Source of the DNA: Jiangella ureilytica
Lineage (GTDB): Bacteria; Actinomycetota; Actinomycetes; Jiangellales; Jiangellaceae
Direction: 5' to 3'
Assembly (NCBI RefSeq): GCF_004348545.1
Contig: NZ_SMKL01000032.1
Span: 1-64,000 of the forward strand
DNA: 64,000 nucleotides
In this document: positions 1 through 64,000 of the stretch, in pieces
Position numbering within the stretch: the stretch's first letter is position 1
How the letters are laid out: each line of letters begins with the position of its first letter
Translations under genes and position numbers: made by a program
The notes under the pieces: generated by a model
Told to the model about the DNA's origin: nothing
The model's database searches: none
The model's input: only the letters and a program-made list of their open reading frames with translations

Positions 1-1003
1 AGGCGGCCGCGTCGTCGTTGTACGTGGCGTCGTCCAGCACCTGGGTCAGGTCGTCCTTGAACCCGGCCTGCTCCACCGCACCGGGCCCGTACTGCCGGAC
101 CGTCACCGTGTAGGTGATCGTGTCACCGACCTCGACCTCGGAGCCCGTGACCGGGTCGGAGGTCTTCGAGACCTGGTAGTCACCCATGATGTGGGTGGTC
201 TCGCAGTTCGGGTTCTCGTCCGGCGCCGGCACACACACGCCTTCGAAGCAGTCCGGATCATCCTCGGGGCAGACCGACGTGACGACGTTGTGCAACTGGT
301 CGTCGCCCTCACCGATCGCCGTCGTCGTGACCGAATAGGTCAGTGTGACCACGTCGCCGACGGCCAGATCGCCGTCCCAGCGCAGCGTCGGCTCGCTGTA
401 GGACACCGGCCCGGCGGTCGCGGCGGCGTCGTCATTGTAGGTCGCATCGTCCAGGACCTCCGTCATGTCGTCCTCGACGAAGGCTCCGGTCACAGCACCC
501 TCGCCGTGCTGCTCGATGAGCACGCTGTAGGTGACGACCTCGCCGACCTTGACCGACGAGCCCGGCACCGGGTCCGCCGTCTTCGAGTACTCGTACCAGC
601 CGACGTAGATGGGCGGCGGCTGACACGAGTTCTCCTCGCCCTCGACCAGTTCGGGGCAGCCCACCGACCAGACGTTGTTGTCGACGATGGTGTCGCCGTC
701 GGCCTCAAGGCCCGCGATGTCCTTGACCGTCACCGTGTAGGTGATGGTCGCGACCTCCCCGACCGGGACCACGCCCTCCCACGAGAGCACCCCGTCGGCA
801 TAGCTGACGGTGCCGATGTCCGCGGTCGCGTCCTCGTTGTAGACCGCGTCGTCCAGCACGTCCTCCAGCGTGTCGGTGAACGAGCCGGCCGCCGCCACCG
901 GACCCTCCTGGGTGACCGTGATGCTGTAGGTGATCGTGTCACCCGGGCGCACCGTCGACCCCGGAGCCGGGTCCGACGTCTTCGCCACCGCGTAGTCCGA
1001 CAC
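1..1003 (-). repeat. Tandem repeat modules inside the surface-protein gene
   Basis: Three in-frame copies are visible, with the K-T-S/A-D-P motif lysine codons ending at 980, 581 and 164. That gives module lengths of 133 and 139 residues. Each copy carries the signature GD/GE-x-(I/V)-T-Y-(S/T), then DDATYNDDA or DDAVYNEDA, then a closing T-Y-(S/T)-V-T segment. The third copy runs out of the window at base 1, so the total number is unknown. Confidence 0.8.
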
Positions 1004-3721
1004 GTACAGCGGCGCCGAGGTGCGCATCACCAGTTCGGTGTGCTCCGCGCGTGCCTGGGCGCGGTTGACGTAGACATCCTGCGGCTCGGCCCCGTTGGTC
1101 TCGATGACCACCTGGAACCCGAACGACCCGCCCGAGAGCAGTTCGCCGCCGATCACGCGGATCGCCGTCGGGTTCTCCGGCTTCGTCGTGGTCCACATCG
1201 CCGACGGAGCGTTCGGAGCGCCGTTGTCCGGATGCGCCGGGTCGTCGCTCAGTGTCGCCGGATCGGCGTCGGTGTAGTACACCGTCCCGCCGTTCTGCAG
1301 CACCACGTCGGACAAGGTGTACGTCCCGCTGTAGTCCGTACCGCGCTGGTCACCGATGTACGGCAGGATGTCGATCGTGTCGGTGTACGCCTGCGGCTGC
1401 GGGTCGCGCGACTCGATGGTCACCGTCCACGAACCGGTCCCGATGCCCTCCTCGTTGACGTGCGGGATGTACTCCGGGTCCCCCGTCTTCAGGATCGTCG
1501 TGTAGCCGTTGGTGGAGGTCGTCACCGTCTCCGTGGCCGGAGGCGTGGTGACACCTCCGTAGCTCGACGTCACTGTGTTCGTGAGCTGGGTCCCCGGCGC
1601 GATGCCGGTGTCGGCCACCGCCTGGTAGGCCAGCTCGTGTTCCTCGTTCGTCGCCACGCCGTCCAGGGTCCAGGTCAGTACCTGCTGCCCTCCGCTCATC
1701 GTGACCACGGGCTCCGGATCGGCCGACCCGGGCTCGTACGTCATGCCCACCGGCAGGGTGTCGACGATCTCGTATCCGTCCACTGTCTCCGGGATGATCC
1801 CGGAGCCGTTCGCCGAGTAGGTCAGGGTGAAGTCCACCGCAACGCCGGGCGTCACCGTCGACTCAGGCGTCGACTTCTCGATGAACGGCACCGCCGTCAC
1901 GATCCGCACGATGTCCTGACGTCCGTTGGTGGCCGGGTAACGAGCATCCGGCGTCGGCGTGTGCACCGCCGAGTCCCACGGCTCGCCGGGGCCCTTCCAG
2001 TCGCCGTCTCCATCGAGCACGGAGCCGAACATCCAGACGTCCTGGCCCACCGCCACGTCGTCCTCGATCACCACGTGGGCGTTGAGCTGGATGCCATCGA
2101 CTCCCTCGTCGGCGAGAAGCGACCGCGGGTAGACGACCCGAAGGGCCTGAATCGTCGTCCGGTCCGCCGGCTCGGTCGTCGTCCAGTTGCCCGGATCGGA
2201 GCCACAGTCGAACGCGTCCGGGTCACCGACGTTCCCGACGTAGTACTCCAGCGGGGGCGGGTTGTCGAGCGGTAGGCCGCTGACCTCCGTCTGGGGGTCG
2301 GGGTCGTAGATGAGGCCCCGGATCTGCGCGTACGGGAACGAGCCGTCGGTCGGCGGCGGCACGTAGTCGACGTACTCAGCGTCGAAGGTCAGGCACTCAC
2401 CGTAGATGTCTCCCGGCTCGCCGGGGATGCGGGTGCCGAAGTGGTTGACGTGCGGCAGCAGCCTCGTGCCCGCCGAGACCCGATACGAGTCGTCCCAGGG
2501 CGTGCCCCCGGACCCGGTGTATGGCCGCCACCACGATGCGGACCAATAGCCTGGCAGGGTGTAGGCCTTGTTGCTGGTGTTGTTCCCCGGCAGGTCGGGG
2601 GACGACAGCCCGGTCGGCGACGTGTACGTCGGCGGGTTGGGGATGGTCAGGCTGATCGATCCCGGCGCGCTCGTGTGCACGCGGAAGAACAGCGAACCGC
2701 TGGCGATGTAGTCCCAGGCCGGCGGGAGCGGATTGCCCTGGTCGCCGTTCGCCGCGCTCGAGTCATGGCTCGGCGCGTTGGCCAGGTCGTAGTTGATCCC
2801 GCGCAGCGTCAGGTCGAAGACGTTCGGCTGGCCGGCGACCTCCTCCAGGATGCACTCGTCGACGAACGACGTCTCCTTCGACGCGTCCTGGTTGGCGATG
2901 TCCTCGGACCACGGGTGCCCGTCGGCCCGGCCGTAGTTGAACGGCGTGCAGCCGAGTTCGCCCGACGTGTAGTGCTCTCCGACGTCGATGGCGGAGCCGG
3001 TGCTCGACGCGAGGTTCAGCCGGTAGGTCACCTCGTCCGGGCCCGGGTCAGAGCCCTTACCCAGGCGCAGCGACCACTGGAGGTCGACGTCGACGTAGGT
3101 CGGGGTCTCGAGGTCATCCCAGATGTAACCGTTCGTGGTCCCGATGAAGTGGATGTCCATCGCGAAGGTGTTCCGGATCGGGACCGGAGGCAACTCGACC
3201 GTCTCGCCACCGGGGCTCGTGCCGTCCAGCACCACTTCCTCGCCGGTGATGCCGTTGGCGATCACCGGAGTCTGCACGACGAGCGCGGTGCCCATGTTCA
3301 CGGCGTCGTCGCCTGCGCCGAAGTTGCACGTCAGCTCCGTGCCATCCGCGGAGATGCTCGACGGCGGGTCGACGCCCTCGGTCTTGCAGATGTCCGGGAT
3401 CCCGTCGAAGACGGCCTTCTCCACCGTGAACGTGGCGGTGACGTTCTCCACCGGCTCGTTGCTCGGCGGCTCGTCCGCGTCGTTGACGTTCACCCGCCAC
3501 TCCGCCACCACCGGATTGCCGCGGGCGATCGTCGCCGGCGGGTTCACCCACGTCCCGGTGATCTCGTACTCAGGTGTCACTGCGTGCGCCACGCTCGCGC
3601 CGCTCAGCAACACGAAGAGGCTCGACATCAACGCCAATACGACACTGATCGCCAACGGTTTGCGTACCACTTCGGTCGCACGGGCTGATCGACGACGCTT
3701 CAACAGCTGTCCGTCACTCAT
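1..3721 (-). CDS. Large secreted surface protein with DUF11-like repeats (3' end outside window)
   Basis: The reading frame is open from the ATG at 3721 to the window edge, giving 1240 codons and no stop, so the C-terminus (where an LPXTG or other wall anchor would lie) is not visible. A GGGGGAAG ribosome site precedes the ATG. The N-terminus has basic residues followed by a hydrophobic stretch and a likely signal-peptidase site after ASVAHA near residue 48. A long Thr/Pro/Asp-rich extracellular region follows. From about residue 905 there are tandem immunoglobulin-like modules starting K-T-(S/A)-D-P-x-(P/T)-G-S and containing VLDDATYNDDA, typical of DUF11/isopeptide-type stalk domains of actinobacterial adhesins. 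Role in attachment or as a cell-surface stalk is inferred from the domain type; no enzymatic motif was seen. The gene stands alone in front of a gene-poor gap. Confidence 0.85.
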   Translation of the reverse strand, partial: MSDGQLLKRRRSARATEVVRKPLAISVVLALMSSLFVLLSGASVAHAVTPEYEITGTWVNPPATIARGNPVVAEWRVNVNDADEPPSNEPVENVTATFTVEKAVFDGIPDICKTEGVDPPSSISADGTELTCNFGAGDDAVNMGTALVVQTPVIANGITGEEVVLDGTSPGGETVELPPVPIRNTFAMDIHFIGTTNGYIWDDLETPTYVDVDLQWSLRLGKGSDPGPDEVTYRLNLASSTGSAIDVGEHYTSGELGCTPFNYGRADGHPWSEDIANQDASKETSFVDECILEEVAGQPNVFDLTLRGINYDLANAPSHDSSAANGDQGNPLPPAWDYIASGSLFFRVHTSAPGSISLTIPNPPTYTSPTGLSSPDLPGNNTSNKAYTLPGYWSASWWRPYTGSGGTPWDDSYRVSAGTRLLPHVNHFGTRIPGEPGDIYGECLTFDAEYVDYVPPPTDGSFPYAQIRGLIYDPDPQTEVSGLPLDNPPPLEYYVGNVGDPDAFDCGSDPGNWTTTEPADRTTIQALRVVYPRSLLADEGVDGIQLNAHVVIEDDVAVGQDVWMFGSVLDGDGDWKGPGEPWDSAVHTPTPDARYPATNGRQDIVRIVTAVPFIEKSTPESTVTPGVAVDFTLTYSANGSGIIPETVDGYEIVDTLPVGMTYEPGSADPEPVVTMSGGQQVLTWTLDGVATNEEHELAYQAVADTGIAPGTQLTNTVTSSYGGVTTPPATETVTTSTNGYTTILKTGDPEYIPHVNEEGIGTGSWTVTIESRDPQPQAYTDTIDILPYIGDQRGTDYSGTYTLSDVVLQNGGTVYYTDADPATLSDDPAHPDNGAPNAPSAMWTTTKPENPTAIRVIGGELLSGGSFGFQVVIETNGAEPQDVYVNRAQARAEHTELVMRTSAPLYVSDYAVAKTSDPAPGSTVRPGDTITYSITVTQEGPVAAAGSFTDTLEDVLDDAVYNEDATADIGTVSYADGVLSWEGVVPVGEVATITYTVTVKDIAGLEADGDTIVDNNVWSVGCPELVEGEENSCQPPPIYVGWYEYSKTADPVPGSSVKVGEVVTYSVLIEQHGEGAVTGAFVEDDMTEVLDDATYNDDAAATAGPVSYSEPTLRWDGDLAVGDVVTLTYSVTTTAIGEGDDQLHNVVTSVCPEDDPDCFEGVCVPAPDENPNCETTHIMGDYQVSKTSDPVTGSEVEVGDTITYTVTVRQYGPGAVEQAGFKDDLTQVLDDATYNDDAAA

Positions 3722-4889
3722 CCGGCTTCCCCCAATCCACCCTGCATTTGCGTTGCACTTGTCTGGCTATCGGATCCATGACGTGATCACGGGATGGTCC
3801 CGCTATATCCAAGGGCTCCGACGGGCACTACTCAGCACGTAATCGCCAGAACTGTGACGCAGATCACACCTACAATCGCCGCAAGGCGCCCAGAACCACC
3901 GGGTCGATCACCTGGCCCGGGACAGCACTCCGCCGCAGATCGAGATCATGAGTCCGCCGAGGTCATCGGGATCTTCCGCCGAAAACGACCGTCACCTGTG
4001 CCTCGAGTCACCACGCGATAGTGGCGACCGCCAGGGGGTTGCACGACATGTATCGACCGGCATATGTAGCGCCTCCATCCAGTGGGACGGCAATGGTGCT
4101 GTGTCGATGCCGGAAACACGATCATTCCGGCTTGTGACCCATTGCGCTCCATGATCCTTCTCGCCCACCATGCACGATCAATGTGCTCCCGCTGCCGTCT
4201 CGCTCCAGGTCGCCGATCGGGCAGCATTTGGGCTTCCGATGCGAGCACCTGGCAGCGGCGACCGTCACGCGGCCTCGCCGTCCATAGGGCCCTTGGTGAG
4301 CACGACGCCACTGATCATGAGGTCGATTCGCGTCTCCAGCAGGGGTCGCGGGGTCAGCAGCATCTGCCCCGACGGCTGCCACTTGCGCGCCGTGGCGCCC
4401 TCGATGTGCGCGGCGGCACCCCGCTCGTCGCGAACCGAGCTGAGGTCATGGAGGTCAGCGGCGCCCGCGACCTCGAGTCGGGGATCGCAAGCCTCCTCGT
4501 GCTCGTCCCCCTCGTCGTCGCCACCCTCGGCGCGGACGGGCTCATCGCTGCCGCTCGGGACGGACGACGGCTGCGCTCGCCGTTCAGCTGCAACGCTCGA
4601 GCACGTCGATCCCGCTCCAGACAGAGATCGACACCGACTGTGGTTCAACCTGCTCGACAGCGACCTCGGGCATGCCGACGAGTCGCTGGTCGACGCTCGC
4701 CGAGTCGAGCGGTCGACAGGGTCGACCCCACATCACATGGACGGCGTCCGGCGCGTCAGGTGTGCAAGCCGAGCACCGCCTGGGGAGGGAAGGTGGACGA
4801 CTCGCTTCCGGACGCTCTTCTGAAACATCCTCCGCGCCGGGCTTCTGTCCCGGCCCAGTGCGGAGGGAGGACCGCCACATCGGCTGCGA
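3722..4889. other. Gene-poor gap of 1.17 kb, possibly holding a decayed gene
   Basis: No convincing intact gene. Codon-like composition is patchy. On the minus strand two pieces in different frames look more protein-like than the rest: about 4584-4740 (including GMPEVAVEQVEPQSV) and about 4265-4400 (including MLLTPRPLLETRIDLMISG). They are separated by frame changes, as expected for a degraded gene, but I cannot name the family. The promoter-proximal part (3722-3870) carries the Crp-type palindrome. Short plus-strand frames in the gap (for example 4170-4823) are rich in Arg/Ser and look like noise. Confidence 0.4.
3853..3868. promoter_or_regulatory. Perfect Crp-type palindrome
   Basis: TGTGA, six bases (CGCAGA), TCACA: an exact match to the TGTGA-N6-TCACA core of Crp-family sites. 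It lies 132 bases upstream of the surface-protein start at 3721 and no other credible gene starts nearby. A second small palindrome, CGTGATCACG, lies at 3782-3791, closer to the start. Crp-type control of the surface protein is an inference. Confidence 0.45.
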
Positions 4890-6827
4890 TCAGCGATGGA
4901 CGCGGTCCAGCGGGAGGTGCAGCACGGGTCCGGCGCCGGACGGCGGGGTGCCGGCGGCGAGGGCCTCGATCTGGGCGGCACTCAACGCCTGGTCGAACAT
5001 CCACACGTCGTCGACCGCGCCGTCCAGCGGGTTGTTGATGCCGTCGACCCGAGCGCCGACCCTGATGCCGGTGAGTGCGCCGGACGACACCGAGCCCGCC
5101 GGCGGTGCGGCCGTTCCACGCGGCTCTCCGTCGACGTAGATCGTGACCGCGTCGTCGCCGCGGGTGAGCGCGACATGGTGCCAGGCGCCGTCGGCGTAGT
5201 CGCCCGCCGCGGCCACGAACCTGTTCTCAGCGCCCGTGTTGACGTGACCCCGGATCCGGCCGAGGTCCGGCTCCAGCCTGATCCACCATTTCGGGTCGCT
5301 GGCCACGTTGGAGTACGCCCACATGATCGCCTGCTGTCCGGTGCCGTCGCTGCGGAACCAAGCCGCGGCGGTGAACGGGCCGTCGCCGAACTCGACGGCT
5401 GCATCGGCTGGGGTCTCGACGTAGTCGCCGGCCAACTCCAGGGCGGAACCCACCATGCCGCCGACTCGCCCGGGCGCTCCGCTGACCACGGCGTCGAGCC
5501 CGTTGCCGGACACATCGGGCGTGGTCCTGGGCGGCGGCGAAGGAGCGTCCAGCGCCGGCACGATCACCCGGGCGAAGCTGATCCGCTGGTGGTAGGTCAG
5601 CGTCGGGCCTTCGTCCAGCCGGTCGCCGTTCTCGTAGAGCACGCCGAGCCTGCGTGCGTTCCCGTGGTCGTCGATCTGGACCAGGTCGGAGTAGCCCGCC
5701 GGGCCTTCGTGGACGACCGGGCCACGCACCCACCCGCCTGCGTCGTCGAAGCTGGACCAGAGGGTCAGGTTCTCGCGCGCCGTCGGGTGCCCGGGCGCGG
5801 CGAACACGAGCCGCTCCCACCGGTGGGCGTCGCGCGACAGGCCGAGGATCGAGCCCTGGACGACCGGCGCGACGAGATCCGGAATCTCCTGGTACGGCGC
5901 GTCGAACGTCGCCCCGCCGTCGCTGCTGGTGGTGCCGGCCCGGGCGCCGACGCTGGTCCCGTTCTGGTCGCGCGCGTTGAAGTACAGCATGCCGTCGCTC
6001 AGTTCCACGACGGTGTTCTCGTTCGGGTTCACCACGCCCTCCGGTGTGGTGTCGACGCCGCCGAGGTGCCAGGTCGTGCCGCCGTCGTCGCTGTACAGCG
6101 AGTGAGCGCCCAACAGCCGGTCGTCGGTGCACGAGATGCCGGAGTCCGGCGGCGGCGCGGCCGAGTGGTTGCCCGGGACGACGAGCCGGCCGGCGTGCTC
6201 GCCCTGGGTGATCTGGATCCCGTGCCCGGGGCCGCCGACGAAGTGCCGCCAGTCGGCCGGCTTGACGTCGGCGGTGATCTCCACCGGGTCGGACCAGCCG
6301 GCGCCGTGGTCGTCGCTGTACAGAACGAACGACCGGCGGGTCTGCTCGGCGTCCGCGCGGCCGCAGCGGATGTCGTCGCCCGACACGTCGCCGCCGGTCC
6401 GGGTGACGTTCAGGACGATGCGTCCGGTCCGCTCGTCGAGGATCGGGACAGGGTTGCCGAACTTGTTCGGACCGTCGTCGACGACCACCTGCAACGGTCC
6501 CCAGGTCCGGCCGCCGTCACTGGAGCGTTTGAGGACGAGGTCGATGTCGCCGTCGTCGCCCGGGCTGTCGAGGCGGCCTTCGGCGAAGGCGAGCAGCGTC
6601 CCGTCGGCGGCCTGGACGACGGCGGGAATGCGGAAGGTGTGGTAGCCGTCCTGGCCCCGGGCGAAGACGGTGGTCTGCTCGACCGCCCGCGCGGGTGGGG
6701 CGTCGGCCAGCGCCGGCGACCAGCCGGCGCCGGCCGGTCCGGGCACGGCCGCCATGGCGAGACCGGCCAGACCGGCCAGACCGGTCGCCGCGAGCAGACG
6801 GGTGGTGCGACGTGTCGTCGTCGACAT
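4890..6827 (-). CDS. Secreted exo-alpha-sialidase (GH33) with C-terminal LamG-type domain
   Basis: Predicted to release terminal sialic acids from glycoconjugates outside the cell. The start is the ATG at 6827, preceded by AGGAAGGAG; it begins a signal peptide (TTRRTTR, then a hydrophobic Ala/Leu/Gly run). The FRIP motif, whose Arg belongs to the sialidase arginine triad, is at residues 65-68. Four Asp boxes follow (SSDGGRTW near 102, SDDHGAGW near 171, SDDGGTTW near 246, SSDGGATF near 301). The NPNENTVVEL segment near 268 and FNARDQ near 283 match the catalytic Glu and second Arg regions of bacterial sialidases. Residues of about 450-640 form a laminin-G/concanavalin-like module, probably for glycan binding. 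The 645-residue length suits a multidomain sialidase. It is the last gene of the operon that also encodes the sulfatase and N-acetylneuraminate lyase, 34 bases after the sulfatase. Confidence 0.93.
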   Translation of the reverse strand: MSTTTRRTTRLLAATGLAGLAGLAMAAVPGPAGAGWSPALADAPPARAVEQTTVFARGQDGYHTFRIPAVVQAADGTLLAFAEGRLDSPGDDGDIDLVLKRSSDGGRTWGPLQVVVDDGPNKFGNPVPILDERTGRIVLNVTRTGGDVSGDDIRCGRADAEQTRRSFVLYSDDHGAGWSDPVEITADVKPADWRHFVGGPGHGIQITQGEHAGRLVVPGNHSAAPPPDSGISCTDDRLLGAHSLYSDDGGTTWHLGGVDTTPEGVVNPNENTVVELSDGMLYFNARDQNGTSVGARAGTTSSDGGATFDAPYQEIPDLVAPVVQGSILGLSRDAHRWERLVFAAPGHPTARENLTLWSSFDDAGGWVRGPVVHEGPAGYSDLVQIDDHGNARRLGVLYENGDRLDEGPTLTYHQRISFARVIVPALDAPSPPPRTTPDVSGNGLDAVVSGAPGRVGGMVGSALELAGDYVETPADAAVEFGDGPFTAAAWFRSDGTGQQAIMWAYSNVASDPKWWIRLEPDLGRIRGHVNTGAENRFVAAAGDYADGAWHHVALTRGDDAVTIYVDGEPRGTAAPPAGSVSSGALTGIRVGARVDGINNPLDGAVDDVWMFDQALSAAQIEALAAGTPPSGAGPVLHLPLDRVHR

Positions 6828-6861
6828 CGTGCTCCTTCCTCTCGATGGGTTCGGCAGTGGC

Positions 6862-8361
6862 TCAGCCGCGCCAGGGAGCGAAGTCCGGATGTGCTGCCGA
6901 CTCGGTCGCCCGGGCGGCGAACCAGTGGCGGTGCTCGGCATGCCGAGCCGGGTCCCGGGGCGGGACGTTGGGTGCGTCGATGGTCGGTGCGCGTTCGTCG
7001 AGATGGACCGGTGGTGGCGTGTCGAAGAGCACCCAGTTCGCCAGCGCGTCGCGCAGCTCGCCGATCAGCTCCTCGCACGCCGGGTCGGCGATGCGGTTGT
7101 CCAGCTCGCAGGGATCGGCAGCCAGGTCGTAGAACGCGTCGAGCGCCGGGTCGTCGTAGGCGAGCAGCTTGTGGGTCGCGGTGCGCGCCATGAACGCGGC
7201 GGGACCGTGGCGGTTCTCCGCGAACACACACGCCCGTGACTGCGACGGATCGGCCAGGTCCCGTCCTGGGAGTGGGTCGGCCGGCACCAGGCCGGCCGCG
7301 GCCAGCACCGTCGGTGCCACGTCGATCAGCGACACGAGCGACGTATCGCGGCGCGAGGCGCGGGTACCGGGGAACTTCACCACCAGCGGCACCTTTGCCA
7401 GCGGGTCGTACATCGGCCCGTTCTTCAGCAGCAGGTGGTGGAACCCCAGGTACTCGCCGTGGTCGGACGTGAACACCACGAGCGTGTCGTCGTACAACCC
7501 GCGGTCCCGAAGCCGGTCGAGCAGCAGTCCGACCTGGTGATCGAGCTGCCCGATGGTGGCGTAGTAGTGGGCCATCGCCGTGCGCAGTGCCGCCTCGGTG
7601 AGACCCTCGTAGCCGAAGTACTCGTTCCCGTACCGCTGGTCCTGGTCCGGTATCGCCTCGGTCCAGCCGGGCAGAACGGTCAGCGCGTCGGGGTCGTAGC
7701 GCTCGTCCCACGGCGCGGGCGGGTCGAACGGGTGATGCGGCTTGATGAAGGACACGTGCAGCAGCTGCCCGCCGTCGTCGGTCCATGCGTCGAGTTCGTG
7801 CCGGGCCCGCTCGCCGATCCAGGTGGTCGAGTGCCACGCCTCCGGCAGGTCCGACCGGCCGGTGCCGTACGTCGTCCAGTAGGCGGGCGCCGCCGAACCG
7901 CGCAGGTGCTCCTCCTGGTCGAGCAGGTCCACCACGGGCGCCAGGCCGGCCGCGCGCAGGTCGCGGTGGTAGTCGTCGTCGTACCGGCCGGGGCCGTGCT
8001 GCTCCGCCAGCACCATGCAGTCGTAGCCGACGTCGAGATACGTCGGCGTGAAGTGCATCTTGCCCACCGCCGACGTCCGGTATCCGGCCCTCCGCAACGC
8101 GCGGGGGAAGGTGTCGATGCCCGGCGCCAGCGTGCTGCGGTTGGTCCAGCCGCCGTGCTGGTGCACGGTGCGGCCGGACAGCAAGGAGTATCTCGACGGC
8201 GTGCACACCGGCAGCGGGCAGAACGCCTCGGTGTACAGCACGCCGTCCGCCGCCAGCGAGTCCAGGGCCGGCGTCTCGACGTCGGGGTTCCCGGCCGCGC
8301 CGAAACAGTCCCAGCGAAACTGGTCGGCCTGGATCACCAGGACGTTCGGCCGGCCTGTCAT
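6862..8361 (-). CDS. Type I sulfatase (formylglycine-dependent)
   Basis: Hydrolyses a sulfate ester, most likely on a sugar. The active-site signature C-T-P-S-R is at residues 53-57, where the Cys is converted to formylglycine. Metal-ligand regions are visible: QAD near residue 12 and the late TSDHGEYLG block. The length is 499 residues. The ATG at 8361 overlaps the stop of the lyase gene in an ATGA, so the two are translationally coupled. There is no signal peptide, so it probably acts in the cytoplasm on imported sulfated sugar. Its place between a sialic-acid lyase and a sialidase suggests desulfation of sulfated sialoglycan fragments; the exact substrate is not shown. No formylglycine-generating enzyme is encoded in this window. 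Confidence 0.92.
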   Translation of the reverse strand: MTGRPNVLVIQADQFRWDCFGAAGNPDVETPALDSLAADGVLYTEAFCPLPVCTPSRYSLLSGRTVHQHGGWTNRSTLAPGIDTFPRALRRAGYRTSAVGKMHFTPTYLDVGYDCMVLAEQHGPGRYDDDYHRDLRAAGLAPVVDLLDQEEHLRGSAAPAYWTTYGTGRSDLPEAWHSTTWIGERARHELDAWTDDGGQLLHVSFIKPHHPFDPPAPWDERYDPDALTVLPGWTEAIPDQDQRYGNEYFGYEGLTEAALRTAMAHYYATIGQLDHQVGLLLDRLRDRGLYDDTLVVFTSDHGEYLGFHHLLLKNGPMYDPLAKVPLVVKFPGTRASRRDTSLVSLIDVAPTVLAAAGLVPADPLPGRDLADPSQSRACVFAENRHGPAAFMARTATHKLLAYDDPALDAFYDLAADPCELDNRIADPACEELIGELRDALANWVLFDTPPPVHLDERAPTIDAPNVPPRDPARHAEHRHWFAARATESAAHPDFAPWRG

Positions 8362-9260
8362 CGGCTCGGCGCGGGGGTGAGAAGCCCGATCGCGTCGAGG
8401 CGGTCGCGCAGTTCGGCGACCTCTACCGGGCTTGGCGAGGCCAGTGGTGGCCGGCACGGCCCGCAGTCCGGGCCGACCAGGTTCGCGGCGGCCTTGAACC
8501 CGGCGAGCTCGCCGCCGAAGGCGCTGGCCGTGTCGATTGCCGACTGAGCGAGGAACTGGCAGGATCGTGCTTCGCTCAGCTCGCCGCGCTCGACGTGCTC
8601 TATCATGCGCAGGAAGACGGGTGCGGCGAAGTTGTAGGCCGAGCCGATGGCGACCCGCGCGCCGATGCCCATCGTCGCTAGGAGCAGCCGGGCACTCCCG
8701 ACGTACAGCTCGTAGCTGTCCCCCGCCAGGTGCAGGCATCGCTGCAAGTCCGCGAGGTCGTCGTGGGCGAACTTGATCCCGGCGAAGGTGGGGACGCGGT
8801 CCCGCGCGCCCGCCAGCACCTCGCTCGCCGGCACTGTCACGCCGGTGACACCGGGGATGTGGTAGTAGATGAACGGGACGTCCGGAGCGGCCTGCGTGAG
8901 CCGCGCGACGAAGTCGACGACGGCGGCAGCGTCCGCCGGCCGGTGGAAGTACGGCGGCACGGCCGAGATCGCCTGCGCACCGGCCTGCTGGGCGTGGGCG
9001 GCCAGGTCGCGCGCGTCGGCCAGGCTGGTGTGCCCGACGTGCGCGATGACGTCGAACCGGCCGGCCGCGACCTCGCACCACCGCTCCAGCAGGCCCATCC
9101 GCTCGGCCGTCGTCATCGACGCCCCCTCACCGGCCGTGCCACCCACGTACACACCACGGCAGCCCCACTGCGCGAGGGCGTCGGCCTGGTCGCCGACGAC
9201 GTCCAGGGCCAGGCTGCCGTCCGGGCGGAACGGGGTGAAGACGGCCGTCAGCAGGGTCAT
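8358..9260 (-). CDS. nanA: N-acetylneuraminate lyase (DHDPS family)
   Basis: Predicted to cleave N-acetylneuraminate into N-acetylmannosamine and pyruvate by a Schiff-base mechanism. The TIM-barrel signatures are clear: G-T-A-G-E-G at residues 41-46 (pyruvate-binding loop), YYHIPGVTG near 132-140 with the catalytic Tyr, and GIKFAHDDL with Schiff-base Lys163. The HIP-G-TG and GIKF sequences resemble the animal-type sialate lyases more than E. coli NanA. I chose the ATG at 9260 because it begins right before the first barrel strand (MTLLTAVFTPF) and gives the usual 300 residues; an in-frame TTG at 9296 and a GTG at 9287 are alternatives, and none has a strong ribosome site. The neighbouring sialidase supports the assignment. 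No NanE or NanK homologue lies in the window. Confidence 0.85.
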   Translation of the reverse strand: MTLLTAVFTPFRPDGSLALDVVGDQADALAQWGCRGVYVGGTAGEGASMTTAERMGLLERWCEVAAGRFDVIAHVGHTSLADARDLAAHAQQAGAQAISAVPPYFHRPADAAAVVDFVARLTQAAPDVPFIYYHIPGVTGVTVPASEVLAGARDRVPTFAGIKFAHDDLADLQRCLHLAGDSYELYVGSARLLLATMGIGARVAIGSAYNFAAPVFLRMIEHVERGELSEARSCQFLAQSAIDTASAFGGELAGFKAAANLVGPDCGPCRPPLASPSPVEVAELRDRLDAIGLLTPAPSR

Positions 9261-9369
9261 CGCCGAACTGCCGGCGGCATGGTTCACGGTGGTCAAGGAG
9301 GAGCCTCTCTCGCGGAACGGACGGGGTGGAGCTCAGGCGTGGAGGTCGTCGAGCACCAGGAAGTCGCAC

Positions 9370-9392
9370 GGTCGCCGGCCACGCCGGTGACC
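9370..9392. other. Hairpin between permease and lyase genes
   Basis: Nine-base arms (GGTCGCCGG and CCGGTGACC) around a 5-base loop, with one non-Watson-Crick position. It lies in the only sizeable gap (9261-9399) of the sialic-acid operon. It may cap or attenuate the transporter transcript, lowering enzyme expression relative to transport; that is inference. Confidence 0.4.
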
Positions 9393-9399
9393 TCGGCGG

Positions 9400-10254
9400 T
9401 CACGTCTTCGTGGCTCCTTCGGTCAGTCCCGCCACGACGTACCTCTGCAGGAAGATGAACGTCGCGATGACCGGCAACGCGATGACCGCCGACACCGCCA
9501 TCAGATCGTTCCACCGCACGCCGTAGGCGTTGGTGATCTCCGACAGCACGACCGTGATCGGCTGGATGGCGTCATCGGTGGCCAGAGCCAGGCCGAACAC
9601 GAACTCTCCCCAGGCGCCCAGGAAGCTGATCACGGTCACGGTGACCATGCCCGGCCGGCTCATCGGCAGGGCGACCCGCCAGAACGCGGTGAACTCGTTG
9701 CAGCCGTCGATCTTGGCGGCCTCGACCACCTCCGTCGGCACGCTCAGGTAGTACGGCCGGAGGATCGTGACCGCGAGCGGGATGGCCAGTGCACAGTTCG
9801 CGATGATCAGCCCGACGTAGGAGTTCACCAGGCCGGCGCTGCTGAACAGGACGAACATGGGCAGGGCCAGGTTCACCGACGGCACCATCTGCACGATCAA
9901 GAACAGCATCAGGATGACCGGCAGTAGCGGGATCTGCAGCCGGGCGAGCCCGTACGCCGCCGGCAGCGCGATCAGCAAGGTGACCAAGGTGGTCCCGATC
10001 GCGATGATCCCGCTGTTGACGAGACCGCGAGCGATGTCGGCGTCGGAGAACACCGCGTCCACGTACGACGCGACGGTCGGCGGCAGCGGTACCAGATCCG
10101 GCGGCACCGCGAAGATGTCGCCGGCCTCCTTGAACGAGGTGTTGAGCATCCAGTAGACGGGGATCAGGTACACGATCGTGACGACCAGTCCGCTGACGGC
10201 CAGCCAGCGGCGCTGGCGTCGTATCCGCGCCGGTACGACGGCGACGGCGCTCAT
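9400..10254 (-). CDS. Carbohydrate ABC transporter permease (MalG type)
   Basis: Inner-membrane subunit of a CUT1-type sugar importer. About six hydrophobic segments are visible, the first around residues 16-36. The EAA-type cytoplasmic loop motif (EVVEAAKIDGCNEFTAFWRVALP) that docks with the ATPase is present near residues 185-205. The length of 284 residues fits the MalG class. The ATG at 10254 overlaps the stop of the upstream permease gene by four bases. No ATPase gene accompanies the operon, so a shared MsiK-like ATPase encoded elsewhere is expected, as is common in actinomycetes. The likely cargo is sialic acid or a sialylated or sulfated oligosaccharide, judged from the operon. Confidence 0.9.
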   Translation of the reverse strand: MSAVAVVPARIRRQRRWLAVSGLVVTIVYLIPVYWMLNTSFKEAGDIFAVPPDLVPLPPTVASYVDAVFSDADIARGLVNSGIIAIGTTLVTLLIALPAAYGLARLQIPLLPVILMLFLIVQMVPSVNLALPMFVLFSSAGLVNSYVGLIIANCALAIPLAVTILRPYYLSVPTEVVEAAKIDGCNEFTAFWRVALPMSRPGMVTVTVISFLGAWGEFVFGLALATDDAIQPITVVLSEITNAYGVRWNDLMAVSAVIALPVIATFIFLQRYVVAGLTEGATKT

Positions 10255-11207
10255 GCCCGCTCCTCCGATCGAATGGCGCGGAAGTACACGAACGACAGCA
10301 CGATCGGCACGACCATCAGCACGACGGTCGCCACCGCGGCGGTGTCGAACCGCGAGAATGCGAAGGCCTCGTTGTACGCGTACACCGGAAGGGTCTCCGT
10401 GGCGCCGCCCGGCCCGCCGCCGGTCATCAGGAAGATCGTGTCGAACGTCTTGAACGTGAAGATGAAGATCAGCAGGATCACGGTCAGGCTGACCGGGCGC
10501 AGCAGCGGCAGCGTGAGCCGGCGGAACTGCTGCCACGGCGACGCCCCGTCGATCCTCGCCGCCTCGTACAGCGTCGGTGAGATGCCTTCCATGCCGGCCG
10601 AGAGCAGGATCATCGCCAGCGGCCCGAAGCTCCACGCCGTCGCCAGGATCACCGCGATCACCGCCGTGGTGGGCCGGCCCAGCCAGAACACGTCCCCCTC
10701 GACCAGCCCGAGCGTGTTCAGAACGGCGTTGAGCAGGCCGTAGCTTCCGTCGAGCAGCCATCGCCAGACGTTGGCGCTCACGACGGTGGGCAGCACCCAG
10801 GCGATCAGGACCACCGCGCGGAGGATGTTCCGGCCTCGATAGAACCGTCGGAAGATGAGGGCGAGGCCGAGGCCGAGCAGGAACGTCACCGCCACGGTGC
10901 CGAACGCGTAGACGAGCGACACCCGCAACGAGTGCCAGAACTCCGGGCGGCCGAACTGGTCGGCGTAGTTGTCCAGCCCCACGAACGCGGCGCCGCCCTG
11001 GGTCACTTCGCGCATACCGACGTCGAAGAAGCTCTGGGTGATGTTGTAGAGCAGCGGGTAGACGACGGTCGCGGCGACGTATATCGCGGCGGGTGCGACG
11101 AACAGGAGCCCACGCCAGTTCCGGCGACGCCGGGGCAGCCGGGGCGGCGGCGTGACGGCCGCCGTCCCCGTCCGCTCTTCGGCGATACGTGTCACGACGG
11201 TGCTCAC
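10251..11207 (-). CDS. Carbohydrate ABC transporter permease (MalF type)
   Basis: Partner permease of the sugar importer. It has a basic N-terminus (PRRRRNWR), a first membrane segment near residues 33-53, then five more. The EAA loop (LYEAARIDGASPWQQFRRLTLP) is present near residues 215-235. The start is a GTG at 11207 that overlaps the stop of the binding-protein gene as GTGA; the 318-residue length fits the family. Gene order (binding protein, MalF-like, MalG-like) is the standard CUT1 arrangement. Confidence 0.9.
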   Translation of the reverse strand: MSTVVTRIAEERTGTAAVTPPPRLPRRRRNWRGLLFVAPAAIYVAATVVYPLLYNITQSFFDVGMREVTQGGAAFVGLDNYADQFGRPEFWHSLRVSLVYAFGTVAVTFLLGLGLALIFRRFYRGRNILRAVVLIAWVLPTVVSANVWRWLLDGSYGLLNAVLNTLGLVEGDVFWLGRPTTAVIAVILATAWSFGPLAMILLSAGMEGISPTLYEAARIDGASPWQQFRRLTLPLLRPVSLTVILLIFIFTFKTFDTIFLMTGGGPGGATETLPVYAYNEAFAFSRFDTAAVATVVLMVVPIVLSFVYFRAIRSEERA

Positions 11208-12475
11208 GAACCCGCGAGGGCTTCGTCGATACGGACCTGCGCCGTCGCGGCGGCGTCCGCTGCGCTGGCCGAACCGCTGATGGTGGCCTGCAGCGCTTCC
11301 TGCACCAGGACCAGCATCTCCTCGGAGTTCGTGGCGACCTGGCCCTCGGGCGCCCAGGCGTTCTCGAGCTGGTCGGCGAACTTCTTCCGGATCGGGTCCT
11401 CGACGGCCCCCGGGACGTCGTTGCGCGCAGGGAGCTTGTTGCGCGCGGGAAGGTAGGTCTCGAGGACGTCCGGCTGCTGCAGGTAGGTGATGAGGTCCCA
11501 GGCGAGATCCTCGTCGCCGCTGCCCTCGGTGATGGTCAGGTTCTCGGCGGACAGGAACGTCCTGCTCGTCTGGTCGGTGGGAATCGGCGCCACGTCCCAG
11601 TTGAGGTCGGGCACCTCCTCGCGCAGGATGTTGACGTACGTCGCCGAGTTGATCATCATCGCGGCCTGCCCGGTGGCGAAGTGGTTCTTGGCGTCGTCCT
11701 CGCTCCAGGTCAGGAAGCCCTCGGAAAGACCGCCGTTCTCGACCATCCGCCCGAACGACTCCAGGGCCTCGACACCGGCCTCGTCCCCGAACGTCTCCAG
11801 GTCCCCTCCGGCGGCCAGGGCCCGCAGCAGGATGCCGGTCGCGCCCTCAGCACCTTCCCGGCCCGACACCGCGAGGCCGTACTTCGCGCCGTTCTGGGAG
11901 AGCGCGGCCGCGGCCTCCTCCATGTCCTCCCACGTCTGCGGCGGTTCGACGCCCGCGGCGGCCAGCAGGTCGGCGTTGTAGTACACGGCGTAGTCGTCGG
12001 CGACGTGCGGGATGCCGTAGGTCGCGCCGTCCACCTGGGTGGTCTGCCAGCTCGTCGGGTAGTACGCGTCCTGCTCGCCCCACTCCTCGACCCGATCGGA
12101 GAGATCCTGGATGATCTCGGCCTCGGCCATCTGCTGGGTGTCGAACGCGTTGATCAACGCGATGTCGGGCAGCTCGTCGGCTGCTGCCGCCTGCTGCAGG
12201 GTGCGGTTGAAGTCCGGGAACGGGACGTGGCGGACGTCGATCTCGACGTCGTTGGCAGCCGCGAACTCGTCGAGCGCGGCTTCGAGCGGCACGTTGTGCG
12301 GCTCGCCGTAGTAGTGCATGAACGAGATGACGCCGTCGCCTTCCGCCGTCGCGTCGTCGTCGCCGGAGTCGTCACCTCCACCGCCGAGGCTGCCGCACGC
12401 GGTCAGCGACGCCGCGAGTCCGGCGACGAGCGAGACCGTGATGAAACGGGTTCGCGCAGAGGGAGTGATGCGCAT
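11204..12475 (-). CDS. Extracellular solute-binding lipoprotein of the sugar ABC importer
   Basis: Substrate-capturing lipoprotein. Residues 1-26 are a signal peptide ending in the lipobox L-T-A-C, with Cys27 as the lipidated residue, followed by a flexible Gly/Asp-rich linker. The rest (423 residues in all) matches the family 1 solute-binding fold, for example the YGIPHVADDYAVYYN segment near 145-160 typical of sugar-binding proteins. It is the first gene of the sialic-acid operon and lies divergent from the FadR-type regulator, with the proposed operator between them. The ligand is inferred from downstream enzymes only. Confidence 0.92.
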   Translation of the reverse strand: MRITPSARTRFITVSLVAGLAASLTACGSLGGGGDDSGDDDATAEGDGVISFMHYYGEPHNVPLEAALDEFAAANDVEIDVRHVPFPDFNRTLQQAAAADELPDIALINAFDTQQMAEAEIIQDLSDRVEEWGEQDAYYPTSWQTTQVDGATYGIPHVADDYAVYYNADLLAAAGVEPPQTWEDMEEAAAALSQNGAKYGLAVSGREGAEGATGILLRALAAGGDLETFGDEAGVEALESFGRMVENGGLSEGFLTWSEDDAKNHFATGQAAMMINSATYVNILREEVPDLNWDVAPIPTDQTSRTFLSAENLTITEGSGDEDLAWDLITYLQQPDVLETYLPARNKLPARNDVPGAVEDPIRKKFADQLENAWAPEGQVATNSEEMLVLVQEALQATISGSASAADAAATAQVRIDEALAGS

Positions 12476-12575
12476 GGAGTCGTCCTTCCCTGATGCATGG
12501 GCGCTGTCGGCAGCGCCGGTCTCGGTCGTGGACGCCCACGCATCGCGTCGGCCGCCGCGGTCGTCAGCCTGCTAG

Positions 12576-12605
12576 ACATCCTACAGGTTGGTGACCGTAG
12601 GATGT
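12576..12605. promoter_or_regulatory. Perfect 9-bp inverted repeat, proposed operator of the sialic-acid operon
   Basis: ACATCCTAC (12576-12584) and GTAGGATGT (12597-12605) are exact inverted copies separated by 12 bases. The symmetry continues outward: GTCAGCC lies left of the left arm after a 6-base insertion, and GGCTGAC directly follows the right arm. The site lies in the 163-base divergent promoter region between the binding-protein gene and the FadR/GntR regulator, the normal place for an autoregulatory operator of that family. Confidence 0.6.
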
Positions 12606-12638
12606 GGCTGACGGCACTGTCAAGAGGGCGGACGTAAC

Positions 12639-13352
12639 TTGAGCGAAACAGAGCAGGAGCCGGCGTTCCGGCGCCTGGAGCCGCTTCCCCCGCTGCACAA
12701 GACCGTGCAGGAGGAGATCCGGCACTACATCATCAAGCAGGACCTGCGCCCGGGTGACCCACTCAAGCCCGAGGCCGAACTGGCCCGGCTGTTCGGCGTG
12801 AGCCGCAACTCCGTCCGCGAGGCGGTCAAGGCGCTGGAGTCCACGGGCGTCCTCGAAACGAGGCGTGGCAGCGGCGTGTACATCAAGGACTTCTCTTTCA
12901 CGCCGCTGCTGGACAATCTCCCGTACGGCCTGATGCAGGGCCGTCGCGCGCTCGGCGAACTGGTCGCGCTGCGCAAGGCGCTCGAGGCCGGCATGATCGC
13001 CGACGCCATGCAGGCGATCACACCCCAGCGCATCGCCGGACTACGCGACGTCCTGGCCGTCATGGGCGAACGAGCCGACCGCGGCGAGGACTTCGCCGAC
13101 CAGGACCGCGAGTTCCATCGCCTGCTCTTCGCCGACCTCGGCAACGAGATGCTGCTGCAGCTCTTCGACCTGTTCTGGCAGGCATACCACCGCGCCGCTC
13201 CCCCGGTTCACGGCCGCGATCCTCGACAGATCCACCGCCTGCACGCCGAGATCATCGAGGCCGTGCTCAGCGGCGACGCCGAACGAGCCCGCGAAGCAGT
13301 CCGACAGCACTACGTCGGCATCGAGGAACGAGTGAGCGACAGCGCGCCGTGA
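12639..13352 (+). CDS. FadR-subfamily GntR transcriptional regulator
   Basis: Probable local repressor of the divergent sialic-acid operon. The N-terminal winged helix (about residues 18-90) contains the GntR signature PEAELARLFGVSRNSVREAVKALESTG split over the recognition helix, and the wing RRGSGVYI. The C-terminal all-helical FCD domain (about 105-230) shows the spaced D-x3-H and two late His residues (DREFHRL, QIHRLH) that bind a metal in this family, and it would sense a small acid or sugar acid. The TTG at 12639 is the start that gives 237 residues; the next in-frame ATG would cut into the FCD domain. Effector assignment (sialic acid or a derivative) is inference from position. Confidence 0.88.
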   Translation: MSETEQEPAFRRLEPLPPLHKTVQEEIRHYIIKQDLRPGDPLKPEAELARLFGVSRNSVREAVKALESTGVLETRRGSGVYIKDFSFTPLLDNLPYGLMQGRRALGELVALRKALEAGMIADAMQAITPQRIAGLRDVLAVMGERADRGEDFADQDREFHRLLFADLGNEMLLQLFDLFWQAYHRAAPPVHGRDPRQIHRLHAEIIEAVLSGDAERAREAVRQHYVGIEERVSDSAP

Positions 13353-13391
13353 GCCACTCACGGGGCCCGTCCCAGGCCGGCGCCATGGGGA

Positions 13392-13787
13392 TCAAGAGCC
13401 TCGGCGGCGCTTCTCGAGCCGCTCCTGCTCGTCGAGCGAGCGGTGCTCGGCGTCGACGACGTCGTCGCGAGCACCGTCCGTCGCCAGCACGAGCTCGTCG
13501 AGCTTCAGCATCACCGCCCGCAGCTCCCGCGCGCTGGCGTGCTGGATGAAGAACACCATGACGAACGTGACGGCTCCGGTCACACCGAACAAGACGTTCA
13601 GCCAGGCCTGCGTGAAGCCGTTGACGAGCGCGACGACCAGCCAGACCACCACGAAACCCGCCGCGAGAACGGCGGCGGCGGCGCCGCCGGCGAGGTCGAC
13701 CACCGATCGGGCGGCCGCTGACAGGTGGCCCCGCCAGGACTCCGCCAGCCCCGACAGAGCCGGGCGGTCCTCATCGCGGGCCGTCAT
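13392..13787 (-). CDS. Small membrane protein, low-affinity iron permease family
   Basis: 131 residues with two adjacent membrane segments (about residues 33-55 and 62-82) and a conserved tail. The pattern VTFVMVFFIQ followed by LKLDEL matches the PF04120-type low-affinity iron permease family, although transport by bacterial members is not well established. The ATG at 13787 is chosen because translation from the longer frame would add an Arg/Pro-rich extension without homology. It lies 46 bases after the DUF6766-like gene on the same strand and probably shares its transcript and SigB-type promoter. Confidence 0.75.
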   Translation of the reverse strand: MTARDEDRPALSGLAESWRGHLSAAARSVVDLAGGAAAAVLAAGFVVVWLVVALVNGFTQAWLNVLFGVTGAVTFVMVFFIQHASARELRAVMLKLDELVLATDGARDDVVDAEHRSLDEQERLEKRRRGS

Positions 13788-13833
13788 GTCCCCGCACCGC
13801 TCGGTCCTTGGCCGATGTGGAATGCGTCGAGGA

Positions 13834-14217
13834 TCACCTGCCCGAGGCGTGGGGCTCAGGATCGATCGCCGCCTCGTCACCCTCCTCCGGACCCACCTCG
13901 CCGGCGCCCACCCGCTCATGGATGTTGTCGATCTTGCGCTCGATCCGCTCCAGATCCTCCGCGTCAGCCTGGAACAACAGATGCTTCGCCGCCAGCAACA
14001 GCACCGCCTGGAACACCAGCTGCAGCCACTCGCTCTGCCAGTTCTCGAACGTCGAGGCGAAGAACGACGTCAGATACTCCGACCAGCTGAACGGCTCGCC
14101 GTGCACCTGCTGCTCGCTGCGGAACTCCGACAACTGCGTGAAGAACTGCCCCAGCCACGAACCCAGGAACAACAGGATCAGCACATACACCGCACCCCAC
14201 CGACGCAGATTCCGCAT
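13834..14217 (-). CDS. DUF6766-like two-helix membrane protein
   Basis: 127 residues. One membrane segment is at residues 8-26 (VYVLILLFLGSWLG), then a soluble loop with FENWQSEWLQ, then a second membrane segment (LVFQAVLLLAAKHLLF), then a charged C-terminus. This matches small actinobacterial and proteobacterial proteins grouped as DUF6766, of unknown function. The ATG at 14217 has a strong GGAGGAGG ribosome site. A GCAT-N16-GGGTAC promoter-like element lies 32 bases upstream of the start. Confidence 0.75.
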   Translation of the reverse strand: MRNLRRWGAVYVLILLFLGSWLGQFFTQLSEFRSEQQVHGEPFSWSEYLTSFFASTFENWQSEWLQLVFQAVLLLAAKHLLFQADAEDLERIERKIDNIHERVGAGEVGPEEGDEAAIDPEPHASGR

Positions 14218-14248
14218 CAGATCCTCCTCCACTCGACCGCAGCGGTAC

Positions 14249-14274
14249 GTACCCCGTCGCGTCAGAGCCCATGC
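14249..14274 (-). promoter_or_regulatory. SigB-type promoter candidate for the DUF6766/iron-permease pair
   Basis: On the minus strand the element reads GCAT, 16 bases, GGGTAC. It fits the GNNT-N14-16-GGGTA(C/T) pattern of actinobacterial stress sigma factors. Transcription would start near 14242, leaving about 25 bases of leader that contain the GGAGGAGG ribosome site of the gene starting at 14217. Confidence 0.45.
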
Positions 14275-14430
14275 CCGGCCGGCGGAGCGGGTGCCGCCGC
14301 AGCGACCAGCACCGGTCACCGGCGACACCGGCGAGCGCACGGACCCAACCGGCCAGGAGTCATGCGCCCGTCCGCGCATCGTGCACGCACTCACGTCTGG
14401 GAGCGATCAGCAGCGCAGCCGGCCGAGCAC

Positions 14431-14455
14431 GGATACGTCGATCACTCGGGGGTAC
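14431..14455 (+). promoter_or_regulatory. SigB-type promoter candidate for the small ORF at 14493
   Basis: Reads GGAT, 15 bases, GGGTAC on the plus strand. The -10-like hexamer ends 37 bases before the ATG at 14493, so the transcript would have a normal-length leader with a G-rich ribosome site. Confidence 0.4.
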
Positions 14456-14492
14456 AGAGGCCCTGTCGTCACGGTGGGGGGTGTTGTCGATC

Positions 14493-14768
14493 ATGTCCGA
14501 TCCGGTCGCGGAGCTGAACCGGCTGCTCTACGCGGCCACGCCCACGGAACGCCGCGCCATCCTGCGAGCGGCCCTCCCGTTCCTCACTCGATGGATGGTC
14601 GAATCCGTCGACTCCTGCGCCGAAGACCACGATGCGGACGCGCTCCAGTGGCCGCTGACGGTGGCCACCGAACTGCTCGTTCCGCTCGGTGCTGCCGTGC
14701 ATCGCGTGCTGGCCGAGCCCCCGCCGGTACCGCGGCAGGACCGCCGGGCACCGACCGATCCCGCCTGA
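14493..14768 (+). CDS. Small hypothetical protein
   Basis: 91 residues, predicted soluble and mostly helical (VAELNRLLYAA, RRAILRAALPFLTRWM), with a Pro/Arg-rich C-terminus. I do not recognise a family. The ATG at 14493 follows a run of G residues that could serve as a ribosome site; an in-frame GTG lies 12 bases upstream. It is convergent with the deaminase gene, 17 bases away, with a weak 6-bp inverted repeat (GCCACA/TGTGGC, 14769-14794) between and into the neighbour. A SigB-type promoter candidate precedes it, which ties it to the surrounding stress-type genes. Confidence 0.55.
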   Translation: MSDPVAELNRLLYAATPTERRAILRAALPFLTRWMVESVDSCAEDHDADALQWPLTVATELLVPLGAAVHRVLAEPPPVPRQDRRAPTDPA

Positions 14769-14785
14769 GCCACAAGGCCCGCGCC

Positions 14786-15271
14786 TCATGTGGCCGTGCC
14801 GGTGAGCCGTTTCAGTTGCGCAACGGCCTCGGCTCGCACCAGGTCCGACTGGATCTCGATGCGGTTCGGACCGGATCTGCTCGCGAGTTCGGCGACCCCG
14901 ACCGCTGGAACGGTCCCCGGTTCGCGCGGCGCTCCGTAGCCCACGACGGCGATGCCGGCGATGACCATGGCCGAGAGGCACATCGCGCACGGAGCCGCGT
15001 TCGTGTACAGGCGGAACCCTGTCAACGTGACCGTGCCGGCAGCGCGACAGGCCGCCCTGATGGCATTGATCTCTGCGTGGGCGAGCGGATCCCTCCATTC
15101 GGCCACCCGGTTGCGTTCACGCACGACGACCACGCCGTGGGCATCGACGACGACGGCGCCGAAGGGCCGGTTGCCCGCAGCAGCGGCCTCTTCGGCGAGC
15201 CGCATCGCCTCCCGTACGTGGGATTCCGGTCCCCTGGCCGCAGCGGCACCGTCGCTGTCGCCGTCAGACAT
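14786..15271 (-). CDS. Nucleoside/guanine deaminase-like CMP/dCMP-type zinc deaminase
   Basis: Zinc-dependent hydrolytic deaminase. The zinc and catalytic signature is complete: H-A-E in the segment LAHAEINAI and P-C-A-M-C in the segment AAPCAMCLSAM. PFGAVVVD in the N-terminal strand is typical of the guanine deaminase/TadA-like branch. The length is 161 residues from the ATG at 15271, which has a GGGGAGG ribosome site; upstream in-frame residues are Arg-rich and unlikely to be translated. The base or nucleoside it deaminates cannot be read from sequence. It sits between the stress-type small genes and the PAS-GAF-ANTAR gene. Confidence 0.85.
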   Translation of the reverse strand: MSDGDSDGAAAARGPESHVREAMRLAEEAAAAGNRPFGAVVVDAHGVVVVRERNRVAEWRDPLAHAEINAIRAACRAAGTVTLTGFRLYTNAAPCAMCLSAMVIAGIAVVGYGAPREPGTVPAVGVAELASRSGPNRIEIQSDLVRAEAVAQLKRLTGTAT

Positions 15272-15336
15272 TCGGCCTCCCCGCCGTCTGAAGCGTCGAA
15301 ACATCCGGGGGTGCGCGGCGCGCCGGTCTGCTGACG

Positions 15337-16671
15337 TCACTCCAGTTTCAGCTGACGCCCGAGGGTGACGTCGGCGACGATACGCGCGGCGACATCGCGG
15401 ACCTTCGTGTTGGTGCGTTTGCTCATGCGGACCATCGCCTCGAACGCCTCGTCCGGGCTACAGCGGCGAGCAGTCATGATCATGCCCTTGGCGATGTCGA
15501 TGGTCGGCCTGCTCTGCAGCGCCCGCTGCAGGTGGAGCGCGTTGACCTGCAGCTCGTGCCTGAGCTCGAGCTCGTGAAGGACAGCCGCCATGGCGGCGCC
15601 GAGTGTCTCCACACGGGTCGCGAACTCGTGGTCGGACATCGCCGCGGGCGCGTAGACGTTCAGCGTGCCGAAAGGGACCCCGCCGACCGTGAGCGGCGTG
15701 GCGACGAGCGCACGAGCCTCCAGGTCCGTGGCGAGCCGGCTCAAGATCGGCCAGCGCGGGTCACTGGCCAGGTCGGCAGCTGTGACCGTGCGCAGCTCGT
15801 CCCAGGCCGACTGGCTCGGTCCCTGCGCGGCCATCGTCTGAGCGCCGTCGAGGCTCTGGGCCAGCTTGGTCGTCGTCGCCACCGCATCCGGTTCGGCCGG
15901 TGGGCCGAGGGTCACGCTGACCGCTGTATCGTCCCCGAGCGCCACTGCGCAGATATGCGCGGCCGAGTGCAGGATGTCGCGGACGCGGCCGGCATGCAGC
16001 GGGAGCTGCGTGAGTTGCACCAGCCCCGTCGCGAGGCGAGTGGTGGACTCCTCGTGACGAGGCAGCATCCCCGCCTCGCCGTCGAGTACCAGCCAGGTGA
16101 CCTCGGTCTCGCCGGCCGTTCCACTCGCGGTCACCGTCCCGAGCAGCTCGACGGCGATCAGCTCACCTCGGCGGGTTCGGATCCGCACCGACTCCTGGAT
16201 GAGCTGACCTGGCACGAGCTCGTCGTTGAGCGCCCGACGGACCTGCGACCGGGACTGCGGCTCGATCAATACCTGCAGGGGCTTGCGCAGCAAGCGGTCG
16301 ATCCGGACGCCCAGCAGGCCGGCCGCCACGGCGTTCACCACGGTGATGAGGCCCTGACCATCGGTGACCACTGCGGCCACCGGTAGCAGGGCGATCAACC
16401 GCTCGTACTGCCAGCGGGTGCTTTGCTGCGTGCTGACCAGCCGCTCCAGCTCCTCTTGCTGGGCGCGCACCTCTTCGTCGGCGACCCGGAGCTCCTCGTG
16501 GGCCGTTTGCAGGTCGGCCAGGTACTGCAGACGCAGGTCGGGCTGCCCCTCGACGGCAGCTCCGTCGCCTCCCAGCCGGTCGATCTGCGCGCGCAGGCTG
16601 GCAAGCTCGCGTTCGAAGAACGTCGGCGGCCCCGTCGCCAGCGTCGGCTGTGCCGTGTCCTCCCCACTCAT
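15337..16671 (-). CDS. PAS-GAF-ANTAR signalling protein (RNA-binding antiterminator output)
   Basis: 444 residues. An N-terminal coiled coil (about 20-85, with [22 protein letters not shown]) leads into a PAS domain (about 88-200), a GAF domain (about 215-365), and a C-terminal ANTAR domain (about 378-435). The ANTAR domain shows the typical IDIAKGMIM and late VAARIV segments. ANTAR proteins bind tandem stem-loops in nascent RNA and prevent termination. The N-terminal sensor part would detect a small ligand or redox cue. The ATG at 16671 has no ribosome site, but a GTTT-N16-GGGTAC promoter ends only 10 bases upstream, so the message is probably leaderless. It is divergent from the CheB and CheR-PAS genes. 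Confidence 0.87.
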
Positions 16672-16681
16672 GGCCGAGTGG

Positions 16682-16707
16682 GTACCCAGGCCATGGTCCG
16701 GCCAAAC
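16682..16707 (-). promoter_or_regulatory. Consensus SigB-type promoter giving a leaderless transcript
   Basis: On the minus strand: GTTT, 16 bases, GGGTAC. This is an exact match to the GTTT-N14-16-GGGTA(C/T) promoters of actinobacterial SigB-group sigma factors. The -10 element ends 10 bases before the ATG at 16671, which fits transcription starting at or within a few bases of the start codon. Confidence 0.6.
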
Positions 16708-16755
16708 GAGGGTACGGTGTGGCCAACGGAGCCTACGGAGTCGAGGCGAATTCCG

Positions 16756-17784
16756 ATGATCACCAGCGATGTCGTCGTGGTCGGCGCGTCCGCGGGTGGG
16801 GTCGAGGCGCTCAAGGAATTCGCCTCGTCGCTCCCCGCCGACTTTCCGGCGGCGGTCCTCGTGGTACTGCACGTGCCTGCCACCGGAACGAGCGTTCTGC
16901 CGCAGATCCTCGATCGCGCCGGGCCGTTGCCCGCCAGGCACGCGCGCAACGGCGACACGCTCGAATCCGGAACGATTCTCGTCGCCCCGCCCGATCACCA
17001 CCTGGTGGTGTACGACCACGCGGTCACCCTCTCGCGGGGACCGAAGGAGAACGGACACCGGCCCGCCGTCGACGTGCTGTTCCGTACCGCGGCCCGTGTG
17101 CTCGGGTCGAGGGTGGCGGGCGTCGTGCTCTCCGGGTCACTCGACGACGGTGCGGCCGGCATGGTCGCCGTCACCCTGCGCGGCGGTCACGGCGTCGTCC
17201 AGGATCCCGACGAAGCCCTGCACTCGAGCATGGCGCTGGCCGCCCTCGAGGCTGCTCCCGGATGCCTGAGCCTTCCGGTGGGAAAGATCCCGGCCCACCT
17301 CGTGGCGCACTTCGCCGACCGGCCGGTGGCTGCCGAGCCGCCGGCCTCGCCACTCATGGAAGCGGAGAGCGCCATGGCCAAGATCGATATGAAAGCGCTG
17401 AACGACCCGGAGCGGCCGGGTCGGGCCTCGGGGTACTCCTGCCCGGACTGCGCCGGATCGCTGTTCGAGATCGAGGAGGGCGGCCTGCGCCGCTTCCGGT
17501 GCCGGGTCGGTCATGCCTGGTCTCCGCAGAGCCTGGCCGCGGAACAGTCCGCCTCCCTCGAGGGCGCACTCTGGATGGCGCTGCGCGCGTTGGAGGAGAA
17601 GGCAGCGTTCACGCTCGCTTCCAGCCGGCGCGCCCGCGATCAGGGTCGCGAACTCACGGCCGGACGGTTCGAGGACGACGCCGGCGACGTGCAACGCGCC
17701 GCCGCGATCGTGAGAGACCTCATCGCCACCTTGGATGTGGGCAGCGCCTACGATGCCCTGGACGCGGCCGAGCAGGCCACCTGA
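16756..17784 (+). CDS. CheB-type methylesterase without receiver domain
   Basis: Stand-alone CheB catalytic domain. GASAGG with nucleophile Ser12, His39 in VLHVPATG, and Asp131 in [10 protein letters not shown] form the expected triad. No receiver domain precedes it, so it is not a classical chemotaxis CheB. Residues of about 227-260 contain a CPDC...RCRVGHAW cluster that looks like a small zinc-binding knuckle found in CheB proteins of this hybrid class, followed by a helical tail. 342 residues from the ATG at 16756. The stop at 17784 is 17 bases before the GTG of the CheR-PAS gene, so the two form an operon. No chemoreceptor, CheA or flagellar gene is nearby, so the pair is probably a stress or signal module. 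Confidence 0.85.
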
Positions 17785-17801
17785 TCCGGAAGGATGCGGC
17801 C

Positions 17802-19703
17802 GTGCCCGCAGAGACTGACCCGGCGTTCGAAGCGCTCCTCGGTTTCCTGCGCGACGAACGCGGCTTCGACTTCACCGGCTACAAACGCGCAAGCCTGATG
17901 CGCCGCGTGCGCCGGCGGATGGAGTCGGTGGGCATCGACGACTACGAGGAGTACCACGACCATCTGACGGTGCATCCCGAGGAGTTCACCGCACTCTTCA
18001 ACACCATTCTCATCAACGTCACCAGCTTCTTCCGCGACGCCGACGCCTGGGACCACCTGCGAGAGCGCGTCCTGCCGGATCTGCTGGCCCGCCGCGACGA
18101 GCAACCACTGCGGGCGTGGAGCGCGGGCTGTGCCTCCGGCGAGGAGGCCTACACGCTGGCCATGGTCTTCGCCGAGGTGCTGGGCGTCGAGGCGTTCCGG
18201 GAGCGAGTCAAGATCTACGCCACAGACGTGGACGAGGAAGCGCTGTCCGTCGCCCGGGCGGCCGCCTACTCCGAGCGCGACGTCCAGAACGTTCCCGAGA
18301 AACTGCGCCAGCGGTACTTCGAGCAGCATGGCCAGCGCTACTTGTTCCGCAAGGAGCTGCGCCGCTCGGTGATCTTCGGCCGCAACGACCTCGTCCAGGA
18401 CGCGCCGATCTCGCACGTCGACGTGCTGGTGTGCCGCAACGCGCTCATGTACTTCACCGCCGACGCCCAGGCCGGCATGTTGCAGCGCATGCACTTCGCG
18501 CTGCGACCCGACGGCGTGCTCTTCCTCGGCAAGGCCGAGATGCTGCTCAGCCACGCCGACCTGTTCCGAGCCGTCGACCTGCGTCAGCGGTTCTTCCGCA
18601 AGACCATCACGGAGAACCCCGACCGGCGCTTCGTCGCGGCGGCGGCGCACCCACGGGCCAGGAACGGCGAGTCGGCGCAGCTCGGCGCTCTGCGCGACGC
18701 CGGCTTCATGTCGTCGGCCGCCGCGCAGCTGGTCCTCGATCCCGAGGGCAGGCTGGCGATGGCCAACAATCGCGCCGGCAACCTGTTCGGCCTCACGTCA
18801 CGCGACGCCGGACGGCCGATCCAGGACCTCGAGATCTCCTATCGCCCCATCGAACTGCGCAGCCATCTGGACGAGGCAGCCAGCCGGCAACGCCACGTGT
18901 GGGTCCGCGACATCACCTGGCACCGTCCCGGCGGCGATGCGCTCTTCATGGAGTTGCAGGTGGTACCGCTGCACGACGAGTCGGGCACCGCCATCGGCAC
19001 CACCGTCATCTTCCACGACGTCACCCACCACCGCCAGCTGCAGGACGAGCTGTCCGCCTCGACCCGGCGGCTCGAGACGGCATACGAGGAACTGCAGTCC
19101 ACGAACGAGGAACTCGAGACCACCAATGAGGAGCTCCAGTCGACGGTCGAAGAGCTGGAGACCACCAACGAGGAACTCCAGTCCACGAACGAAGAGCTGG
19201 AGACGATGAACGAGGAGCTGCAGTCGATGAACGACGAGCTCCGCGTCACCAATGACGCCCTACGCGAGCAGCAGGATCAGGTCACCCGGCTCAACTTCTT
19301 CATGACGTCGGTGCTCAGCAGCATCGACAACGGCGTCGTGGTCGTCGACGGCGCCCTCACGGTGCTCGCATGGAACAGCAAGGCTGCGGACCTCTGGGGA
19401 GTCCGGACCGATGAGGCCGTCGGCGTGCCGCTGTTCGCGCTGGACATCGGGTTGCCGCTGGAACAGCTCGTACCGATGCTCAAGCGGCAACTGGTGAACG
19501 ACGGCGACCACGAGACCATCACGATCGACGCGGTGAATCGCCGCGGCCGGCCGGTCGCCGTCCACGTCACCGCGACCCCGATGCGGCTGGAACCGGACGA
19601 CACTCCAGGCGCCATTCTGGTGATGGACGTGATCGAGCCCCCCGGCGGCCAGCCGCCGGCGGAGTCCGACAGCCCGCTGGTCGATGGTTTCGGCAACTCA
19701 TGA
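17802..19703 (+). CDS. CheR-type methyltransferase fused to PAS domains through a long coiled coil
   Basis: 633 residues. The N-terminal CheR helical domain (about 5-75; NVTSFFRD is the hallmark) is followed by the SAM-dependent methyltransferase domain (about 76-275; AWSAGCASGEEAYTLAM is the SAM-binding motif). A PAS domain (about 295-405) follows. A heptad-like coiled coil built from repeated NEELET(T/M)NEELQS units runs from about 416 to 492, and a second PAS domain from about 493 to 605. Such proteins usually carry a histidine kinase at the end; here none is present, so output may go to a separate kinase or to the divergent ANTAR protein. The GTG at 17802 has a GGAAGGA ribosome site. Methylation target unknown. 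Confidence 0.87.
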   Translation: MPAETDPAFEALLGFLRDERGFDFTGYKRASLMRRVRRRMESVGIDDYEEYHDHLTVHPEEFTALFNTILINVTSFFRDADAWDHLRERVLPDLLARRDEQPLRAWSAGCASGEEAYTLAMVFAEVLGVEAFRERVKIYATDVDEEALSVARAAAYSERDVQNVPEKLRQRYFEQHGQRYLFRKELRRSVIFGRNDLVQDAPISHVDVLVCRNALMYFTADAQAGMLQRMHFALRPDGVLFLGKAEMLLSHADLFRAVDLRQRFFRKTITENPDRRFVAAAAHPRARNGESAQLGALRDAGFMSSAAAQLVLDPEGRLAMANNRAGNLFGLTSRDAGRPIQDLEISYRPIELRSHLDEAASRQRHVWVRDITWHRPGGDALFMELQVVPLHDESGTAIGTTVIFHDVTHHRQLQDELSASTRRLETAYEELQSTNEELETTNEELQSTVEELETTNEELQSTNEELETMNEELQSMNDELRVTNDALREQQDQVTRLNFFMTSVLSSIDNGVVVVDGALTVLAWNSKAADLWGVRTDEAVGVPLFALDIGLPLEQLVPMLKRQLVNDGDHETITIDAVNRRGRPVAVHVTATPMRLEPDDTPGAILVMDVIEPPGGQPPAESDSPLVDGFGNS

Positions 19704-19800
19704 GATGGCGTCGATTCCGCGGCGTGCCCCAGGCCCTTCGCGGGTATGGGCGCCCGGACTGACCCGCGTTCAAACCACGTGCCGGGTTCGTCGCTCCACC

Positions 19801-19838
19801 TTGGGTGAGCCGCACTACCTGGGGCGCGGCTCACCCAA
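19801..19838. terminator. Perfect 13-bp hairpin after the CheB/CheR operon
   Basis: TTGGGTGAGCCGC and its exact reverse complement GCGGCTCACCCAA flank a 12-base loop. It lies 97 bases after the CheR-PAS stop and directly before a flavoprotein fragment. There is no U-tract, as is usual for high-GC terminators. It could also mark the junction of the deletion or insertion that left the fragment. Confidence 0.6.
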
Positions 19839-19850
19839 GCCCGGCGCCAC

Positions 19851-20126
19851 GTGCACGCCGATGGCTACACCGGTCGCGCCGAGCTCGTGGCCGACGAAGA
19901 CCGTGGCGTCGTCGTCGGTGCGACCGTCGTCGGCCAGGACGTCGCCGAGCTCCTGCACGCGGCGACCCTCGCGATCGTCGGCGAGGTCACGATCGACCGG
20001 CTCTGGCACGCGGGGCCCGCGTACCCCGCCGTCAGCGAGATCTGGCCGAGACTCCTCGAGACCTACGGCCGGATCGCCGGCCCGGCGGCGGTCGCCACCG
20101 CCGAGGCGCACCTCACCGCGTCCTGA
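19851..20126 (+). pseudogene. C-terminal fragment of a pyridine nucleotide-disulfide oxidoreductase
   Basis: 91 residues matching only the dimerisation domain of the mercuric reductase/dihydrolipoamide dehydrogenase-like family: GYTGRAELVADEDR, VVVGATVVG, and VSEIWPRLLETYG. The FAD- and NAD-binding halves, about 370 residues, are absent, and a hairpin occupies the place just upstream. The end of the gene overlaps the convergent MFS gene by 14 bases, so the 3' boundary is original and the 5' part was lost. The His of the usual LWHAVPxYPT region survives as LWHAGPAYPA. Best read as a deletion remnant; translation from the GTG at 19851 would give no active enzyme. Confidence 0.8.
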
Positions 20127-21366
20127 CACCGGCGTCCGCGTCGGTGAGATCCTCCGGGTTCGGCAGGCCGGAGAGGAACCGGAACGATGCGAGCGTGACC
20201 AGCGTCGCCGCACCGCCGGCGATCAGGAACGGGGCACGCAGATCGATCCGGCCCAGGACCCCGCCCACCAGCGATCCGAGGGGCATGGTGCCCCAGAGCA
20301 ACGTGCGCCAGGTGCCGTGCACACGGCCCAGCAGGCGGCTCGGGATCGCGGCCTGGCGCAGCGACATGACCAGGATGTTCCACACCGTCGTGCCGCCTGC
20401 GGAGAGGAGATAGCCGAACGCGACCACGCCGAGCACCGGGACTGCGCCCATCAGGACCAGCGCCGCCAGCGCCACGGTCTGCGCCACGGCCATCACCGGC
20501 CCGGCCCGGTACCGCTCCTTCAGCCGGTTGGCGAGCGCGGCGGCGCCGAGGGAGCCCACCGCGCCGGCCAGGATGAACCCGCCGTACCACGCCTCCGGCA
20601 GCCCGAGCCGGTTCAGCACGTAGAGCACCATCGTCGCCGTGGCGGCCGAGAACAACAGGGCGATCACCACGCTGATCATCCAGAGCTTGCGCAGCATCGG
20701 GTTGCCCATGAGGTAGCGGAACCCGTCGCTGAACTGCCGGTACCAGGCGATGTGTGGTTCGCCGGTCGGGTCCGTGCGGTGAGCGCCCGCGGCCGCGACG
20801 GGGAGGAACACGGCCAGGATGCCGGCGACCGCGTACGTCAGGGCGTTGATCCCCAGCGGTATCACCACGGAGACCGCGAACAGCGCCGAGGTCAGCGGGC
20901 CGGACAGGAAGCGCTCGACGACGATCTCCCCCGCCTCGACCCGGGAGTTCGCCCGTGGCAGGTCCGGCGTGGCGACGATCGAGGGCAGGACCGCCCGGAT
21001 CGCGCCGTCGTAGATCGTCTCGAACACCCCGTAGACGAACACGACGACGTAGAGCCACCAGATCGTCAGCCCGTCGGTGGCGAACAGCACCAGCAGGAGC
21101 ACCGAGAGAAGCGCCCGCGCCCCGTTCGCCAGGGTCATGGCACGTCGCCGGTCGATGCGATCCAGCAGGATCCCGGCCGGGATGGCGAAGATCAGCCACG
21201 GCAGCATCGCCACCGCGGCGATGCCGGCGACCAGCAGCGGATCGTCGGTCAGCCGCGCCGCCAGCAACGGAGCCGCGACCCTCGCGATGCCGTCGCCCAG
21301 GCTCGAGCTGACGTTCGCCGCCACCACGTTCCTCAACGCCCGCCCGAGCGGCTGCCGCTTGCCCAC
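20113..21366 (-). CDS. MFS transporter (EntS/DHA3-like exporter)
   Basis: 417 residues with about 12 hydrophobic segments. The loop 2-3 motif is visible as GILLDRIDRRRAM. The overall pattern (NVSSSLGDGIARVAAPLLA at the N-terminus, then LLWGTMPLGSLVGG late) is that of the EntS/macrolide-efflux branch of the major facilitator superfamily. The start is a GTG at 21366. It is likely a drug or metabolite exporter in the cytoplasmic membrane; nothing nearby indicates the substrate. The 21367-21563 interval holds no recognised gene. Confidence 0.85.
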   Translation of the reverse strand: MGKRQPLGRALRNVVAANVSSSLGDGIARVAAPLLAARLTDDPLLVAGIAAVAMLPWLIFAIPAGILLDRIDRRRAMTLANGARALLSVLLLVLFATDGLTIWWLYVVVFVYGVFETIYDGAIRAVLPSIVATPDLPRANSRVEAGEIVVERFLSGPLTSALFAVSVVIPLGINALTYAVAGILAVFLPVAAAGAHRTDPTGEPHIAWYRQFSDGFRYLMGNPMLRKLWMISVVIALLFSAATATMVLYVLNRLGLPEAWYGGFILAGAVGSLGAAALANRLKERYRAGPVMAVAQTVALAALVLMGAVPVLGVVAFGYLLSAGGTTVWNILVMSLRQAAIPSRLLGRVHGTWRTLLWGTMPLGSLVGGVLGRIDLRAPFLIAGGAATLVTLASFRFLSGLPNPEDLTDADAGVRTR

Positions 21367-21563
21367 AGCGGGAGCCTACGGGTCGGACCGCGCACGCCCC
21401 GGCGGCGCTCTGCTGCCAGCAGAACCGGCCGCGACCGGGGTCCGTCGGCACGCCTCAGCGCGCGTTCGGTCGCCACCTTGCGGGAGAACCACGTCGCCGA
21501 GCCGGCCGACGCGGTCATCCGCGCGGCGGAGGAGCGGCCTCGACAAGGGAATGGCGGCGACTC

Positions 21564-22337
21564 TCAGGCGTCGTCAGCCGGCACGCCGTTCCCGGCCTCG
21601 ATCGCGTCGAGGTCTCGGACGGCGTAGCGGTGGTGCTCCCACTCCTCTTCGAGGATGGTGTGCAGGCACGAGAGCGTGGTCTCGGGGTATTCGGGCGCCC
21701 ACGGATTCCGCCGCGCCGCGGTCAGGTCGTCCGCTGTGACGGCGGCGAGGAAGTCGCGCACCATCGCGACGCGTCCCGCTCGGACCTCGAGGACCTCCGC
21801 GAACGACGGCGCGGTCGTCGTGAAGACCGACATGTCGTTCCCGTCGGCTTCGTACTCGGCGTTCGGCCGGCCGATGGGATGGAACGGCTGCTCGATGTCC
21901 AGGATCGCCCGTCGCAGCCACGTGTCCGTGGCCATGACGAGGTGGCGCAGCGTCTGCGCGAACGACCACTCCCCCGCAACCGACACATCGGCAGTGCCCG
22001 CGGGCATGGTCGCGACGCGATCGAGTGCCGCCGTCCAGGCGCGTTCGATCATGGCCCAGGCGGCACGCAGGCCATCCGGATCCTCGGCGCGCCTGTCGGC
22101 GCGGCCGGGAAAGCGGCGGTTGAGCTCGGCCTCGACGAACGGCGCCACGTCCACGCCGTTGACGAGCAGGGAGATCTCGCCGGACAGCAGCCATGGCGCG
22201 TCGATATCGGCCCCATCCAGCTCGACGGCGCGCATCACCACACCGGAGAGATCGGTCCGGACGAAACGCGACCCGCTCAGGTTCGCATCGACGAACTCCG
22301 TCCCTCGCAGGTCACCGGACCGGGTCGATGCCGTCAT
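21564..22337 (-). CDS. Pentapeptide-repeat/DinB fusion protein
   Basis: 257 residues. The first 45 or so contain degenerate pentapeptide repeats (LRGTEFVDANLSGSRFVRTDLSG), and the rest is a DinB-like four-helix bundle. It shows the metal-site type His residues in SFAQTLRHLVMATDTW and LEEEWEHHRYAVRDLD. DinB proteins include mycothiol- or bacillithiol-dependent enzymes and many of unknown role. The ATG at 22337 is used. The fusion of pentapeptide repeats to DinB is seen in actinomycetes but its job is not established. It lies 40 bases from the VOC gene on the same strand and may share its transcript. Confidence 0.8.
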   Translation of the reverse strand: MTASTRSGDLRGTEFVDANLSGSRFVRTDLSGVVMRAVELDGADIDAPWLLSGEISLLVNGVDVAPFVEAELNRRFPGRADRRAEDPDGLRAAWAMIERAWTAALDRVATMPAGTADVSVAGEWSFAQTLRHLVMATDTWLRRAILDIEQPFHPIGRPNAEYEADGNDMSVFTTTAPSFAEVLEVRAGRVAMVRDFLAAVTADDLTAARRNPWAPEYPETTLSCLHTILEEEWEHHRYAVRDLDAIEAGNGVPADDA

Positions 22338-22377
22338 GGCAGGAATCCTCGCAGGTGGAACTCAGCCGAACGCGAGG

Positions 22378-23553
22378 TCATGCCCCAGCGACGATCACCA
22401 GGTCGTTGCCCTCGGGGTCGGCGACCCGCCAGCGATCCTCCGACGCGTCGAGGAGCCGGCCACCGGCTGCGACGGTCGTGGCGAGGCGCGTCTGCGCGAG
22501 GTCCGAAGGCACCGCGAGCTCGACGTGGATGCGGTTGCGCTGCCGGCGCCGCGCCGTCTCCGACGCATCGATCTCCTGGAACACCAGCTCCGGGTTCAGT
22601 CGCCGCGGATCGTGGATGTCGTTGACCCAGGCTCGCCGGTCGTCGGTGTAGCCGAGTGCGGCGGCCCAGAACGCGCGGACGGCGGCGACGTCGGCGGCGT
22701 CGAGGAAGAGCTGAGTGAAGCGCGGCAGCCATGGATCCGCAGTGGCCCCGAGCTCGCGGGCAGCGGTCTGGAGGTCCGCGGCGAGATCGGTGAAGTCGAG
22801 CTCGAGGCCGTGGGCGTCGTCCACCCACTGGTCCTTGCCACTGTCGATGATCACGAGCCCGGGGCGCAGGTCGACCAGCAACGGGAAGCCGGTGGCGTCG
22901 GCCAGCGCCGCTGCCGCGGCGGCCAGGTCACGCTGCTGCGCCGGCGAGGTGACGCGGTAGCACGCCATCGCGCTGAACACTGCCTGCCAGTCGGCCGTGC
23001 CGATGCTCTCGCCGAGCGCCGCGCCGGGCACCAGGTCGACCTCGTTGCCGTCGGGGTCGGTGTGACAGACCCCGAACGGTCCCGATGCCTCACCGAGACC
23101 CGCCTGCTCGACCGCCGCGGCCGGCCGCACCACGTCGAGGTGGATGCGGTTGCGCAACGGCCGCGGCTCGGTCGACTGCCGGATCCGGATCGCGGGGTCG
23201 CGCCGCAACGGGTCCGTCAATCCGCCGTCGTCCCCAGGGGCGTAGTCGAGCGCGCGCTGCCAGAACCGCCTCACCCCAGACGGGTTCGCGGATTCGAACA
23301 CGACGCTCAGGTGCTGCAGCACGGCAGGGTTCGCGGCAAGTCCGAGGTCCCGTGCGGCCCCCGACACCGCCTCGGCGTGCTCGTCCGAGTCGAGGCGCAC
23401 CCGCATGCCTGTCGCGCGCAGGTCGACCACGATCTCGGCCGACAGCTCCGCGATGCGCCCGGCCAGCGCAGCCCCCTCGATCAGAGAAGGCACGTCGAAC
23501 CATGCCGCCGCAACGCCGTCGACCACCCGCCAATCCGTTCCGAGCTCCGTCAT
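22378..23553 (-). CDS. Duplicated VOC/glyoxalase-like protein with pterin-dehydratase-like segments
   Basis: 391 residues arranged as two similar halves. Each half begins with a segment of about 90 residues that resembles pterin-4a-carbinolamine dehydratase in layout, followed by a glyoxalase_6-type VOC domain (first RNRIHLDV and DPDGNEVDLV near residues 140-180; second RNRIHVEL and DPEGNDLVIV near 345-390). The canonical HH-P pair of the dehydratase is not evident, so the first segment of each half is probably structural. The ATG at 23553 is the natural start. No substrate can be assigned; VOC folds bind metals and hydrophobic drugs or sugars. Confidence 0.75.
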   Translation of the reverse strand: MTELGTDWRVVDGVAAAWFDVPSLIEGAALAGRIAELSAEIVVDLRATGMRVRLDSDEHAEAVSGAARDLGLAANPAVLQHLSVVFESANPSGVRRFWQRALDYAPGDDGGLTDPLRRDPAIRIRQSTEPRPLRNRIHLDVVRPAAAVEQAGLGEASGPFGVCHTDPDGNEVDLVPGAALGESIGTADWQAVFSAMACYRVTSPAQQRDLAAAAAALADATGFPLLVDLRPGLVIIDSGKDQWVDDAHGLELDFTDLAADLQTAARELGATADPWLPRFTQLFLDAADVAAVRAFWAAALGYTDDRRAWVNDIHDPRRLNPELVFQEIDASETARRRQRNRIHVELAVPSDLAQTRLATTVAAGGRLLDASEDRWRVADPEGNDLVIVAGA

Positions 23554-23657
23554 GCCCGGCACTGTAGAGCCGATTGCGGACGATCGGTCGACGGTGCCCC
23601 GCGCGGTGGTGGGGTTCGAGGGTTGCCGGGCTCCACGAGGCCACTGTTCGCGCGCCG

Positions 23658-25160
23658 TCACGCCGCCCGCAGGTACAGCACCGCGGGTCCGTCGAACGGC
23701 GCGGTGAACGTGACGGGCCCGGGCACGGCGACCTCGACGGCGTCGGCGTCCGCCGCGACACGCCGGCTCACGTCGAACCACTCCGCCCGCCACCGGCCGG
23801 GTGCGAGGTCGACGGTGAACGGCGTGCCACCGGACGGTTCGAGCGCGAGGACCTCGCGGCCGGGAGCGACCAGCGCGTATCCGGTCGACGCGGTGTCGGT
23901 GCGCGGCTGGGTGTCGGCCAGTGACAGCCGCTCGGCGTAGCGACGGGTGTCGCCCATCGCGTACCGGGCCGCCTCGTAGTACTCGAAGGGCGGGACGCCG
24001 GCCTCCGGGTCAGCGGTGCCGGTCGGCTCGAGGCCGCCGATCAGCCCGAAGTCCATGAGGATCGGATGGTGGCCGCGCAGGAACGACTTCCACGCCCACA
24101 GCGCGTCGGCGCTTCCGGGGGCGTAGTGGTCGGTGTCGCTGATCACCACCTTGCGGCCGTCGGCGACCGGCGGATCGGCGAACCAGCGCGAGGGCTCCGC
24201 GCCCGGGTCCATCGGGTGGCGGCCGTCGGTGAACCGGTCGTCGTCGTAGCCCGGGGAGATCCAGTCGGCCCGGCTGGCGAGGAGCGGTTCGTTGACCCTG
24301 GTCTGGTCCCGGACCGGGAACTGCATCGTCATGCCGATCGGGTGCGGGTCGTAGCCGCGGTCGCGCTCGTGCTGCCGGACGACGTCGATCACCCAGTACT
24401 GCCAGGCGGTCGAGTCACCCCACGACGGAACCTCCTTCATCCCCAGGTACTCGGCGAACTCCTGGCTCACCGCACCGTCGCCGGTGGACTCGTTGGCCAC
24501 CTCCCACAGCACGTTCGGCAGGTCGTGCAGCGTGTCGACGACCTCGGTGACGAACGCCCGCTGAATCGCCTCGACGCGCGGGTCGAGCGGCAGCACCTGC
24601 AGGTCGTCGATCGACTCCGCGGACACCCCGTTGACGTTGTTGAGGGCGTGGAACGGATGCCCCTCGATGTGGTCCGGCGGCGGGCTCAGGTGCAGGGCCC
24701 ACCCGTCGAACAGAAGCACGTCGACGTAGACGCCGGCCTCGCCCGCCCGCACGACCCGCTGACGCAGCCGGTCGAAGAACGCCTCGTCGAATCGCTCGAG
24801 ATCGAACCGCGGTCTGCCGTCCTTGGCGGTGCCCGGCCCGGTGCGGGCCCATGGCTGCGGAGACATGTCGAGGTGGTAGTTGCCGCCGGCCGCCTGCGAC
24901 CGGAACTGCTCCCAGCGCCACAGCCGGATCAGGTTGTGGCCGCGGTCGGTGAGGAAGCGCAGGTAGGCGTCGAAGTCGATCCGCTCCGGCACGTCGGGGG
25001 CCTCGGCGCCGGGACCCATGCCGTCCTGCAGGTTGTTCCAGATGTGCGATCCGGTCAGGTAGACGGCCCGGCCGGTGTCGTCGTCGCGGTGCGCGAAGTA
25101 GCGCGGGTTGCGGGCGGACACGACCAGCGGGCCGGGGCCGATCGAGGTGTCGGAGATCAT
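23658..25160 (-). CDS. Glycoside hydrolase with GH5-like barrel (apiosidase/DUF4038-like), cytoplasmic
   Basis: 500 residues. The N-terminal barrel region carries NLIRLWRWEQF near residue 97 and VLWEVANES near 222, where the Asn-Glu pair is the expected acid/base site of clan A glycosidases. VVISDTDH near 330 precedes the likely nucleophile region. The last 90 residues form a small beta domain of the type annotated as a putative collagen-binding domain in this family (APGRWRAEWFDVSRR). There is no signal peptide, so it should act on imported oligosaccharides. It is divergent from the large LuxR/AfsR-like regulator across a promoter region with imperfect 20-21-base tandem repeats, which suggests regulation by that protein. 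Confidence 0.75.
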   Translation of the reverse strand: MISDTSIGPGPLVVSARNPRYFAHRDDDTGRAVYLTGSHIWNNLQDGMGPGAEAPDVPERIDFDAYLRFLTDRGHNLIRLWRWEQFRSQAAGGNYHLDMSPQPWARTGPGTAKDGRPRFDLERFDEAFFDRLRQRVVRAGEAGVYVDVLLFDGWALHLSPPPDHIEGHPFHALNNVNGVSAESIDDLQVLPLDPRVEAIQRAFVTEVVDTLHDLPNVLWEVANESTGDGAVSQEFAEYLGMKEVPSWGDSTAWQYWVIDVVRQHERDRGYDPHPIGMTMQFPVRDQTRVNEPLLASRADWISPGYDDDRFTDGRHPMDPGAEPSRWFADPPVADGRKVVISDTDHYAPGSADALWAWKSFLRGHHPILMDFGLIGGLEPTGTADPEAGVPPFEYYEAARYAMGDTRRYAERLSLADTQPRTDTASTGYALVAPGREVLALEPSGGTPFTVDLAPGRWRAEWFDVSRRVAADADAVEVAVPGPVTFTAPFDGPAVLYLRAA

Positions 25161-25240
25161 CGATGCTCCTCGGGTCGGGCTCGAGACGGACGCTCGAGGT
25201 CGGTGCGATCAGCCTCGGCGTGACAGCGACCCGGAACATC

Positions 25241-25340
25241 TGCCAGGTGGCCGAACCCCGACGGCAGGTGGCCGACCTCGCCGGCAGGGAGCCGAACCTC
25301 GCCGCCCGGTGGCCGACGTGGCCGGCAGGCGGCCGGGCCT
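25241..25340. repeat. Imperfect 20-21-base tandem repeats in a divergent promoter region
   Basis: Five consecutive units share the core GGCAGGTGGCCGAC, beginning at about 25241, 25263, 25283, 25304 and 25324, with unit lengths of 22, 20, 21, 20 and 17 bases. The array ends 17 bases before the ATG at 25358. A spacing of two helical turns and a repeated GGTGGCC core are what a multimeric LuxR-type activator would need, but coding drift is also possible because the array is open in the regulator frame. Confidence 0.6.
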
Positions 25341-25357
25341 GGCAGGATGAGGCCCCG

Positions 25358-28090
25358 ATGACCGAGCAGCCAACGACGCGCCCCTCGGCGGGACGCGGCC
25401 TCCCGCGGCCGGCGACGTCGTTCGTCGGGCGCGCCGACGACGTGCGGGTCGTGACCGGCCTGGTCGCGCGCGATCGCCTCGTAACGCTGGCCGGCCCCGG
25501 CGGTGCCGGCAAGACGCGGCTGGCGATCGAGGTGGCCCGCGAGCTGACTCCCGCGTTCCCGGACGGCGTCTGGTGGGTCGAGCTGGCCGGCCTGTCCGAC
25601 GGCTCGGCGGTGGCCGGCGCCGCGGCAGAGGTCACCGGTGCGCTGGTCGATCCCGGGCGCGGTCCGCTCGCCTCCCTCGCGGCGCACCTGGCCGGCCGGC
25701 GTGCGCTGCTGTGCCTGGACAACGCCGAGCACCTCGGCCACGAGGTCGCCTCGGTGGCCGATGCCGTCGTGCAGGCCGGCCCGGCCGTCCTGGTCACCAG
25801 CCGCGAGCCGTTGCGGCTGGGCGGCGAGCAGGTCTGGCGAGTGCCTCCGCTCGGCGACGAGGAGGCGGTGACGCTGTTCCTCGAGCGGGGAGCGCTGGTC
25901 CGCCCGTCGTACCGCCCGGATCCGGCCGGCGCCGCGGCGATCCGCGCGATCGTCCGGCACCTCGACGGGATCCCGCTGGCGCTCGAGCTGGCGGCCGCCT
26001 GGCTGGGCACGCTGTCCGCCGAGCAGATCCTCGCGGGCCTGGACGACCGGTTCCGGCTGCTCGTCAGGGGTCCGCGCAACGCGCAACGCCGGCAGCAGAC
26101 GCTCGCCGCCTCGATCGGCTGGAGCCATGCGCTGCTCGACGAGGTCGACCGGGCGCTGCTGCGGAGGCTGTCGGTGTTCGCGGGGCCGTTCCCCCTGGAC
26201 GCGGCGACGGCGGTCGGCAACGGCCCGCCGGTCCCGGCCGGTGATGAGCTGGCGTCGCTCGCACGGCTGGTCGACGCGTCGCTCGTGATGACCGAGGAGC
26301 ACGCCGGAGAAGTGCGCTACCGGCTGCTCGAGACGATCCGGGCGTTCGCCGGCGCCCGGCTCGGGGAGACGGACGAGGACACCGTCGTCCATGGCCGGCA
26401 CCTGCGGTACTACGCGGGCCTCGTCGAGGCCGCGGACGCCTGGCGCGAGGCCGAGCCCGACCGGTGGCAGGCGACGCTCCAGCGGGAGTACGCCGATTTG
26501 CGCGCGGCACTGGGCTGGGCGCTGGACGGCGGTGACCCGGACACGGGGCGGCGCCTGGCGGCATCGATGGCGTGGCTGTGGCACCTGGACCGGCGCGGCA
26601 CCGAGGGCGTCGCCTACCTTCGCCGGGCCATCGGGCTCGCTCCGGACGAGCGCACGATCGTGCAGGCGCGGCTGCTCACCGGGCTGGCCCTCGTCCTGGA
26701 CACCGCGGCCCCGCTCGACCTGGAGTACGACGCGGCGACCCGCGCCCTGGAGCTGGCGACGGAGCTCGGTGACGACGACCTTCGCGCGCTGTGCCTCGAC
26801 CTGGCCGCCGTCGGGGCCTGTTACACCGACTTCGACCAGGCCTGGGAGCTGGCCGAACAGGCCGCCGCCGCGGCCCCGGCCGCCGACGGGCTGGCGGCGC
26901 TGAGCAGCCGTGCGGTGCAGGCGCTGGTCCTGCATCACCGCGACCGGCACGCCGAGGCGGACTCCGTCCTCGACGACATCGTCCCGGCGCTGGTCCGTCA
27001 GCATCGTGGCATCGCCGCCACGATGCTCGGCTTCCAGGCCACCGGCGCGCTGGCCACCGGTGACGTCGATCGGGCCCGGATGCTGGCCGCCGAAGGGCTG
27101 CGCGTCGCCCTGCCGCTCGGCGACATCCTGCGGGTCGGGATGGCCCGCGCGGTCCAGGCCGTCGTGCACATCCGGGCGGGCGATCCGGACGCCGCCGAGG
27201 AGGTGCTCGAACCGCTGCTGCGACTGGCCGGAGACGACGACGTGTTCGTCCCGGGCCTGCCGTACGCCCTCGGCCTGCTCGCCGTCCGCCGTGACGACCC
27301 GGCCGCCGCGGCCGGCTGGTTCCGCCGGGGCGCGGCCGCCTCCGATCGAGGGGTGGACTCCTGGATCGCGGCGCAGTCGCTCGCCGAGCTCGGCGCCGTC
27401 CTGGCGGCGGCCGGGGACGCGGCGGATGCGACCGTCGCGCTGGAGCGTGCGGTGGCCACCGCGTCCCGGCTCGGCATGCCGCGGGTCCGGTCGGTCGCCC
27501 GCCTGGCTCAGGCCGAGCTCGCCGCGGCGACCACCGACGGCGCGTCGCAGGCCGTCGAGCTGGCCCACGACGCCCTGACCCACCAGGCCGGACACGGCCT
27601 GCGGGCCGGCCTGCCCGACGCGTTGGAGGCCCTGGCCCGGCACGGGTCGGCGATCCGGTCCACGCCCGACGACGTCCGCGTGCTCGGCGCCGCCGACGCG
27701 GCCCGCTCGGCCCTCGGCCTGCCGCGGCCCCCGGGTCAGCAGCGGCTGTTCGTCGCCACTCTGGCCGGGCTCCGGGCGACGCTCGGCGCGGACGCCGCCG
27801 ACACGGCCTGGCGCGAGGGAGCTGGGCTCGGCCTCGACGAGGCGGTCGGCTTCGCCCGCCGCGCTCGTGGCCCGCGCGGCCGGCCGGCGAGCGGCTGGGC
27901 CAGCCTCACCCCCACGGAGCTGGAGGTCGTCGCACTGGTGGCCGAGGGCTTCAGCAATCCCGAGATCGCCGCCCGGCTGCTGATGGGCCGGGGCACGGTC
28001 AAGACCCACCTGGCGCATGTCTTCAGCAAGCTCGAGGTGGCCAACCGAACCGAGCTGGCGTCCCTGGCCAGCGCCCGAGCACGCGGCTGA
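25358..28090 (+). CDS. Large LuxR-family regulator with NB-ARC/AfsR-like ATPase
   Basis: 910 residues. GPGGAGKT (46-53) is the Walker A motif; ALLCLDNAEHL near 117 is Walker B; VTSREPLRLGGEQVWRV follows as in AfsR/SARP-like STAND ATPases. The middle of the protein is helical and TPR-like (about 400-830). The C-terminal LuxR DNA-binding domain (about 848-905) has LTPTELEVVALVAEGFSNPEIA followed by GTVKTHL. The ATG at 25358 was chosen over upstream in-frame ATGs, which would translate the tandem repeats. Likely an inducer-dependent activator of the divergent glycoside hydrolase gene. Confidence 0.87.
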   Translation: MTEQPTTRPSAGRGLPRPATSFVGRADDVRVVTGLVARDRLVTLAGPGGAGKTRLAIEVARELTPAFPDGVWWVELAGLSDGSAVAGAAAEVTGALVDPGRGPLASLAAHLAGRRALLCLDNAEHLGHEVASVADAVVQAGPAVLVTSREPLRLGGEQVWRVPPLGDEEAVTLFLERGALVRPSYRPDPAGAAAIRAIVRHLDGIPLALELAAAWLGTLSAEQILAGLDDRFRLLVRGPRNAQRRQQTLAASIGWSHALLDEVDRALLRRLSVFAGPFPLDAATAVGNGPPVPAGDELASLARLVDASLVMTEEHAGEVRYRLLETIRAFAGARLGETDEDTVVHGRHLRYYAGLVEAADAWREAEPDRWQATLQREYADLRAALGWALDGGDPDTGRRLAASMAWLWHLDRRGTEGVAYLRRAIGLAPDERTIVQARLLTGLALVLDTAAPLDLEYDAATRALELATELGDDDLRALCLDLAAVGACYTDFDQAWELAEQAAAAAPAADGLAALSSRAVQALVLHHRDRHAEADSVLDDIVPALVRQHRGIAATMLGFQATGALATGDVDRARMLAAEGLRVALPLGDILRVGMARAVQAVVHIRAGDPDAAEEVLEPLLRLAGDDDVFVPGLPYALGLLAVRRDDPAAAAGWFRRGAAASDRGVDSWIAAQSLAELGAVLAAAGDAADATVALERAVATASRLGMPRVRSVARLAQAELAAATTDGASQAVELAHDALTHQAGHGLRAGLPDALEALARHGSAIRSTPDDVRVLGAADAARSALGLPRPPGQQRLFVATLAGLRATLGADAADTAWREGAGLGLDEAVGFARRARGPRGRPASGWASLTPTELEVVALVAEGFSNPEIAARLLMGRGTVKTHLAHVFSKLEVANRTELASLASARARG

Positions 28091-28196
28091 CCTGCGAGAA
28101 GGCGGCCGCCGGTCAGCACGAGAACAACGGCGTGGCCCGCCGGCTCGACCGGAGCGGGCCGGCCGGGCCTATGCTGACTGGTGACGAGGGGTTGTC

Positions 28197-28910
28197 ATGG
28201 ATGCCGGCTCGACGTGCGCGATCGTCGCCTACCGCGGTGTCTCGGCCGACGAGGCCGAGATCTTCCGGTTCGTGCTGTCCCAGATCCCCGACGTCCGCAC
28301 CGTCACCGTCGGCTCCGCGCTCGGCCAGGTACCGGGCCCGGGCGGCGTCCAGACCGTCGATGCCACGTTCGACGAGGTCGGCGACCCGGAGATCGTCGCC
28401 GTCCCCGGGGGCGTCGGAGCCGACAACCACCCCGAGATCGCCGCCTGGCTGCGCCGCGTGTCACCGCGATGGCTGCTCGCCAGCTCGACGGGGTCCACTC
28501 TGCTGGCGTCGGCCGGCCTGCTCGACGACGCCACCGCGGCCACGCACTGGCTGGCCGGCCCGCTCCTCGAGCGCTACGGCGCGCACGCGTCGCACGAGCG
28601 GCTGGTCATCGACGGGCCCGTCATCACCTGCTCCGGCGGCCCGGCCGCGTTCCAGGCCGCGCTGATCGTCGCCCGGACCTACGGCGGCACCGACCTCGTC
28701 GCCCGCATCGGCGCGACCGCAGTGGCCGCACGCACGGAACGGGTCCGGCCGCCGCACCGGAACCTCTGGGCCCGGCTGACCGGCGCGCTCCGGGGCCGCG
28801 AGCCCGCACCGCCGCAGCCGACTTCGCTCGACCGCGCCTTCGGCGACATCGAGACCCTCGACCTCGGGGCGTTCACCGCCCTTCCCGATCGCCGCGACGA
28901 GGAGCGCTGA
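28197..28910 (+). CDS. DJ-1/PfpI-like protein lacking the nucleophile Cys
   Basis: 237 residues of the GlxA-type glutamine-amidotransferase-like fold, without the AraC DNA-binding half. The nucleophile elbow, normally (V/S)CTG, reads LLASSTGSTLLASAGL, so Ser replaces Cys. The following ATTHW-like segment (AATHWLAGPLLERYG) is conserved. A Cys is present later (VITCSGGPAAFQAAL). The ATG at 28197 has a weak GAGG ribosome site. It is followed after 11 bases by the MDR gene on the same strand, so the two are probably co-transcribed. Loss of the catalytic Cys suggests a sensor or binding role rather than a hydrolase. Confidence 0.78.
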   Translation: MDAGSTCAIVAYRGVSADEAEIFRFVLSQIPDVRTVTVGSALGQVPGPGGVQTVDATFDEVGDPEIVAVPGGVGADNHPEIAAWLRRVSPRWLLASSTGSTLLASAGLLDDATAATHWLAGPLLERYGAHASHERLVIDGPVITCSGGPAAFQAALIVARTYGGTDLVARIGATAVAARTERVRPPHRNLWARLTGALRGREPAPPQPTSLDRAFGDIETLDLGAFTALPDRRDEER

Positions 28911-28921
28911 GGCATCCCGTC

Positions 28922-29836
28922 ATGAAGGCCGTCACCGTTCATGATCGCGCCGCCGGGATCGGCGGGCTCGCGCTGACGGACCTGCCCTATCCGCATGCCG
29001 CCGAGAACGACGTCGTCGTGCGCGTCCACGCCGCCGGGTTCACGCCCGGAGAGCTGGAGTGGCCCGCCACCTGGACCGACCGCAACGGCCACGACCGGAC
29101 GCCGAGCGTTCCGGGACACGAGCTCTCGGGCGTCGTCGCGGAACTCGGGTACGGAACCACCGGTCTCACCGTCGGTCAGCGGGTGTTCGGCCTGACCGAC
29201 TGGGCCCGCGACGGCGCACTGGCGGAGTACACCGCGGTCGAGGCCCGCAACCTCGCCCCGCTGTCCGCCGACATCGACCACACCGTGGCCGCCGCACTGC
29301 CGATCTCCGGACTGACGGCGTGGCAGGCCCTGTTCCGCCATGGCCGGCTCGAGGCCGGGCAGAGCGTGCTCGTCCACGGCGCCGCGGGCGGGGTGGGGTC
29401 GATCGCGGTGCAACTCGCCCGCGACGCGGGCGCCCGGGTCATCGGTACCGGCCGGGTCCGCGACCGCGACACCGCCCTCGGTCTGGGCGCGGACACGTTC
29501 CTGGATCTGCAGTCCGATCGGCTGGAGGACGCCGGCGAGGTCGACCTCGTGTTCGACGTCATCGGCGGCGAGATCCTCGACCGCTCCGCCGCGCTGGTGC
29601 GTGCGGGCGGCACCCTCGTCACCATCGCCGAGCCGCCCCGGGTGCGGCCCGGCGACGGCCGGGCCGTCTTCTTCGTCGTCGAGCCGGATCGCCGTCAGCT
29701 CGCCGGCCTCGCCCGGCGCGTTCGCGACGGCCGGCTCGCCCCGATCGTCGGCGCCGTGCACACCCTCGCCGAGGCGCCGTCGGCCTTCGATCCCGGCAGC
29801 CGGACTCCCGGCAAGACGATCATCCGCGTCGCCTAG
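28922..29836 (+). CDS. MDR-family NADP-dependent oxidoreductase (quinone reductase type)
   Basis: 304 residues, zinc-free medium-chain dehydrogenase/reductase. The N-terminal GroES-like half contains PSVPGHELSGVVAE. The nucleotide-binding motif GAAGGVGSIAVQLA is at about residue 155. No structural-zinc Cys quartet is seen. Such enzymes reduce quinones or enones with NADPH. The ATG at 28922 follows the DJ-1-like stop by 11 bases. Its last 17 bases overlap the convergent LAL regulator gene. Substrate unknown. Confidence 0.85.
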   Translation: MKAVTVHDRAAGIGGLALTDLPYPHAAENDVVVRVHAAGFTPGELEWPATWTDRNGHDRTPSVPGHELSGVVAELGYGTTGLTVGQRVFGLTDWARDGALAEYTAVEARNLAPLSADIDHTVAAALPISGLTAWQALFRHGRLEAGQSVLVHGAAGGVGSIAVQLARDAGARVIGTGRVRDRDTALGLGADTFLDLQSDRLEDAGEVDLVFDVIGGEILDRSAALVRAGGTLVTIAEPPRVRPGDGRAVFFVVEPDRRQLAGLARRVRDGRLAPIVGAVHTLAEAPSAFDPGSRTPGKTIIRVA

Positions 29837-32609
29837 CGGCGAGGAGCGACTGCCGCAGCTCGCGCCGGGTGCTGACGCCCACCTTGGCGAAGACCTTGCG
29901 CAGGTGCCACTCCACCGTCCGCGGGCTGAGGAACAGCGCGGCGCCGATCTCGGGATTGGTCAGGCCGTCGGCGGCGAGGCGCGCGATATGGGCCTGTTGG
30001 TGCGTGAGGTCCGCGGGCGTCGTGTCCACCGGCCGCGGCCGGAGCATCTCACCGGTGGCCGCCAGCTCGCGCCGGGCCCGCTCGGTGAAGACGCCCACCC
30101 CCATCGACGACAGGGCGTCGTGGGCGGACCGGAGCTGCGTGCGCGCTTCGGCGCGCCGGTCGACGCCGGCGCGGCGCAGCCACTCGCCGTAACGGAGCCG
30201 GGCCCGGGCGTGCTCGACGCGGAGGGTGGTACGGGCCAGCCGCTCGATCGACTCGCGGAAGGCGTCCTCGGCGTCGGCCCCAGCGAGCAGGAGGGCGCGC
30301 CGGCCGGCTTCGACGGCGAGGGCCGCCTCGGTGCCGCTGGCCCGGGTGAAGGACGTGAGCTGCTCGAACGCGCTATGAGCGGTGTCGGTGTCGCCGGCTC
30401 CGACGGCGGCCTCGACCAGCTCGGCGAGGGCGAACTTGGGCGGGCCCAGCTCCAGCGGCGAGCCGGACGCGAGGCGGGCGGCGCGCTGCGCGTCGTCGTA
30501 GCGGCCGAGGGCGTTCGCGCTCACCGCCTGGAACCAGCCGACCATGTTGAGCCCGACCCCCTCGCCGCGTGCCGCGATGTCGCTCAGCAGCCGGCCGAAG
30601 CCGCGCTCCGCCGCCGCGGTGTGCCCGCGCATCGCGTCGAGGCAGACGGCGCCGTACGGAAGCATCGTGTTCTGCCCGCCGGTCACGTCGGCCATCCAGT
30701 GGCTCTCCGCCACCAGGGCCGCGGCCTCATCCAGGTCGCCGCTGTACAGGTCGTAGATCACCCGGCTGGTGAGCGCGACCGGCAGCACGCTCAGCGCCCC
30801 GATGTCGCGGGTGGCCTCGAGATGCCGCCGGGTCAGGACGTCCCAGTTGCCGTCGTCCCAGAGGTCACAGGCCACGCAGGCCGCCAGCCAGGCGAAGCGG
30901 ACCGCCTCGTCCATCGTCAGCTCGTCGGCGCCGAAGGCGCCCACGGTCGCCAGCAGGCCCGGCGCCGCGACGGCATGGCCGTCGGTGAACAGCACGGCGA
31001 TGCCCTGGAGAAGACGATCCGGCCTGGCCGGCGACGGCGGCAGCGTCAGCCCGCGCATCGCGGCCGCCACCTGGCCCATCCCGAAGCCGGCCCCGGAGTC
31101 GCTCCCGGCGGCCAGCCGGCCGGCGAACATGGCCGCGGCGAACGCGTCGAGGTAGGTCTCGCGTGCGAGCGACGGGTCGGACGCCTCCAGCCGCGCGGCG
31201 GCGGCGAGCAGCAGCGGGAGCGCGGTGTTCCCGTGCTCGGAGTAGGCGGAGATCTGCGCGGCCAGCAACTGGACCTGCGCCTGCTCGGGCTCCCGCAACG
31301 GCCCGGCCTGCGCCGCGGCCAGCAGCGTCTGCGCCTCGCCGAAGGCGCCGGCGGTCACCTTCGCCCGGGCCGCCGCCAGCGACCGGCGGGCCGCGCGTGC
31401 CGGATCGGGCGTCAGTGTCGCGGCCGCCTCCAGGAACGCCGCGGCCGCCGCGGCGCCACCGCGGCCGAGCGCCCGATCAGCCGACTCCTCCAGCTCCGCC
31501 GCGACCGCCTCGTGCGGACCCTCGGCCGCACGGGCCCGGTGCCACGCCCGCCGGTCCGGGTCCTCGGCCGGGTCGGTGACCTCGGCGAGCGCGCCGTGCG
31601 CGGCCCGCCGCGACAGCGGAGACGCGGCCCGGTACACGGCCGAGCGGACGAGGGGGTGCCGGAACACCACCCGGTGCTGCAGGTCGAGCAGCCCGCCGGT
31701 CTCCGCAAGTGCCCCCTCCCCGAGGCCCAGCCGCTCCGCCGCCTGCCATAGCAGCCGGACGTCGCCGACCGGCTCGGCGGCGGCCAGCACCACCAGCTGC
31801 CTCGACTCGGCCGGCAGCGCCTCCAGCCGGCGCAGGAACCCCTGCTCGAGGCGGCCCGTCAGGGTCGGGTCGAGAGCCGGAACGGCATCGGGCCCGAAGG
31901 ACAGCGCGGCCGACGACACCTGGAGCGGCAGCTCGATCAGGGCCAGCGGATTTCCGTGCGCCTCGGCCAGGACGCGGTCGCGCACCCGCACGTCGAGCCG
32001 GCCGGCCACCGTCGTCTCGAGGAGCGCCGCCGCATCGCGGCCGCTGAGCCCGCCCAGCACCAGGTCCGGCAGCCCCGCGAACGTGGCCGGCGACCCGACG
32101 GTGTCGCGGGTCGCGAAGACGAGCGCCACTCGCTCCGCATGCAGCCGGCGGGCGACGAACTCCAGGGTCTGCGCCGACGCCTGGTCCAGCCAGTGGGCGT
32201 CGTCGACGACGCAGATCAGCGGCTGTTCCTCGGCGGCCTCCGAGAGCAGGCTCAGCACCGCGAGCCCGACCACGAACCGATCCGGCGGCGGGCCGGGCCG
32301 CAGCGCGAACGTCGTGCCCAGGGCCGCCCGCTGCGGCGCCGGCAGCCTGTCGAGCCCGGACAGGAAGGGGCGGCAGAGCTGGTGCAGGCCCGCGAAGGCC
32401 AGCTCGAACTCCGACTCGACTCCGGCCGCCTGCCCCAGCCGGCACCCGTCGGCCTGGTCGGTCAGCTGATCGAGCAGGGCGGTCTTGCCGATGCCGGCCT
32501 CGCCGCGCAGGACCAGAACCTGGCCGCGCCCCGCCTTGACGTCGGTGACGAGGGCGCTCAGGACCTCGCGCTCACGGTCGCGTCCGATCAATGCTCGCTG
32601 AGAGGACAT
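29820..32609 (-). CDS. LAL-type LuxR regulator with AAA ATPase domain (paralogue 1)
   Basis: 929 residues. Walker A GEAGIGKT is at 36-43, and Walker B VVDDAHWLD is near 135. A long helical TPR-like middle follows, and a C-terminal LuxR domain (about 865-925) has TNPEIGAALFLSPRTVEWHL. The ATG at 32609 has a CAGGAGA ribosome site. It is 13 bases downstream of a closely similar paralogue on the same strand, so both are probably made from one transcript. LAL regulators respond to ligands (maltose-type inducers in MalT) and switch on nearby pathways. Candidate targets here are the flanking MDR/DJ-1 pair or genes outside the window. Regulators of antibiotic clusters look the same, but no biosynthetic genes are adjacent. 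Confidence 0.88.
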   Translation of the reverse strand: MSSQRALIGRDREREVLSALVTDVKAGRGQVLVLRGEAGIGKTALLDQLTDQADGCRLGQAAGVESEFELAFAGLHQLCRPFLSGLDRLPAPQRAALGTTFALRPGPPPDRFVVGLAVLSLLSEAAEEQPLICVVDDAHWLDQASAQTLEFVARRLHAERVALVFATRDTVGSPATFAGLPDLVLGGLSGRDAAALLETTVAGRLDVRVRDRVLAEAHGNPLALIELPLQVSSAALSFGPDAVPALDPTLTGRLEQGFLRRLEALPAESRQLVVLAAAEPVGDVRLLWQAAERLGLGEGALAETGGLLDLQHRVVFRHPLVRSAVYRAASPLSRRAAHGALAEVTDPAEDPDRRAWHRARAAEGPHEAVAAELEESADRALGRGGAAAAAAFLEAAATLTPDPARAARRSLAAARAKVTAGAFGEAQTLLAAAQAGPLREPEQAQVQLLAAQISAYSEHGNTALPLLLAAAARLEASDPSLARETYLDAFAAAMFAGRLAAGSDSGAGFGMGQVAAAMRGLTLPPSPARPDRLLQGIAVLFTDGHAVAAPGLLATVGAFGADELTMDEAVRFAWLAACVACDLWDDGNWDVLTRRHLEATRDIGALSVLPVALTSRVIYDLYSGDLDEAAALVAESHWMADVTGGQNTMLPYGAVCLDAMRGHTAAAERGFGRLLSDIAARGEGVGLNMVGWFQAVSANALGRYDDAQRAARLASGSPLELGPPKFALAELVEAAVGAGDTDTAHSAFEQLTSFTRASGTEAALAVEAGRRALLLAGADAEDAFRESIERLARTTLRVEHARARLRYGEWLRRAGVDRRAEARTQLRSAHDALSSMGVGVFTERARRELAATGEMLRPRPVDTTPADLTHQQAHIARLAADGLTNPEIGAALFLSPRTVEWHLRKVFAKVGVSTRRELRQSLLAARRRG

Positions 32610-32622
32610 GCGGTCTCCTGTC

Positions 32623-35391
32623 CTAGCTCGGCGACGAGAGCGTCGGCCCGCGGACGTCGCGCAGCTCCCGGCGCGCGGAGATCCCGAGCTTCGCGAACAC
32701 CTTGCGCAGGTGCCACTCCACGGTGCGCGGGCTGATGAACAGCTCCGCCCCGATCTCCGGGTTGGTCAGCCCTTCGGCCGCGAGCCGGGCGATGTGCAAC
32801 TCCTGCGCGGTGAGGTCGTGCCTGGTGTCGTCGCTGCGCTTGCGGACGGTCTCGCCGGTGGCCGAGAGCTCACGGTGGGCACGCCCGGCGAACGCCTCGA
32901 CTCCCATCGCCGTCAGCGCGTCGTACGCGGTGCGCAGCTGGTCGCGTGCCTCGAGCCGGCGGCCCGCGCGCCGCAGCCACTCGCCGTAGAGCAGCTGCGC
33001 CCGGGCCAGCTCCGTACGAACGGCGGTGCGCCCGAGCCGGTCGATCGCCTCGCGGTACCGGTCCTCGGCCGCACCACCGTCCAGCAGCTGCGCCTCGGAT
33101 CGCGCCGCCACGCCCAGCGCCCAGTCGGTGCCGCTGGCGCGGGTCATCTCGGTGAGCTGCCCGACGGCGGCGGCCGCGGTCTCGCGCTCCCCGGCCCGGA
33201 CGGCGGCCTCGATCAGCTCGGCCAGCCCCCAGGTCCCCACCGCCATCTCCTCGGGGTGGGCGGCGGCCAGCCGGCCGTCCTGGCAGGCCTCGCGGTAGCG
33301 GCCCAGTCCGTTGCAGAGCATCGCCTGGGCCCAGTGCACCAGGGAGACGCCGATGCCGGCGCCGCGGGCGGTCGATTCCTTCAGCGCCGCGGCCAGCAGC
33401 GGGGCCGCCTCCTCCTCGCGGCCGCGGAACGCGGCGAGGCCGACGGCGCCGTACGGCGGCAGCGGTGCCTCGACCGCCTCGGTGACGGCGCCGATCTCCT
33501 CGACCAGCGCCGCGGCGGCGGCGAGGTCGCCGGCGAACAGGTCCACGAAGACCCGCGTGTTCAGCGCCAGCGGCAGCGCGCTGAGCGCTCCGGCCTCGCG
33601 GACGAGCCGCAGGTGGCGGTCGGTCATGCGGTCCCAGGCGCGCTCGTCCCACAGGTCGTTGCCCACGACGGCGGCGAGCCACAGGAACCGCACTCCCTCC
33701 TCCAGCGAGAGGTCGCTGTCGTCGAACGCGGCCGCGGCGCGCGCGAGCGACGGCACGGCGGCCACGTACCCGTCGGCGTACAGCGCCGCCATGGCCTGCA
33801 GCAGCAGGTCGCCGGGACGCGGCCGGGCCGGCATCCGCGCGCGTCGCGCGGCCCGCGCCACCTCGGCCGCTCCCCCGCCGGGCGCGAGCCGGCCGGCGAA
33901 CAGCGCGGCGGTCAACGCGTCCAGGTGGCAGTCGAGCGCGAGCTCGAGATCGAGCGGCTCCAGCCGGCGCGCGGCGGCCACCAGGAGCGGCAGTGCCTCG
34001 TTGCCCCGCTCGGAGGCGAACTCGAGCTGGGCCCGCAGGACGTCGAGGCGGGCCCGCTGCAGTGCCGTCGGCGGCTCGTACGCGGTCACCGTCAGCAGGT
34101 CCCGTGCGGCGTCGAAGCTGCCCGCGTTCATCAGCGCCCGGGCCGCGTCCAGCTCGCGCCGGACCCGGACCGCGGCGTCCGGCGTCAACACCGCCGCCCG
34201 CTCCAGGAACGCCGCCGCGGCGGCCAGCCCGCCGTGGGCCAGCGCGTCACCCGCGCAGCGCTCCAGCTCCGCGGCCACCGCCTCGTCGGGACCGGTGGCC
34301 GCCTGGGCACGGTGCCAGGCCCGCCGGTCCGGGTCCTGCTCCGGGTCCGTGGCGTCGGCGAGCGCCCGGTGCGCCGCCCGCCGCGCGGACGCCGTCGCCG
34401 ACCGATACGCCACCGAGCGCACCAGCGGATGCCGGAACCGCACCGTGTCGCGCAGCTCCATCAGCCCCGCCTCCTGGGCCGGGCCGGCGGCGCCGGGTCC
34501 CACGCCGAGCGACTCCGCCGCTCGCCACAGCAGCGCGACGTCGCCCAGCGGCTCCGCGGCGGCGACGGCCAGCAGCAGCCGGCACGGATCCGGCAGCAGC
34601 CCGAGCCGGCGCCGGAAGCCCTCCTCCATGCGCCCGATCAGCGTCGCGACATCGCCCGGCTGCGGACCGAACGCCAGTTCCGCCGCCGAGTACAGCCGCG
34701 GCAGCTCCAGCAGCGCGAGCGGGTTGCCGTGCGTCTCGGCCAGGATCCGGTGCCGCACCCTCGGGTCCAGCGCGCCAGTCACGGCGAAGGCCAGCAGCTC
34801 ACCGGCCTCGCCGTCGGGCAGTCCCCGGACGGCCAGCCGCGGCAGGCCGGCCCAGGGCCGCTCGGCCGTCCCCGTCCGGACGGCGACGACGAGCGCGACG
34901 GACTCCGCCGCCAGCCGCCGGGCCACGAAGGTGAGGGCCTGGACCGAGGCCTGGTCCAGCCATTGGGCGTCGTCGACCAGGCAGACCAGGGGCTGCTCCC
35001 GGGCAGCGTCGGCGAGCAGCGACAGCGCCGCGAGCCCGATGAGGAAGCGGTCCGGCGGCCCGCCGGAACGCAGCCCGAACGCGGTGCCCAGGGCGTGCGC
35101 CTGCGGCTCGGGCAGCCGGTCGAGCCCGTCGAGCAGCGGCCGGCACAGCTCGTGCAGGCCGGCGAAGGCGAGCTCCATCTGCGACTCGACGCCGGCCGCC
35201 CGGACCACCCGGCAGCCCGGGGCGTCGGCCAGCACACCCAGGAGCGCCGACTTGCCGATGCCGGGCTCGCCGTGCACGACGAGCGCAGCGCTTCGTCCCG
35301 CACGGGCGGCGTGCACCAGGCCCTCCAGGACCTCGCGCTCCTGCCGCCGTCCGCGCAGGCTGGGCGCTCGACCCTGCGGACCCCAGGACAC
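32623..35391 (-). CDS. LAL-type LuxR regulator with AAA ATPase domain (paralogue 2)
   Basis: 922 residues with the same architecture as the next gene downstream: Walker A GEPGIGKS at 41-48, Walker B LVDDAQWLD, helical middle and a LuxR domain with TNPEIGAELFISPRTVEWHL. The GTG at 35391 is preferred because GGAGGGATC lies directly in front of it at correct spacing; the longer frame to 35442 has no ribosome site. Near-identical motif blocks (ELAFAGLHELCRP, RAWHRA) in both proteins show a tandem gene duplication followed by divergence. Confidence 0.87.
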   Translation of the reverse strand: MSWGPQGRAPSLRGRRQEREVLEGLVHAARAGRSAALVVHGEPGIGKSALLGVLADAPGCRVVRAAGVESQMELAFAGLHELCRPLLDGLDRLPEPQAHALGTAFGLRSGGPPDRFLIGLAALSLLADAAREQPLVCLVDDAQWLDQASVQALTFVARRLAAESVALVVAVRTGTAERPWAGLPRLAVRGLPDGEAGELLAFAVTGALDPRVRHRILAETHGNPLALLELPRLYSAAELAFGPQPGDVATLIGRMEEGFRRRLGLLPDPCRLLLAVAAAEPLGDVALLWRAAESLGVGPGAAGPAQEAGLMELRDTVRFRHPLVRSVAYRSATASARRAAHRALADATDPEQDPDRRAWHRAQAATGPDEAVAAELERCAGDALAHGGLAAAAAFLERAAVLTPDAAVRVRRELDAARALMNAGSFDAARDLLTVTAYEPPTALQRARLDVLRAQLEFASERGNEALPLLVAAARRLEPLDLELALDCHLDALTAALFAGRLAPGGGAAEVARAARRARMPARPRPGDLLLQAMAALYADGYVAAVPSLARAAAAFDDSDLSLEEGVRFLWLAAVVGNDLWDERAWDRMTDRHLRLVREAGALSALPLALNTRVFVDLFAGDLAAAAALVEEIGAVTEAVEAPLPPYGAVGLAAFRGREEEAAPLLAAALKESTARGAGIGVSLVHWAQAMLCNGLGRYREACQDGRLAAAHPEEMAVGTWGLAELIEAAVRAGERETAAAAVGQLTEMTRASGTDWALGVAARSEAQLLDGGAAEDRYREAIDRLGRTAVRTELARAQLLYGEWLRRAGRRLEARDQLRTAYDALTAMGVEAFAGRAHRELSATGETVRKRSDDTRHDLTAQELHIARLAAEGLTNPEIGAELFISPRTVEWHLRKVFAKLGISARRELRDVRGPTLSSPS

Positions 35392-35463
35392 GATCCCTCC
35401 ACGAGACTGTGTACACGGTCCCACCGGGGATCGCGCCCACACAATGCCCCCGAGGGGTTCGGC

Positions 35464-35976
35464 TCACGAGTCCGCGAAGAAGTCGCGGCGCCATGCTGCC
35501 CGGCGCGCGCACGCCTTCACCCGCCGGAGCACCTCGCGGTCGGCTCCCGCGAGCCGGGCGGCGACGTCCTCGACCGCCGCGGTCTCGTGCGCGGTGAAGC
35601 GCAGGTCGCAGGCGTGCACGAACTCACGCCCCGCACCGTCGGCCCGGCCCCGGACCGAGGCGATGCTGACGGCGGGCGCCCGCGCGATCCGTGCCAGCAC
35701 GGCGAGCCAGGCCGGCCACCCGGCCGGGCCGGCCAGGTAGACGCGGGGGTCGGCGCTGTCGAAGACGACCACGTTCAGGTCCGGGTCGGCCTCGATCAGG
35801 ACGGCCAGCTCGGCCAGCTCGGCGATCATGCTCGCGGTCACCGTGTTCGACGGTGGATGGTCGAACGTCACCCGGCAGCAGCCGGTGCTGGGCCGCTCGA
35901 CCCGCAGGCTGGTCCACGACGACGGCGGATGCCGGCCGTTCGGGGACGGGTCACCGCGGAGCACGCTCACCACCAC
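35464..35976 (-). pseudogene. Enoyl-CoA hydratase/isomerase remnant with internal deletion
   Basis: The frame begins like a crotonase (RVTFDHPPSNTVTASMIAEL, then VVVFDSADPRVYLAGP, VSIASVRGRADGAGREFVHACDLRFTA) and ends like its C-terminal helix (VAARLAGADREVLRRVKA). Between RFTA and VAARL, about 80-90 residues are missing: the part that normally carries the second oxyanion-hole/catalytic segment (G-x-x-P-G-G-G) and the trimer interface. The segment after the A-G-P stretch is also shortened. The frame is otherwise open, so a short protein could still be made. The start is unclear (GTG codons at 35970-35976). Confidence 0.7.
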
Positions 35977-36133
35977 AGCGTGGCCGCGGGCGCCCGCCGT
36001 CGCGCCCGTGGAATGCCCTGGCCGCACCCGGGGGACCAGGGGCCGGGCCAGGGTCCTCCACAGGGGCGACGTGCGGGGCGGACGAGCAGGGTGTGGGTGT
36101 CCCGATTCCCGTGACCTGCGCTCAGGAGGCGTC

Positions 36134-37339
36134 ATGAGCACCATCGCCGACAACCCGTCCGACATCCGGCCGTTCCGGATCGAGATCCCCGAGGAGCAGA
36201 TCGACGACCTGCGCCGGCGCATCGCGGCGACGCGCTGGCCCACCGGCGAGCTCGTCGCCGACCGGTCGCAGGGCGTGCAGCTCTCGACCCTGCAGGAGCT
36301 GGCCCGCTATTGGGCGAACGAGTACGACCTCGGCCGGCTCGAGCAGCGGCTGAACGCGCTGCCGCAGTTCACGACCGAGATCGACGGCGTCGACATCCAC
36401 TTCGTCCACGTGCGGTCGCCGCACGAGGACGCGATGCCACTGATCATGACTCACGGCTGGCCCGGCTCGGTCGTCGAGCTGCTGGAGACCGTCGGACCGC
36501 TGACCGACCCGACCGCGCACGGAGGCCGGGCCGAGGACGCCTTCCACCTCGTGCTGCCGTCGCTGCCCGGCTACGGCTTCTCGGGCGAGCCCACCGACCG
36601 CGGCTGGGAGAACGGCCGGATCGCCGCCGCGTGGGCGACCCTGATGGAGCGGCTCGGCTACAGCCGCTACGTCGCCCAGGGCGGCGACGTGGGCGCCGCC
36701 GTCACCGACGCGATGGGTCGCCAGGCGCCCGCGGGACTACTCGGGATCCACATCAACCTGCTCGCCCTGGCCATCGCACTCAAGGACGTGCTGCCGGCGG
36801 AGACCGAGCCGGAGCGCGCCGCGCACGCCGCCCTGGCCACCTTCACCACGGACGGGTTCGGCTACTTCCTGGAGCAGACCACCCGGCCGCAGACGATCGG
36901 GTACTCGCTGCTGGACAGCCCCATCGGCCTGGCGGCCTGGATGCTCGACCACGACACCGACAGCTACTACAAGATCTCCCGCGCCTTCGTGGACAAGGAG
37001 CCGGCCGGCCACCTCACCCGCGACACCGTCCTCGACAACATCACGCTGTACTGGCTGACCGCCACCGGCGCCTCGGCGGCCCGGTGGTACTGGGAGTTCG
37101 GCCGGTTCCTGGCGGCCACGGCCGGCCAGGCGCCGCCGCCGGTCCAGGTGCCGGTGGGATTCACGGCGTTCCCGGGCGAGTTGTGGAACGCGCCGCGCAG
37201 CTGGGCCGAGACCGCCTACCCGGGCATCGCGTACTTCCACGAGGCCGACCGGGGCGGCCACTTCGCCGCCTGGGAGGAGCCGGAGGTCTTCGTCGACGAG
37301 GTGCGGGCGGCGTTCAGGGCGTCGCGCGCGGCAGGGTGA
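36134..37339 (+). CDS. Epoxide hydrolase (alpha/beta hydrolase, EHN domain)
   Basis: 401 residues. The N-terminal EHN domain (about 12-115; FRIEIPEEQIDDLRRRI) is typical of microsomal/juvenile-hormone-type epoxide hydrolases. The oxyanion motif HGWPGS is at 107-112; the nucleophile Asp185 sits in AQGGDVGA; the catalytic His is near 376 in DRGGHFAAWEEP. The enzyme opens epoxides to vicinal diols through a covalent ester. The ATG at 36134 has an AGGAGG ribosome site. Its last 26 bases overlap the convergent histidine kinase gene. The adjacent crotonase remnant may be an old partner, but nothing else links it to a pathway. Confidence 0.9.
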   Translation: MSTIADNPSDIRPFRIEIPEEQIDDLRRRIAATRWPTGELVADRSQGVQLSTLQELARYWANEYDLGRLEQRLNALPQFTTEIDGVDIHFVHVRSPHEDAMPLIMTHGWPGSVVELLETVGPLTDPTAHGGRAEDAFHLVLPSLPGYGFSGEPTDRGWENGRIAAAWATLMERLGYSRYVAQGGDVGAAVTDAMGRQAPAGLLGIHINLLALAIALKDVLPAETEPERAAHAALATFTTDGFGYFLEQTTRPQTIGYSLLDSPIGLAAWMLDHDTDSYYKISRAFVDKEPAGHLTRDTVLDNITLYWLTATGASAARWYWEFGRFLAATAGQAPPPVQVPVGFTAFPGELWNAPRSWAETAYPGIAYFHEADRGGHFAAWEEPEVFVDEVRAAFRASRAAG

Positions 37340-38690
37340 TCGTCGCCGTCGTCCCCGTGGGGCCGCTGTCGATGCGGACCTGACCGTGCTGGGCGTCGAC
37401 GAGGGCACGCACGACCGCCAGCCCCAGGCCTGACGTGCGGCTGGACCCGGTGGCGCGGGTGGTGGCGAACGGCTCGAACAGGTCCGCGAGCACCTCCGGG
37501 TCGATGCCGGGACCGTCGTCGGCCACGGTGAGGACGATCGTGTCGTCGTCGCCGCCGCGGGCGCTGACTCGCGCGCGGGTGCCGGGCGGGTTGTGCTCGA
37601 CGGCGTTCGCGATGAGGTTGGCGAGGCACTGCTCGAGCCGGATCTGGTCGCCGAGGAGCACGTCGGGCGGCGGCGGCTCGACGGTGACGGCGGCGGCGTG
37701 CGGCAGGGCGTCCGAGCGGGCCTGCACGGCGCTGAACAGGTCGGGCAGGAACACCAGCTCGCGCCGCACGTCGATCTCGTCGCGGCCGCGGACGATGGCG
37801 GTGAGGTCCTCGAGCACGCGGCGCAGCCGGTCGAGCTCGTGCCGCACGATCGCCGCGTCGGCGGTGCCGAGCAGCTCGAGGTGGCCCTCGGCCACCGCCA
37901 GCGGCGTGCGTACCTCGTGCGAGATCGCGGCCAGGTAGCGACGCCGGCTGATGTCGCCCTGCTCGATCCGGGCGAGCATCTGGTTCAGCTCGGTGGCCAG
38001 CTCGGCGATCTCGTCCTCGGTGGCCGGCACCGGGACGCGGCTGGTGAGGTCGGCGGGCGAGATGGCCTTCGCCGCCGCGGAGACGTCGCGGACCGGGCGC
38101 AGCGTGCGGCGCACGACCAGCCAGAGGACCAGTCCACCGCCGGTGAGGGCGACGGCTCCCGCCACCGCCGCCCCGCGCAACACCGTGGCGGCGGTGTCGG
38201 TGGCGGGCGCGAGTGGTGCGGCGACGGTGACGGTGGCGGCGCCGGTTCCGGCCTCGTCGAGGACGGTCGCGTCGAGGACCCGCAGCGGGCCGGCCGCCGT
38301 GTCGAGCGAGCGGATGGTCCCCGGCTCGGTGGGCGGCGCATCGCGGCCGTACATGAGGGTGGCCACCCGGGACGGCCCGCCGGTGCTCTGCAACCGAGCG
38401 CCGTTCACCGTCACCAGCGACACGTGGCGGGCGCCGCTGGGACGCAGTGCCAGCGCCTGCCGGGCGGCCCTTTCGGCCTCCGGCCCGGACACAGTGCCGC
38501 CGGGCCCGGCCGCGGAGGAGAGCTGGTCGTCCAGCGCCGAGCCGAGTTGCGTCGCCTCGTCCTGCAGCAGGGCGTCGATGTCGGTGCGGCCGGACACCCG
38601 CACCATCTCATAGGTCAGCGCCGCCACCCCGCCGATCACCAGCGCCATCACCGCCAGCGACCGGACGACGACACGGCCGGTGAGGCTCAC
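37314..38690 (-). CDS. Sensor histidine kinase of an OmpR-type two-component system
   Basis: 458 residues. A short N-terminal cytoplasmic piece is followed by a membrane segment (about 10-28), an extracellular sensor loop of about 135 residues, a second membrane segment near 165-190 and a HAMP region. HisKA with AAISHEVRTPLA (phospho-His near 256) follows, then an HATPase_c domain with N-box LANLIANAVEHN, G1 VADDGPGI and G2 TSGLGLAV. The GTG at 38690 overlaps the response-regulator stop as GTGA, so the pair is coupled. The sensed signal is unknown. Confidence 0.9.
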   Translation of the reverse strand: MSLTGRVVVRSLAVMALVIGGVAALTYEMVRVSGRTDIDALLQDEATQLGSALDDQLSSAAGPGGTVSGPEAERAARQALALRPSGARHVSLVTVNGARLQSTGGPSRVATLMYGRDAPPTEPGTIRSLDTAAGPLRVLDATVLDEAGTGAATVTVAAPLAPATDTAATVLRGAAVAGAVALTGGGLVLWLVVRRTLRPVRDVSAAAKAISPADLTSRVPVPATEDEIAELATELNQMLARIEQGDISRRRYLAAISHEVRTPLAVAEGHLELLGTADAAIVRHELDRLRRVLEDLTAIVRGRDEIDVRRELVFLPDLFSAVQARSDALPHAAAVTVEPPPPDVLLGDQIRLEQCLANLIANAVEHNPPGTRARVSARGGDDDTIVLTVADDGPGIDPEVLADLFEPFATTRATGSSRTSGLGLAVVRALVDAQHGQVRIDSGPTGTTATITLPRATP

Positions 38691-39358
38691 TCGAGCTCGG
38701 TTCCCGTCCCGAGCCGGTAGCCGGCGCCGCGGATCGTCTGGATGAGGTCGCCGCCGAGCTTGCGGCGCAGCTGGCTGATGTAGACCTCGACGACGTTCGA
38801 CGCGCCCTCGAAGTCGTAGCCCCACACCCGGTCCAGCAGTTGCGTCTGCGAGAACACCTGTCCCGGGTGGCGGATGAGCACCTCGAGGAGGGCGAACTCG
38901 CGGGCGGTCAGCGTGATCGTGCGGCCGTCGACCGACGCGGTGTGCGCGCCGAGGTGCAGCATCAGCGGCCCGACCGCCAGCACGTCGCCGCGCCCCTGGT
39001 CGCCAGAGCGCAGGCGGGCCCGGATGCGGGCCAGCAGCTCGCTCATGCTGAACGGCTTGACCATGTAGTCGTCGGCACCGGCGTCGAGGTTGGCCACGCG
39101 GTCGCTCACGGAGTCGCGAGCGGTGAGCACGATGACCGGCACCGACGGGCGGCGCAGGCGCAGGCGGCGCAGCACCTCCTCGCCCGGGATCCCCGGCAGC
39201 CCGAGGTCGAGTACGACGATCTCGACCTCGGAGGACAGCGCCATGACCAGGCCGTCGATGCCGTCGTCGGCGACGATGACCTGGTAGCCGGCGCTCTCGA
39301 GGCCGCGGCGGACGAACGCGACGATGCCCGCCGCGTCCTCGACCAGCAGAATGGCCAA
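38687..39358 (-). CDS. OmpR/PhoB-type response regulator
   Basis: 223 residues when started at the TTG at 39358, which follows GAGGCGAGG and begins right before the first beta strand (AILLVEDAAG). Phospho-acceptor Asp51 lies in VVLDLGLPG, the conserved Lys in YMVKPF, and the C-terminal winged helix (about 125-220) ends with RGAGYRLG. An alternative TTG at 39427 would add 23 residues and would place coding sequence over the operator-like dyad at 39418-39456; I consider it less likely. It is divergent from the PepSY-like protein gene. Confidence 0.88.
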   Translation of the reverse strand: MAILLVEDAAGIVAFVRRGLESAGYQVIVADDGIDGLVMALSSEVEIVVLDLGLPGIPGEEVLRRLRLRRPSVPVIVLTARDSVSDRVANLDAGADDYMVKPFSMSELLARIRARLRSGDQGRGDVLAVGPLMLHLGAHTASVDGRTITLTAREFALLEVLIRHPGQVFSQTQLLDRVWGYDFEGASNVVEVYISQLRRKLGGDLIQTIRGAGYRLGTGTELE

Positions 39359-39417
39359 CCTCGCCTCATCTTTCGTCCGCAGTGGCGTCCAGCGTCGCGA
39401 CCCTGGCTGAAGGCTCG

Positions 39418-39456
39418 ATGAGGACAACCTGAAGACGGCTCTCAGGTCGTCCTCAT
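39418..39456. promoter_or_regulatory. Long inverted repeat in the two-component/PepSY divergent promoter
   Basis: ATGAGGACAACCTGA (39418-39432) and TCAGGTCGTCCTCAT (39442-39456) match as an inverted repeat at 14 of 15 positions, with a 9-base spacer. It lies between the response-regulator start and the ATG at 39518. A response-regulator operator controlling both directions is the simplest reading. Confidence 0.55.
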
Positions 39457-39517
39457 GTCCGCATCATGGTGCCGGTGGATGGTCGATACGCCAACCAGTT
39501 TCCAGCATGGGACCACA

Positions 39518-40207
39518 ATGCGCGTTCGATCGCTGCTCGTCGCCACCGGGCTCGGCGCCGCCGGACTCGGCGGTGCCGGCATGGTGGGCGGGCTTCTCAT
39601 GGACGACCCCGACCGGACGTTCGAGCCCATCCGGGTGGGCGTGTCCGTCAGCGGGACGACGGCCACGCCGCCGGCCGAGGTGCCGGGGTCGCAGGCGGTC
39701 CAGGGCCTGGAGCAGCTGGTGGGCGAGCTGCGTCCCGGCGACGAGGCGGACGACTGGTACGTCGCCGGCGTCGAGGTCGACTTCGGGCCTGAGGCCTGGC
39801 TGTTCTCCGGCCCCGCCGTCGACGACTTCGACCGCGACGGCCGGACCGAGCCGGTCCTGACCGAGCTGCACGACCTCGACGGCACCGAGGTGACGCTCGG
39901 GGTCCGCTACGAGCCCGACGACGAGCGCGACGACGCCGACGTGTTCACCGTCAACGGCGTCACCTACCGCGACGCCACCGGGGACACGCCCTGGCAGACC
40001 GACATCCAGTCGCTGGTCGACCACGTGACGATCTCCACCACGGCCGCCCTCGCCGTGGGTGAGGGCGCCCGCGTCGTCGAGGTCGAGTGGAACACCGAGG
40101 ACGGCTGGGGCGGCTGGGAGGTCGACGTCGTCAGCCGCGACGGCGCCGAGTTCGACGTCTTCCTCGACGCCACCGGCGCCGTCGTCGACATGCACCCCGG
40201 CGGCTGA
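39518..40207 (+). CDS. Exported PepSY-like protein
   Basis: 229 residues. The N-terminus (MRVRSLLVATG then a Gly/Ala-rich hydrophobic run to about residue 25) looks like a signal peptide or anchor. The acidic remainder ends in a PepSY-like beta module (VVEVEWNTEDGWGGWEVDVVSRDGAEFDVFLD). PepSY proteins are often encoded next to two-component systems and are part of their regulon; here the gene is divergent from the response regulator across a strong dyad. The ATG at 39518 was chosen because it starts the hydrophobic leader. Function unproven. Confidence 0.75.
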   Translation: MRVRSLLVATGLGAAGLGGAGMVGGLLMDDPDRTFEPIRVGVSVSGTTATPPAEVPGSQAVQGLEQLVGELRPGDEADDWYVAGVEVDFGPEAWLFSGPAVDDFDRDGRTEPVLTELHDLDGTEVTLGVRYEPDDERDDADVFTVNGVTYRDATGDTPWQTDIQSLVDHVTISTTAALAVGEGARVVEVEWNTEDGWGGWEVDVVSRDGAEFDVFLDATGAVVDMHPGG

Positions 40208-40341
40208 CCACGCCGGCGGACCGCCCTCCCGTTCCCGGCGACGGTCACCCGATCGCGGGCGGTGAGGCCGGTGTTCCGGCGCAGCTCGCGCTCTTCGTCA
40301 CGGCAGCCGCGCTGCGGCGCGCCTGGTCCGGCCCCTGCCGG

Positions 40342-40749
40342 TCAGGAGCGGCGCCCCGCTCGCGCGTCGCGGGCGGTGAGTGCCGCCTCGACGGCGTCGG
40401 CGAGGTGCTCGTGGTAGGCCGGCCGGTCCTCGGCCTGCCTGCGCAGGAGCCGCCGCAGCGCGCGGCCGGCGCCGGTGACGTGGACGCTCGTCCCGTGCCG
40501 TTCGGCCTCGGCGTGGGCGGCGGTCAGCGCGCGCAGCACCGCCGGCGCCGGGAGCCGCGCCCGCGACAGCTCGACGACGACATGGTCGGCGGCCACCAGG
40601 CCGGCAAGGGCGGGCGCGAACGCCGCCAGGTCGGCGGCCTCGAAGGTGCCGCTGAGGCGCACGATCACGCAGCCGCCGAGCCGCTGCGTGGAGACGGATC
40701 CGGCGGACGGCCCGGCCTGGGACGGGTCGACAGGTGGGGAGACTGTCAC
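40342..40749 (-). CDS. STAS-domain protein with altered phosphorylation site
   Basis: 135 residues; a STAS fold is suggested by GGCVIVRLSGTFEAADLAAF and the following beta-alpha pattern. The usual D-S-x-G phosphorylation loop of anti-sigma factor antagonists is replaced by RLPAPAVLRAL, so the SpoIIAA-type Ser is missing. The GTG start at 40749 overlaps the TetR stop as GTGA. It may be a non-phosphorylated partner-switch component. The 134-base stretch 40208-40341 has no gene. Confidence 0.7.
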   Translation of the reverse strand: MTVSPPVDPSQAGPSAGSVSTQRLGGCVIVRLSGTFEAADLAAFAPALAGLVAADHVVVELSRARLPAPAVLRALTAAHAEAERHGTSVHVTGAGRALRRLLRRQAEDRPAYHEHLADAVEAALTARDARAGRRS

Positions 40750-41429
40750 TCCAGACCTGTTCCCCGCGCCGGCGGATCCATGCCGCGGGGTCGGTTCTCG
40801 TCGCGGGCCAGGATGGTCTCGAAGCCCGCGATCAGCGCCGTCACCGTGACCTCGATGCGGCTCTCGACGGTCACCGGTCCGTCGGCGAGCGCCGCGGCGA
40901 CGACCGGGAGCCCGTCGGCGGCGATGAGGACGGCGTCGGGCGGCGTCGCCGCGGCGCCGTCGGCGGCGAGGTGCTGGCCGACGACGGCCGAGGCCACGGC
41001 GTAGATCAGGTGCAACGCCGTCCGGGGCGCGAATCCGGCGTCGCGCAGGACGCGGAGCAGGCTCTCGAGGACGACCAGGGTCGCCGGGGTGACGGCCGGC
41101 CGGGTCGCGAAGAGGATGACGGCGCCGGGGTGCCGGTTCAGGCCGCGGTGCAGCTCGTCGGCATGGGCGGCGACGACCTCCTGCCAGGACGCGCCCGCGC
41201 GCGGCGGCCGCAGCGACTCGGCGAGGACGTGCTCGACGATGGCGTCCTCGAGCCCCTGCTTGTTCCGGACGTGGTGATAGAGCGTCATCGCCTCGACGCC
41301 CAGCTCGGCGGCCAGCTTGCGCATCGACAGCGACGCGACGCCGTCGCGGTCGGCCAGCCGGACCGCCGCCTCGAGCACATGGCCGCGGGTGAGCCCCGCA
41401 TGCCTGCCCTGCACCCGCGCCTTGCCCAC
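40746..41429 (-). CDS. TetR/AcrR-family regulator
   Basis: 227 residues. The N-terminal helix-turn-helix region (about 12-60) reads LTRGHVLEAAVRLADRDGVASLSMRKLAAELGVEAMTLYHHV in the family pattern, shown here as a match to TetR with the MTLYHHVRNK recognition end. The C-terminal ligand domain matches TetR_C. Start GTG at 41429. It is divergent from the membrane-protein/YciI genes across an 80-base region with a 13-bp palindrome, so it probably represses both itself and that pair. Confidence 0.87.
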   Translation of the reverse strand: MGKARVQGRHAGLTRGHVLEAAVRLADRDGVASLSMRKLAAELGVEAMTLYHHVRNKQGLEDAIVEHVLAESLRPPRAGASWQEVVAAHADELHRGLNRHPGAVILFATRPAVTPATLVVLESLLRVLRDAGFAPRTALHLIYAVASAVVGQHLAADGAAATPPDAVLIAADGLPVVAAALADGPVTVESRIEVTVTALIAGFETILARDENRPRGMDPPARGTGLE

Positions 41430-41448
41430 GCGAGACCTCCTTGCATCA

Positions 41449-41493
41449 CTTACGACGTAAGACTATCATCGACGGCATGACATACACCGTAAG
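41449..41493. promoter_or_regulatory. TetR operator candidate: 13-bp palindrome and a second half-match
   Basis: CTTACGACGTAAG at 41449-41461 is a perfect palindrome around one central base. A second copy, CATACACCGTAAG at 41481-41493, matches it at 10 of 13 positions. Centre-to-centre spacing is 32 bases, about three helical turns. Both lie in the promoter region shared by the TetR gene and the membrane-protein gene. Confidence 0.6.
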
Positions 41494-41508
41494 AGATGGG
41501 AGCCCGCC

Positions 41509-41973
41509 GTGACAGTGCAAACCGGAACTCGCACGACCCGGCCGCGCACCACGCGCGCCCTGCAGGCGGGCGTGGTCCTCCAGGTGGTCTGCCTCCTGCT
41601 GCCGCTCCTCGACCTCTGGATCTTCGGCACGATCGAGCGGCACGTCGAGGCCGCCTACCCCGAGTGGGGGCCCGACGACGTCGCCGTCGACCGCAACGCG
41701 ATCGCGATCACCCTGGCCGTGGTCGGCGTCCTCGGCCTGCCAGGCTGGGCCGGCGCGCTCTGGGCGACCCGGCGGAACACGGGCCTGCGCGCTACAGTGA
41801 CGACGCTCTTCGCGCTCGGCATGGTGACGCTGCTCTCCGTCGCCGCGATGGGCGGCGAGCCCTACGACCGGTACGTGCCGCTCTGGCTGGGCACCACCAC
41901 GCTGCTCCTGCTCGCCGTGCCCGGCGTCGCGGCTGTCGTAGCCGTGTTCCGCGAGGCGGGCGACCGCCGCTGA
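41509..41973 (+). CDS. Small integral membrane protein, probable TetR target
   Basis: 154 residues with four hydrophobic segments (about 20-42, 66-86, 96-113, 120-143). I do not recognise a named family. The start is the GTG at 41509, which follows a purine-rich AGAGATGGGAG. It is followed after 13 bases by the YciI gene and lies next to the TetR operator candidate. Function unknown. Confidence 0.65.
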   Translation: MTVQTGTRTTRPRTTRALQAGVVLQVVCLLLPLLDLWIFGTIERHVEAAYPEWGPDDVAVDRNAIAITLAVVGVLGLPGWAGALWATRRNTGLRATVTTLFALGMVTLLSVAAMGGEPYDRYVPLWLGTTTLLLLAVPGVAAVVAVFREAGDRR

Positions 41974-41986
41974 AAGGAGACCAAGG

Positions 41987-42292
41987 ATGCCGACCTATCT
42001 GGTCACGCAGGCGCTGACCGGCCCGCAGTGGGACCCCGGCACGCCATTGGAGGAGCAGACGGACTGGGCGGCGCACCTCGACTTCGTGACCGGGCTCGCC
42101 GAGCGGGGCGTCATGCTGCTCGCGGGGCCGCTGGCCGGCGGCCGGCTCATCCTGCAGGTCGTCGAGGCCGAGTCCGAGGACGCCGTCCGCGCGATCGTCG
42201 GCGCCGACCCGTGGAACGACAGCCACCTGCGCACCACCTCGGTGCAGGAGTGGATCCTGCGGGTCGACCACCGCCGCACGTCGTCGGCCTGA
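41987..42292 (+). CDS. YciI-family protein
   Basis: 101 residues, dimeric ferredoxin-like fold. The pattern HLDFVTGLAERGVMLLAGPL and VEAESEDAVRAIVGADPW is that of YCII-related proteins. The catalytic-type His in AAHLDFV and Asp in GADPW are retained. A GAAAGGAGACC ribosome site precedes the ATG. It shares a transcript with the membrane protein upstream. Precise reaction unknown. Confidence 0.82.
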   Translation: MPTYLVTQALTGPQWDPGTPLEEQTDWAAHLDFVTGLAERGVMLLAGPLAGGRLILQVVEAESEDAVRAIVGADPWNDSHLRTTSVQEWILRVDHRRTSSA

Positions 42293-42297
42293 CGGCC

Positions 42298-44016
42298 TCA
42301 GCCCTCGGCTGCGGGCTCCACCCGCGCGCGAGCCCCGGCCGACGCCGTCGCCCCTGCCGTGGCCGCAGCTGACGCCGTCGCCGTCACGACCGCCGCCGCC
42401 GGTCCGCGGTCCTTCGCCGGGCCGTACAGGGCGCGGCCGGGCCGCGCGCCGGTGAGGGCGCCGTCGCGCAGCACCGCCGTCCCCGACACGAAGACGTCGT
42501 CGACACCCTCGGCGAACTGACGAGGGCGCTCGAAGGTGGCCGGGGCGAGGCTGCGCTCGAGCGAGAAGACGATGACGTCGGCCACCGCGCCGTCGCGCAG
42601 GACTCCGCGATCGGGCAGGCCGAGGCGCTGGGCGGGGAACGACGACATCTTGCGGATCGCCTCGGGCAGGCTGAGCAGCCGCTCCTCGCGAACGAAGTCG
42701 GCCAGGACCCGGGTGAAGCAGCCGTAGGCGCGCGGGCTCGGGGCCAGGCCGATGAAGACGGAGTCGCTGGCGATCATGCCGAGCGGGTGGCAGACGAACT
42801 TCCACAGCGTCATCGCGTGCGGGCTGGGCCGCGTGAACGTGGCGCCCGGGTTGGCCGCCACGAGGCCGCAGACGGCAGCGCCGAGCGAGCTGCCCAGCGT
42901 GCTGACGACCTCGCTCAGGTACCAGCCCTCGAAGCGGTCCCACTCGGGGCTGGTCAGGTAGCCCAGCCGTAGGTCGGAGAACGGAGCGCTGGCGACGTAC
43001 TGCCGGGCCGCACCGCTGGCTTCGATCTCGGCGGCGATGCGGTCACGGGTCCCGCCGTCGGCGAGCCGTTCGCGGAGCCTGTCGGGGCCGCCCTCCTGCG
43101 CCCAGAGCGGCAGCAGCCGGCTCAGCCGGGTGCCGCCCCACTCGTAGGTGTAGGTGTCGAAGGTGACGTCGAGGCCGGCGTCGCGCTCGTCCTGCAGCAG
43201 GTCGAGCATGCGCTGCGCCCCGCCGGCGTACGACGCGCGGGCGGACCGAGAGAAGTGCGTGACCTGCAGCGGAGCGCCCGACCGGCGGGCGATGTCGACC
43301 GCCTCGCGGAACGGGTCGAGGTAGGTGTCGCCCAGGCCGTAGCGGACGTGGGTGTGGTACATCCCGCCCAGCTCGGCCGCCTCGGCCGCCAGCGCGACCA
43401 GCTCGTCGGTCGTGGCGTGCGCGCCGGGCGGGTAGTCCAGGCCGGTCGACAGCCCGAAGGCGCCGTCGTACATCGCCTCGCGGACCTGGGCCCGCATGCG
43501 GTCGAGTGCGGCGCCGTCGGCGACGCCCGGCTCCCAGCCCAGCGCGTTGACCCGCAGCGCCGTGTTGCCGACCATCGTCGCGACGTTGACGGCGACGGCG
43601 CGGTCGTAGGTGGCGAGCTGGTCGGCGATGGAGCGCCAGCCCAGCGGCTCGGCGGGGAGCCCGGCGATGCCGGCGTTCTGCTCCGCGAACGCGCTCAGGT
43701 CGGCCGGCCGGTCGTACGGCGCGTAGGAGAGGCCGTCGACGCCGATGACCTCGGTGGTGACGCCTTGGCGGATCTTCATCTCCAGGTCGGGGTCGCCGAG
43801 GAGCACGAGGTCGGAGTGGCTGTGCAGGTCGATGAGGCCGGGCGCGACGAGGCGGCCGGTGGCGTCGACGCGCTCGCGGGCCGGCACGTGCTCCGTCGAG
43901 CCGCGCAGCAGCGTCACCCTGCCGTCCCGGAAGCCGACGGCGGCCGTGAAGGCCGGGTTGCCGGTGCCGTCGACGACGGTGCCGTGCTCGATGAGCACGT
44001 CGAAGGGGGCGCTCAC
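42298..44016 (-). CDS. N-acyl-D-amino-acid deacylase-type amidohydrolase
   Basis: 572 residues. The metal-binding strand DLHSHSDL has His65 and His67; TTEVIGVDGLSYAP follows, where classical D-aminoacylases have a bridging Cys (GNCG) and this protein has Asp. Later blocks (GLDYPPGA, YHTHVRYG, LQVTHFS) are those of the family. The last 40 residues are an Ala/Thr-rich tail with no homology. The GTG at 44016 overlaps the dehydratase stop as GTGA. It would hydrolyse an N-acyl amide in the cytoplasm, and its coupling to a sugar-acid dehydratase suggests an N-acylated sugar acid or amino-acid conjugate as substrate. Confidence 0.85.
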   Translation of the reverse strand: MSAPFDVLIEHGTVVDGTGNPAFTAAVGFRDGRVTLLRGSTEHVPARERVDATGRLVAPGLIDLHSHSDLVLLGDPDLEMKIRQGVTTEVIGVDGLSYAPYDRPADLSAFAEQNAGIAGLPAEPLGWRSIADQLATYDRAVAVNVATMVGNTALRVNALGWEPGVADGAALDRMRAQVREAMYDGAFGLSTGLDYPPGAHATTDELVALAAEAAELGGMYHTHVRYGLGDTYLDPFREAVDIARRSGAPLQVTHFSRSARASYAGGAQRMLDLLQDERDAGLDVTFDTYTYEWGGTRLSRLLPLWAQEGGPDRLRERLADGGTRDRIAAEIEASGAARQYVASAPFSDLRLGYLTSPEWDRFEGWYLSEVVSTLGSSLGAAVCGLVAANPGATFTRPSPHAMTLWKFVCHPLGMIASDSVFIGLAPSPRAYGCFTRVLADFVREERLLSLPEAIRKMSSFPAQRLGLPDRGVLRDGAVADVIVFSLERSLAPATFERPRQFAEGVDDVFVSGTAVLRDGALTGARPGRALYGPAKDRGPAAAVVTATASAAATAGATASAGARARVEPAAEG

Positions 44017-45188
44017 CGGGTGCCGCCCAGGTCCAGGACGAAGCGGGGCTCGGAGCGGTCCAGCTCGTCCAGCCGCAGCCGCGGGCCGAGGCCCGGTGAC
44101 GGGTCCACCCGCCAGACGCCGCCGTCGACCCGCGGCGGGTTCTCGACGTAGCGCTCCCAGTACGGCGCCTGCTCGGGCGTGATCATCGACTCGCTCATGA
44201 GGAAGTTCGGCAGGGTGGCCGACAGCTGCCAGGTCGCCGCGCTCTGCAGTGGCCCGAACGGGTTGTGGAAGGCGACGGAGACGCCGTGCGTCTCGGCGAG
44301 CGTGGCGATCTTCTTCGCCGCCGTCAGCCCGCCGCAGATGCCGACGTCGGGCTGGGCGACGGCGACCGAGTGCTGTTCGATGAAGGGCGCGCTGGAGAGG
44401 TGGTTGCCCCAGCGCTCCCCCGCCGCGATGGGCGTGCTGACCCGGCTCGACACCTCGCGCAGCCAGTCCGGGCGCTCGTAGGGCACCGGCTCCTCGATGA
44501 ACGTGAGGTCGTACGGTGCCAGCGCCTCGGCCAGCCGGATCGAGTTCGCGACGTTCAGCCGGCCGTGGCAGTCGACCATGAGGTGGACGTCGGGGCCGGC
44601 GGCCTCGCGGGCGGCCTCGAAGAACTCGGCGATGTAGCCGAAGATCCATGGCGGCAGCAGCTCGGTCTCGGTCTGGCGGGCCGGGACCAGTTGGCCGTGC
44701 TCGTGGTGGACGCTGGTCACCTTCTCGTAGAACCCGGGCAGCGTCGTCTTGACGGCCCGGAACCCCGCGTCGACCCGGGCGCGCACCGTCGCCGCCAGCG
44801 CGTCCGGCGACTCGCCGGCCCTGGCGTGGGTGTAGACCAGCACCTCGTCGCGGAACGCGCCGCCGAGCAGTCGGTGCACGGGCACGCCCAGCACCCGCGC
44901 GTTGAGGTCCCACAGCGCCATGTCGATGGCGCTGATGCCGATGGTCAGCAGCGTCCCCCCGAGGAACGCGTCGCGGTACATCCGCTCGCTGAGCTGCTCG
45001 ATCCGAGTCGGGTCCTGACCGCGCAGCTCGTCGCCGAGCTCCTCGAGCAGCGCCACGATCGACCGCGTCCGCCGCCGCATGGCGACCTCGGCCTCCCCGA
45101 CCGCGCCGTCGTCGGTCTCGACCCTGACGTACACGGCGTTGTAGAAGCCGAAGTCCACCGGCCACGAGCGAATTCGATCGATCCTCAT
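44013..45188 (-). CDS. Enolase-superfamily sugar-acid dehydratase (mandelate racemase/ManD-like)
   Basis: 391 residues. Metal ligands are Asp206, Glu232 and Glu258 (DCHGR, IEEP, GERW); His208 and His308 (FHNPFGPLQ) are positioned as acid/base residues as in gluconate/mannonate and galactonate dehydratases; Lys147 in RAVKTT is the second base position. Such enzymes remove water from C2-C3 of an aldonate or aldarate to form a 2-keto-3-deoxy acid. The ATG at 45188 has GGAGG five bases upstream; the GTG at 45194 overlaps that site and is rejected. The promoter (TTGCTA, 17 bases, TAGGTT on the minus strand, 45206-45234) carries the regulon motif over its spacer and -10. Confidence 0.87.
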   Translation of the reverse strand: MRIDRIRSWPVDFGFYNAVYVRVETDDGAVGEAEVAMRRRTRSIVALLEELGDELRGQDPTRIEQLSERMYRDAFLGGTLLTIGISAIDMALWDLNARVLGVPVHRLLGGAFRDEVLVYTHARAGESPDALAATVRARVDAGFRAVKTTLPGFYEKVTSVHHEHGQLVPARQTETELLPPWIFGYIAEFFEAAREAAGPDVHLMVDCHGRLNVANSIRLAEALAPYDLTFIEEPVPYERPDWLREVSSRVSTPIAAGERWGNHLSSAPFIEQHSVAVAQPDVGICGGLTAAKKIATLAETHGVSVAFHNPFGPLQSAATWQLSATLPNFLMSESMITPEQAPYWERYVENPPRVDGGVWRVDPSPGLGPRLRLDELDRSEPRFVLDLGGTR

Positions 45189-45206
45189 GGGCACCTCCTT
45201 CCTAGA

Positions 45207-45221
45207 ACCTAGGACTTAGGT
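45207..45221. promoter_or_regulatory. Regulon motif, site A (dehydratase promoter)
   Basis: ACCTAGGACTTAGGT (read on the other strand as ACCTAAGTCCTAGGT) matches the perfect site at 62214-62228 at 12 of 15 positions. It overlaps the -10 and spacer of the predicted dehydratase promoter and lies 74 bases upstream of the GntR start, where it could also autoregulate. Confidence 0.6.
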
Positions 45222-45294
45222 GTTTACTTAGCAAGTACTGCACTATGCTCGTGGCTGACCTGCCCCGTAGTGGTGGAGAGGATGTGACGCGACA

Positions 45295-46080
45295 GTGGCG
45301 CGATCCGGCACAGAGGTGGACGGGCCCGCGCCCGCCGCGCGCGACGACCGCCTCACCCGTCGGCTGTCCGACCACGGCCGCCGCGTCCCCCTCGGGGTCC
45401 AGGTGGCCGAGCGCATCCGCGCCGACATCTCCAAGGGCGGCCTGCAGCCCGGTGACGAGCTGCCGTCGGAGTCCGAGTACGGCGAGCGCTTCGACGTCAG
45501 CCAGCGCGTGGTCCGCGACGCGCTGCGCACCCTCAACAACGAGGGCATCATCTCGACCCGGCAGGGCAAGCGCGCCGTCGTCGGCAGCCTCCGCCCGGCC
45601 GCCATGGGCAACTACATCCGCTTCCTCGTCGACACCGACCCCGCGGCCATCGACGAGCTGATGGACTTCCGCGCCCTGCTCGAGGGGCACGCCGCCCGGC
45701 TGGCCGCCGAGCGCGCCTCCGACGACGACATCGCCGAGATGAAGCGCGCCCTGAACCGGGTGCTCGAGACCGGCGACGACCTCGAGGCGCGAGTCCCGGC
45801 CGACCTGCGCCTGCACGAGCTGATCTCGCAGTCCTGCGGCAACCGGCTGGTCGACAGCATGCTGCAGGTGCTGTCCGAGACGCTGGCCGAGGAACGACGA
45901 CGAGGCGCGCAGATCACGCGGTCGAAGGGCATCGGGCACGACGAGACCAACCAGCAGCACGTCGCGCTGGTCGAGGCCATCGCCGCCCGCGACGGCGACG
46001 CCGCCGAACGGCGCGCGGTCGAGATCGTCCAGCGGGCGCTGGGCTACTGGTCCGCGGCCGCCCGCCATGACGGGTCCTGA
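45295..46080 (+). CDS. FadR-subfamily GntR regulator, proposed master of the 42-63 kb regulon
   Basis: 261 residues. The winged helix (about 30-100) shows LPSESEYGERFDVSQRVVRDAL and the wing TRQGKRAVV; the FCD domain (about 115-250) carries the metal-site residues DLRLHELI and NQQHVALVEAI. The GTG at 45295 was used; a GGAGAGG lies 14 bases upstream, rather far, so the start is not certain. Its 3' end overlaps the start of the cytosolic propeller gene by 14 bases. Its position at the centre of the locus and the shared 15-bp palindrome at three promoters make it the likely repressor. Confidence 0.87.
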   Translation: MARSGTEVDGPAPAARDDRLTRRLSDHGRRVPLGVQVAERIRADISKGGLQPGDELPSESEYGERFDVSQRVVRDALRTLNNEGIISTRQGKRAVVGSLRPAAMGNYIRFLVDTDPAAIDELMDFRALLEGHAARLAAERASDDDIAEMKRALNRVLETGDDLEARVPADLRLHELISQSCGNRLVDSMLQVLSETLAEERRRGAQITRSKGIGHDETNQQHVALVEAIAARDGDAAERRAVEIVQRALGYWSAAARHDGS

Positions 46081-48526
46081 CGGCTCCTGGCTGACGCCGC
46101 GGGCCGTCGCGAACCGCGGTTCCAGTCCGCTGACCGGGACGGGCGCGCCGCCGCGCGCCGCCGCGTCGTGGTCCACCGGCGCCGACGTCCGCCAGGTCGC
46201 GGAGTTCACCGGGCCGGACGGGGCGCCGTGTGTCCTGGTGCTGGCCGGCGCGACGCTGCAGGCGTGGACGTGGGACGGGGCGCTGATGTGGTCGGACGGG
46301 ACGTCCGCGGTGACGCGGGTCCTGCACGTGCGCGACGGGACCGCTCTCGTGTTGTCGGGCGAGCGGCTGGTGCGGCGGATCGCATCGTCGACCGGCGCCG
46401 AAACCTGGCGCGACGCGGCCCCGGACGGGACGAACCTGTCCGGGCCGGGGTCGTCGAAACTGGCCCGTGTGGGCGGGCGGACGCTCTGGTTCACCGCGCC
46501 CACCTACGCGACCGCCGTCACGTGCCGCGAGCTGCTGCCCGACGGCACTGTCGACACACTGTGGGTGCGCGACTTCGGCGGCCACTACGACACCGGCTTC
46601 GGCCCGGTCATGGTGGTCGCCGACGTGCTCGGCGGCGGCGTGCCGCAGCTGCTGCTGTCGACCCGCACCGGCTCGGACTACGGCACCGGAGACGACGACG
46701 TCAGCAGCGAGCGACTGGTGCTCGGCCGCGAGGACGGCCGGCTGCTGCAGGTCGTGCTCGACATCTCGACCGGCGCGACGGTGACCGAGGTCGCCTACCG
46801 TCCCGACCCCGGCGACTACCCGTGCGCCCGCCCGTACGGCCTGCTCACAACGGCGTCTGGGCCGGGCGGGCGCGTCGTGGTCATGGTGAGCTGCCAGGTC
46901 GAGGAGTACTACGCCGTCACCCGGGTCGGCGGCGGCGAGCTGTCGCGGGCGTGGGGGCGGTTCGTCGAGAAGGACTGGCCGCACGACGCCCAGGAACTCC
47001 GACCACAACTCACCTCCCTCGTCGAGCGGCCGGGCGCGAACCCGTGGCTGGTCACCGGCCACCACGACGGCGTCACCTGGAGCACCGTCGTCGACGACGC
47101 CGTCACCGGCGCGCGCGTGCGGTCGCTGCCCGGCCACTACTTCTGGGGCACGCACGACGGCGGCCGGCTCGCGATCGTCTCCCCGGCGACCACGCGGACG
47201 CTGACCGGGCGGGAGCCGACGCTGGCGGTGCGGCTGGACGACTGGGGAGTCGTGCGGTCGCACGACGGTCACCCGGTGGTGTGCGGCACGGATGAGCTGC
47301 CGGCCGACGTGTCGTTCCACGCCGAGCGGCGGTCCGTGGTCGGCCTCGCCGGCGGGCTGATGACGCGGCGTCCGGACGGTGCGGCGGCCCTGTGGTCGCC
47401 GGCTTCCGGCGCGACGGTGACCCTGCCCGTGGGCGACACGGTCGCGGCTCATCCGAGTGCCGGCGGCGCCGTCGTGCTGGTGACGGGCGACGGTGCGTTG
47501 CATCGGGTCAGGCCCGATCTGTCTCCGGGTGGCGTGGTGCGGCCGGCCGGGCGCCGGGCGCAGGCGCTCGTCGTCACCGACCACGACCGGCCGGTACTGG
47601 TGCTCGACGGCGAGCGCTCCAGTAGGGCGATCGAGCTGGACGGGGTTGCGCGCGCCTTGCCGGGCCGGGTCGTGGCGGCCGCGCGCGAGCCGTCCGGTGC
47701 CGCCGTCGTCGCCTGTCTCGAGGACGACGGCGTGAGCTGTCACCGTCTCGGCGACGGTGCCGTGGCGGGTGCGGTCCGCACTGCCGGCCGGCCGACTCAT
47801 GCGGTGCTGTTCGACGAGGCGCGGCTGCTGCTGGTGGCCGCCCGGACCGGCGTGCATACCGCGACCATCGGCGTCCACCGCCTGGACGGCGAGCCACTCT
47901 GGACCGATCCCGACCAGGGCCCGCACCCGAACCTCCCCGCCGTCGCGCGGGATGCCGACGGCCGCCGGCTGGTCGCGTACGACGATCACGGCCAGCTCAC
48001 TGTCCGCGACGCTCTGACGGGCGAGGTGCTCGCGAAGGACGACTGGACGGCCGCCTACACGACACCCGTGCGGGTGGATGATCCCGCCGGCTGGCTGCGG
48101 GTGGGCGGGATCCACGGCGTCGACGCGGTGGACGAGGCCGGTGTCGTTCGCTGGCGGCGGGGTGCACCCCTGTGGACGTACCACCCCGGCGAGGCGGCGC
48201 TCGCGGGTTCCGTGCTCGGGTGTGTGACGCGCGACGGCCGGTTGGACGCCTTCGCAGTCGGCGACGGACGGGTGGTGTGGAGCGTCGAGCTGGGGGCGGT
48301 CGCACATCGGGCGCCGCTGGTCGCGGTGACGCTCGGGGGTGGCTGGAGCTTCGTGGCCGGGACCGCCCGGGGCACGCTGGTCGCCATCGACGCGGTGAGC
48401 GGGCAGCGGCTCGAATGGTCCGTGGAGCTCCGCGTCGCCGTCGAGACCCTCGCCGTCGGTGACTTCGGCGGGCCTCGCCTGCTGGCCGGGACCGCCGACG
48501 GCGTCGTCCACGCGATCGCGTTCTGA
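46067..48526 (+). CDS. Cytosolic PQQ/WD-like beta-propeller protein, coupled to the GntR gene
   Basis: 819 residues, no signal peptide and no membrane segment. It is built of repeated beta blades with PQQ-type W/L-x-x-G signatures (ALMWSDG, TGAETWRDA, DEAGVVRWRRG, DGRVVWSVELG, SGQRLEWSVEL). Its start region (SWLTPRAVANRGSSPL) resembles the propeller at 50278 (WSLPRADARNTGHQPL), so these are relatives. The ATG at 46067 lies inside the GntR gene in another frame, so the two are translationally coupled. There is no catalytic motif. It may be a scaffold or an adaptor that modulates the regulator; this is speculation. Confidence 0.75.
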   Translation: MTGPDGSWLTPRAVANRGSSPLTGTGAPPRAAASWSTGADVRQVAEFTGPDGAPCVLVLAGATLQAWTWDGALMWSDGTSAVTRVLHVRDGTALVLSGERLVRRIASSTGAETWRDAAPDGTNLSGPGSSKLARVGGRTLWFTAPTYATAVTCRELLPDGTVDTLWVRDFGGHYDTGFGPVMVVADVLGGGVPQLLLSTRTGSDYGTGDDDVSSERLVLGREDGRLLQVVLDISTGATVTEVAYRPDPGDYPCARPYGLLTTASGPGGRVVVMVSCQVEEYYAVTRVGGGELSRAWGRFVEKDWPHDAQELRPQLTSLVERPGANPWLVTGHHDGVTWSTVVDDAVTGARVRSLPGHYFWGTHDGGRLAIVSPATTRTLTGREPTLAVRLDDWGVVRSHDGHPVVCGTDELPADVSFHAERRSVVGLAGGLMTRRPDGAAALWSPASGATVTLPVGDTVAAHPSAGGAVVLVTGDGALHRVRPDLSPGGVVRPAGRRAQALVVTDHDRPVLVLDGERSSRAIELDGVARALPGRVVAAAREPSGAAVVACLEDDGVSCHRLGDGAVAGAVRTAGRPTHAVLFDEARLLLVAARTGVHTATIGVHRLDGEPLWTDPDQGPHPNLPAVARDADGRRLVAYDDHGQLTVRDALTGEVLAKDDWTAAYTTPVRVDDPAGWLRVGGIHGVDAVDEAGVVRWRRGAPLWTYHPGEAALAGSVLGCVTRDGRLDAFAVGDGRVVWSVELGAVAHRAPLVAVTLGGGWSFVAGTARGTLVAIDAVSGQRLEWSVELRVAVETLAVGDFGGPRLLAGTADGVVHAIAF

Positions 48527-48625
48527 CGCATTCCGGTCCCGGCCTCGGTCGGGTTCCGCCGGGCCGCTGGCCGGGGACACCCTCGCCCGGGCGTGGAACG
48601 GGTATGGACGGCGCAAATCGCCTCA

Positions 48626-48661
48626 TGATAGGACCTAGGTCATGTAACTAAGGTCCTAGGT
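48626..48661. promoter_or_regulatory. Regulon motif, sites B1 and B2 (secreted propeller promoter)
   Basis: Two copies: TGATAGGACCTAGGT at 48626-48640 and ACTAAGGTCCTAGGT at 48647-48661. Each matches ACATAGGTCCTATGT at 12 of 15 positions, B1 when read on the other strand. Their centres are 21 bases apart, two helical turns, and they end 20 bases before the ATG at 48682, so binding would block transcription of the secreted propeller genes. Confidence 0.65.
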
Positions 48662-48681
48662 CCTGTGGTAAGGAGCCCGCC

Positions 48682-50241
48682 ATGCCACGTCGTCACCTGT
48701 TCCGGAACGTCATCGCCGCGGTCGGCACCCTTGCGACCACCGCCGCCGGGCTCGGCCTCACCGCCGTCCCGGCCCATGCCGTCGACCCCGAGGACGGCAC
48801 CGTCATCCAGCTCTCCGACGGAAGCTACCTGCCGATCGTGCCCGTCACCGGGCACTCCCCCGTCGAGGCCGTCGGCTACCGAGTCAGCGGTGGGCAGTTG
48901 CGCGCCTACGACCAGGACGGCGTCCAGCTGTGGGCGCGTTCCACCACCGGCACGCAGTTGTCCGGCGGCTACGACTTCGACGCCGACGGCTGGCCGGACG
49001 TCGCCGTCGTGATCTCGGCCAGCGCCGGCAGTACCTGCGGCGTCTCGCCCCTCACCACCACGACGCTGCACTTCTACCAGGGCGCCACCGGCACCCAGCA
49101 CACGCCGCTGAGCCCGCTGAGCGACATCTGCTGGTCGTTCCCGGGCACGACCCCGTACCCGACGCACCAGTGGTCGGAGCTCGCACCGCTGTGGGGTGAC
49201 GAGACCAGCACGCTGTTCACGTCGCCCTACTACGCGACGACGTCGTGGTACCTCGGGTTCGCGAGCGGGTCGTTCACCACGGCCGGCGCGCTCTACTACC
49301 CGTCGACGTCGTCGTACGACGCCACGTACACGAACGCACAACCCAACACCTACCCCACCGGTACCGACTACATCCAGTACGCGCACGTCGCGAACGGCCT
49401 CGTGACCTCCGTATCCGGACAGAACCGGGCCGTCTTCTGGACCAGCGGCCGCGTGCTGCAGTACGCGATCGGCGCGCTGAGCAGCAGTCAGCTGGTCGCC
49501 GACCGGCCGTACCTGACCGGCGGGCGCACCGACATCGCCGGGCGCAACTACGGTCTGGTCGCCGTCGACCCCGGCAGCCCGAACTCGATCGTCCTGCTGG
49601 CCGGCACGAGCAACTACTCGCTCTACCAGGACGCGATCACCGGCACCCAGTCCTACGACGTCTGGGGCGGCATCGAGCGGCACGTGTCGATCTACAACGC
49701 CGCCGCGAACACCGTCCAGGACCGGTTCTTCAGCTACGCCCACGACAACAACGACGGGCACCGCTACCAGAACCGCGTCTCCTACCCCGCGCACCCGTTC
49801 GTCCGGCGCGCGGGCGCCTCGCGGCTGGCCTACAACGTGTTCCGCGACGGCCGCTGGCGCCTGCACGTCAGCCAGGCCGGCTCCACGACCTCGCTGTACG
49901 AGCTCGACGACGTCTTCCTGTGGGACATCGCCGACCTCGACGGCGACGGCACGCCGGAGTGGCTGATCAGCCCGACCCGTTACGGCACCGACCCGCTGGG
50001 CCCGGCCTACTACTTCCCGAAGTGGCAGACCGGCGCCTACCACTGGGACGAGACGGCGCTGACCCTCACCAGCATCGCCTCCTTCCCCGGCGTCATCCCG
50101 CATCTGCAGAAGTCGTTCACGACGGCGAACACCACGAGCAGCGACGGCTCCCTGGCGAGCGTGCCGATCGTCGCCGACTCCGGCGGGCTCGAGTTCCTGG
50201 TGCGCACCAGCGCCGGAGCCGTGGAGCGCCGCACCCTCTGA
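48682..50241 (+). CDS. Secreted protein of unknown function, FG-GAP/propeller-like
   Basis: 519 residues. Sec signal peptide with likely cleavage after VPAHA near residue 33. The mature protein is rich in Tyr, Ser and Thr, with short calcium-type loops (DFDADGWPD, DLDGDGTPEW) and repeated strands; no catalytic signature is recognisable. A GTAAGGAG ribosome site precedes the ATG. It is followed after 36 bases by a Tat-exported propeller on the same strand. The pair probably forms a surface or extracellular binding module for the substrate of this locus. Confidence 0.75.
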   Translation: MPRRHLFRNVIAAVGTLATTAAGLGLTAVPAHAVDPEDGTVIQLSDGSYLPIVPVTGHSPVEAVGYRVSGGQLRAYDQDGVQLWARSTTGTQLSGGYDFDADGWPDVAVVISASAGSTCGVSPLTTTTLHFYQGATGTQHTPLSPLSDICWSFPGTTPYPTHQWSELAPLWGDETSTLFTSPYYATTSWYLGFASGSFTTAGALYYPSTSSYDATYTNAQPNTYPTGTDYIQYAHVANGLVTSVSGQNRAVFWTSGRVLQYAIGALSSSQLVADRPYLTGGRTDIAGRNYGLVAVDPGSPNSIVLLAGTSNYSLYQDAITGTQSYDVWGGIERHVSIYNAAANTVQDRFFSYAHDNNDGHRYQNRVSYPAHPFVRRAGASRLAYNVFRDGRWRLHVSQAGSTTSLYELDDVFLWDIADLDGDGTPEWLISPTRYGTDPLGPAYYFPKWQTGAYHWDETALTLTSIASFPGVIPHLQKSFTTANTTSSDGSLASVPIVADSGGLEFLVRTSAGAVERRTL

Positions 50242-50277
50242 CCCGCACGCGACCCACGCAACGATCGGAGACCCGAG

Positions 50278-53085
50278 ATGCCCCCCGTACGTCGCCGAAC
50301 GTTCATCGCCGGCACCGCCGGCACCGCCGCCCTGGCCGGCCTCCCCGCGATCCCCGGCCTGTCCGCGACCGCCACGGCGGTCACCGGCGGCGGCCAGATC
50401 ACCCCCGGCCAGTGGTCACTCCCCCGCGCCGACGCCCGCAACACCGGCCACCAGCCGCTCCCCGGCGGCCTGCGCCGGCAACCGAAGGTGGTGGCCAGCG
50501 CCTACCTGGGCGGGTCGACGCCGTGGGTCATGGCGGCCGACCTGGACAGTGACGGGTCGACGTCGCTGCTGTTCCTGACTGCGGGCTCGGTCGTCGCGAC
50601 CGGCCCGCGGCTGGAACCGCGCTGGTCCGCACCCGGCCTGTCCCCCGCCGACATCGCCGGCGTCTACGACCTCGCCGGCGACGGCGGCCGCCAGGTGGTC
50701 GTCATCGGCACGACGACGGTCGCGGCGCTCGACGCCGCGACCGGCGAGCTGCTGTGGTCGCACGACTTCGGCGCCGTCGTCGCGTTCGACTGGATGAGCA
50801 TCGGGCCGGTCGCCGCCGGCGTCGCCGGGCAGCAGATCGTCGTCTGGCCGTACCTGAGTCCCGTCGGCATCGCGTTCGCCTTCGACCGCGGCGTCGCCGG
50901 CGGCTACGAGCTGTGGCGGACGTCGCCGGACTACGTGCAGCCCGCCTACGCGCCCGAGCTGGTCATCGGCGACGCCGACGGCGACGGCCGCACCGAGCTG
51001 GTCATCGCCGGCTACGGCCAGATCCTGGCGTACGACGGCGCCACGGGCGCGCTGCGCGACACCGGCAGCGGCTGGCGCGGCCGCGCCGACTGGATCACCG
51101 GACCGAACGTCGACGGCCGCAACTACGGCCAGGTGCAGCTCATCGAGCTCGACGGCGACGGACGGCTGGAACTGGTCGAGGTGTGCGACGGCGTCACGCT
51201 GCACGCCGCGGTCGTCGACAGCGACGCCACCGGGCTCTCGCTGCTGTGGGACGAGTTCGTCGAGTATCCCGAGAGCGGCAAGTCGCTGCGCACCACCGTC
51301 AACGGCGTCGGCGACCACGACGGCGACGGCCGGGTCGAGATCGCGGTGTCGCTGTTCAACCACACCGGCGACGGCCGCTGGCACGTCGTCGTCATCGACG
51401 CGCTGCAGGGATTCGCCGGCCCGGTCAAGGCCGACCTCGTCGACCGCTATCTGTGGGGCGTCCAGGACCTCGACGGCGACGGCCGCAGCGAGCTGCTGGT
51501 CGCCGTCACGACCGACCAGACCCCGCCCGCCGTCGCCGAGCTCGAGCTGTACGCGCTCGACGACGCCGGCGCGTGGGCCCGCACGTGGTCGCTCGCCGAC
51601 GCGCAGTACGTCATGGACCCGCACTCGCCGGTCCCGGCGACGCTCAGCCCGCACTCGCGCACCGGCCGCTCCGAGGTGCTGCGGCCCGGCCCGCTGGGCT
51701 CGTTCGTCGTGCGCGCCGGCGGCGAGCTGCGCGGCTTCACGTTCGCCGGTGGCGCCGTCACGCAGACCTGGACCCGGACCGACGACGGCGGCGTGCTGCA
51801 CCGGGCCGGCGATCTCGACGGCAGCGGCACGGCGACGGTGCTCTACCAGCTGCCGTCGGGCGAGCTGCAGGCGGAGGACGCCGCCGGCACGGTGCTCGGC
51901 AGCACCCGGCTCGGCGCGCTGGTCTGCGACCCGATCGTCGCCGACCTCGACGGGCGCGGCCGCAGCAGCGTCATCGTCAGCGCGTTCGACGAGATTCGCG
52001 TACTCGATCTGCGCGGCAAGACGTTCAGGGAGCGCTGGCGGGTGCCCGGCCGCGGCGAGTACGTCTACCTGGGCGGGCTGCAGTCGGCGACGGCCGCGGA
52101 CCTCGACGGCGACGGCCGCGCCGAGGTGGTGTTCGTCGACGCCGCCGGGCCCCGGTCGCGGCTGCGCGTGCTCGACGGCGCCGGCCACGAGGTGTGGAGC
52201 CACGTCTTCGACGACCTGCCCGCGCCGACCTTCGTGGGCCCCAACGGCGTGTACCTGTGGACGTTCGGCGACTTCACCGGCGACGGACACCTGGACGTCT
52301 ACGTCGGGGCGAACAAGGCCGGCTACAACACCGAGGTCTCGCGGTTCCTCGACGGCCGCGACGGCACGCTGCTGGCCGGCCGCGACAACGACGGACCCGG
52401 TCACGCGGGCGGGCAGTTCGGCCCGTGGGTCGGCCCGCCGGCCGCCGCGGACACCGACGGCGACGGCGTCGACAACGCGTTCTTCCTGGCCGCCGACCTG
52501 CTCTACGACGTGAACGGGACCGACGTCGCTGACCCGGGGATCGTCCAGGGCCACGTCGGGCTCTACCACACCCCGATCCTGGTCGACGTCGACGGCGACG
52601 GCGCCCTGGAGGTCGTCCTGGCGGCCGGGTTCGACTACCTCGACGTCGTCACGTTCGCGTCGTCGCCGTCCGGCAGCACGCTCTGGCGGGTCGCCACCGT
52701 CCCCGGCGCCCACCTCGGCCGCCAGCCCGGCATCGCCGACGTCGACGGCGACGGCGTGGTCGAGCTCGGGGTCCTGCTGAACGACGGGACCTTCGAGTGC
52801 CGCAACGCCGCGACCGGCGCGCTGCTGTGGACACACGACCTGGGCGCCGCCGGCAGCGCCGTCACCACCGTCGACGCCGACCGCGACGGCAACCCCGAGT
52901 TCGTCGTCGGCACCGTCGACGGCCGGGTCGTCTGCCTCACCTCGGACGGCGGGCGGGCGCGGATCGTGTGGACGGTCGAGCTCGGTCACAAGCTCGGCGA
53001 CGTGGTCGCGGCCGACGTCGACGGCGACGGCCGCAGCGAGCTGCTCGTCACCGCCGACGACGGCTACCTCTACGTGATCGCCTGA
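50278..53085 (+). CDS. Tat-exported FG-GAP/PQQ-like beta-propeller protein
   Basis: 935 residues. The N-terminus carries a twin-arginine signal (RRRTFIAG followed by an Ala/Leu-rich stretch). The rest contains about a dozen D-x-D-x-D-G-type loops (DADGDGRTE, DHDGDGRVE, DLDGDGRAE, DVDGDGALE, DVDGDGVVE, DVDGDGRSE), the calcium-binding loops of FG-GAP/VCBS blades, along with PQQ-like strands (GELLWSHDFG, GALLWTHDLG). Probably a large calcium-stabilised propeller outside the membrane. No active-site motif is identifiable, so binding is more likely than catalysis. Its stop is part of a stem-loop shared with the convergent operon. Confidence 0.78.
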   Translation: MPPVRRRTFIAGTAGTAALAGLPAIPGLSATATAVTGGGQITPGQWSLPRADARNTGHQPLPGGLRRQPKVVASAYLGGSTPWVMAADLDSDGSTSLLFLTAGSVVATGPRLEPRWSAPGLSPADIAGVYDLAGDGGRQVVVIGTTTVAALDAATGELLWSHDFGAVVAFDWMSIGPVAAGVAGQQIVVWPYLSPVGIAFAFDRGVAGGYELWRTSPDYVQPAYAPELVIGDADGDGRTELVIAGYGQILAYDGATGALRDTGSGWRGRADWITGPNVDGRNYGQVQLIELDGDGRLELVEVCDGVTLHAAVVDSDATGLSLLWDEFVEYPESGKSLRTTVNGVGDHDGDGRVEIAVSLFNHTGDGRWHVVVIDALQGFAGPVKADLVDRYLWGVQDLDGDGRSELLVAVTTDQTPPAVAELELYALDDAGAWARTWSLADAQYVMDPHSPVPATLSPHSRTGRSEVLRPGPLGSFVVRAGGELRGFTFAGGAVTQTWTRTDDGGVLHRAGDLDGSGTATVLYQLPSGELQAEDAAGTVLGSTRLGALVCDPIVADLDGRGRSSVIVSAFDEIRVLDLRGKTFRERWRVPGRGEYVYLGGLQSATAADLDGDGRAEVVFVDAAGPRSRLRVLDGAGHEVWSHVFDDLPAPTFVGPNGVYLWTFGDFTGDGHLDVYVGANKAGYNTEVSRFLDGRDGTLLAGRDNDGPGHAGGQFGPWVGPPAAADTDGDGVDNAFFLAADLLYDVNGTDVADPGIVQGHVGLYHTPILVDVDGDGALEVVLAAGFDYLDVVTFASSPSGSTLWRVATVPGAHLGRQPGIADVDGDGVVELGVLLNDGTFECRNAATGALLWTHDLGAAGSAVTTVDADRDGNPEFVVGTVDGRVVCLTSDGGRARIVWTVELGHKLGDVVAADVDGDGRSELLVTADDGYLYVIA

Positions 53086-53175
53086 CCCCACCTCGTTGAT
53101 CGTGGAGTGGCTGCAGGGTTCCGGTCCGGAAGGGTCCGATCGATTCCGCGGTCACTCCACGATCGACGTGGGTCA
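53083..53175. terminator. Bidirectional stem-loop enclosing both convergent stop codons
   Basis: GATCGTGGAGTG (53098-53109) pairs exactly with CACTCCACGATC (53153-53164), and outside it TGACCC (53083-53088) pairs with GGGTCA (53170-53175). The two TGA stops of the convergent genes are the outermost bases of the structure. The inner loop is 43 bases. The GTTGATCGTGGAGTG string looks like a dispersed intergenic element of actinomycetes, but copy number cannot be tested here. Confidence 0.65.
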
Positions 53176-54138
53176 GGAGTGCGGAGGGAGGGCGCCGGAC
53201 TCGAGGGCGGCGAGGACGCGGGCGGCCGGCAGCACGTCGGCCGCCTGCACCGCCGGCGGCGGGCCACCGGCGACGGCGTCGAGGAAGGCGCGGTCCTGGG
53301 CGGTGACGGCGTCGAACTGCACGGTCGCGACGTCGCCGCCGTCGAAGACGACCTCGCCGTTCTCGCGCAGCACGGGGCCGTCGACCAGCAGCGTCCGCTC
53401 GGGCGCGATGACCAGGAAGTCGCTGACCGCCTCGCGCGAGTGGTACGAGATCGCCACCGACGCCAGCCGGCCGTCGTCGGTCACGAAGGCGCCGGCCACG
53501 TCCATGGGCGCGCCGCTGCCGGGCCAGGCCGGGCCGGCCGTCCCGGTGACCGTCACCGGCGTGGGCGGGCGCAGGTGCCAGAGCGCCGCGTCGACGGCGT
53601 GGCCGCCGTGGTGCCAGACGGCGCTGTCGGTCCAGTCGCGCGGCTTGCCGGTCCAGCCCATGTCGGTCTGGCGCAGCATGAGCTGGCGCACCACCACGAG
53701 CGAGGGCAGGGTGCCGGTCGACTCTAGCCGGTCCTGCAGCCGGCGGTGCGGCTCCCAGTAGCGCAGCGTGTGCCCGACGGCGGCGACGCGGCCCGCGCGT
53801 GCGGCGGCCGCCGCGACAGCCGACGCCTCGTCGGCGGACAGGCCGGCCGGGATCTCGCAGAGCACGGGCCGGCCGGCCTCCAGCACCGCCACCGACTGCG
53901 CCGCGTGCAGGTGGCTCGGGGTCGCGATGATGACGGCGTCGACGTCGTCGTCGGCGAGCAGGTCGTCCAGCGCCTCGTAGGTGCGCCGGACCCCGTGCGC
54001 CGCCGCGAACTCCGCCAGCTCGTCCGGCTTCGGCCCGGCGACGGCGACCGGCGTGACGCCGAGCCGGGCCAGCGCCTGCGCGTGCACGTCACCGATCGCT
54101 CCGGGGCCGACGATCGCCACCCCGCCCGAGAAGCTCAT
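53173..54138 (-). CDS. Gfo/Idh/MocA-family protein with altered EKP motif
   Basis: 321 residues. The Rossmann motif is VGPGAIGDVHAQAL at the N-terminus; the alpha/beta C-domain has DSAVWHHGGHAVDAALW, where the His pair is in the family active-site position. The usual catalytic-face EKP is CEIPAGLS, with Ile in place of Lys, so hydride transfer geometry may differ. The ATG at 54138 overlaps the preceding stop as ATGA. Last gene of the ten-gene operon that starts with the binding-protein gene at 62130. Confidence 0.85.
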   Translation of the reverse strand: MSFSGGVAIVGPGAIGDVHAQALARLGVTPVAVAGPKPDELAEFAAAHGVRRTYEALDDLLADDDVDAVIIATPSHLHAAQSVAVLEAGRPVLCEIPAGLSADEASAVAAAAARAGRVAAVGHTLRYWEPHRRLQDRLESTGTLPSLVVVRQLMLRQTDMGWTGKPRDWTDSAVWHHGGHAVDAALWHLRPPTPVTVTGTAGPAWPGSGAPMDVAGAFVTDDGRLASVAISYHSREAVSDFLVIAPERTLLVDGPVLRENGEVVFDGGDVATVQFDAVTAQDRAFLDAVAGGPPPAVQAADVLPAARVLAALESGALPPHS

Positions 54139-54926
54139 CGCGCTCCCTCCGTCGCCGACGACACGGTGGCCGGCAGCCCGAACACCCGAGCCGCCGTGCC
54201 GCCGAGCACGCCGGCCGCCTGCTCGGCGTCCAGGCCCCAGTGCGAGAGCGCCAGCTCGACGGCGGCGTCGTACTCCCCCGCGGCGAGGCCGGCCCGGTTC
54301 CAGTCGCCGCTCCACATGATCCGCTCCGGCCCGAACGCGGCCAGCAGGCGGTCCAGGTACGGCCGCGCGTCGGGATACGGGTACGCCGTGCCGGCGTTGG
54401 CGAAGAAGCCGGACCACATGACGCTGACGTTCGGCAGCTCGGCCAGCTCCAGCAGCCGCGGGAACGCCTCGACGTCCGGCGAGCCGGGACCGTACCGGAA
54501 CCAGCCCAGGTGCTCGAGCCGCACGTGCAGCCGTCGCCGCTCGGCCACCACGGAACGCAACCGCGACGACACGACGTCGGCGAACGGACCGGTGAGGCTG
54601 ACGACGGCGCCGGCGTCGTCGAGCACGTCGAACACGGCGTCGCCGCTGCCGTCCGGGAGGCCCGACGGCGCCACCCGCAGGCCGGCGAACCCGGCGGAGA
54701 GCAGCGCCGCGGCGTGCTCGGCGGTCTCGGCGATCGCGACACCGGCGAACCGCGCCGGCTCGGACCGGACCGCGTCGAGCAGGTACCGGTTGTCGGTGGT
54801 GCCGAGGTGCTGGACGAGCACGGCCCCGGCGATGTCCGACGCCGCCATGGCCGCCCGGTAGTCCTCGATGGGGGCGTACTTCGGCGGCCCGGTGTGGACG
54901 TGCGCGTCGACGACGGGCGGGCGCAT
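54135..54926 (-). CDS. TIM-barrel amidohydrolase (amidohydrolase 2 family)
   Basis: 263 residues. The N-terminal DAHVHTG supplies two metal-binding His, and the C-terminal IMWSGDWNRAG supplies the Asp of the mononuclear metal site. This matches the family of decarboxylases, lactonases and hydrolases called amidohydrolase 2 (for example 2-pyrone-4,6-dicarboxylate lactonase and fuconolactonase-like enzymes). The stop/start arrangement with the upstream gene is TGATG. A lactone hydrolase role would fit a sugar-acid pathway. Confidence 0.8.
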   Translation of the reverse strand: MRPPVVDAHVHTGPPKYAPIEDYRAAMAASDIAGAVLVQHLGTTDNRYLLDAVRSEPARFAGVAIAETAEHAAALLSAGFAGLRVAPSGLPDGSGDAVFDVLDDAGAVVSLTGPFADVVSSRLRSVVAERRRLHVRLEHLGWFRYGPGSPDVEAFPRLLELAELPNVSVMWSGFFANAGTAYPYPDARPYLDRLLAAFGPERIMWSGDWNRAGLAAGEYDAAVELALSHWGLDAEQAAGVLGGTAARVFGLPATVSSATEGAR

Positions 54927-55657
54927 CACGCGACGTCCACCGTGGCGCAGGCGGCCCGGAAGTCCTCCGCCGTCGCGGTGTAGCCGACGTTGCACTCGAT
55001 GTGCCGGATCGCCAGGAAGTTGGCCCAGCCGCCCTCGCGGGTCTCGGGGAACTCGAACGTCGACACGCAGTCGCGCAGCACGACGACGCGGTAGTTGCGG
55101 TACAGCGCGTCGGTGACGGTGGTGCCGAGACAGACCCGGCTGTCGAACCCGACGACGACCAGGTTGCGGACGCCGCGGTTGCGCAGCGCGCTGTCGAGCC
55201 CGGTCTCGTGGAACCCGCTGTAGTACTGCTTGCGGATGAGCACGTCGTCGTCGTCCGGGGCGATGACCTTCGAGTGCTCGAGGATCGGCGTCGGCGCCTT
55301 CCACGCGGTCAGCACGTCGACGTCGCAGACCCGCTGCGACATGTTGCGCCACTCGTTGCCCTCGTCGATGCCGGGCGACAGGTAGTTCGTCAGGTAGACG
55401 GTGGGCAGCCCGACCGCGCGCGCCGCGTCCTTCACCGGCCGGATCTTGTTCCGGACGATGTCGCGGGTCGCCTCGTCGACCTCGTAGATGCCGTCGAGCC
55501 CCTCGGGCACCTCGTCGTCGAAGCCGGCGCCGTAGACGTCGACGATGAGCAGCGCGGTGTCGTCGAGCCCCAGCTCCAGCTCGTCCTCGGCGTGCCCGAG
55601 CGGCGAGTCGATGGTCGGGTACAGCCGGTAGTAGCGGCCGGGCAGGCGCAGCGTCAT
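54926..55657 (-). CDS. Isochorismatase-like cysteine hydrolase
   Basis: 243 residues. The triad is visible: Asp in LLIVDVYGAGF near residue 40, Lys in IRKQYYSGFHETGLD, and Cys in GFDSRVCLGTTVTDAL. This is the family of isochorismatase, nicotinamidase, ureidoacrylate and biuret hydrolases. The ATG at 55657 overlaps the HIBADH-type gene stop as ATGA. In this operon, amide hydrolysis is more likely than isochorismate cleavage. Confidence 0.85.
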   Translation of the reverse strand: MTLRLPGRYYRLYPTIDSPLGHAEDELELGLDDTALLIVDVYGAGFDDEVPEGLDGIYEVDEATRDIVRNKIRPVKDAARAVGLPTVYLTNYLSPGIDEGNEWRNMSQRVCDVDVLTAWKAPTPILEHSKVIAPDDDDVLIRKQYYSGFHETGLDSALRNRGVRNLVVVGFDSRVCLGTTVTDALYRNYRVVVLRDCVSTFEFPETREGGWANFLAIRHIECNVGYTATAEDFRAACATVDVA

Positions 55658-56549
55658 GGTCGGTCGTCCTCCTCGACGGTGGGGGCGTCCGCCCGGTCGC
55701 GGACGGCGTGCCGGTACAGCGCCTGGGTGCCCAGGTCGCCGCCGCCGGCGCCGGACAGCCAGCGGTAGCGCTCGCGGGCGGACCGGCCGGCGGCGAGGTC
55801 GAGCCCGTGCTCGTCGCCCTCGGCCAGCGCCAGGGCGAGGTCCTTGATCATGTGGTCGACCTTGAAGCCGGGCGCGAGATCGCCCCGGATCAGCCGCGGC
55901 CACATGAACTCCAGCAGCGGGCCGGTGCCCAGGCCGCGTCCCACGACGCCGGCGACGACCTCGGGGTCCAGCCCCAGCGCCTCGCCCAGGGCCCAAGCGT
56001 CGGCGATGCCCCCGGCGATCCCGCCGATGAGCAGCTGGTTCACCAGCTTCACGCTCTGCCCGGTGCCGGGCCCGCCGATCAGCACCGGAGTTCCCAGCAC
56101 CTCGAACGCCGGCCGGGCACGCGCGAACGCCTCGGGCGAGCCGCCGGCCATGATCGTCAGGGTGCCGGCCGCCGCGCCCATGGGACCGCCGGAGACCGGG
56201 GCGTCCAGCGCGGCCACACCGCGTTCCGAGCCCGCGGCGGCGAGCCGGCGGGCCAGCTGCGGCGGGCTGGTGGACATGTCGGCGACGACGGCGGGCGGCG
56301 CGGCCGCGGCGAGCAGCCCGGACGGGCCCAGGACCGCAGCCTCGACGGTGTCCGGGTCCGGCAGCACCGTGATGGCGAGGTCGGCGCCGTCGCCCGCCGC
56401 CGCCGCGGAATCCGCCCACGATGCGCCGGCCGCCAGCACCGCCTCGGCGCTCTCCTTGCGCCGCGAGTGCACCGCGACCTCGTGCCCCGCGTCGACCAGC
56501 CGCTGGGCCACGGGCCGGCCCATGAGGCCGATCCCGACGACTGCGATCC

Positions 56550-56553
<4 letters not shown>
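55654..56553 (-). CDS. HIBADH/tartronate-semialdehyde-reductase-family dehydrogenase
   Basis: 299 residues. N-terminal VGIGLMGRPVAQRL is the NAD(P)-binding motif, DAPVSGGPMGAAAGTL is the family substrate-binding signature, and Lys in GQSVKLVNQLL is the catalytic residue. The family comprises 3-hydroxyisobutyrate dehydrogenase, tartronate semialdehyde reductase and related beta-hydroxyacid dehydrogenases. The GTG at 56553 overlaps the ABC ATPase stop. Reduction of a semialdehyde from an aldolase step would fit the locus. Confidence 0.87.
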
Positions 56554-57658
<1,105 letters not shown>

Positions 57659-57662
<4 letters not shown>

Positions 57663-58672
57663 CGCCCCGCCCCCACCCGGTCGGCCTCCGACGGGAAGTG
57701 ACACGCGACGTGCAGCGCCCGGCCTTCGGCGCTGCCCGGCCACGCCGTCGTGCACTGCTCCGGCTCGCCCAGCTCGGCGAAACGGCGGCAGCGGGCGTGG
57801 AACCGGCAGCCCTGCGGCCAGGCGGCGGGGTCCGGCGGCATGCCCGGCACCGTCTCGAGCTGCTCCGGCGGCACCCCGCCCAGCGGCGGAATGCTGCCGA
57901 GCAGGGCTGCGGTGTACGGGTGCCGCGGGGCCGTGAGCACCTCGTCGACGCCACCCTGCTCGACGACCTGGCCGGCGTACATCACCACGACCCGGTCGCA
58001 GATCTCGCGGACCGTGCTGATGTCGTGCGTCACGAAGACGATGGCCGTGCCCAGCTCGTCGCGCAGCTGCACCAGCAGCCGCAGGATCTCGGCCTGGATC
58101 GACACGTCGAGGGCGGTGGTGGGCTCGTCGGCCAGCAGCAGCATCGGCTCGTTCTGCAGGCCCAGCGCGATGGCCGAGCGCTGCTGCATGCCGCCGCTCA
58201 GCTCGTGGGGGTACGCGGCCAGCGCCTGCTCCGGGCGCGGCAGCCGGGCCCGTCGCAGCGCGTCGAGCGCCCGGCCGCGGCGCTGCTGGGAGTTCAGCTC
58301 GGGCCGGTGGGTGCGCAGGCTGAGCCGCAGCTGCTTGCCGACCCGGGCGACGGGGTTCAGCGCGGCACCCGCGTCGGACGGGATCAGCGCCACCTGCCGG
58401 CCGCGCAGCGACCGCAGCACCGACGGGTCGGCGCCGCGCAGGTCGCGGCCGGCGAAGGTGATGCTGCCGTCGACGACGCGGCCACCCGACGGCAGCAGGC
58501 CGAGCAGCGCGAGCAGGGTCAGGCTCTTGCCGCAGCCGGACTCCCCCACGATGCCGACGATCTCGCGCTCGCCGACCTCGAACCCGACGCCGTCGACCGG
58601 CCGTGAGACGCCGGCGCCGTGGCCGAACTCCACGGCGAGGTCGCGCACGCTGAGCAGCGGCTGGTCGGTCAT
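57659..58672 (-). CDS. ABC transporter ATPase, OppD/DppD type, with changed Q-loop
   Basis: 337 residues. Walker A GESGCGKS, signature LSGGMQQR, Walker B LLLADEPTTALD and switch His in FVTHD are standard. The Q-loop, normally with IxQD, reads VALIPSDAGAALNP, so the conserved Gln is replaced by Ser. The C-terminal Cys cluster (CRFHARCRRF and late CHF) is present. Asymmetric ATPase pairs are known in ABC importers, so one weakened site can be tolerated. Coupled by ATGA to the permease gene upstream. Confidence 0.9.
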
Positions 58673-59526
58673 GTGCTGGCCCCCTGCGGGTCGAGCCGGT
58701 CGCGCAGGACGTCGGCCATGATGTTGATGCCGAGGACGACCAGCAGGATCGGGACGCCGGCGATGACGCCGATCCACGGATGGCTGAGGACGAAGCCGCG
58801 CGACTGCGCGAGCAGCGAGCCCCACGACGCGTCGGGCGGCTGCACGCCCAGCCCGAGGAAGCCGAGGCCGGCCTCGTCGAGCACGGCGAAACCGAGCAGC
58901 ACCGTCGTCTGGACGATGAGCAGTGGCAGCAGCGCCGGCACGATCTCCTTGCGGATGATCCGCCACCGCCCGGCGCCGATCACCCGGGCGGCGTCGGTGT
59001 AGGCGAGGTCGCGGACGCCGACGACGGCACTGCGCACCAGCCGCGCGTAGAACGGCCAGAACGCCAGCCCGAGCGCCAGCATCGTCGTGGTGAACGACGG
59101 GCCGAAGATCCCGACGATGCCGATGGCGACCAGCAGCGTCGGGATGGCGAAGAACAGGTCCACCACCCGCATGACGGCGAGGTCGACCCAGCCGCCGAGG
59201 TACCCGGTCAGCAGCCCCAGCGGGACGGCGATGGCCGACGCCAGCGCCACCGTGCCCACCGCGATCAGCATCGTCATCCGCCCGCCGACGGCCATGCGGG
59301 TGAACAGGTCGCGGCCGAGGTCGTCGGTGCCGAACCAGTGCTCGGCCGACGGCCCGGAGAACCGCGCGTCCAGATCGGTGGCGTTCGGGTCGTACCCGGA
59401 GACCAGCGGCCCGACCAGCATGAACAGCGCCAGGAGCCCCAGCAGCCCGCCTCCGACGAGCAGCTTCCAGCCGCGTCTGACCCGGGGGCCGTCGGCGGTC
59501 GCGGCGACCACCGCGACGGCGCTCAC
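58669..59526 (-). CDS. Peptide/nickel-type ABC permease, DppC type
   Basis: 285 residues with an N-terminal OppC_N segment (HWFGTDDLGRDLFTRM is the hallmark) and about six membrane segments. The cytoplasmic EAA-like loop is DAARVIGAGRWRIIRKEIVP. Start GTG at 59526 overlaps the DppB stop. Part of the importer together with the DppB-like permease. Confidence 0.92.
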   Translation of the reverse strand: MSAVAVVAATADGPRVRRGWKLLVGGGLLGLLALFMLVGPLVSGYDPNATDLDARFSGPSAEHWFGTDDLGRDLFTRMAVGGRMTMLIAVGTVALASAIAVPLGLLTGYLGGWVDLAVMRVVDLFFAIPTLLVAIGIVGIFGPSFTTTMLALGLAFWPFYARLVRSAVVGVRDLAYTDAARVIGAGRWRIIRKEIVPALLPLLIVQTTVLLGFAVLDEAGLGFLGLGVQPPDASWGSLLAQSRGFVLSHPWIGVIAGVPILLVVLGINIMADVLRDRLDPQGAST

Positions 59527-60467
59527 GTGAGCCTCACCCGCGGGTCGAGCAGGCCCTGCAGGACCTCGGCCACGACGTTCACGACGATGAAGATCGCCCC
59601 GTAGACCAGCATCAGCGCCTGGATCATCGGGTAGTCGCGCTCACTGACGCCGGCCGCGACCAGCCGGCCCATGCCGGGCCAGTTGAACAGCTCCTCGACG
59701 ACGATCGAGCCGGCCAGCAGGAACCCGACGGTGAGCGCGATCGCCACGATGAGCTGCGGGAGCGAGATCCGCAGCACCACGGTGCGGGCCACCGTGGCCT
59801 CCGGCAGGCCCTGCGCCCGGGCGTAGGAGACGCTCGGCTCGCCGCCGGTCTCGACGACGGCGGTGCGGGTCAGCCGGGCGAGGTACGGCGCGATGGCCAG
59901 CCCCAGCGTCAGGGCCGGCAGCACCAGCAGCCGCAGGTTCTGCGCCGGGTCGACGTCGAACGGCACGTAGCCCTGGCTCGGCAGCCAGCCCAGCTGCAGC
60001 GCCAGCAGCAGCATGAGCAGCGTCCCCAGCCAGAACCCGGGGGTCGCCAGGCCGACCAGCGTCGCCCCCGTGATGACGTTGTCGGCGCGGCTGCCGCGCC
60101 GGAACCCGGCGTACAGCCCGGCCGGGATGGCGAGGGCCAGTCCGACCAGCAGCCCGCCGAGCGCCAGCTCCAGCGTCGCCGGGATGCGGTCGATCAGGAT
60201 GTCCGACACCGGCATGCGCGACCGGTACGACAGCCCGAAGTCGCCGGTCACGACGTTGCCCAGCCAGCTCGTGTACTGCTGGTACCAGGGCTCGTCGAGG
60301 CCGAGCTGGTCGCGCAGCCGCGCGACCAGCTCCGGATCGCTGTTCACCCCGAGCATCGCGGTCACCGGGTCGCCCGGGATGACCCGGACGTAGGCGAAGG
60401 CCAGGATGCTCAGGCCGAACAGCAGCGGGACGGCGAGCAGGAGGCGTCGCAGGATGTACTGGACCAC
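59523..60467 (-). CDS. Peptide/nickel-type ABC permease, DppB type
   Basis: 314 residues. The start YILRRLLLAVPLLFGLSILAF and the PGDPV motif near residue 33 are typical of DppB; the cytoplasmic loop ARAQGLPEATVARTVVLRISLP and the late EELFNWPGMGRL block are conserved. The GTG at 60467 is preferred over the GTG at 60473 because GGAGG lies five bases before it. Preceded by the binding-protein gene with a 31-base gap. Confidence 0.92.
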   Translation of the reverse strand: MVQYILRRLLLAVPLLFGLSILAFAYVRVIPGDPVTAMLGVNSDPELVARLRDQLGLDEPWYQQYTSWLGNVVTGDFGLSYRSRMPVSDILIDRIPATLELALGGLLVGLALAIPAGLYAGFRRGSRADNVITGATLVGLATPGFWLGTLLMLLLALQLGWLPSQGYVPFDVDPAQNLRLLVLPALTLGLAIAPYLARLTRTAVVETGGEPSVSYARAQGLPEATVARTVVLRISLPQLIVAIALTVGFLLAGSIVVEELFNWPGMGRLVAAGVSERDYPMIQALMLVYGAIFIVVNVVAEVLQGLLDPRVRLT

Positions 60468-60498
60468 CGGCACCTCCCTCCCTGGACGGCAGTGTGCG

Positions 60499-62130
60499 TC
60501 ACTCGCTCAGCGTCGCTTCCACCAGGGTGTACGAGTCGGCGTCGACGCCCGGCCTGTAGTTCTGCACGCGCTGCGTCATGCCGACCTGCGGCCACTGGTA
60601 GCCCACCACGAGCATCGGGAGCTCCTCGGCCTGCCACTCCTCCAGCTCCTTGATGATCTGGATGGAGGTCTCCTCGTCGACCTGCTGCGCCTCGGTGACC
60701 TTCGCGTTGATCTCGGGGTCGTCGAGGTGCGTGGTCAGCGCGGTGAGCGAGCCGCCGGTGGCGAACCAGTTGGCGTACAGGTCCATCGAGTCGGCCGCGC
60801 CGGCGCCGCCGTGGTACATCGTGAACGTGCCGGCGGAGACGTCGCCCCAGTAGGCGGCCGGGTCGTACTTGCTCGGCGTGACCTCGATGCCGACCTCCTG
60901 CAGGTTCTGCTGCAGGATCTGGACGTGGCACTCGGCGGCGGGCCAGTTGCCCTCGTACGGGACCTCGAAGGCCAGCGGCGTGCCGTCCTCGACGCCGTCG
61001 ACGCCGTCGGCCACCCGGGTGCCGCCACCCTCGGGCTCGACCCAGCCGGCCGCGTCGAGCAGGTCGGCGGCCTCGGCCAGCGCGTCCTCGCGGTCGTCGG
61101 CCCGGTAGGTGTTGATCTCCTCGTAGGCCGGGTCCCACGGGCGCAGGATGTTGCCGTAGGTGACGCCGCCGGTTCCGAACCAGCAGGCCTCCTGCTTGCC
61201 CTCGCGGTCGACGGCCCAGGCGACGGCCTGGCGCACGTCCTTGCTGTCGAACGGCGCCTTGGTCCGGTCCCAGCCCCAGAACAGCGGGGCCAGCTGGTCG
61301 GACTGCACGATCTGCAGGGTGCCCTCGGACTTCAGCCGCTCGGCGTCGGAGTAGGCGACGCTCGCGACGTCGGCCGAGCCGGACTCGAGCGCGGCGGCGT
61401 TGGCCGTGGGGTCGTTGTTGAACGACACTTGGATGGTCGCGATGCCCGGCGGCTTGAAGTAGTGCTCGTTGGCCGTGAACGTCATCTGGCTCTTGGGCGT
61501 GTACTCCGACAGCGTCCACGGGCCCGACGTCACGGTCGGCATCGTGAAGTAGTCGGGGTCGGCGCCGACGGCCGCCTCGGAGAGGATCGCCGCGTTGGCC
61601 GGCCGCCCGACCAGCGCCGGGAACGTGCTCATCGGCCCCGACAGCGTGAACGTCACGGTGGTGTCGTCGACGGCCTCGACGGAGGTCAGCGTGGCCAGCT
61701 GCGCCTGCAGCGCTTCGCCGGTCTTCATGCGGTCGAACGAGAACTTCACGTCGGCCGCGGTGATGGGCGAGCCGTCGCTGAAGGCGATGCCGTCGCGGAG
61801 CGTGAACGTGTAGACGGTGCCGTCGTCGGACACCTCCCACGACTCCGCCAGCGCCCCGACGATCTCGCCCTCGCCGTCGCGTTCGGTGAGGGTCTCGTAC
61901 ATCATCGCCATCGGGACGCGGGAGGCGTCGGCGAACGCGGTGGACGGGTCGAAGCCCTGCGTGGGCTCGACGCCCAGCATGCGCAGCGGCCCGGCGGACT
62001 GGCCGCCGGTGGCGCCGTCGCCGCCCTCGCCCGCGGCGGGCGACTCGGACGAGCCGCCGCCACAGCCGGCGAGCGCGACCGCGGTCACCAGGCCGATGAC
62101 CAGGACTTGGAAGTGATGACGCTTCGGCAT
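60499..62130 (-). CDS. Family 5 solute-binding lipoprotein (peptide/nickel type)
   Basis: 543 residues. Signal peptide with lipobox L-A-G-C (Cys23) followed by a Gly/Ser-rich linker. The mature part is a typical SBP_bac_5 protein (ITAADVKFSFDRMKT, then DSKDVRQAVAWAVDRE). First gene of the ten-gene operon; a GAAGGAG ribosome site precedes the ATG. Family members carry di- and oligopeptides, nickel and also sugar derivatives, so ligand cannot be named. A TTGACT, 18 bases, TAGGGT promoter lies upstream, with operator-like sequence over the -10. Confidence 0.92.
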   Translation of the reverse strand: MPKRHHFQVLVIGLVTAVALAGCGGGSSESPAAGEGGDGATGGQSAGPLRMLGVEPTQGFDPSTAFADASRVPMAMMYETLTERDGEGEIVGALAESWEVSDDGTVYTFTLRDGIAFSDGSPITAADVKFSFDRMKTGEALQAQLATLTSVEAVDDTTVTFTLSGPMSTFPALVGRPANAAILSEAAVGADPDYFTMPTVTSGPWTLSEYTPKSQMTFTANEHYFKPPGIATIQVSFNNDPTANAAALESGSADVASVAYSDAERLKSEGTLQIVQSDQLAPLFWGWDRTKAPFDSKDVRQAVAWAVDREGKQEACWFGTGGVTYGNILRPWDPAYEEINTYRADDREDALAEAADLLDAAGWVEPEGGGTRVADGVDGVEDGTPLAFEVPYEGNWPAAECHVQILQQNLQEVGIEVTPSKYDPAAYWGDVSAGTFTMYHGGAGAADSMDLYANWFATGGSLTALTTHLDDPEINAKVTEAQQVDEETSIQIIKELEEWQAEELPMLVVGYQWPQVGMTQRVQNYRPGVDADSYTLVEATLSE

Positions 62131-62174
62131 CGCGCGCTCCTTCAGGTGGTCGATCCGCCGGAGGGGATGGACGG

Positions 62175-62228
62175 GACCCTAGGTTCCGGTTCAAAGTGTA
62201 GTCAAGTCTCTTGACATAGGTCCTATGT
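62175..62228. promoter_or_regulatory. Regulon motif, site C (perfect palindrome) in the transporter/aldolase divergent promoter
   Basis: ACATAGGTCCTATGT at 62214-62228 is an exact 15-bp palindrome about the central T. A partial second copy, GACCCTAGGTTC, lies at 62175-62186, over the -10 of the minus-strand promoter. The region serves the binding-protein operon (start 62130) and the aldolase gene (start 62246). The TTGACA at 62211-62216 could be the -35 of the plus-strand promoter and overlaps the palindrome, so a bound repressor would block both directions. Confidence 0.65.
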
Positions 62229-62245
62229 AAGGATTGGGTTACGAC

Positions 62246-63190
62246 ATGAGCGACGGATTCTCCCTGTCCGGGGTGTTCCCCGCGAGCCTGACGATGTTCG
62301 ACGAGGCCGGCCGCCTGGACGAGCCGGCCTCCCGGCGCCACCTCGAGTCGCTGGTCGACGGGGGCGCGCACGGCCTCGTCGTCGCCGGCACCAGCGGCGA
62401 GTTCGTGGCGATGTCCGTCGACGAGAAGCGCCGGCTGGTGGCGGCCGCCGTGGCCGCGGCGGGCGGGCGGGTCCCCGTCGTCGCCGGCACCGGGACGGCG
62501 TCGACCGCGGAGACCGTCGAGCTGACCCGCGCCGCCGCCGACGAGGGCGCCGCCGCCGTGCTCGTGATCCTCCCCTACTACATGCGCCCGCACCGCGACG
62601 AGGTGCTGGCCCACCTGCGCGCCGTCGGCGCGGCCAGCCCGGTGCCGGTGCTGCTCTACAACAACCCGGCCAACAGCGGCACCACCGAGCTCGACGCCGT
62701 CGACGTCGGCATGCTCTACCGCGAGGGCGTCGTCCACGGCGTGAAGAGCACCTTCCCGACCGTCCACCAGGTGGCCGAGGTCATCGACGAGACCGGGCCG
62801 GACTTCGCCGTCTTCTACGGCGGGTTCATGGCGCCGCTGTCCGGGCTGACCGAGGGCGCGCACGGCTGGATCAGCGGCGTCCTCAACGTCGCCCTCGCCG
62901 AGGCGCTGGCGCTGTACGGCGCCGTCCGCGCCGGCGACCTCGAGACGGCCCGGCGCTGGGCGGCCGTGATCCGGCAGTACCGCTACCTCTACACCCGACG
63001 GCCGCTCGGGCCGGTCGGTGACCTGGCGCTCTACCGGGCGATGCTGGAGATCCGCGGACAGCACGGCGGGCACTGCCGGGCGCCCCTGCTCCCGCTGACG
63101 GCGCAGCAGCGAGCAGCACTCGAGGAGCTCATGGCGTCGACGCCCGTGTTGCGCGGCAGCGGGGCCGGTGCGGTCAGCGCGTCTCGATGA
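62246..63190 (+). CDS. DHDPS-family aldolase/lyase
   Basis: 314 residues. GTSGE at 48-52 is the pyruvate-binding loop; Tyr138 in LLYNNP is the proton relay; Lys167 in HGVKSTF forms the Schiff base. The family includes dihydrodipicolinate synthase, N-acetylneuraminate lyase, 2-keto-3-deoxygluconate aldolase and 5-keto-4-deoxyglucarate dehydratase. The catabolic context points to a 2-keto-3-deoxy acid aldolase or dehydratase rather than lysine synthesis. The ATG at 62246 is chosen; a TTG at 62234 is in frame. Its last 17 bases overlap the convergent acetyltransferase gene. Confidence 0.87.
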   Translation: MSDGFSLSGVFPASLTMFDEAGRLDEPASRRHLESLVDGGAHGLVVAGTSGEFVAMSVDEKRRLVAAAVAAAGGRVPVVAGTGTASTAETVELTRAAADEGAAAVLVILPYYMRPHRDEVLAHLRAVGAASPVPVLLYNNPANSGTTELDAVDVGMLYREGVVHGVKSTFPTVHQVAEVIDETGPDFAVFYGGFMAPLSGLTEGAHGWISGVLNVALAEALALYGAVRAGDLETARRWAAVIRQYRYLYTRRPLGPVGDLALYRAMLEIRGQHGGHCRAPLLPLTAQQRAALEELMASTPVLRGSGAGAVSASR

Positions 63191-64000
63191 CACCGCCTGT
63201 CTCGGCGATGCGGGCCGCGCACCGGCGGCAGCCGGGGTCGTGGCAGACGCCGGCCAGCCGGTCGCGCCGGAACACGGCCCCCGCCGCGGCCAGCAGCTCC
63301 GCCGCCGGGTACGTCCGCCACCGGCTCGCGCCGACCACGCCGGCGCGCTCCAGGTGGGCGACGGCCGGCGCCAGCCGCTCGAACCCGCGGGAGCAGCCGC
63401 CGTGCCGGACGGCGACGGGCCCGGTGGCGTCGCCGACGCGCGCCCAGCGGACCATCAGCCGCAGCCCGGCGTCCTCCTCAGCCGCGTGCAGCAGCGTCAG
63501 CGCGTCCAGCCCGACGCCCGCCAGCACGACGGCGCCGCCACGCTCGGCCAGCTCGCGCAGCGGCGCGAACACGTCGTCGGCGCTCTGCCCGGCCACCAGC
63601 GGCTCTGCCAGCGGGCCGACAGCGGCGAACGACGACAGCGGGTGGGCGCCGCGGGACCGGCCCTGCCGGGCGAGCACGGCGCGCGGAATCGCCCCCATCG
63701 CCCGGTCGACGGTGTCGCCTGCGGCGTCGTACCCGGCGGCGGGCGGCGCGGCCGGGATCGAGCCGTCGTCCTCGCTGTTGTGCGGCAGCGGGGTGTGCCC
63801 GGCCGGTGGCGGGGCGGCGAACACCGCGCTGGCCGACGGCACCAGGACCGTGCAGCCGGCCGCGAGCAGCCCGTCGACCACGGCGTCCGCTCCCCCGGCG
63901 ACCCGGCCGAACGACGAGAGCGCCGAGTGCAGGCACACCGGCCGGCCGACCAGTCCGAACCGCTCCGCGGCGGCGCGCACGTCCGCCGTCCCGACCTCAG
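63174..64000 (-). CDS. AAC(3)-family N-acetyltransferase (5' end probably beyond the window)
   Basis: At least 269 residues, with the family pattern CLHSALSSFGRVAGGADAVVDGLL, then HPLSSFAAVGP, VVLAGVGLDALTLLHAAEE, and GGCSRGFE. A GTG at 63980 is the first start in the window, but the preceding codons (E-V-G-T-A-D) also look like family sequence, so the true start is likely outside. Members acetylate aminoglycosides or other amines; many chromosomal ones have other substrates. The late CHDPGCRRCAARI Cys cluster is unusual and could bind a metal. Convergent with the aldolase gene. Confidence 0.78.
   Translation of the reverse strand, partial: EVGTADVRAAAERFGLVGRPVCLHSALSSFGRVAGGADAVVDGLLAAGCTVLVPSASAVFAAPPPAGHTPLPHNSEDDGSIPAAPPAAGYDAAGDTVDRAMGAIPRAVLARQGRSRGAHPLSSFAAVGPLAEPLVAGQSADDVFAPLRELAERGGAVVLAGVGLDALTLLHAAEEDAGLRLMVRWARVGDATGPVAVRHGGCSRGFERLAPAVAHLERAGVVGASRWRTYPAAELLAAAGAVFRRDRLAGVCHDPGCRRCAARIAETGGVIETR

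Follow-up and report, generated by a model that had tools for sequence, protein, structure and literature searches.

A beta-propeller protein without an export signal and its FCD-type GntR neighbour in a conserved gene cluster of Jiangella

Results

Organization of the locus and the overlapping gene pair

The DNA analysed here (the window) is a stretch of 64,000 nucleotides from the 6.35-Mb genome of Jiangella ureilytica. It contains two plus-strand genes that share 14 nt (46067..46080), read in different frames, one for a FadR/FCD-family GntR regulator (45295..46080) and one for an 819-residue tandem beta-propeller protein that has no signal peptide (46067..48526) and has orthologues in six other Jiangella. 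To their left, on the minus strand, are genes for an enolase-superfamily (MR/MLE) dehydratase-like enzyme (44013..45194), ~73% identical in other genera, and a D-aminoacylase-like amidohydrolase (Amidohydro_3; 42298..44016), whose GTG start overlaps the stop of the enolase-family gene by 4 nt. To their right are two plus-strand genes for exported proteins, a 519-residue Sec-exported protein (48682..50241) with homologues in the clusters of other genera and a Tat-exported FG-GAP double propeller (50278..53085). These are followed on the minus strand by genes for a Gfo/Idh/MocA oxidoreductase (53173..54138), an amidohydrolase_2 (PF04909) enzyme (54135..54926), an isochorismatase-like hydrolase (54926..55657), a 3-hydroxyisobutyrate-dehydrogenase-like enzyme (55654..56553) and, supported by synteny, an oligopeptide-type ABC importer with two ATPases, two permeases and a binding protein (56550..62130), and on the plus strand by a DHDPS-family aldolase/lyase gene (62246..63190). 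The whole cluster is conserved in Jiangella, and membership of the propeller in a GntR-linked cluster, proposed in a sequence-only reading of this DNA, was supported. At the end of the cluster lies an aminoglycoside 3-N-acetyltransferase family gene (PF02522; 63174-63980), possibly for a pathway acyltransferase.

Both genes of the overlapping pair have the codon-position GC of real genes. Upstream of its ATG the propeller frame stays open as far as position 45824, and this part contains no further ATG, GTG or TTG and is hydrophilic when translated. As there is neither another start codon nor a hydrophobic N-terminal stretch, no signal peptide is hidden behind an alternative start, in agreement with the earlier claims that the protein carries no export signal and that its ATG lies 14 nt inside the regulator gene in another frame. 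No Shine-Dalgarno-like sequence precedes the propeller ATG when the sequence is read directly, and the two genes are probably translationally coupled across the overlap.

The propeller gene was found in six of the 11 other Jiangella genomes, each time directly after gntR, and the overlap is maintained at 4–20 nt in all seven genomes with the gene. A GntR orthologue (at least 83% identity) is present in exactly the same genomes, although this co-occurrence does not single out the pair since the whole cluster is gained or lost together. At least five other neighbouring gene pairs in the cluster also overlap, by 1–4 nt (enolase/amidohydrolase, amidohydrolase_2/Gfo-Idh, isochorismatase/amidohydrolase_2, 3-hydroxyisobutyrate-dehydrogenase-like/isochorismatase and ABC ATPase/3-hydroxyisobutyrate-dehydrogenase-like), as do the two importer permease genes. 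Overlaps are therefore common across the cluster and mark operons here, making the coupling of gntR and the propeller gene ordinary. This bears on the proposal, drawn in the sequence-only reading from the coupling, of a direct partnership, perhaps for ligand presentation. In the regulatory form considered here, the propeller would bind GntR and present or withhold its inducer, so that both act as one sensor. The retention of the overlap in seven Jiangella is in keeping with such a partnership, as is the published statement that the products of coupled genes are often subunits of the same complex (PMC10666635).

Fold, family and conserved signature of the propeller protein

The 819-residue protein matches the PQQ-like family PF13360 (4e-10; 40.2 bits against a gathering score of 27.6), as had been anticipated from its sequence. 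Its AlphaFold model (AF2, mean pLDDT 83) has ~17 four-stranded blades and is best read as two propellers, with the boundary between them unsure at that number of blades and an N-terminal strand that may close the last one. The protein scored below the thresholds for BamB (TIGR03300, 26.4 bits versus 285), whose signal it also lacks, and for PQQ-dependent dehydrogenases (TIGR03075, 10 bits versus 480). It has none of the DxDxDG loops of FG-GAP/VCBS calcium propellers and did not qualify as a rhamnogalacturonan lyase of family PL11, RGL11_C being seen weakly and in four homologues only. A sequence search of solved structures with the propeller gave repeat-level matches only, to BamB and designed propellers, and a Foldseek search of the PDB with the model returned generic double propellers only, at low TM-scores, the best of which were eukaryotic scaffold propellers. 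No solved enzyme matched beyond generic propeller repeats, and our literature search found no description of this family. Within the Jiangella cluster core the propeller is the fastest-evolving protein, at 71–78% identity versus 72–96% (mostly >83%) for the others.

By far the most conserved part of the protein is residues 241–320, which include a three-part signature: RPYGLL (residues 255–260; 46829..46846, plus strand), which is invariant or nearly so, CQVEEY (residues 276–281; 46892..46909, plus strand) and FVEKDWPxDxxELRPQ (residues 299–314; 46961..47008, plus strand). The signature is long, is not a repeat and is near-invariant in 27 homologues from three phyla, comprising exported and presumably cytosolic forms, with parts of it varying in a few distant rows. 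RPYG, CQVE, W296, D303, P305, E310, LRP and a few other positions are conserved in 95% or more of the 27. When the strand order of the model is phased on the D-strand tryptophan, the three segments are predicted to fall in D-A, B-C and next D-A loops, and would thus occupy one face of propeller 1.

A charged loop set common to the exported and cytosolic forms favours a ligand or catalytic site over a silent scaffold, and the earlier description of the protein as catalytically silent is therefore unlikely to be correct. A scaffold, with the double propeller gathering the cytosolic enzymes of the pathway and leaving their substrate untouched, would be in line with tandem propellers commonly being scaffolds and with the structural matches of the model. 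However, conservation is focused in this short charged segment, which is shared with exported homologues that are unable to scaffold cytosolic enzymes, and we consider such a role distinctly unlikely.

Exported relatives and loss of the calcium loops

Full-length homologues of the propeller were identified in 11 of 201 Armatimonadota genomes, all with a clear hydrophobic N-terminal stretch except one (L060), in which it is weaker as cut. No GntR gene was seen beside these exported Armatimonadota propellers, some of which have a LacI regulator as neighbour. Many exported propellers adjoin genes for a DegT aminotransferase, isochorismatase-like protein, kinase, deacetylase, Gfo/Idh and MR/MLE enzymes. 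Four loci (L065, L067, L068 and L071) share a conserved cluster of exported propeller, DegT, isochorismatase-like, APH kinase, polysaccharide deacetylase, Gfo/Idh and MR/MLE genes, with LacI in some. The isochorismatase-like hydrolase of the window belongs to a subfamily common to the loci of exported propellers, and relatives of it (E<1e-100) were found in 7 of the 11 Armatimonadota genomes with a propeller and in 0 of the 190 others (Fisher 1.4e-10, a value that is indicative only, as the genomes are related, kinship was uncorrected and some isochorismatase sequences were in the search profile). These isochorismatase genes mostly share the propeller locus, together with Gfo/Idh and MR/MLE genes.

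In a maximum-likelihood tree of 30 sequences with a midpoint root, the 14 signal-less proteins formed one group (100/100, one change) whose nearest neighbours were three exported Armatimonadota proteins; the Chloroflexi row has a long branch, and its precise position is uncertain. The number of DxDxDG loops is three to seven (mostly five or six) in the exported proteins, one to three in the signal-less proteins outside Jiangella and zero in those of Jiangella, a loss that would fit a move to the low-calcium cytosol. The Tat-exported protein encoded at 50278 is also a relative. Its kinship with the 819-residue protein had been noted at the N-terminus only; the relationship is real and extends over the full length (profile alignment of 797 columns, E 4e-46). 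A profile restricted to the seven orthologues from Jiangella matched the Tat protein only weakly and locally; the full-length match came from the wider profile. In the tree the Jiangella Tat protein sits on a long branch. The 819-residue protein, which aligns over its full length with the exported CQVEEY double-propeller family defined here and carries its signature, though not its signal peptide, is thus kin to that family by descent and not by location. All close relatives outside the signal-less clade being exported, the propeller could in principle leave the cell even though it has no recognisable signal, and work outside as they do. This is the least probable of the explanations considered, given that none of the 14 homologues begins with a hydrophobic N-terminus and that the calcium loops have been lost.

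Signal-less relatives in other genera

A scan of 84,980 species genomes with two exact peptide patterns, by which relatives can be missed, gave matches besides Jiangella in Acrocarpospora (three), Dactylosporangium (two), Rhizohabitans, one Chloroflexi MAG and two Armatimonadota-type MAGs. Among 396 Actinomycetota genomes drawn from across the phylum the only match was the window's own gene, and the signal-less clade is therefore rare. At the six loci of Acrocarpospora, Dactylosporangium and Rhizohabitans (L017–L021 and L023) the propeller again follows a GntR gene, across a gap of ~30–45 nt that holds a G-rich ribosome site and a 12–14-nt palindrome of the type CTGTC-N4-GACAG, which might serve as an operator or form an RNA hairpin. 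Three extended loci from these genera keep the rest of the cluster in a changed order, namely Gfo/Idh, amidohydrolase_2, isochorismatase-like, 3-hydroxyisobutyrate-dehydrogenase-like, DHDPS-family, amidohydrolase and enolase-superfamily enzymes, the importer and the Sec protein. In Acrocarpospora corrugata only pieces of the gene for the Sec-exported protein are present (L073 14533-14912), while the other cluster genes look intact. No close homologue of the Tat protein was found in the genomes of the six loci.

Among 221 Streptosporangiaceae genomes, four have the propeller and the same four a close isochorismatase (62–67%); a fifth (G922) has a 53% isochorismatase in a diverged cluster with an importer and several enzymes and without the propeller. 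In the Chloroflexi MAG the neighbour of the propeller gene, divergently oriented on the other strand, encodes an FCD-GntR that shares only 30% identity with the Jiangella GntR; enolase-superfamily and Gfo/Idh genes lie beyond it. This homologue had been taken as one without a GntR neighbour, an assignment dropped when the opposite-strand gene was found. All 14 signal-less homologues thus have an FCD-GntR neighbour, including the divergent Chloroflexi one, which is a point in favour of a partnership. Homologues without such a neighbour, which the sequence-only reading had named as evidence against it, occur among the exported proteins, which carry the same signature and stand beside LacI or no visible regulator. 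The separate spacing and palindrome outside Jiangella, or the divergent arrangement, also argue against it.

Rapid evolution and the loss of calcium loops might alternatively indicate a degenerating paralogue, a duplicate of the exported propeller that lost its signal and loops and is drifting towards loss. However, the frame is unbroken in seven Jiangella as well as in six further actinobacteria, the signature is invariant and the gene co-occurs with its cluster, and we regard decay as highly improbable.

The GntR regulator and putative operators

The regulator has the winged helix-turn-helix (PF00392, 9e-17) and FCD (PF07729, 6e-24) domains of the FadR/FCD family. Its nearest solved relatives are 7c7e and NanR (6on4), and NanR is also its best NCBIfam relative, at a score far below every NCBIfam cut-off. 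In its FCD domain (45654-46033) the aspartate and two histidines of the metal site are kept and the third metal-ligand histidine is valine. As the Asp/His site is incomplete, we do not claim a metal-binding FCD. This third position is valine or isoleucine in those actinobacterial regulators examined that are linked to a propeller (one from Jiangella and six others, the latter all with isoleucine), and histidine in a propeller-less Jiangella relative (L072) and in the Chloroflexi regulator beside a propeller. The propeller-less relative is part of a sister cluster in Jiangella genome G003 (L072 4736-13316), which has a 69% identical enolase-superfamily enzyme, DHDPS-family and 3-hydroxyisobutyrate-dehydrogenase-like enzymes, an importer and two Tat-type DUF4838 proteins. 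Its GntR is 43% identical to that of the window and 55% identical to the regulators of the other genera, and such a regulator therefore needs no propeller.

The replaced histidine could be taken to favour a partnership, yet the Chloroflexi regulator retains it beside a propeller, and FCD regulators, NanR among them, bind the ligand themselves (PMC8012715). Together with the propeller-less cluster, these observations leave a direct partnership weakened, though not refuted, and in our judgement unlikely. A more specific form, in which a captured cytosolic propeller became the sensor half of a GntR with a decayed FCD metal site, so that a two-protein regulator senses its ligand by way of the double propeller, is very unlikely.

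Operator-like elements were identified in three intergenic regions. The element CCTAGAACCTAGGACTTAGG (45201..45220), in the divergent enolase/gntR interval, is identical in seven Jiangella and is related to the motif WTAGGNCCTAK. Upstream of the secreted-protein genes is ATAGGACCTAGGTC...AAGGTCCTAGGTC (48628..48662), with a WTAGGNCCTAK site at 48628-48638, and a second site lies between the binding protein and DHDPS-family genes (62216..62226). These two sites are the only ones in the whole 6.35-Mb genome. The Jiangella sites were not detected by a strict palindrome scan and became apparent from comparison of intergenic regions. They are likely operators of this cluster's GntR, in which case the propeller, through gntR's own promoter, is likely a member of its regulon.

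Discussion

The most likely reading of these results, to which we assign a probability of about one half, is that the propeller has an enzymatic or ligand-binding role in the pathway encoded around it. Its ancestor would have been one of the exported double propellers rich in calcium loops; with loss of the signal peptide the protein would have become cytosolic and part of a catabolic pathway. That pathway would comprise the importer and the Gfo/Idh, enolase-superfamily, DHDPS-family, isochorismatase-like and amidohydrolase enzymes and be run by the neighbouring FCD-GntR. A putative conserved pocket in the first propeller may bind or convert the imported compound, candidate steps being lactone opening, mutarotation and lyase or hydrolase action. 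The overlap with gntR would then reflect a shared autoregulated operon, and not a subunit of the regulator. Counting against an enzyme or ligand-binding role are the fast evolution of the protein in Jiangella, which is unusual for an enzyme, the absence of a solved-enzyme match beyond generic repeats, and the G922 cluster, in which an importer and several enzymes are present but the propeller is missing.

Judging from the tree, the loss of the signal and the stepwise loss of calcium loops, a large exported propeller appears to have moved into the cytosol a single time. With its signature and gene neighbourhood named, an uncharacterised family becomes directly testable. Were the regulator partnership true, it would represent a new mode of sensing for GntR proteins.

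Among known systems, the 819-residue protein resembles PQQ-like/BamB-type propellers (PF13360) in blade type and in a remnant of the N-terminal W-x-x-x-R motif, but consists of two propellers and not one, and has no signal or lipobox. FG-GAP/VCBS calcium-loop propellers (PF13517, PF01839) are matched by 9 of 13 aligned homologues, and the exported relatives have DxDxDG loops, whereas the window protein has neither such a loop nor a match to PF13517 or PF01839. The window GntR is like NanR, GlcC, LldR and PdhR in its winged helix-turn-helix and FCD domains and differs from them in the replaced third metal histidine. A precedent for a propeller acting on a compound sensed by an FCD-GntR is offered by NanM/YjhT, a protein of the NanR regulon that is smaller and located outside the cytosol. 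The beta-propeller sialic-acid mutarotase YjhT is cited in a paper on NanR (PMC8012715, ref. 88). We propose this mutarotase, tied to the NanR-controlled sialic-acid pathway, as a functional analogy only, claiming no homology between NanM/YjhT and the window propeller.
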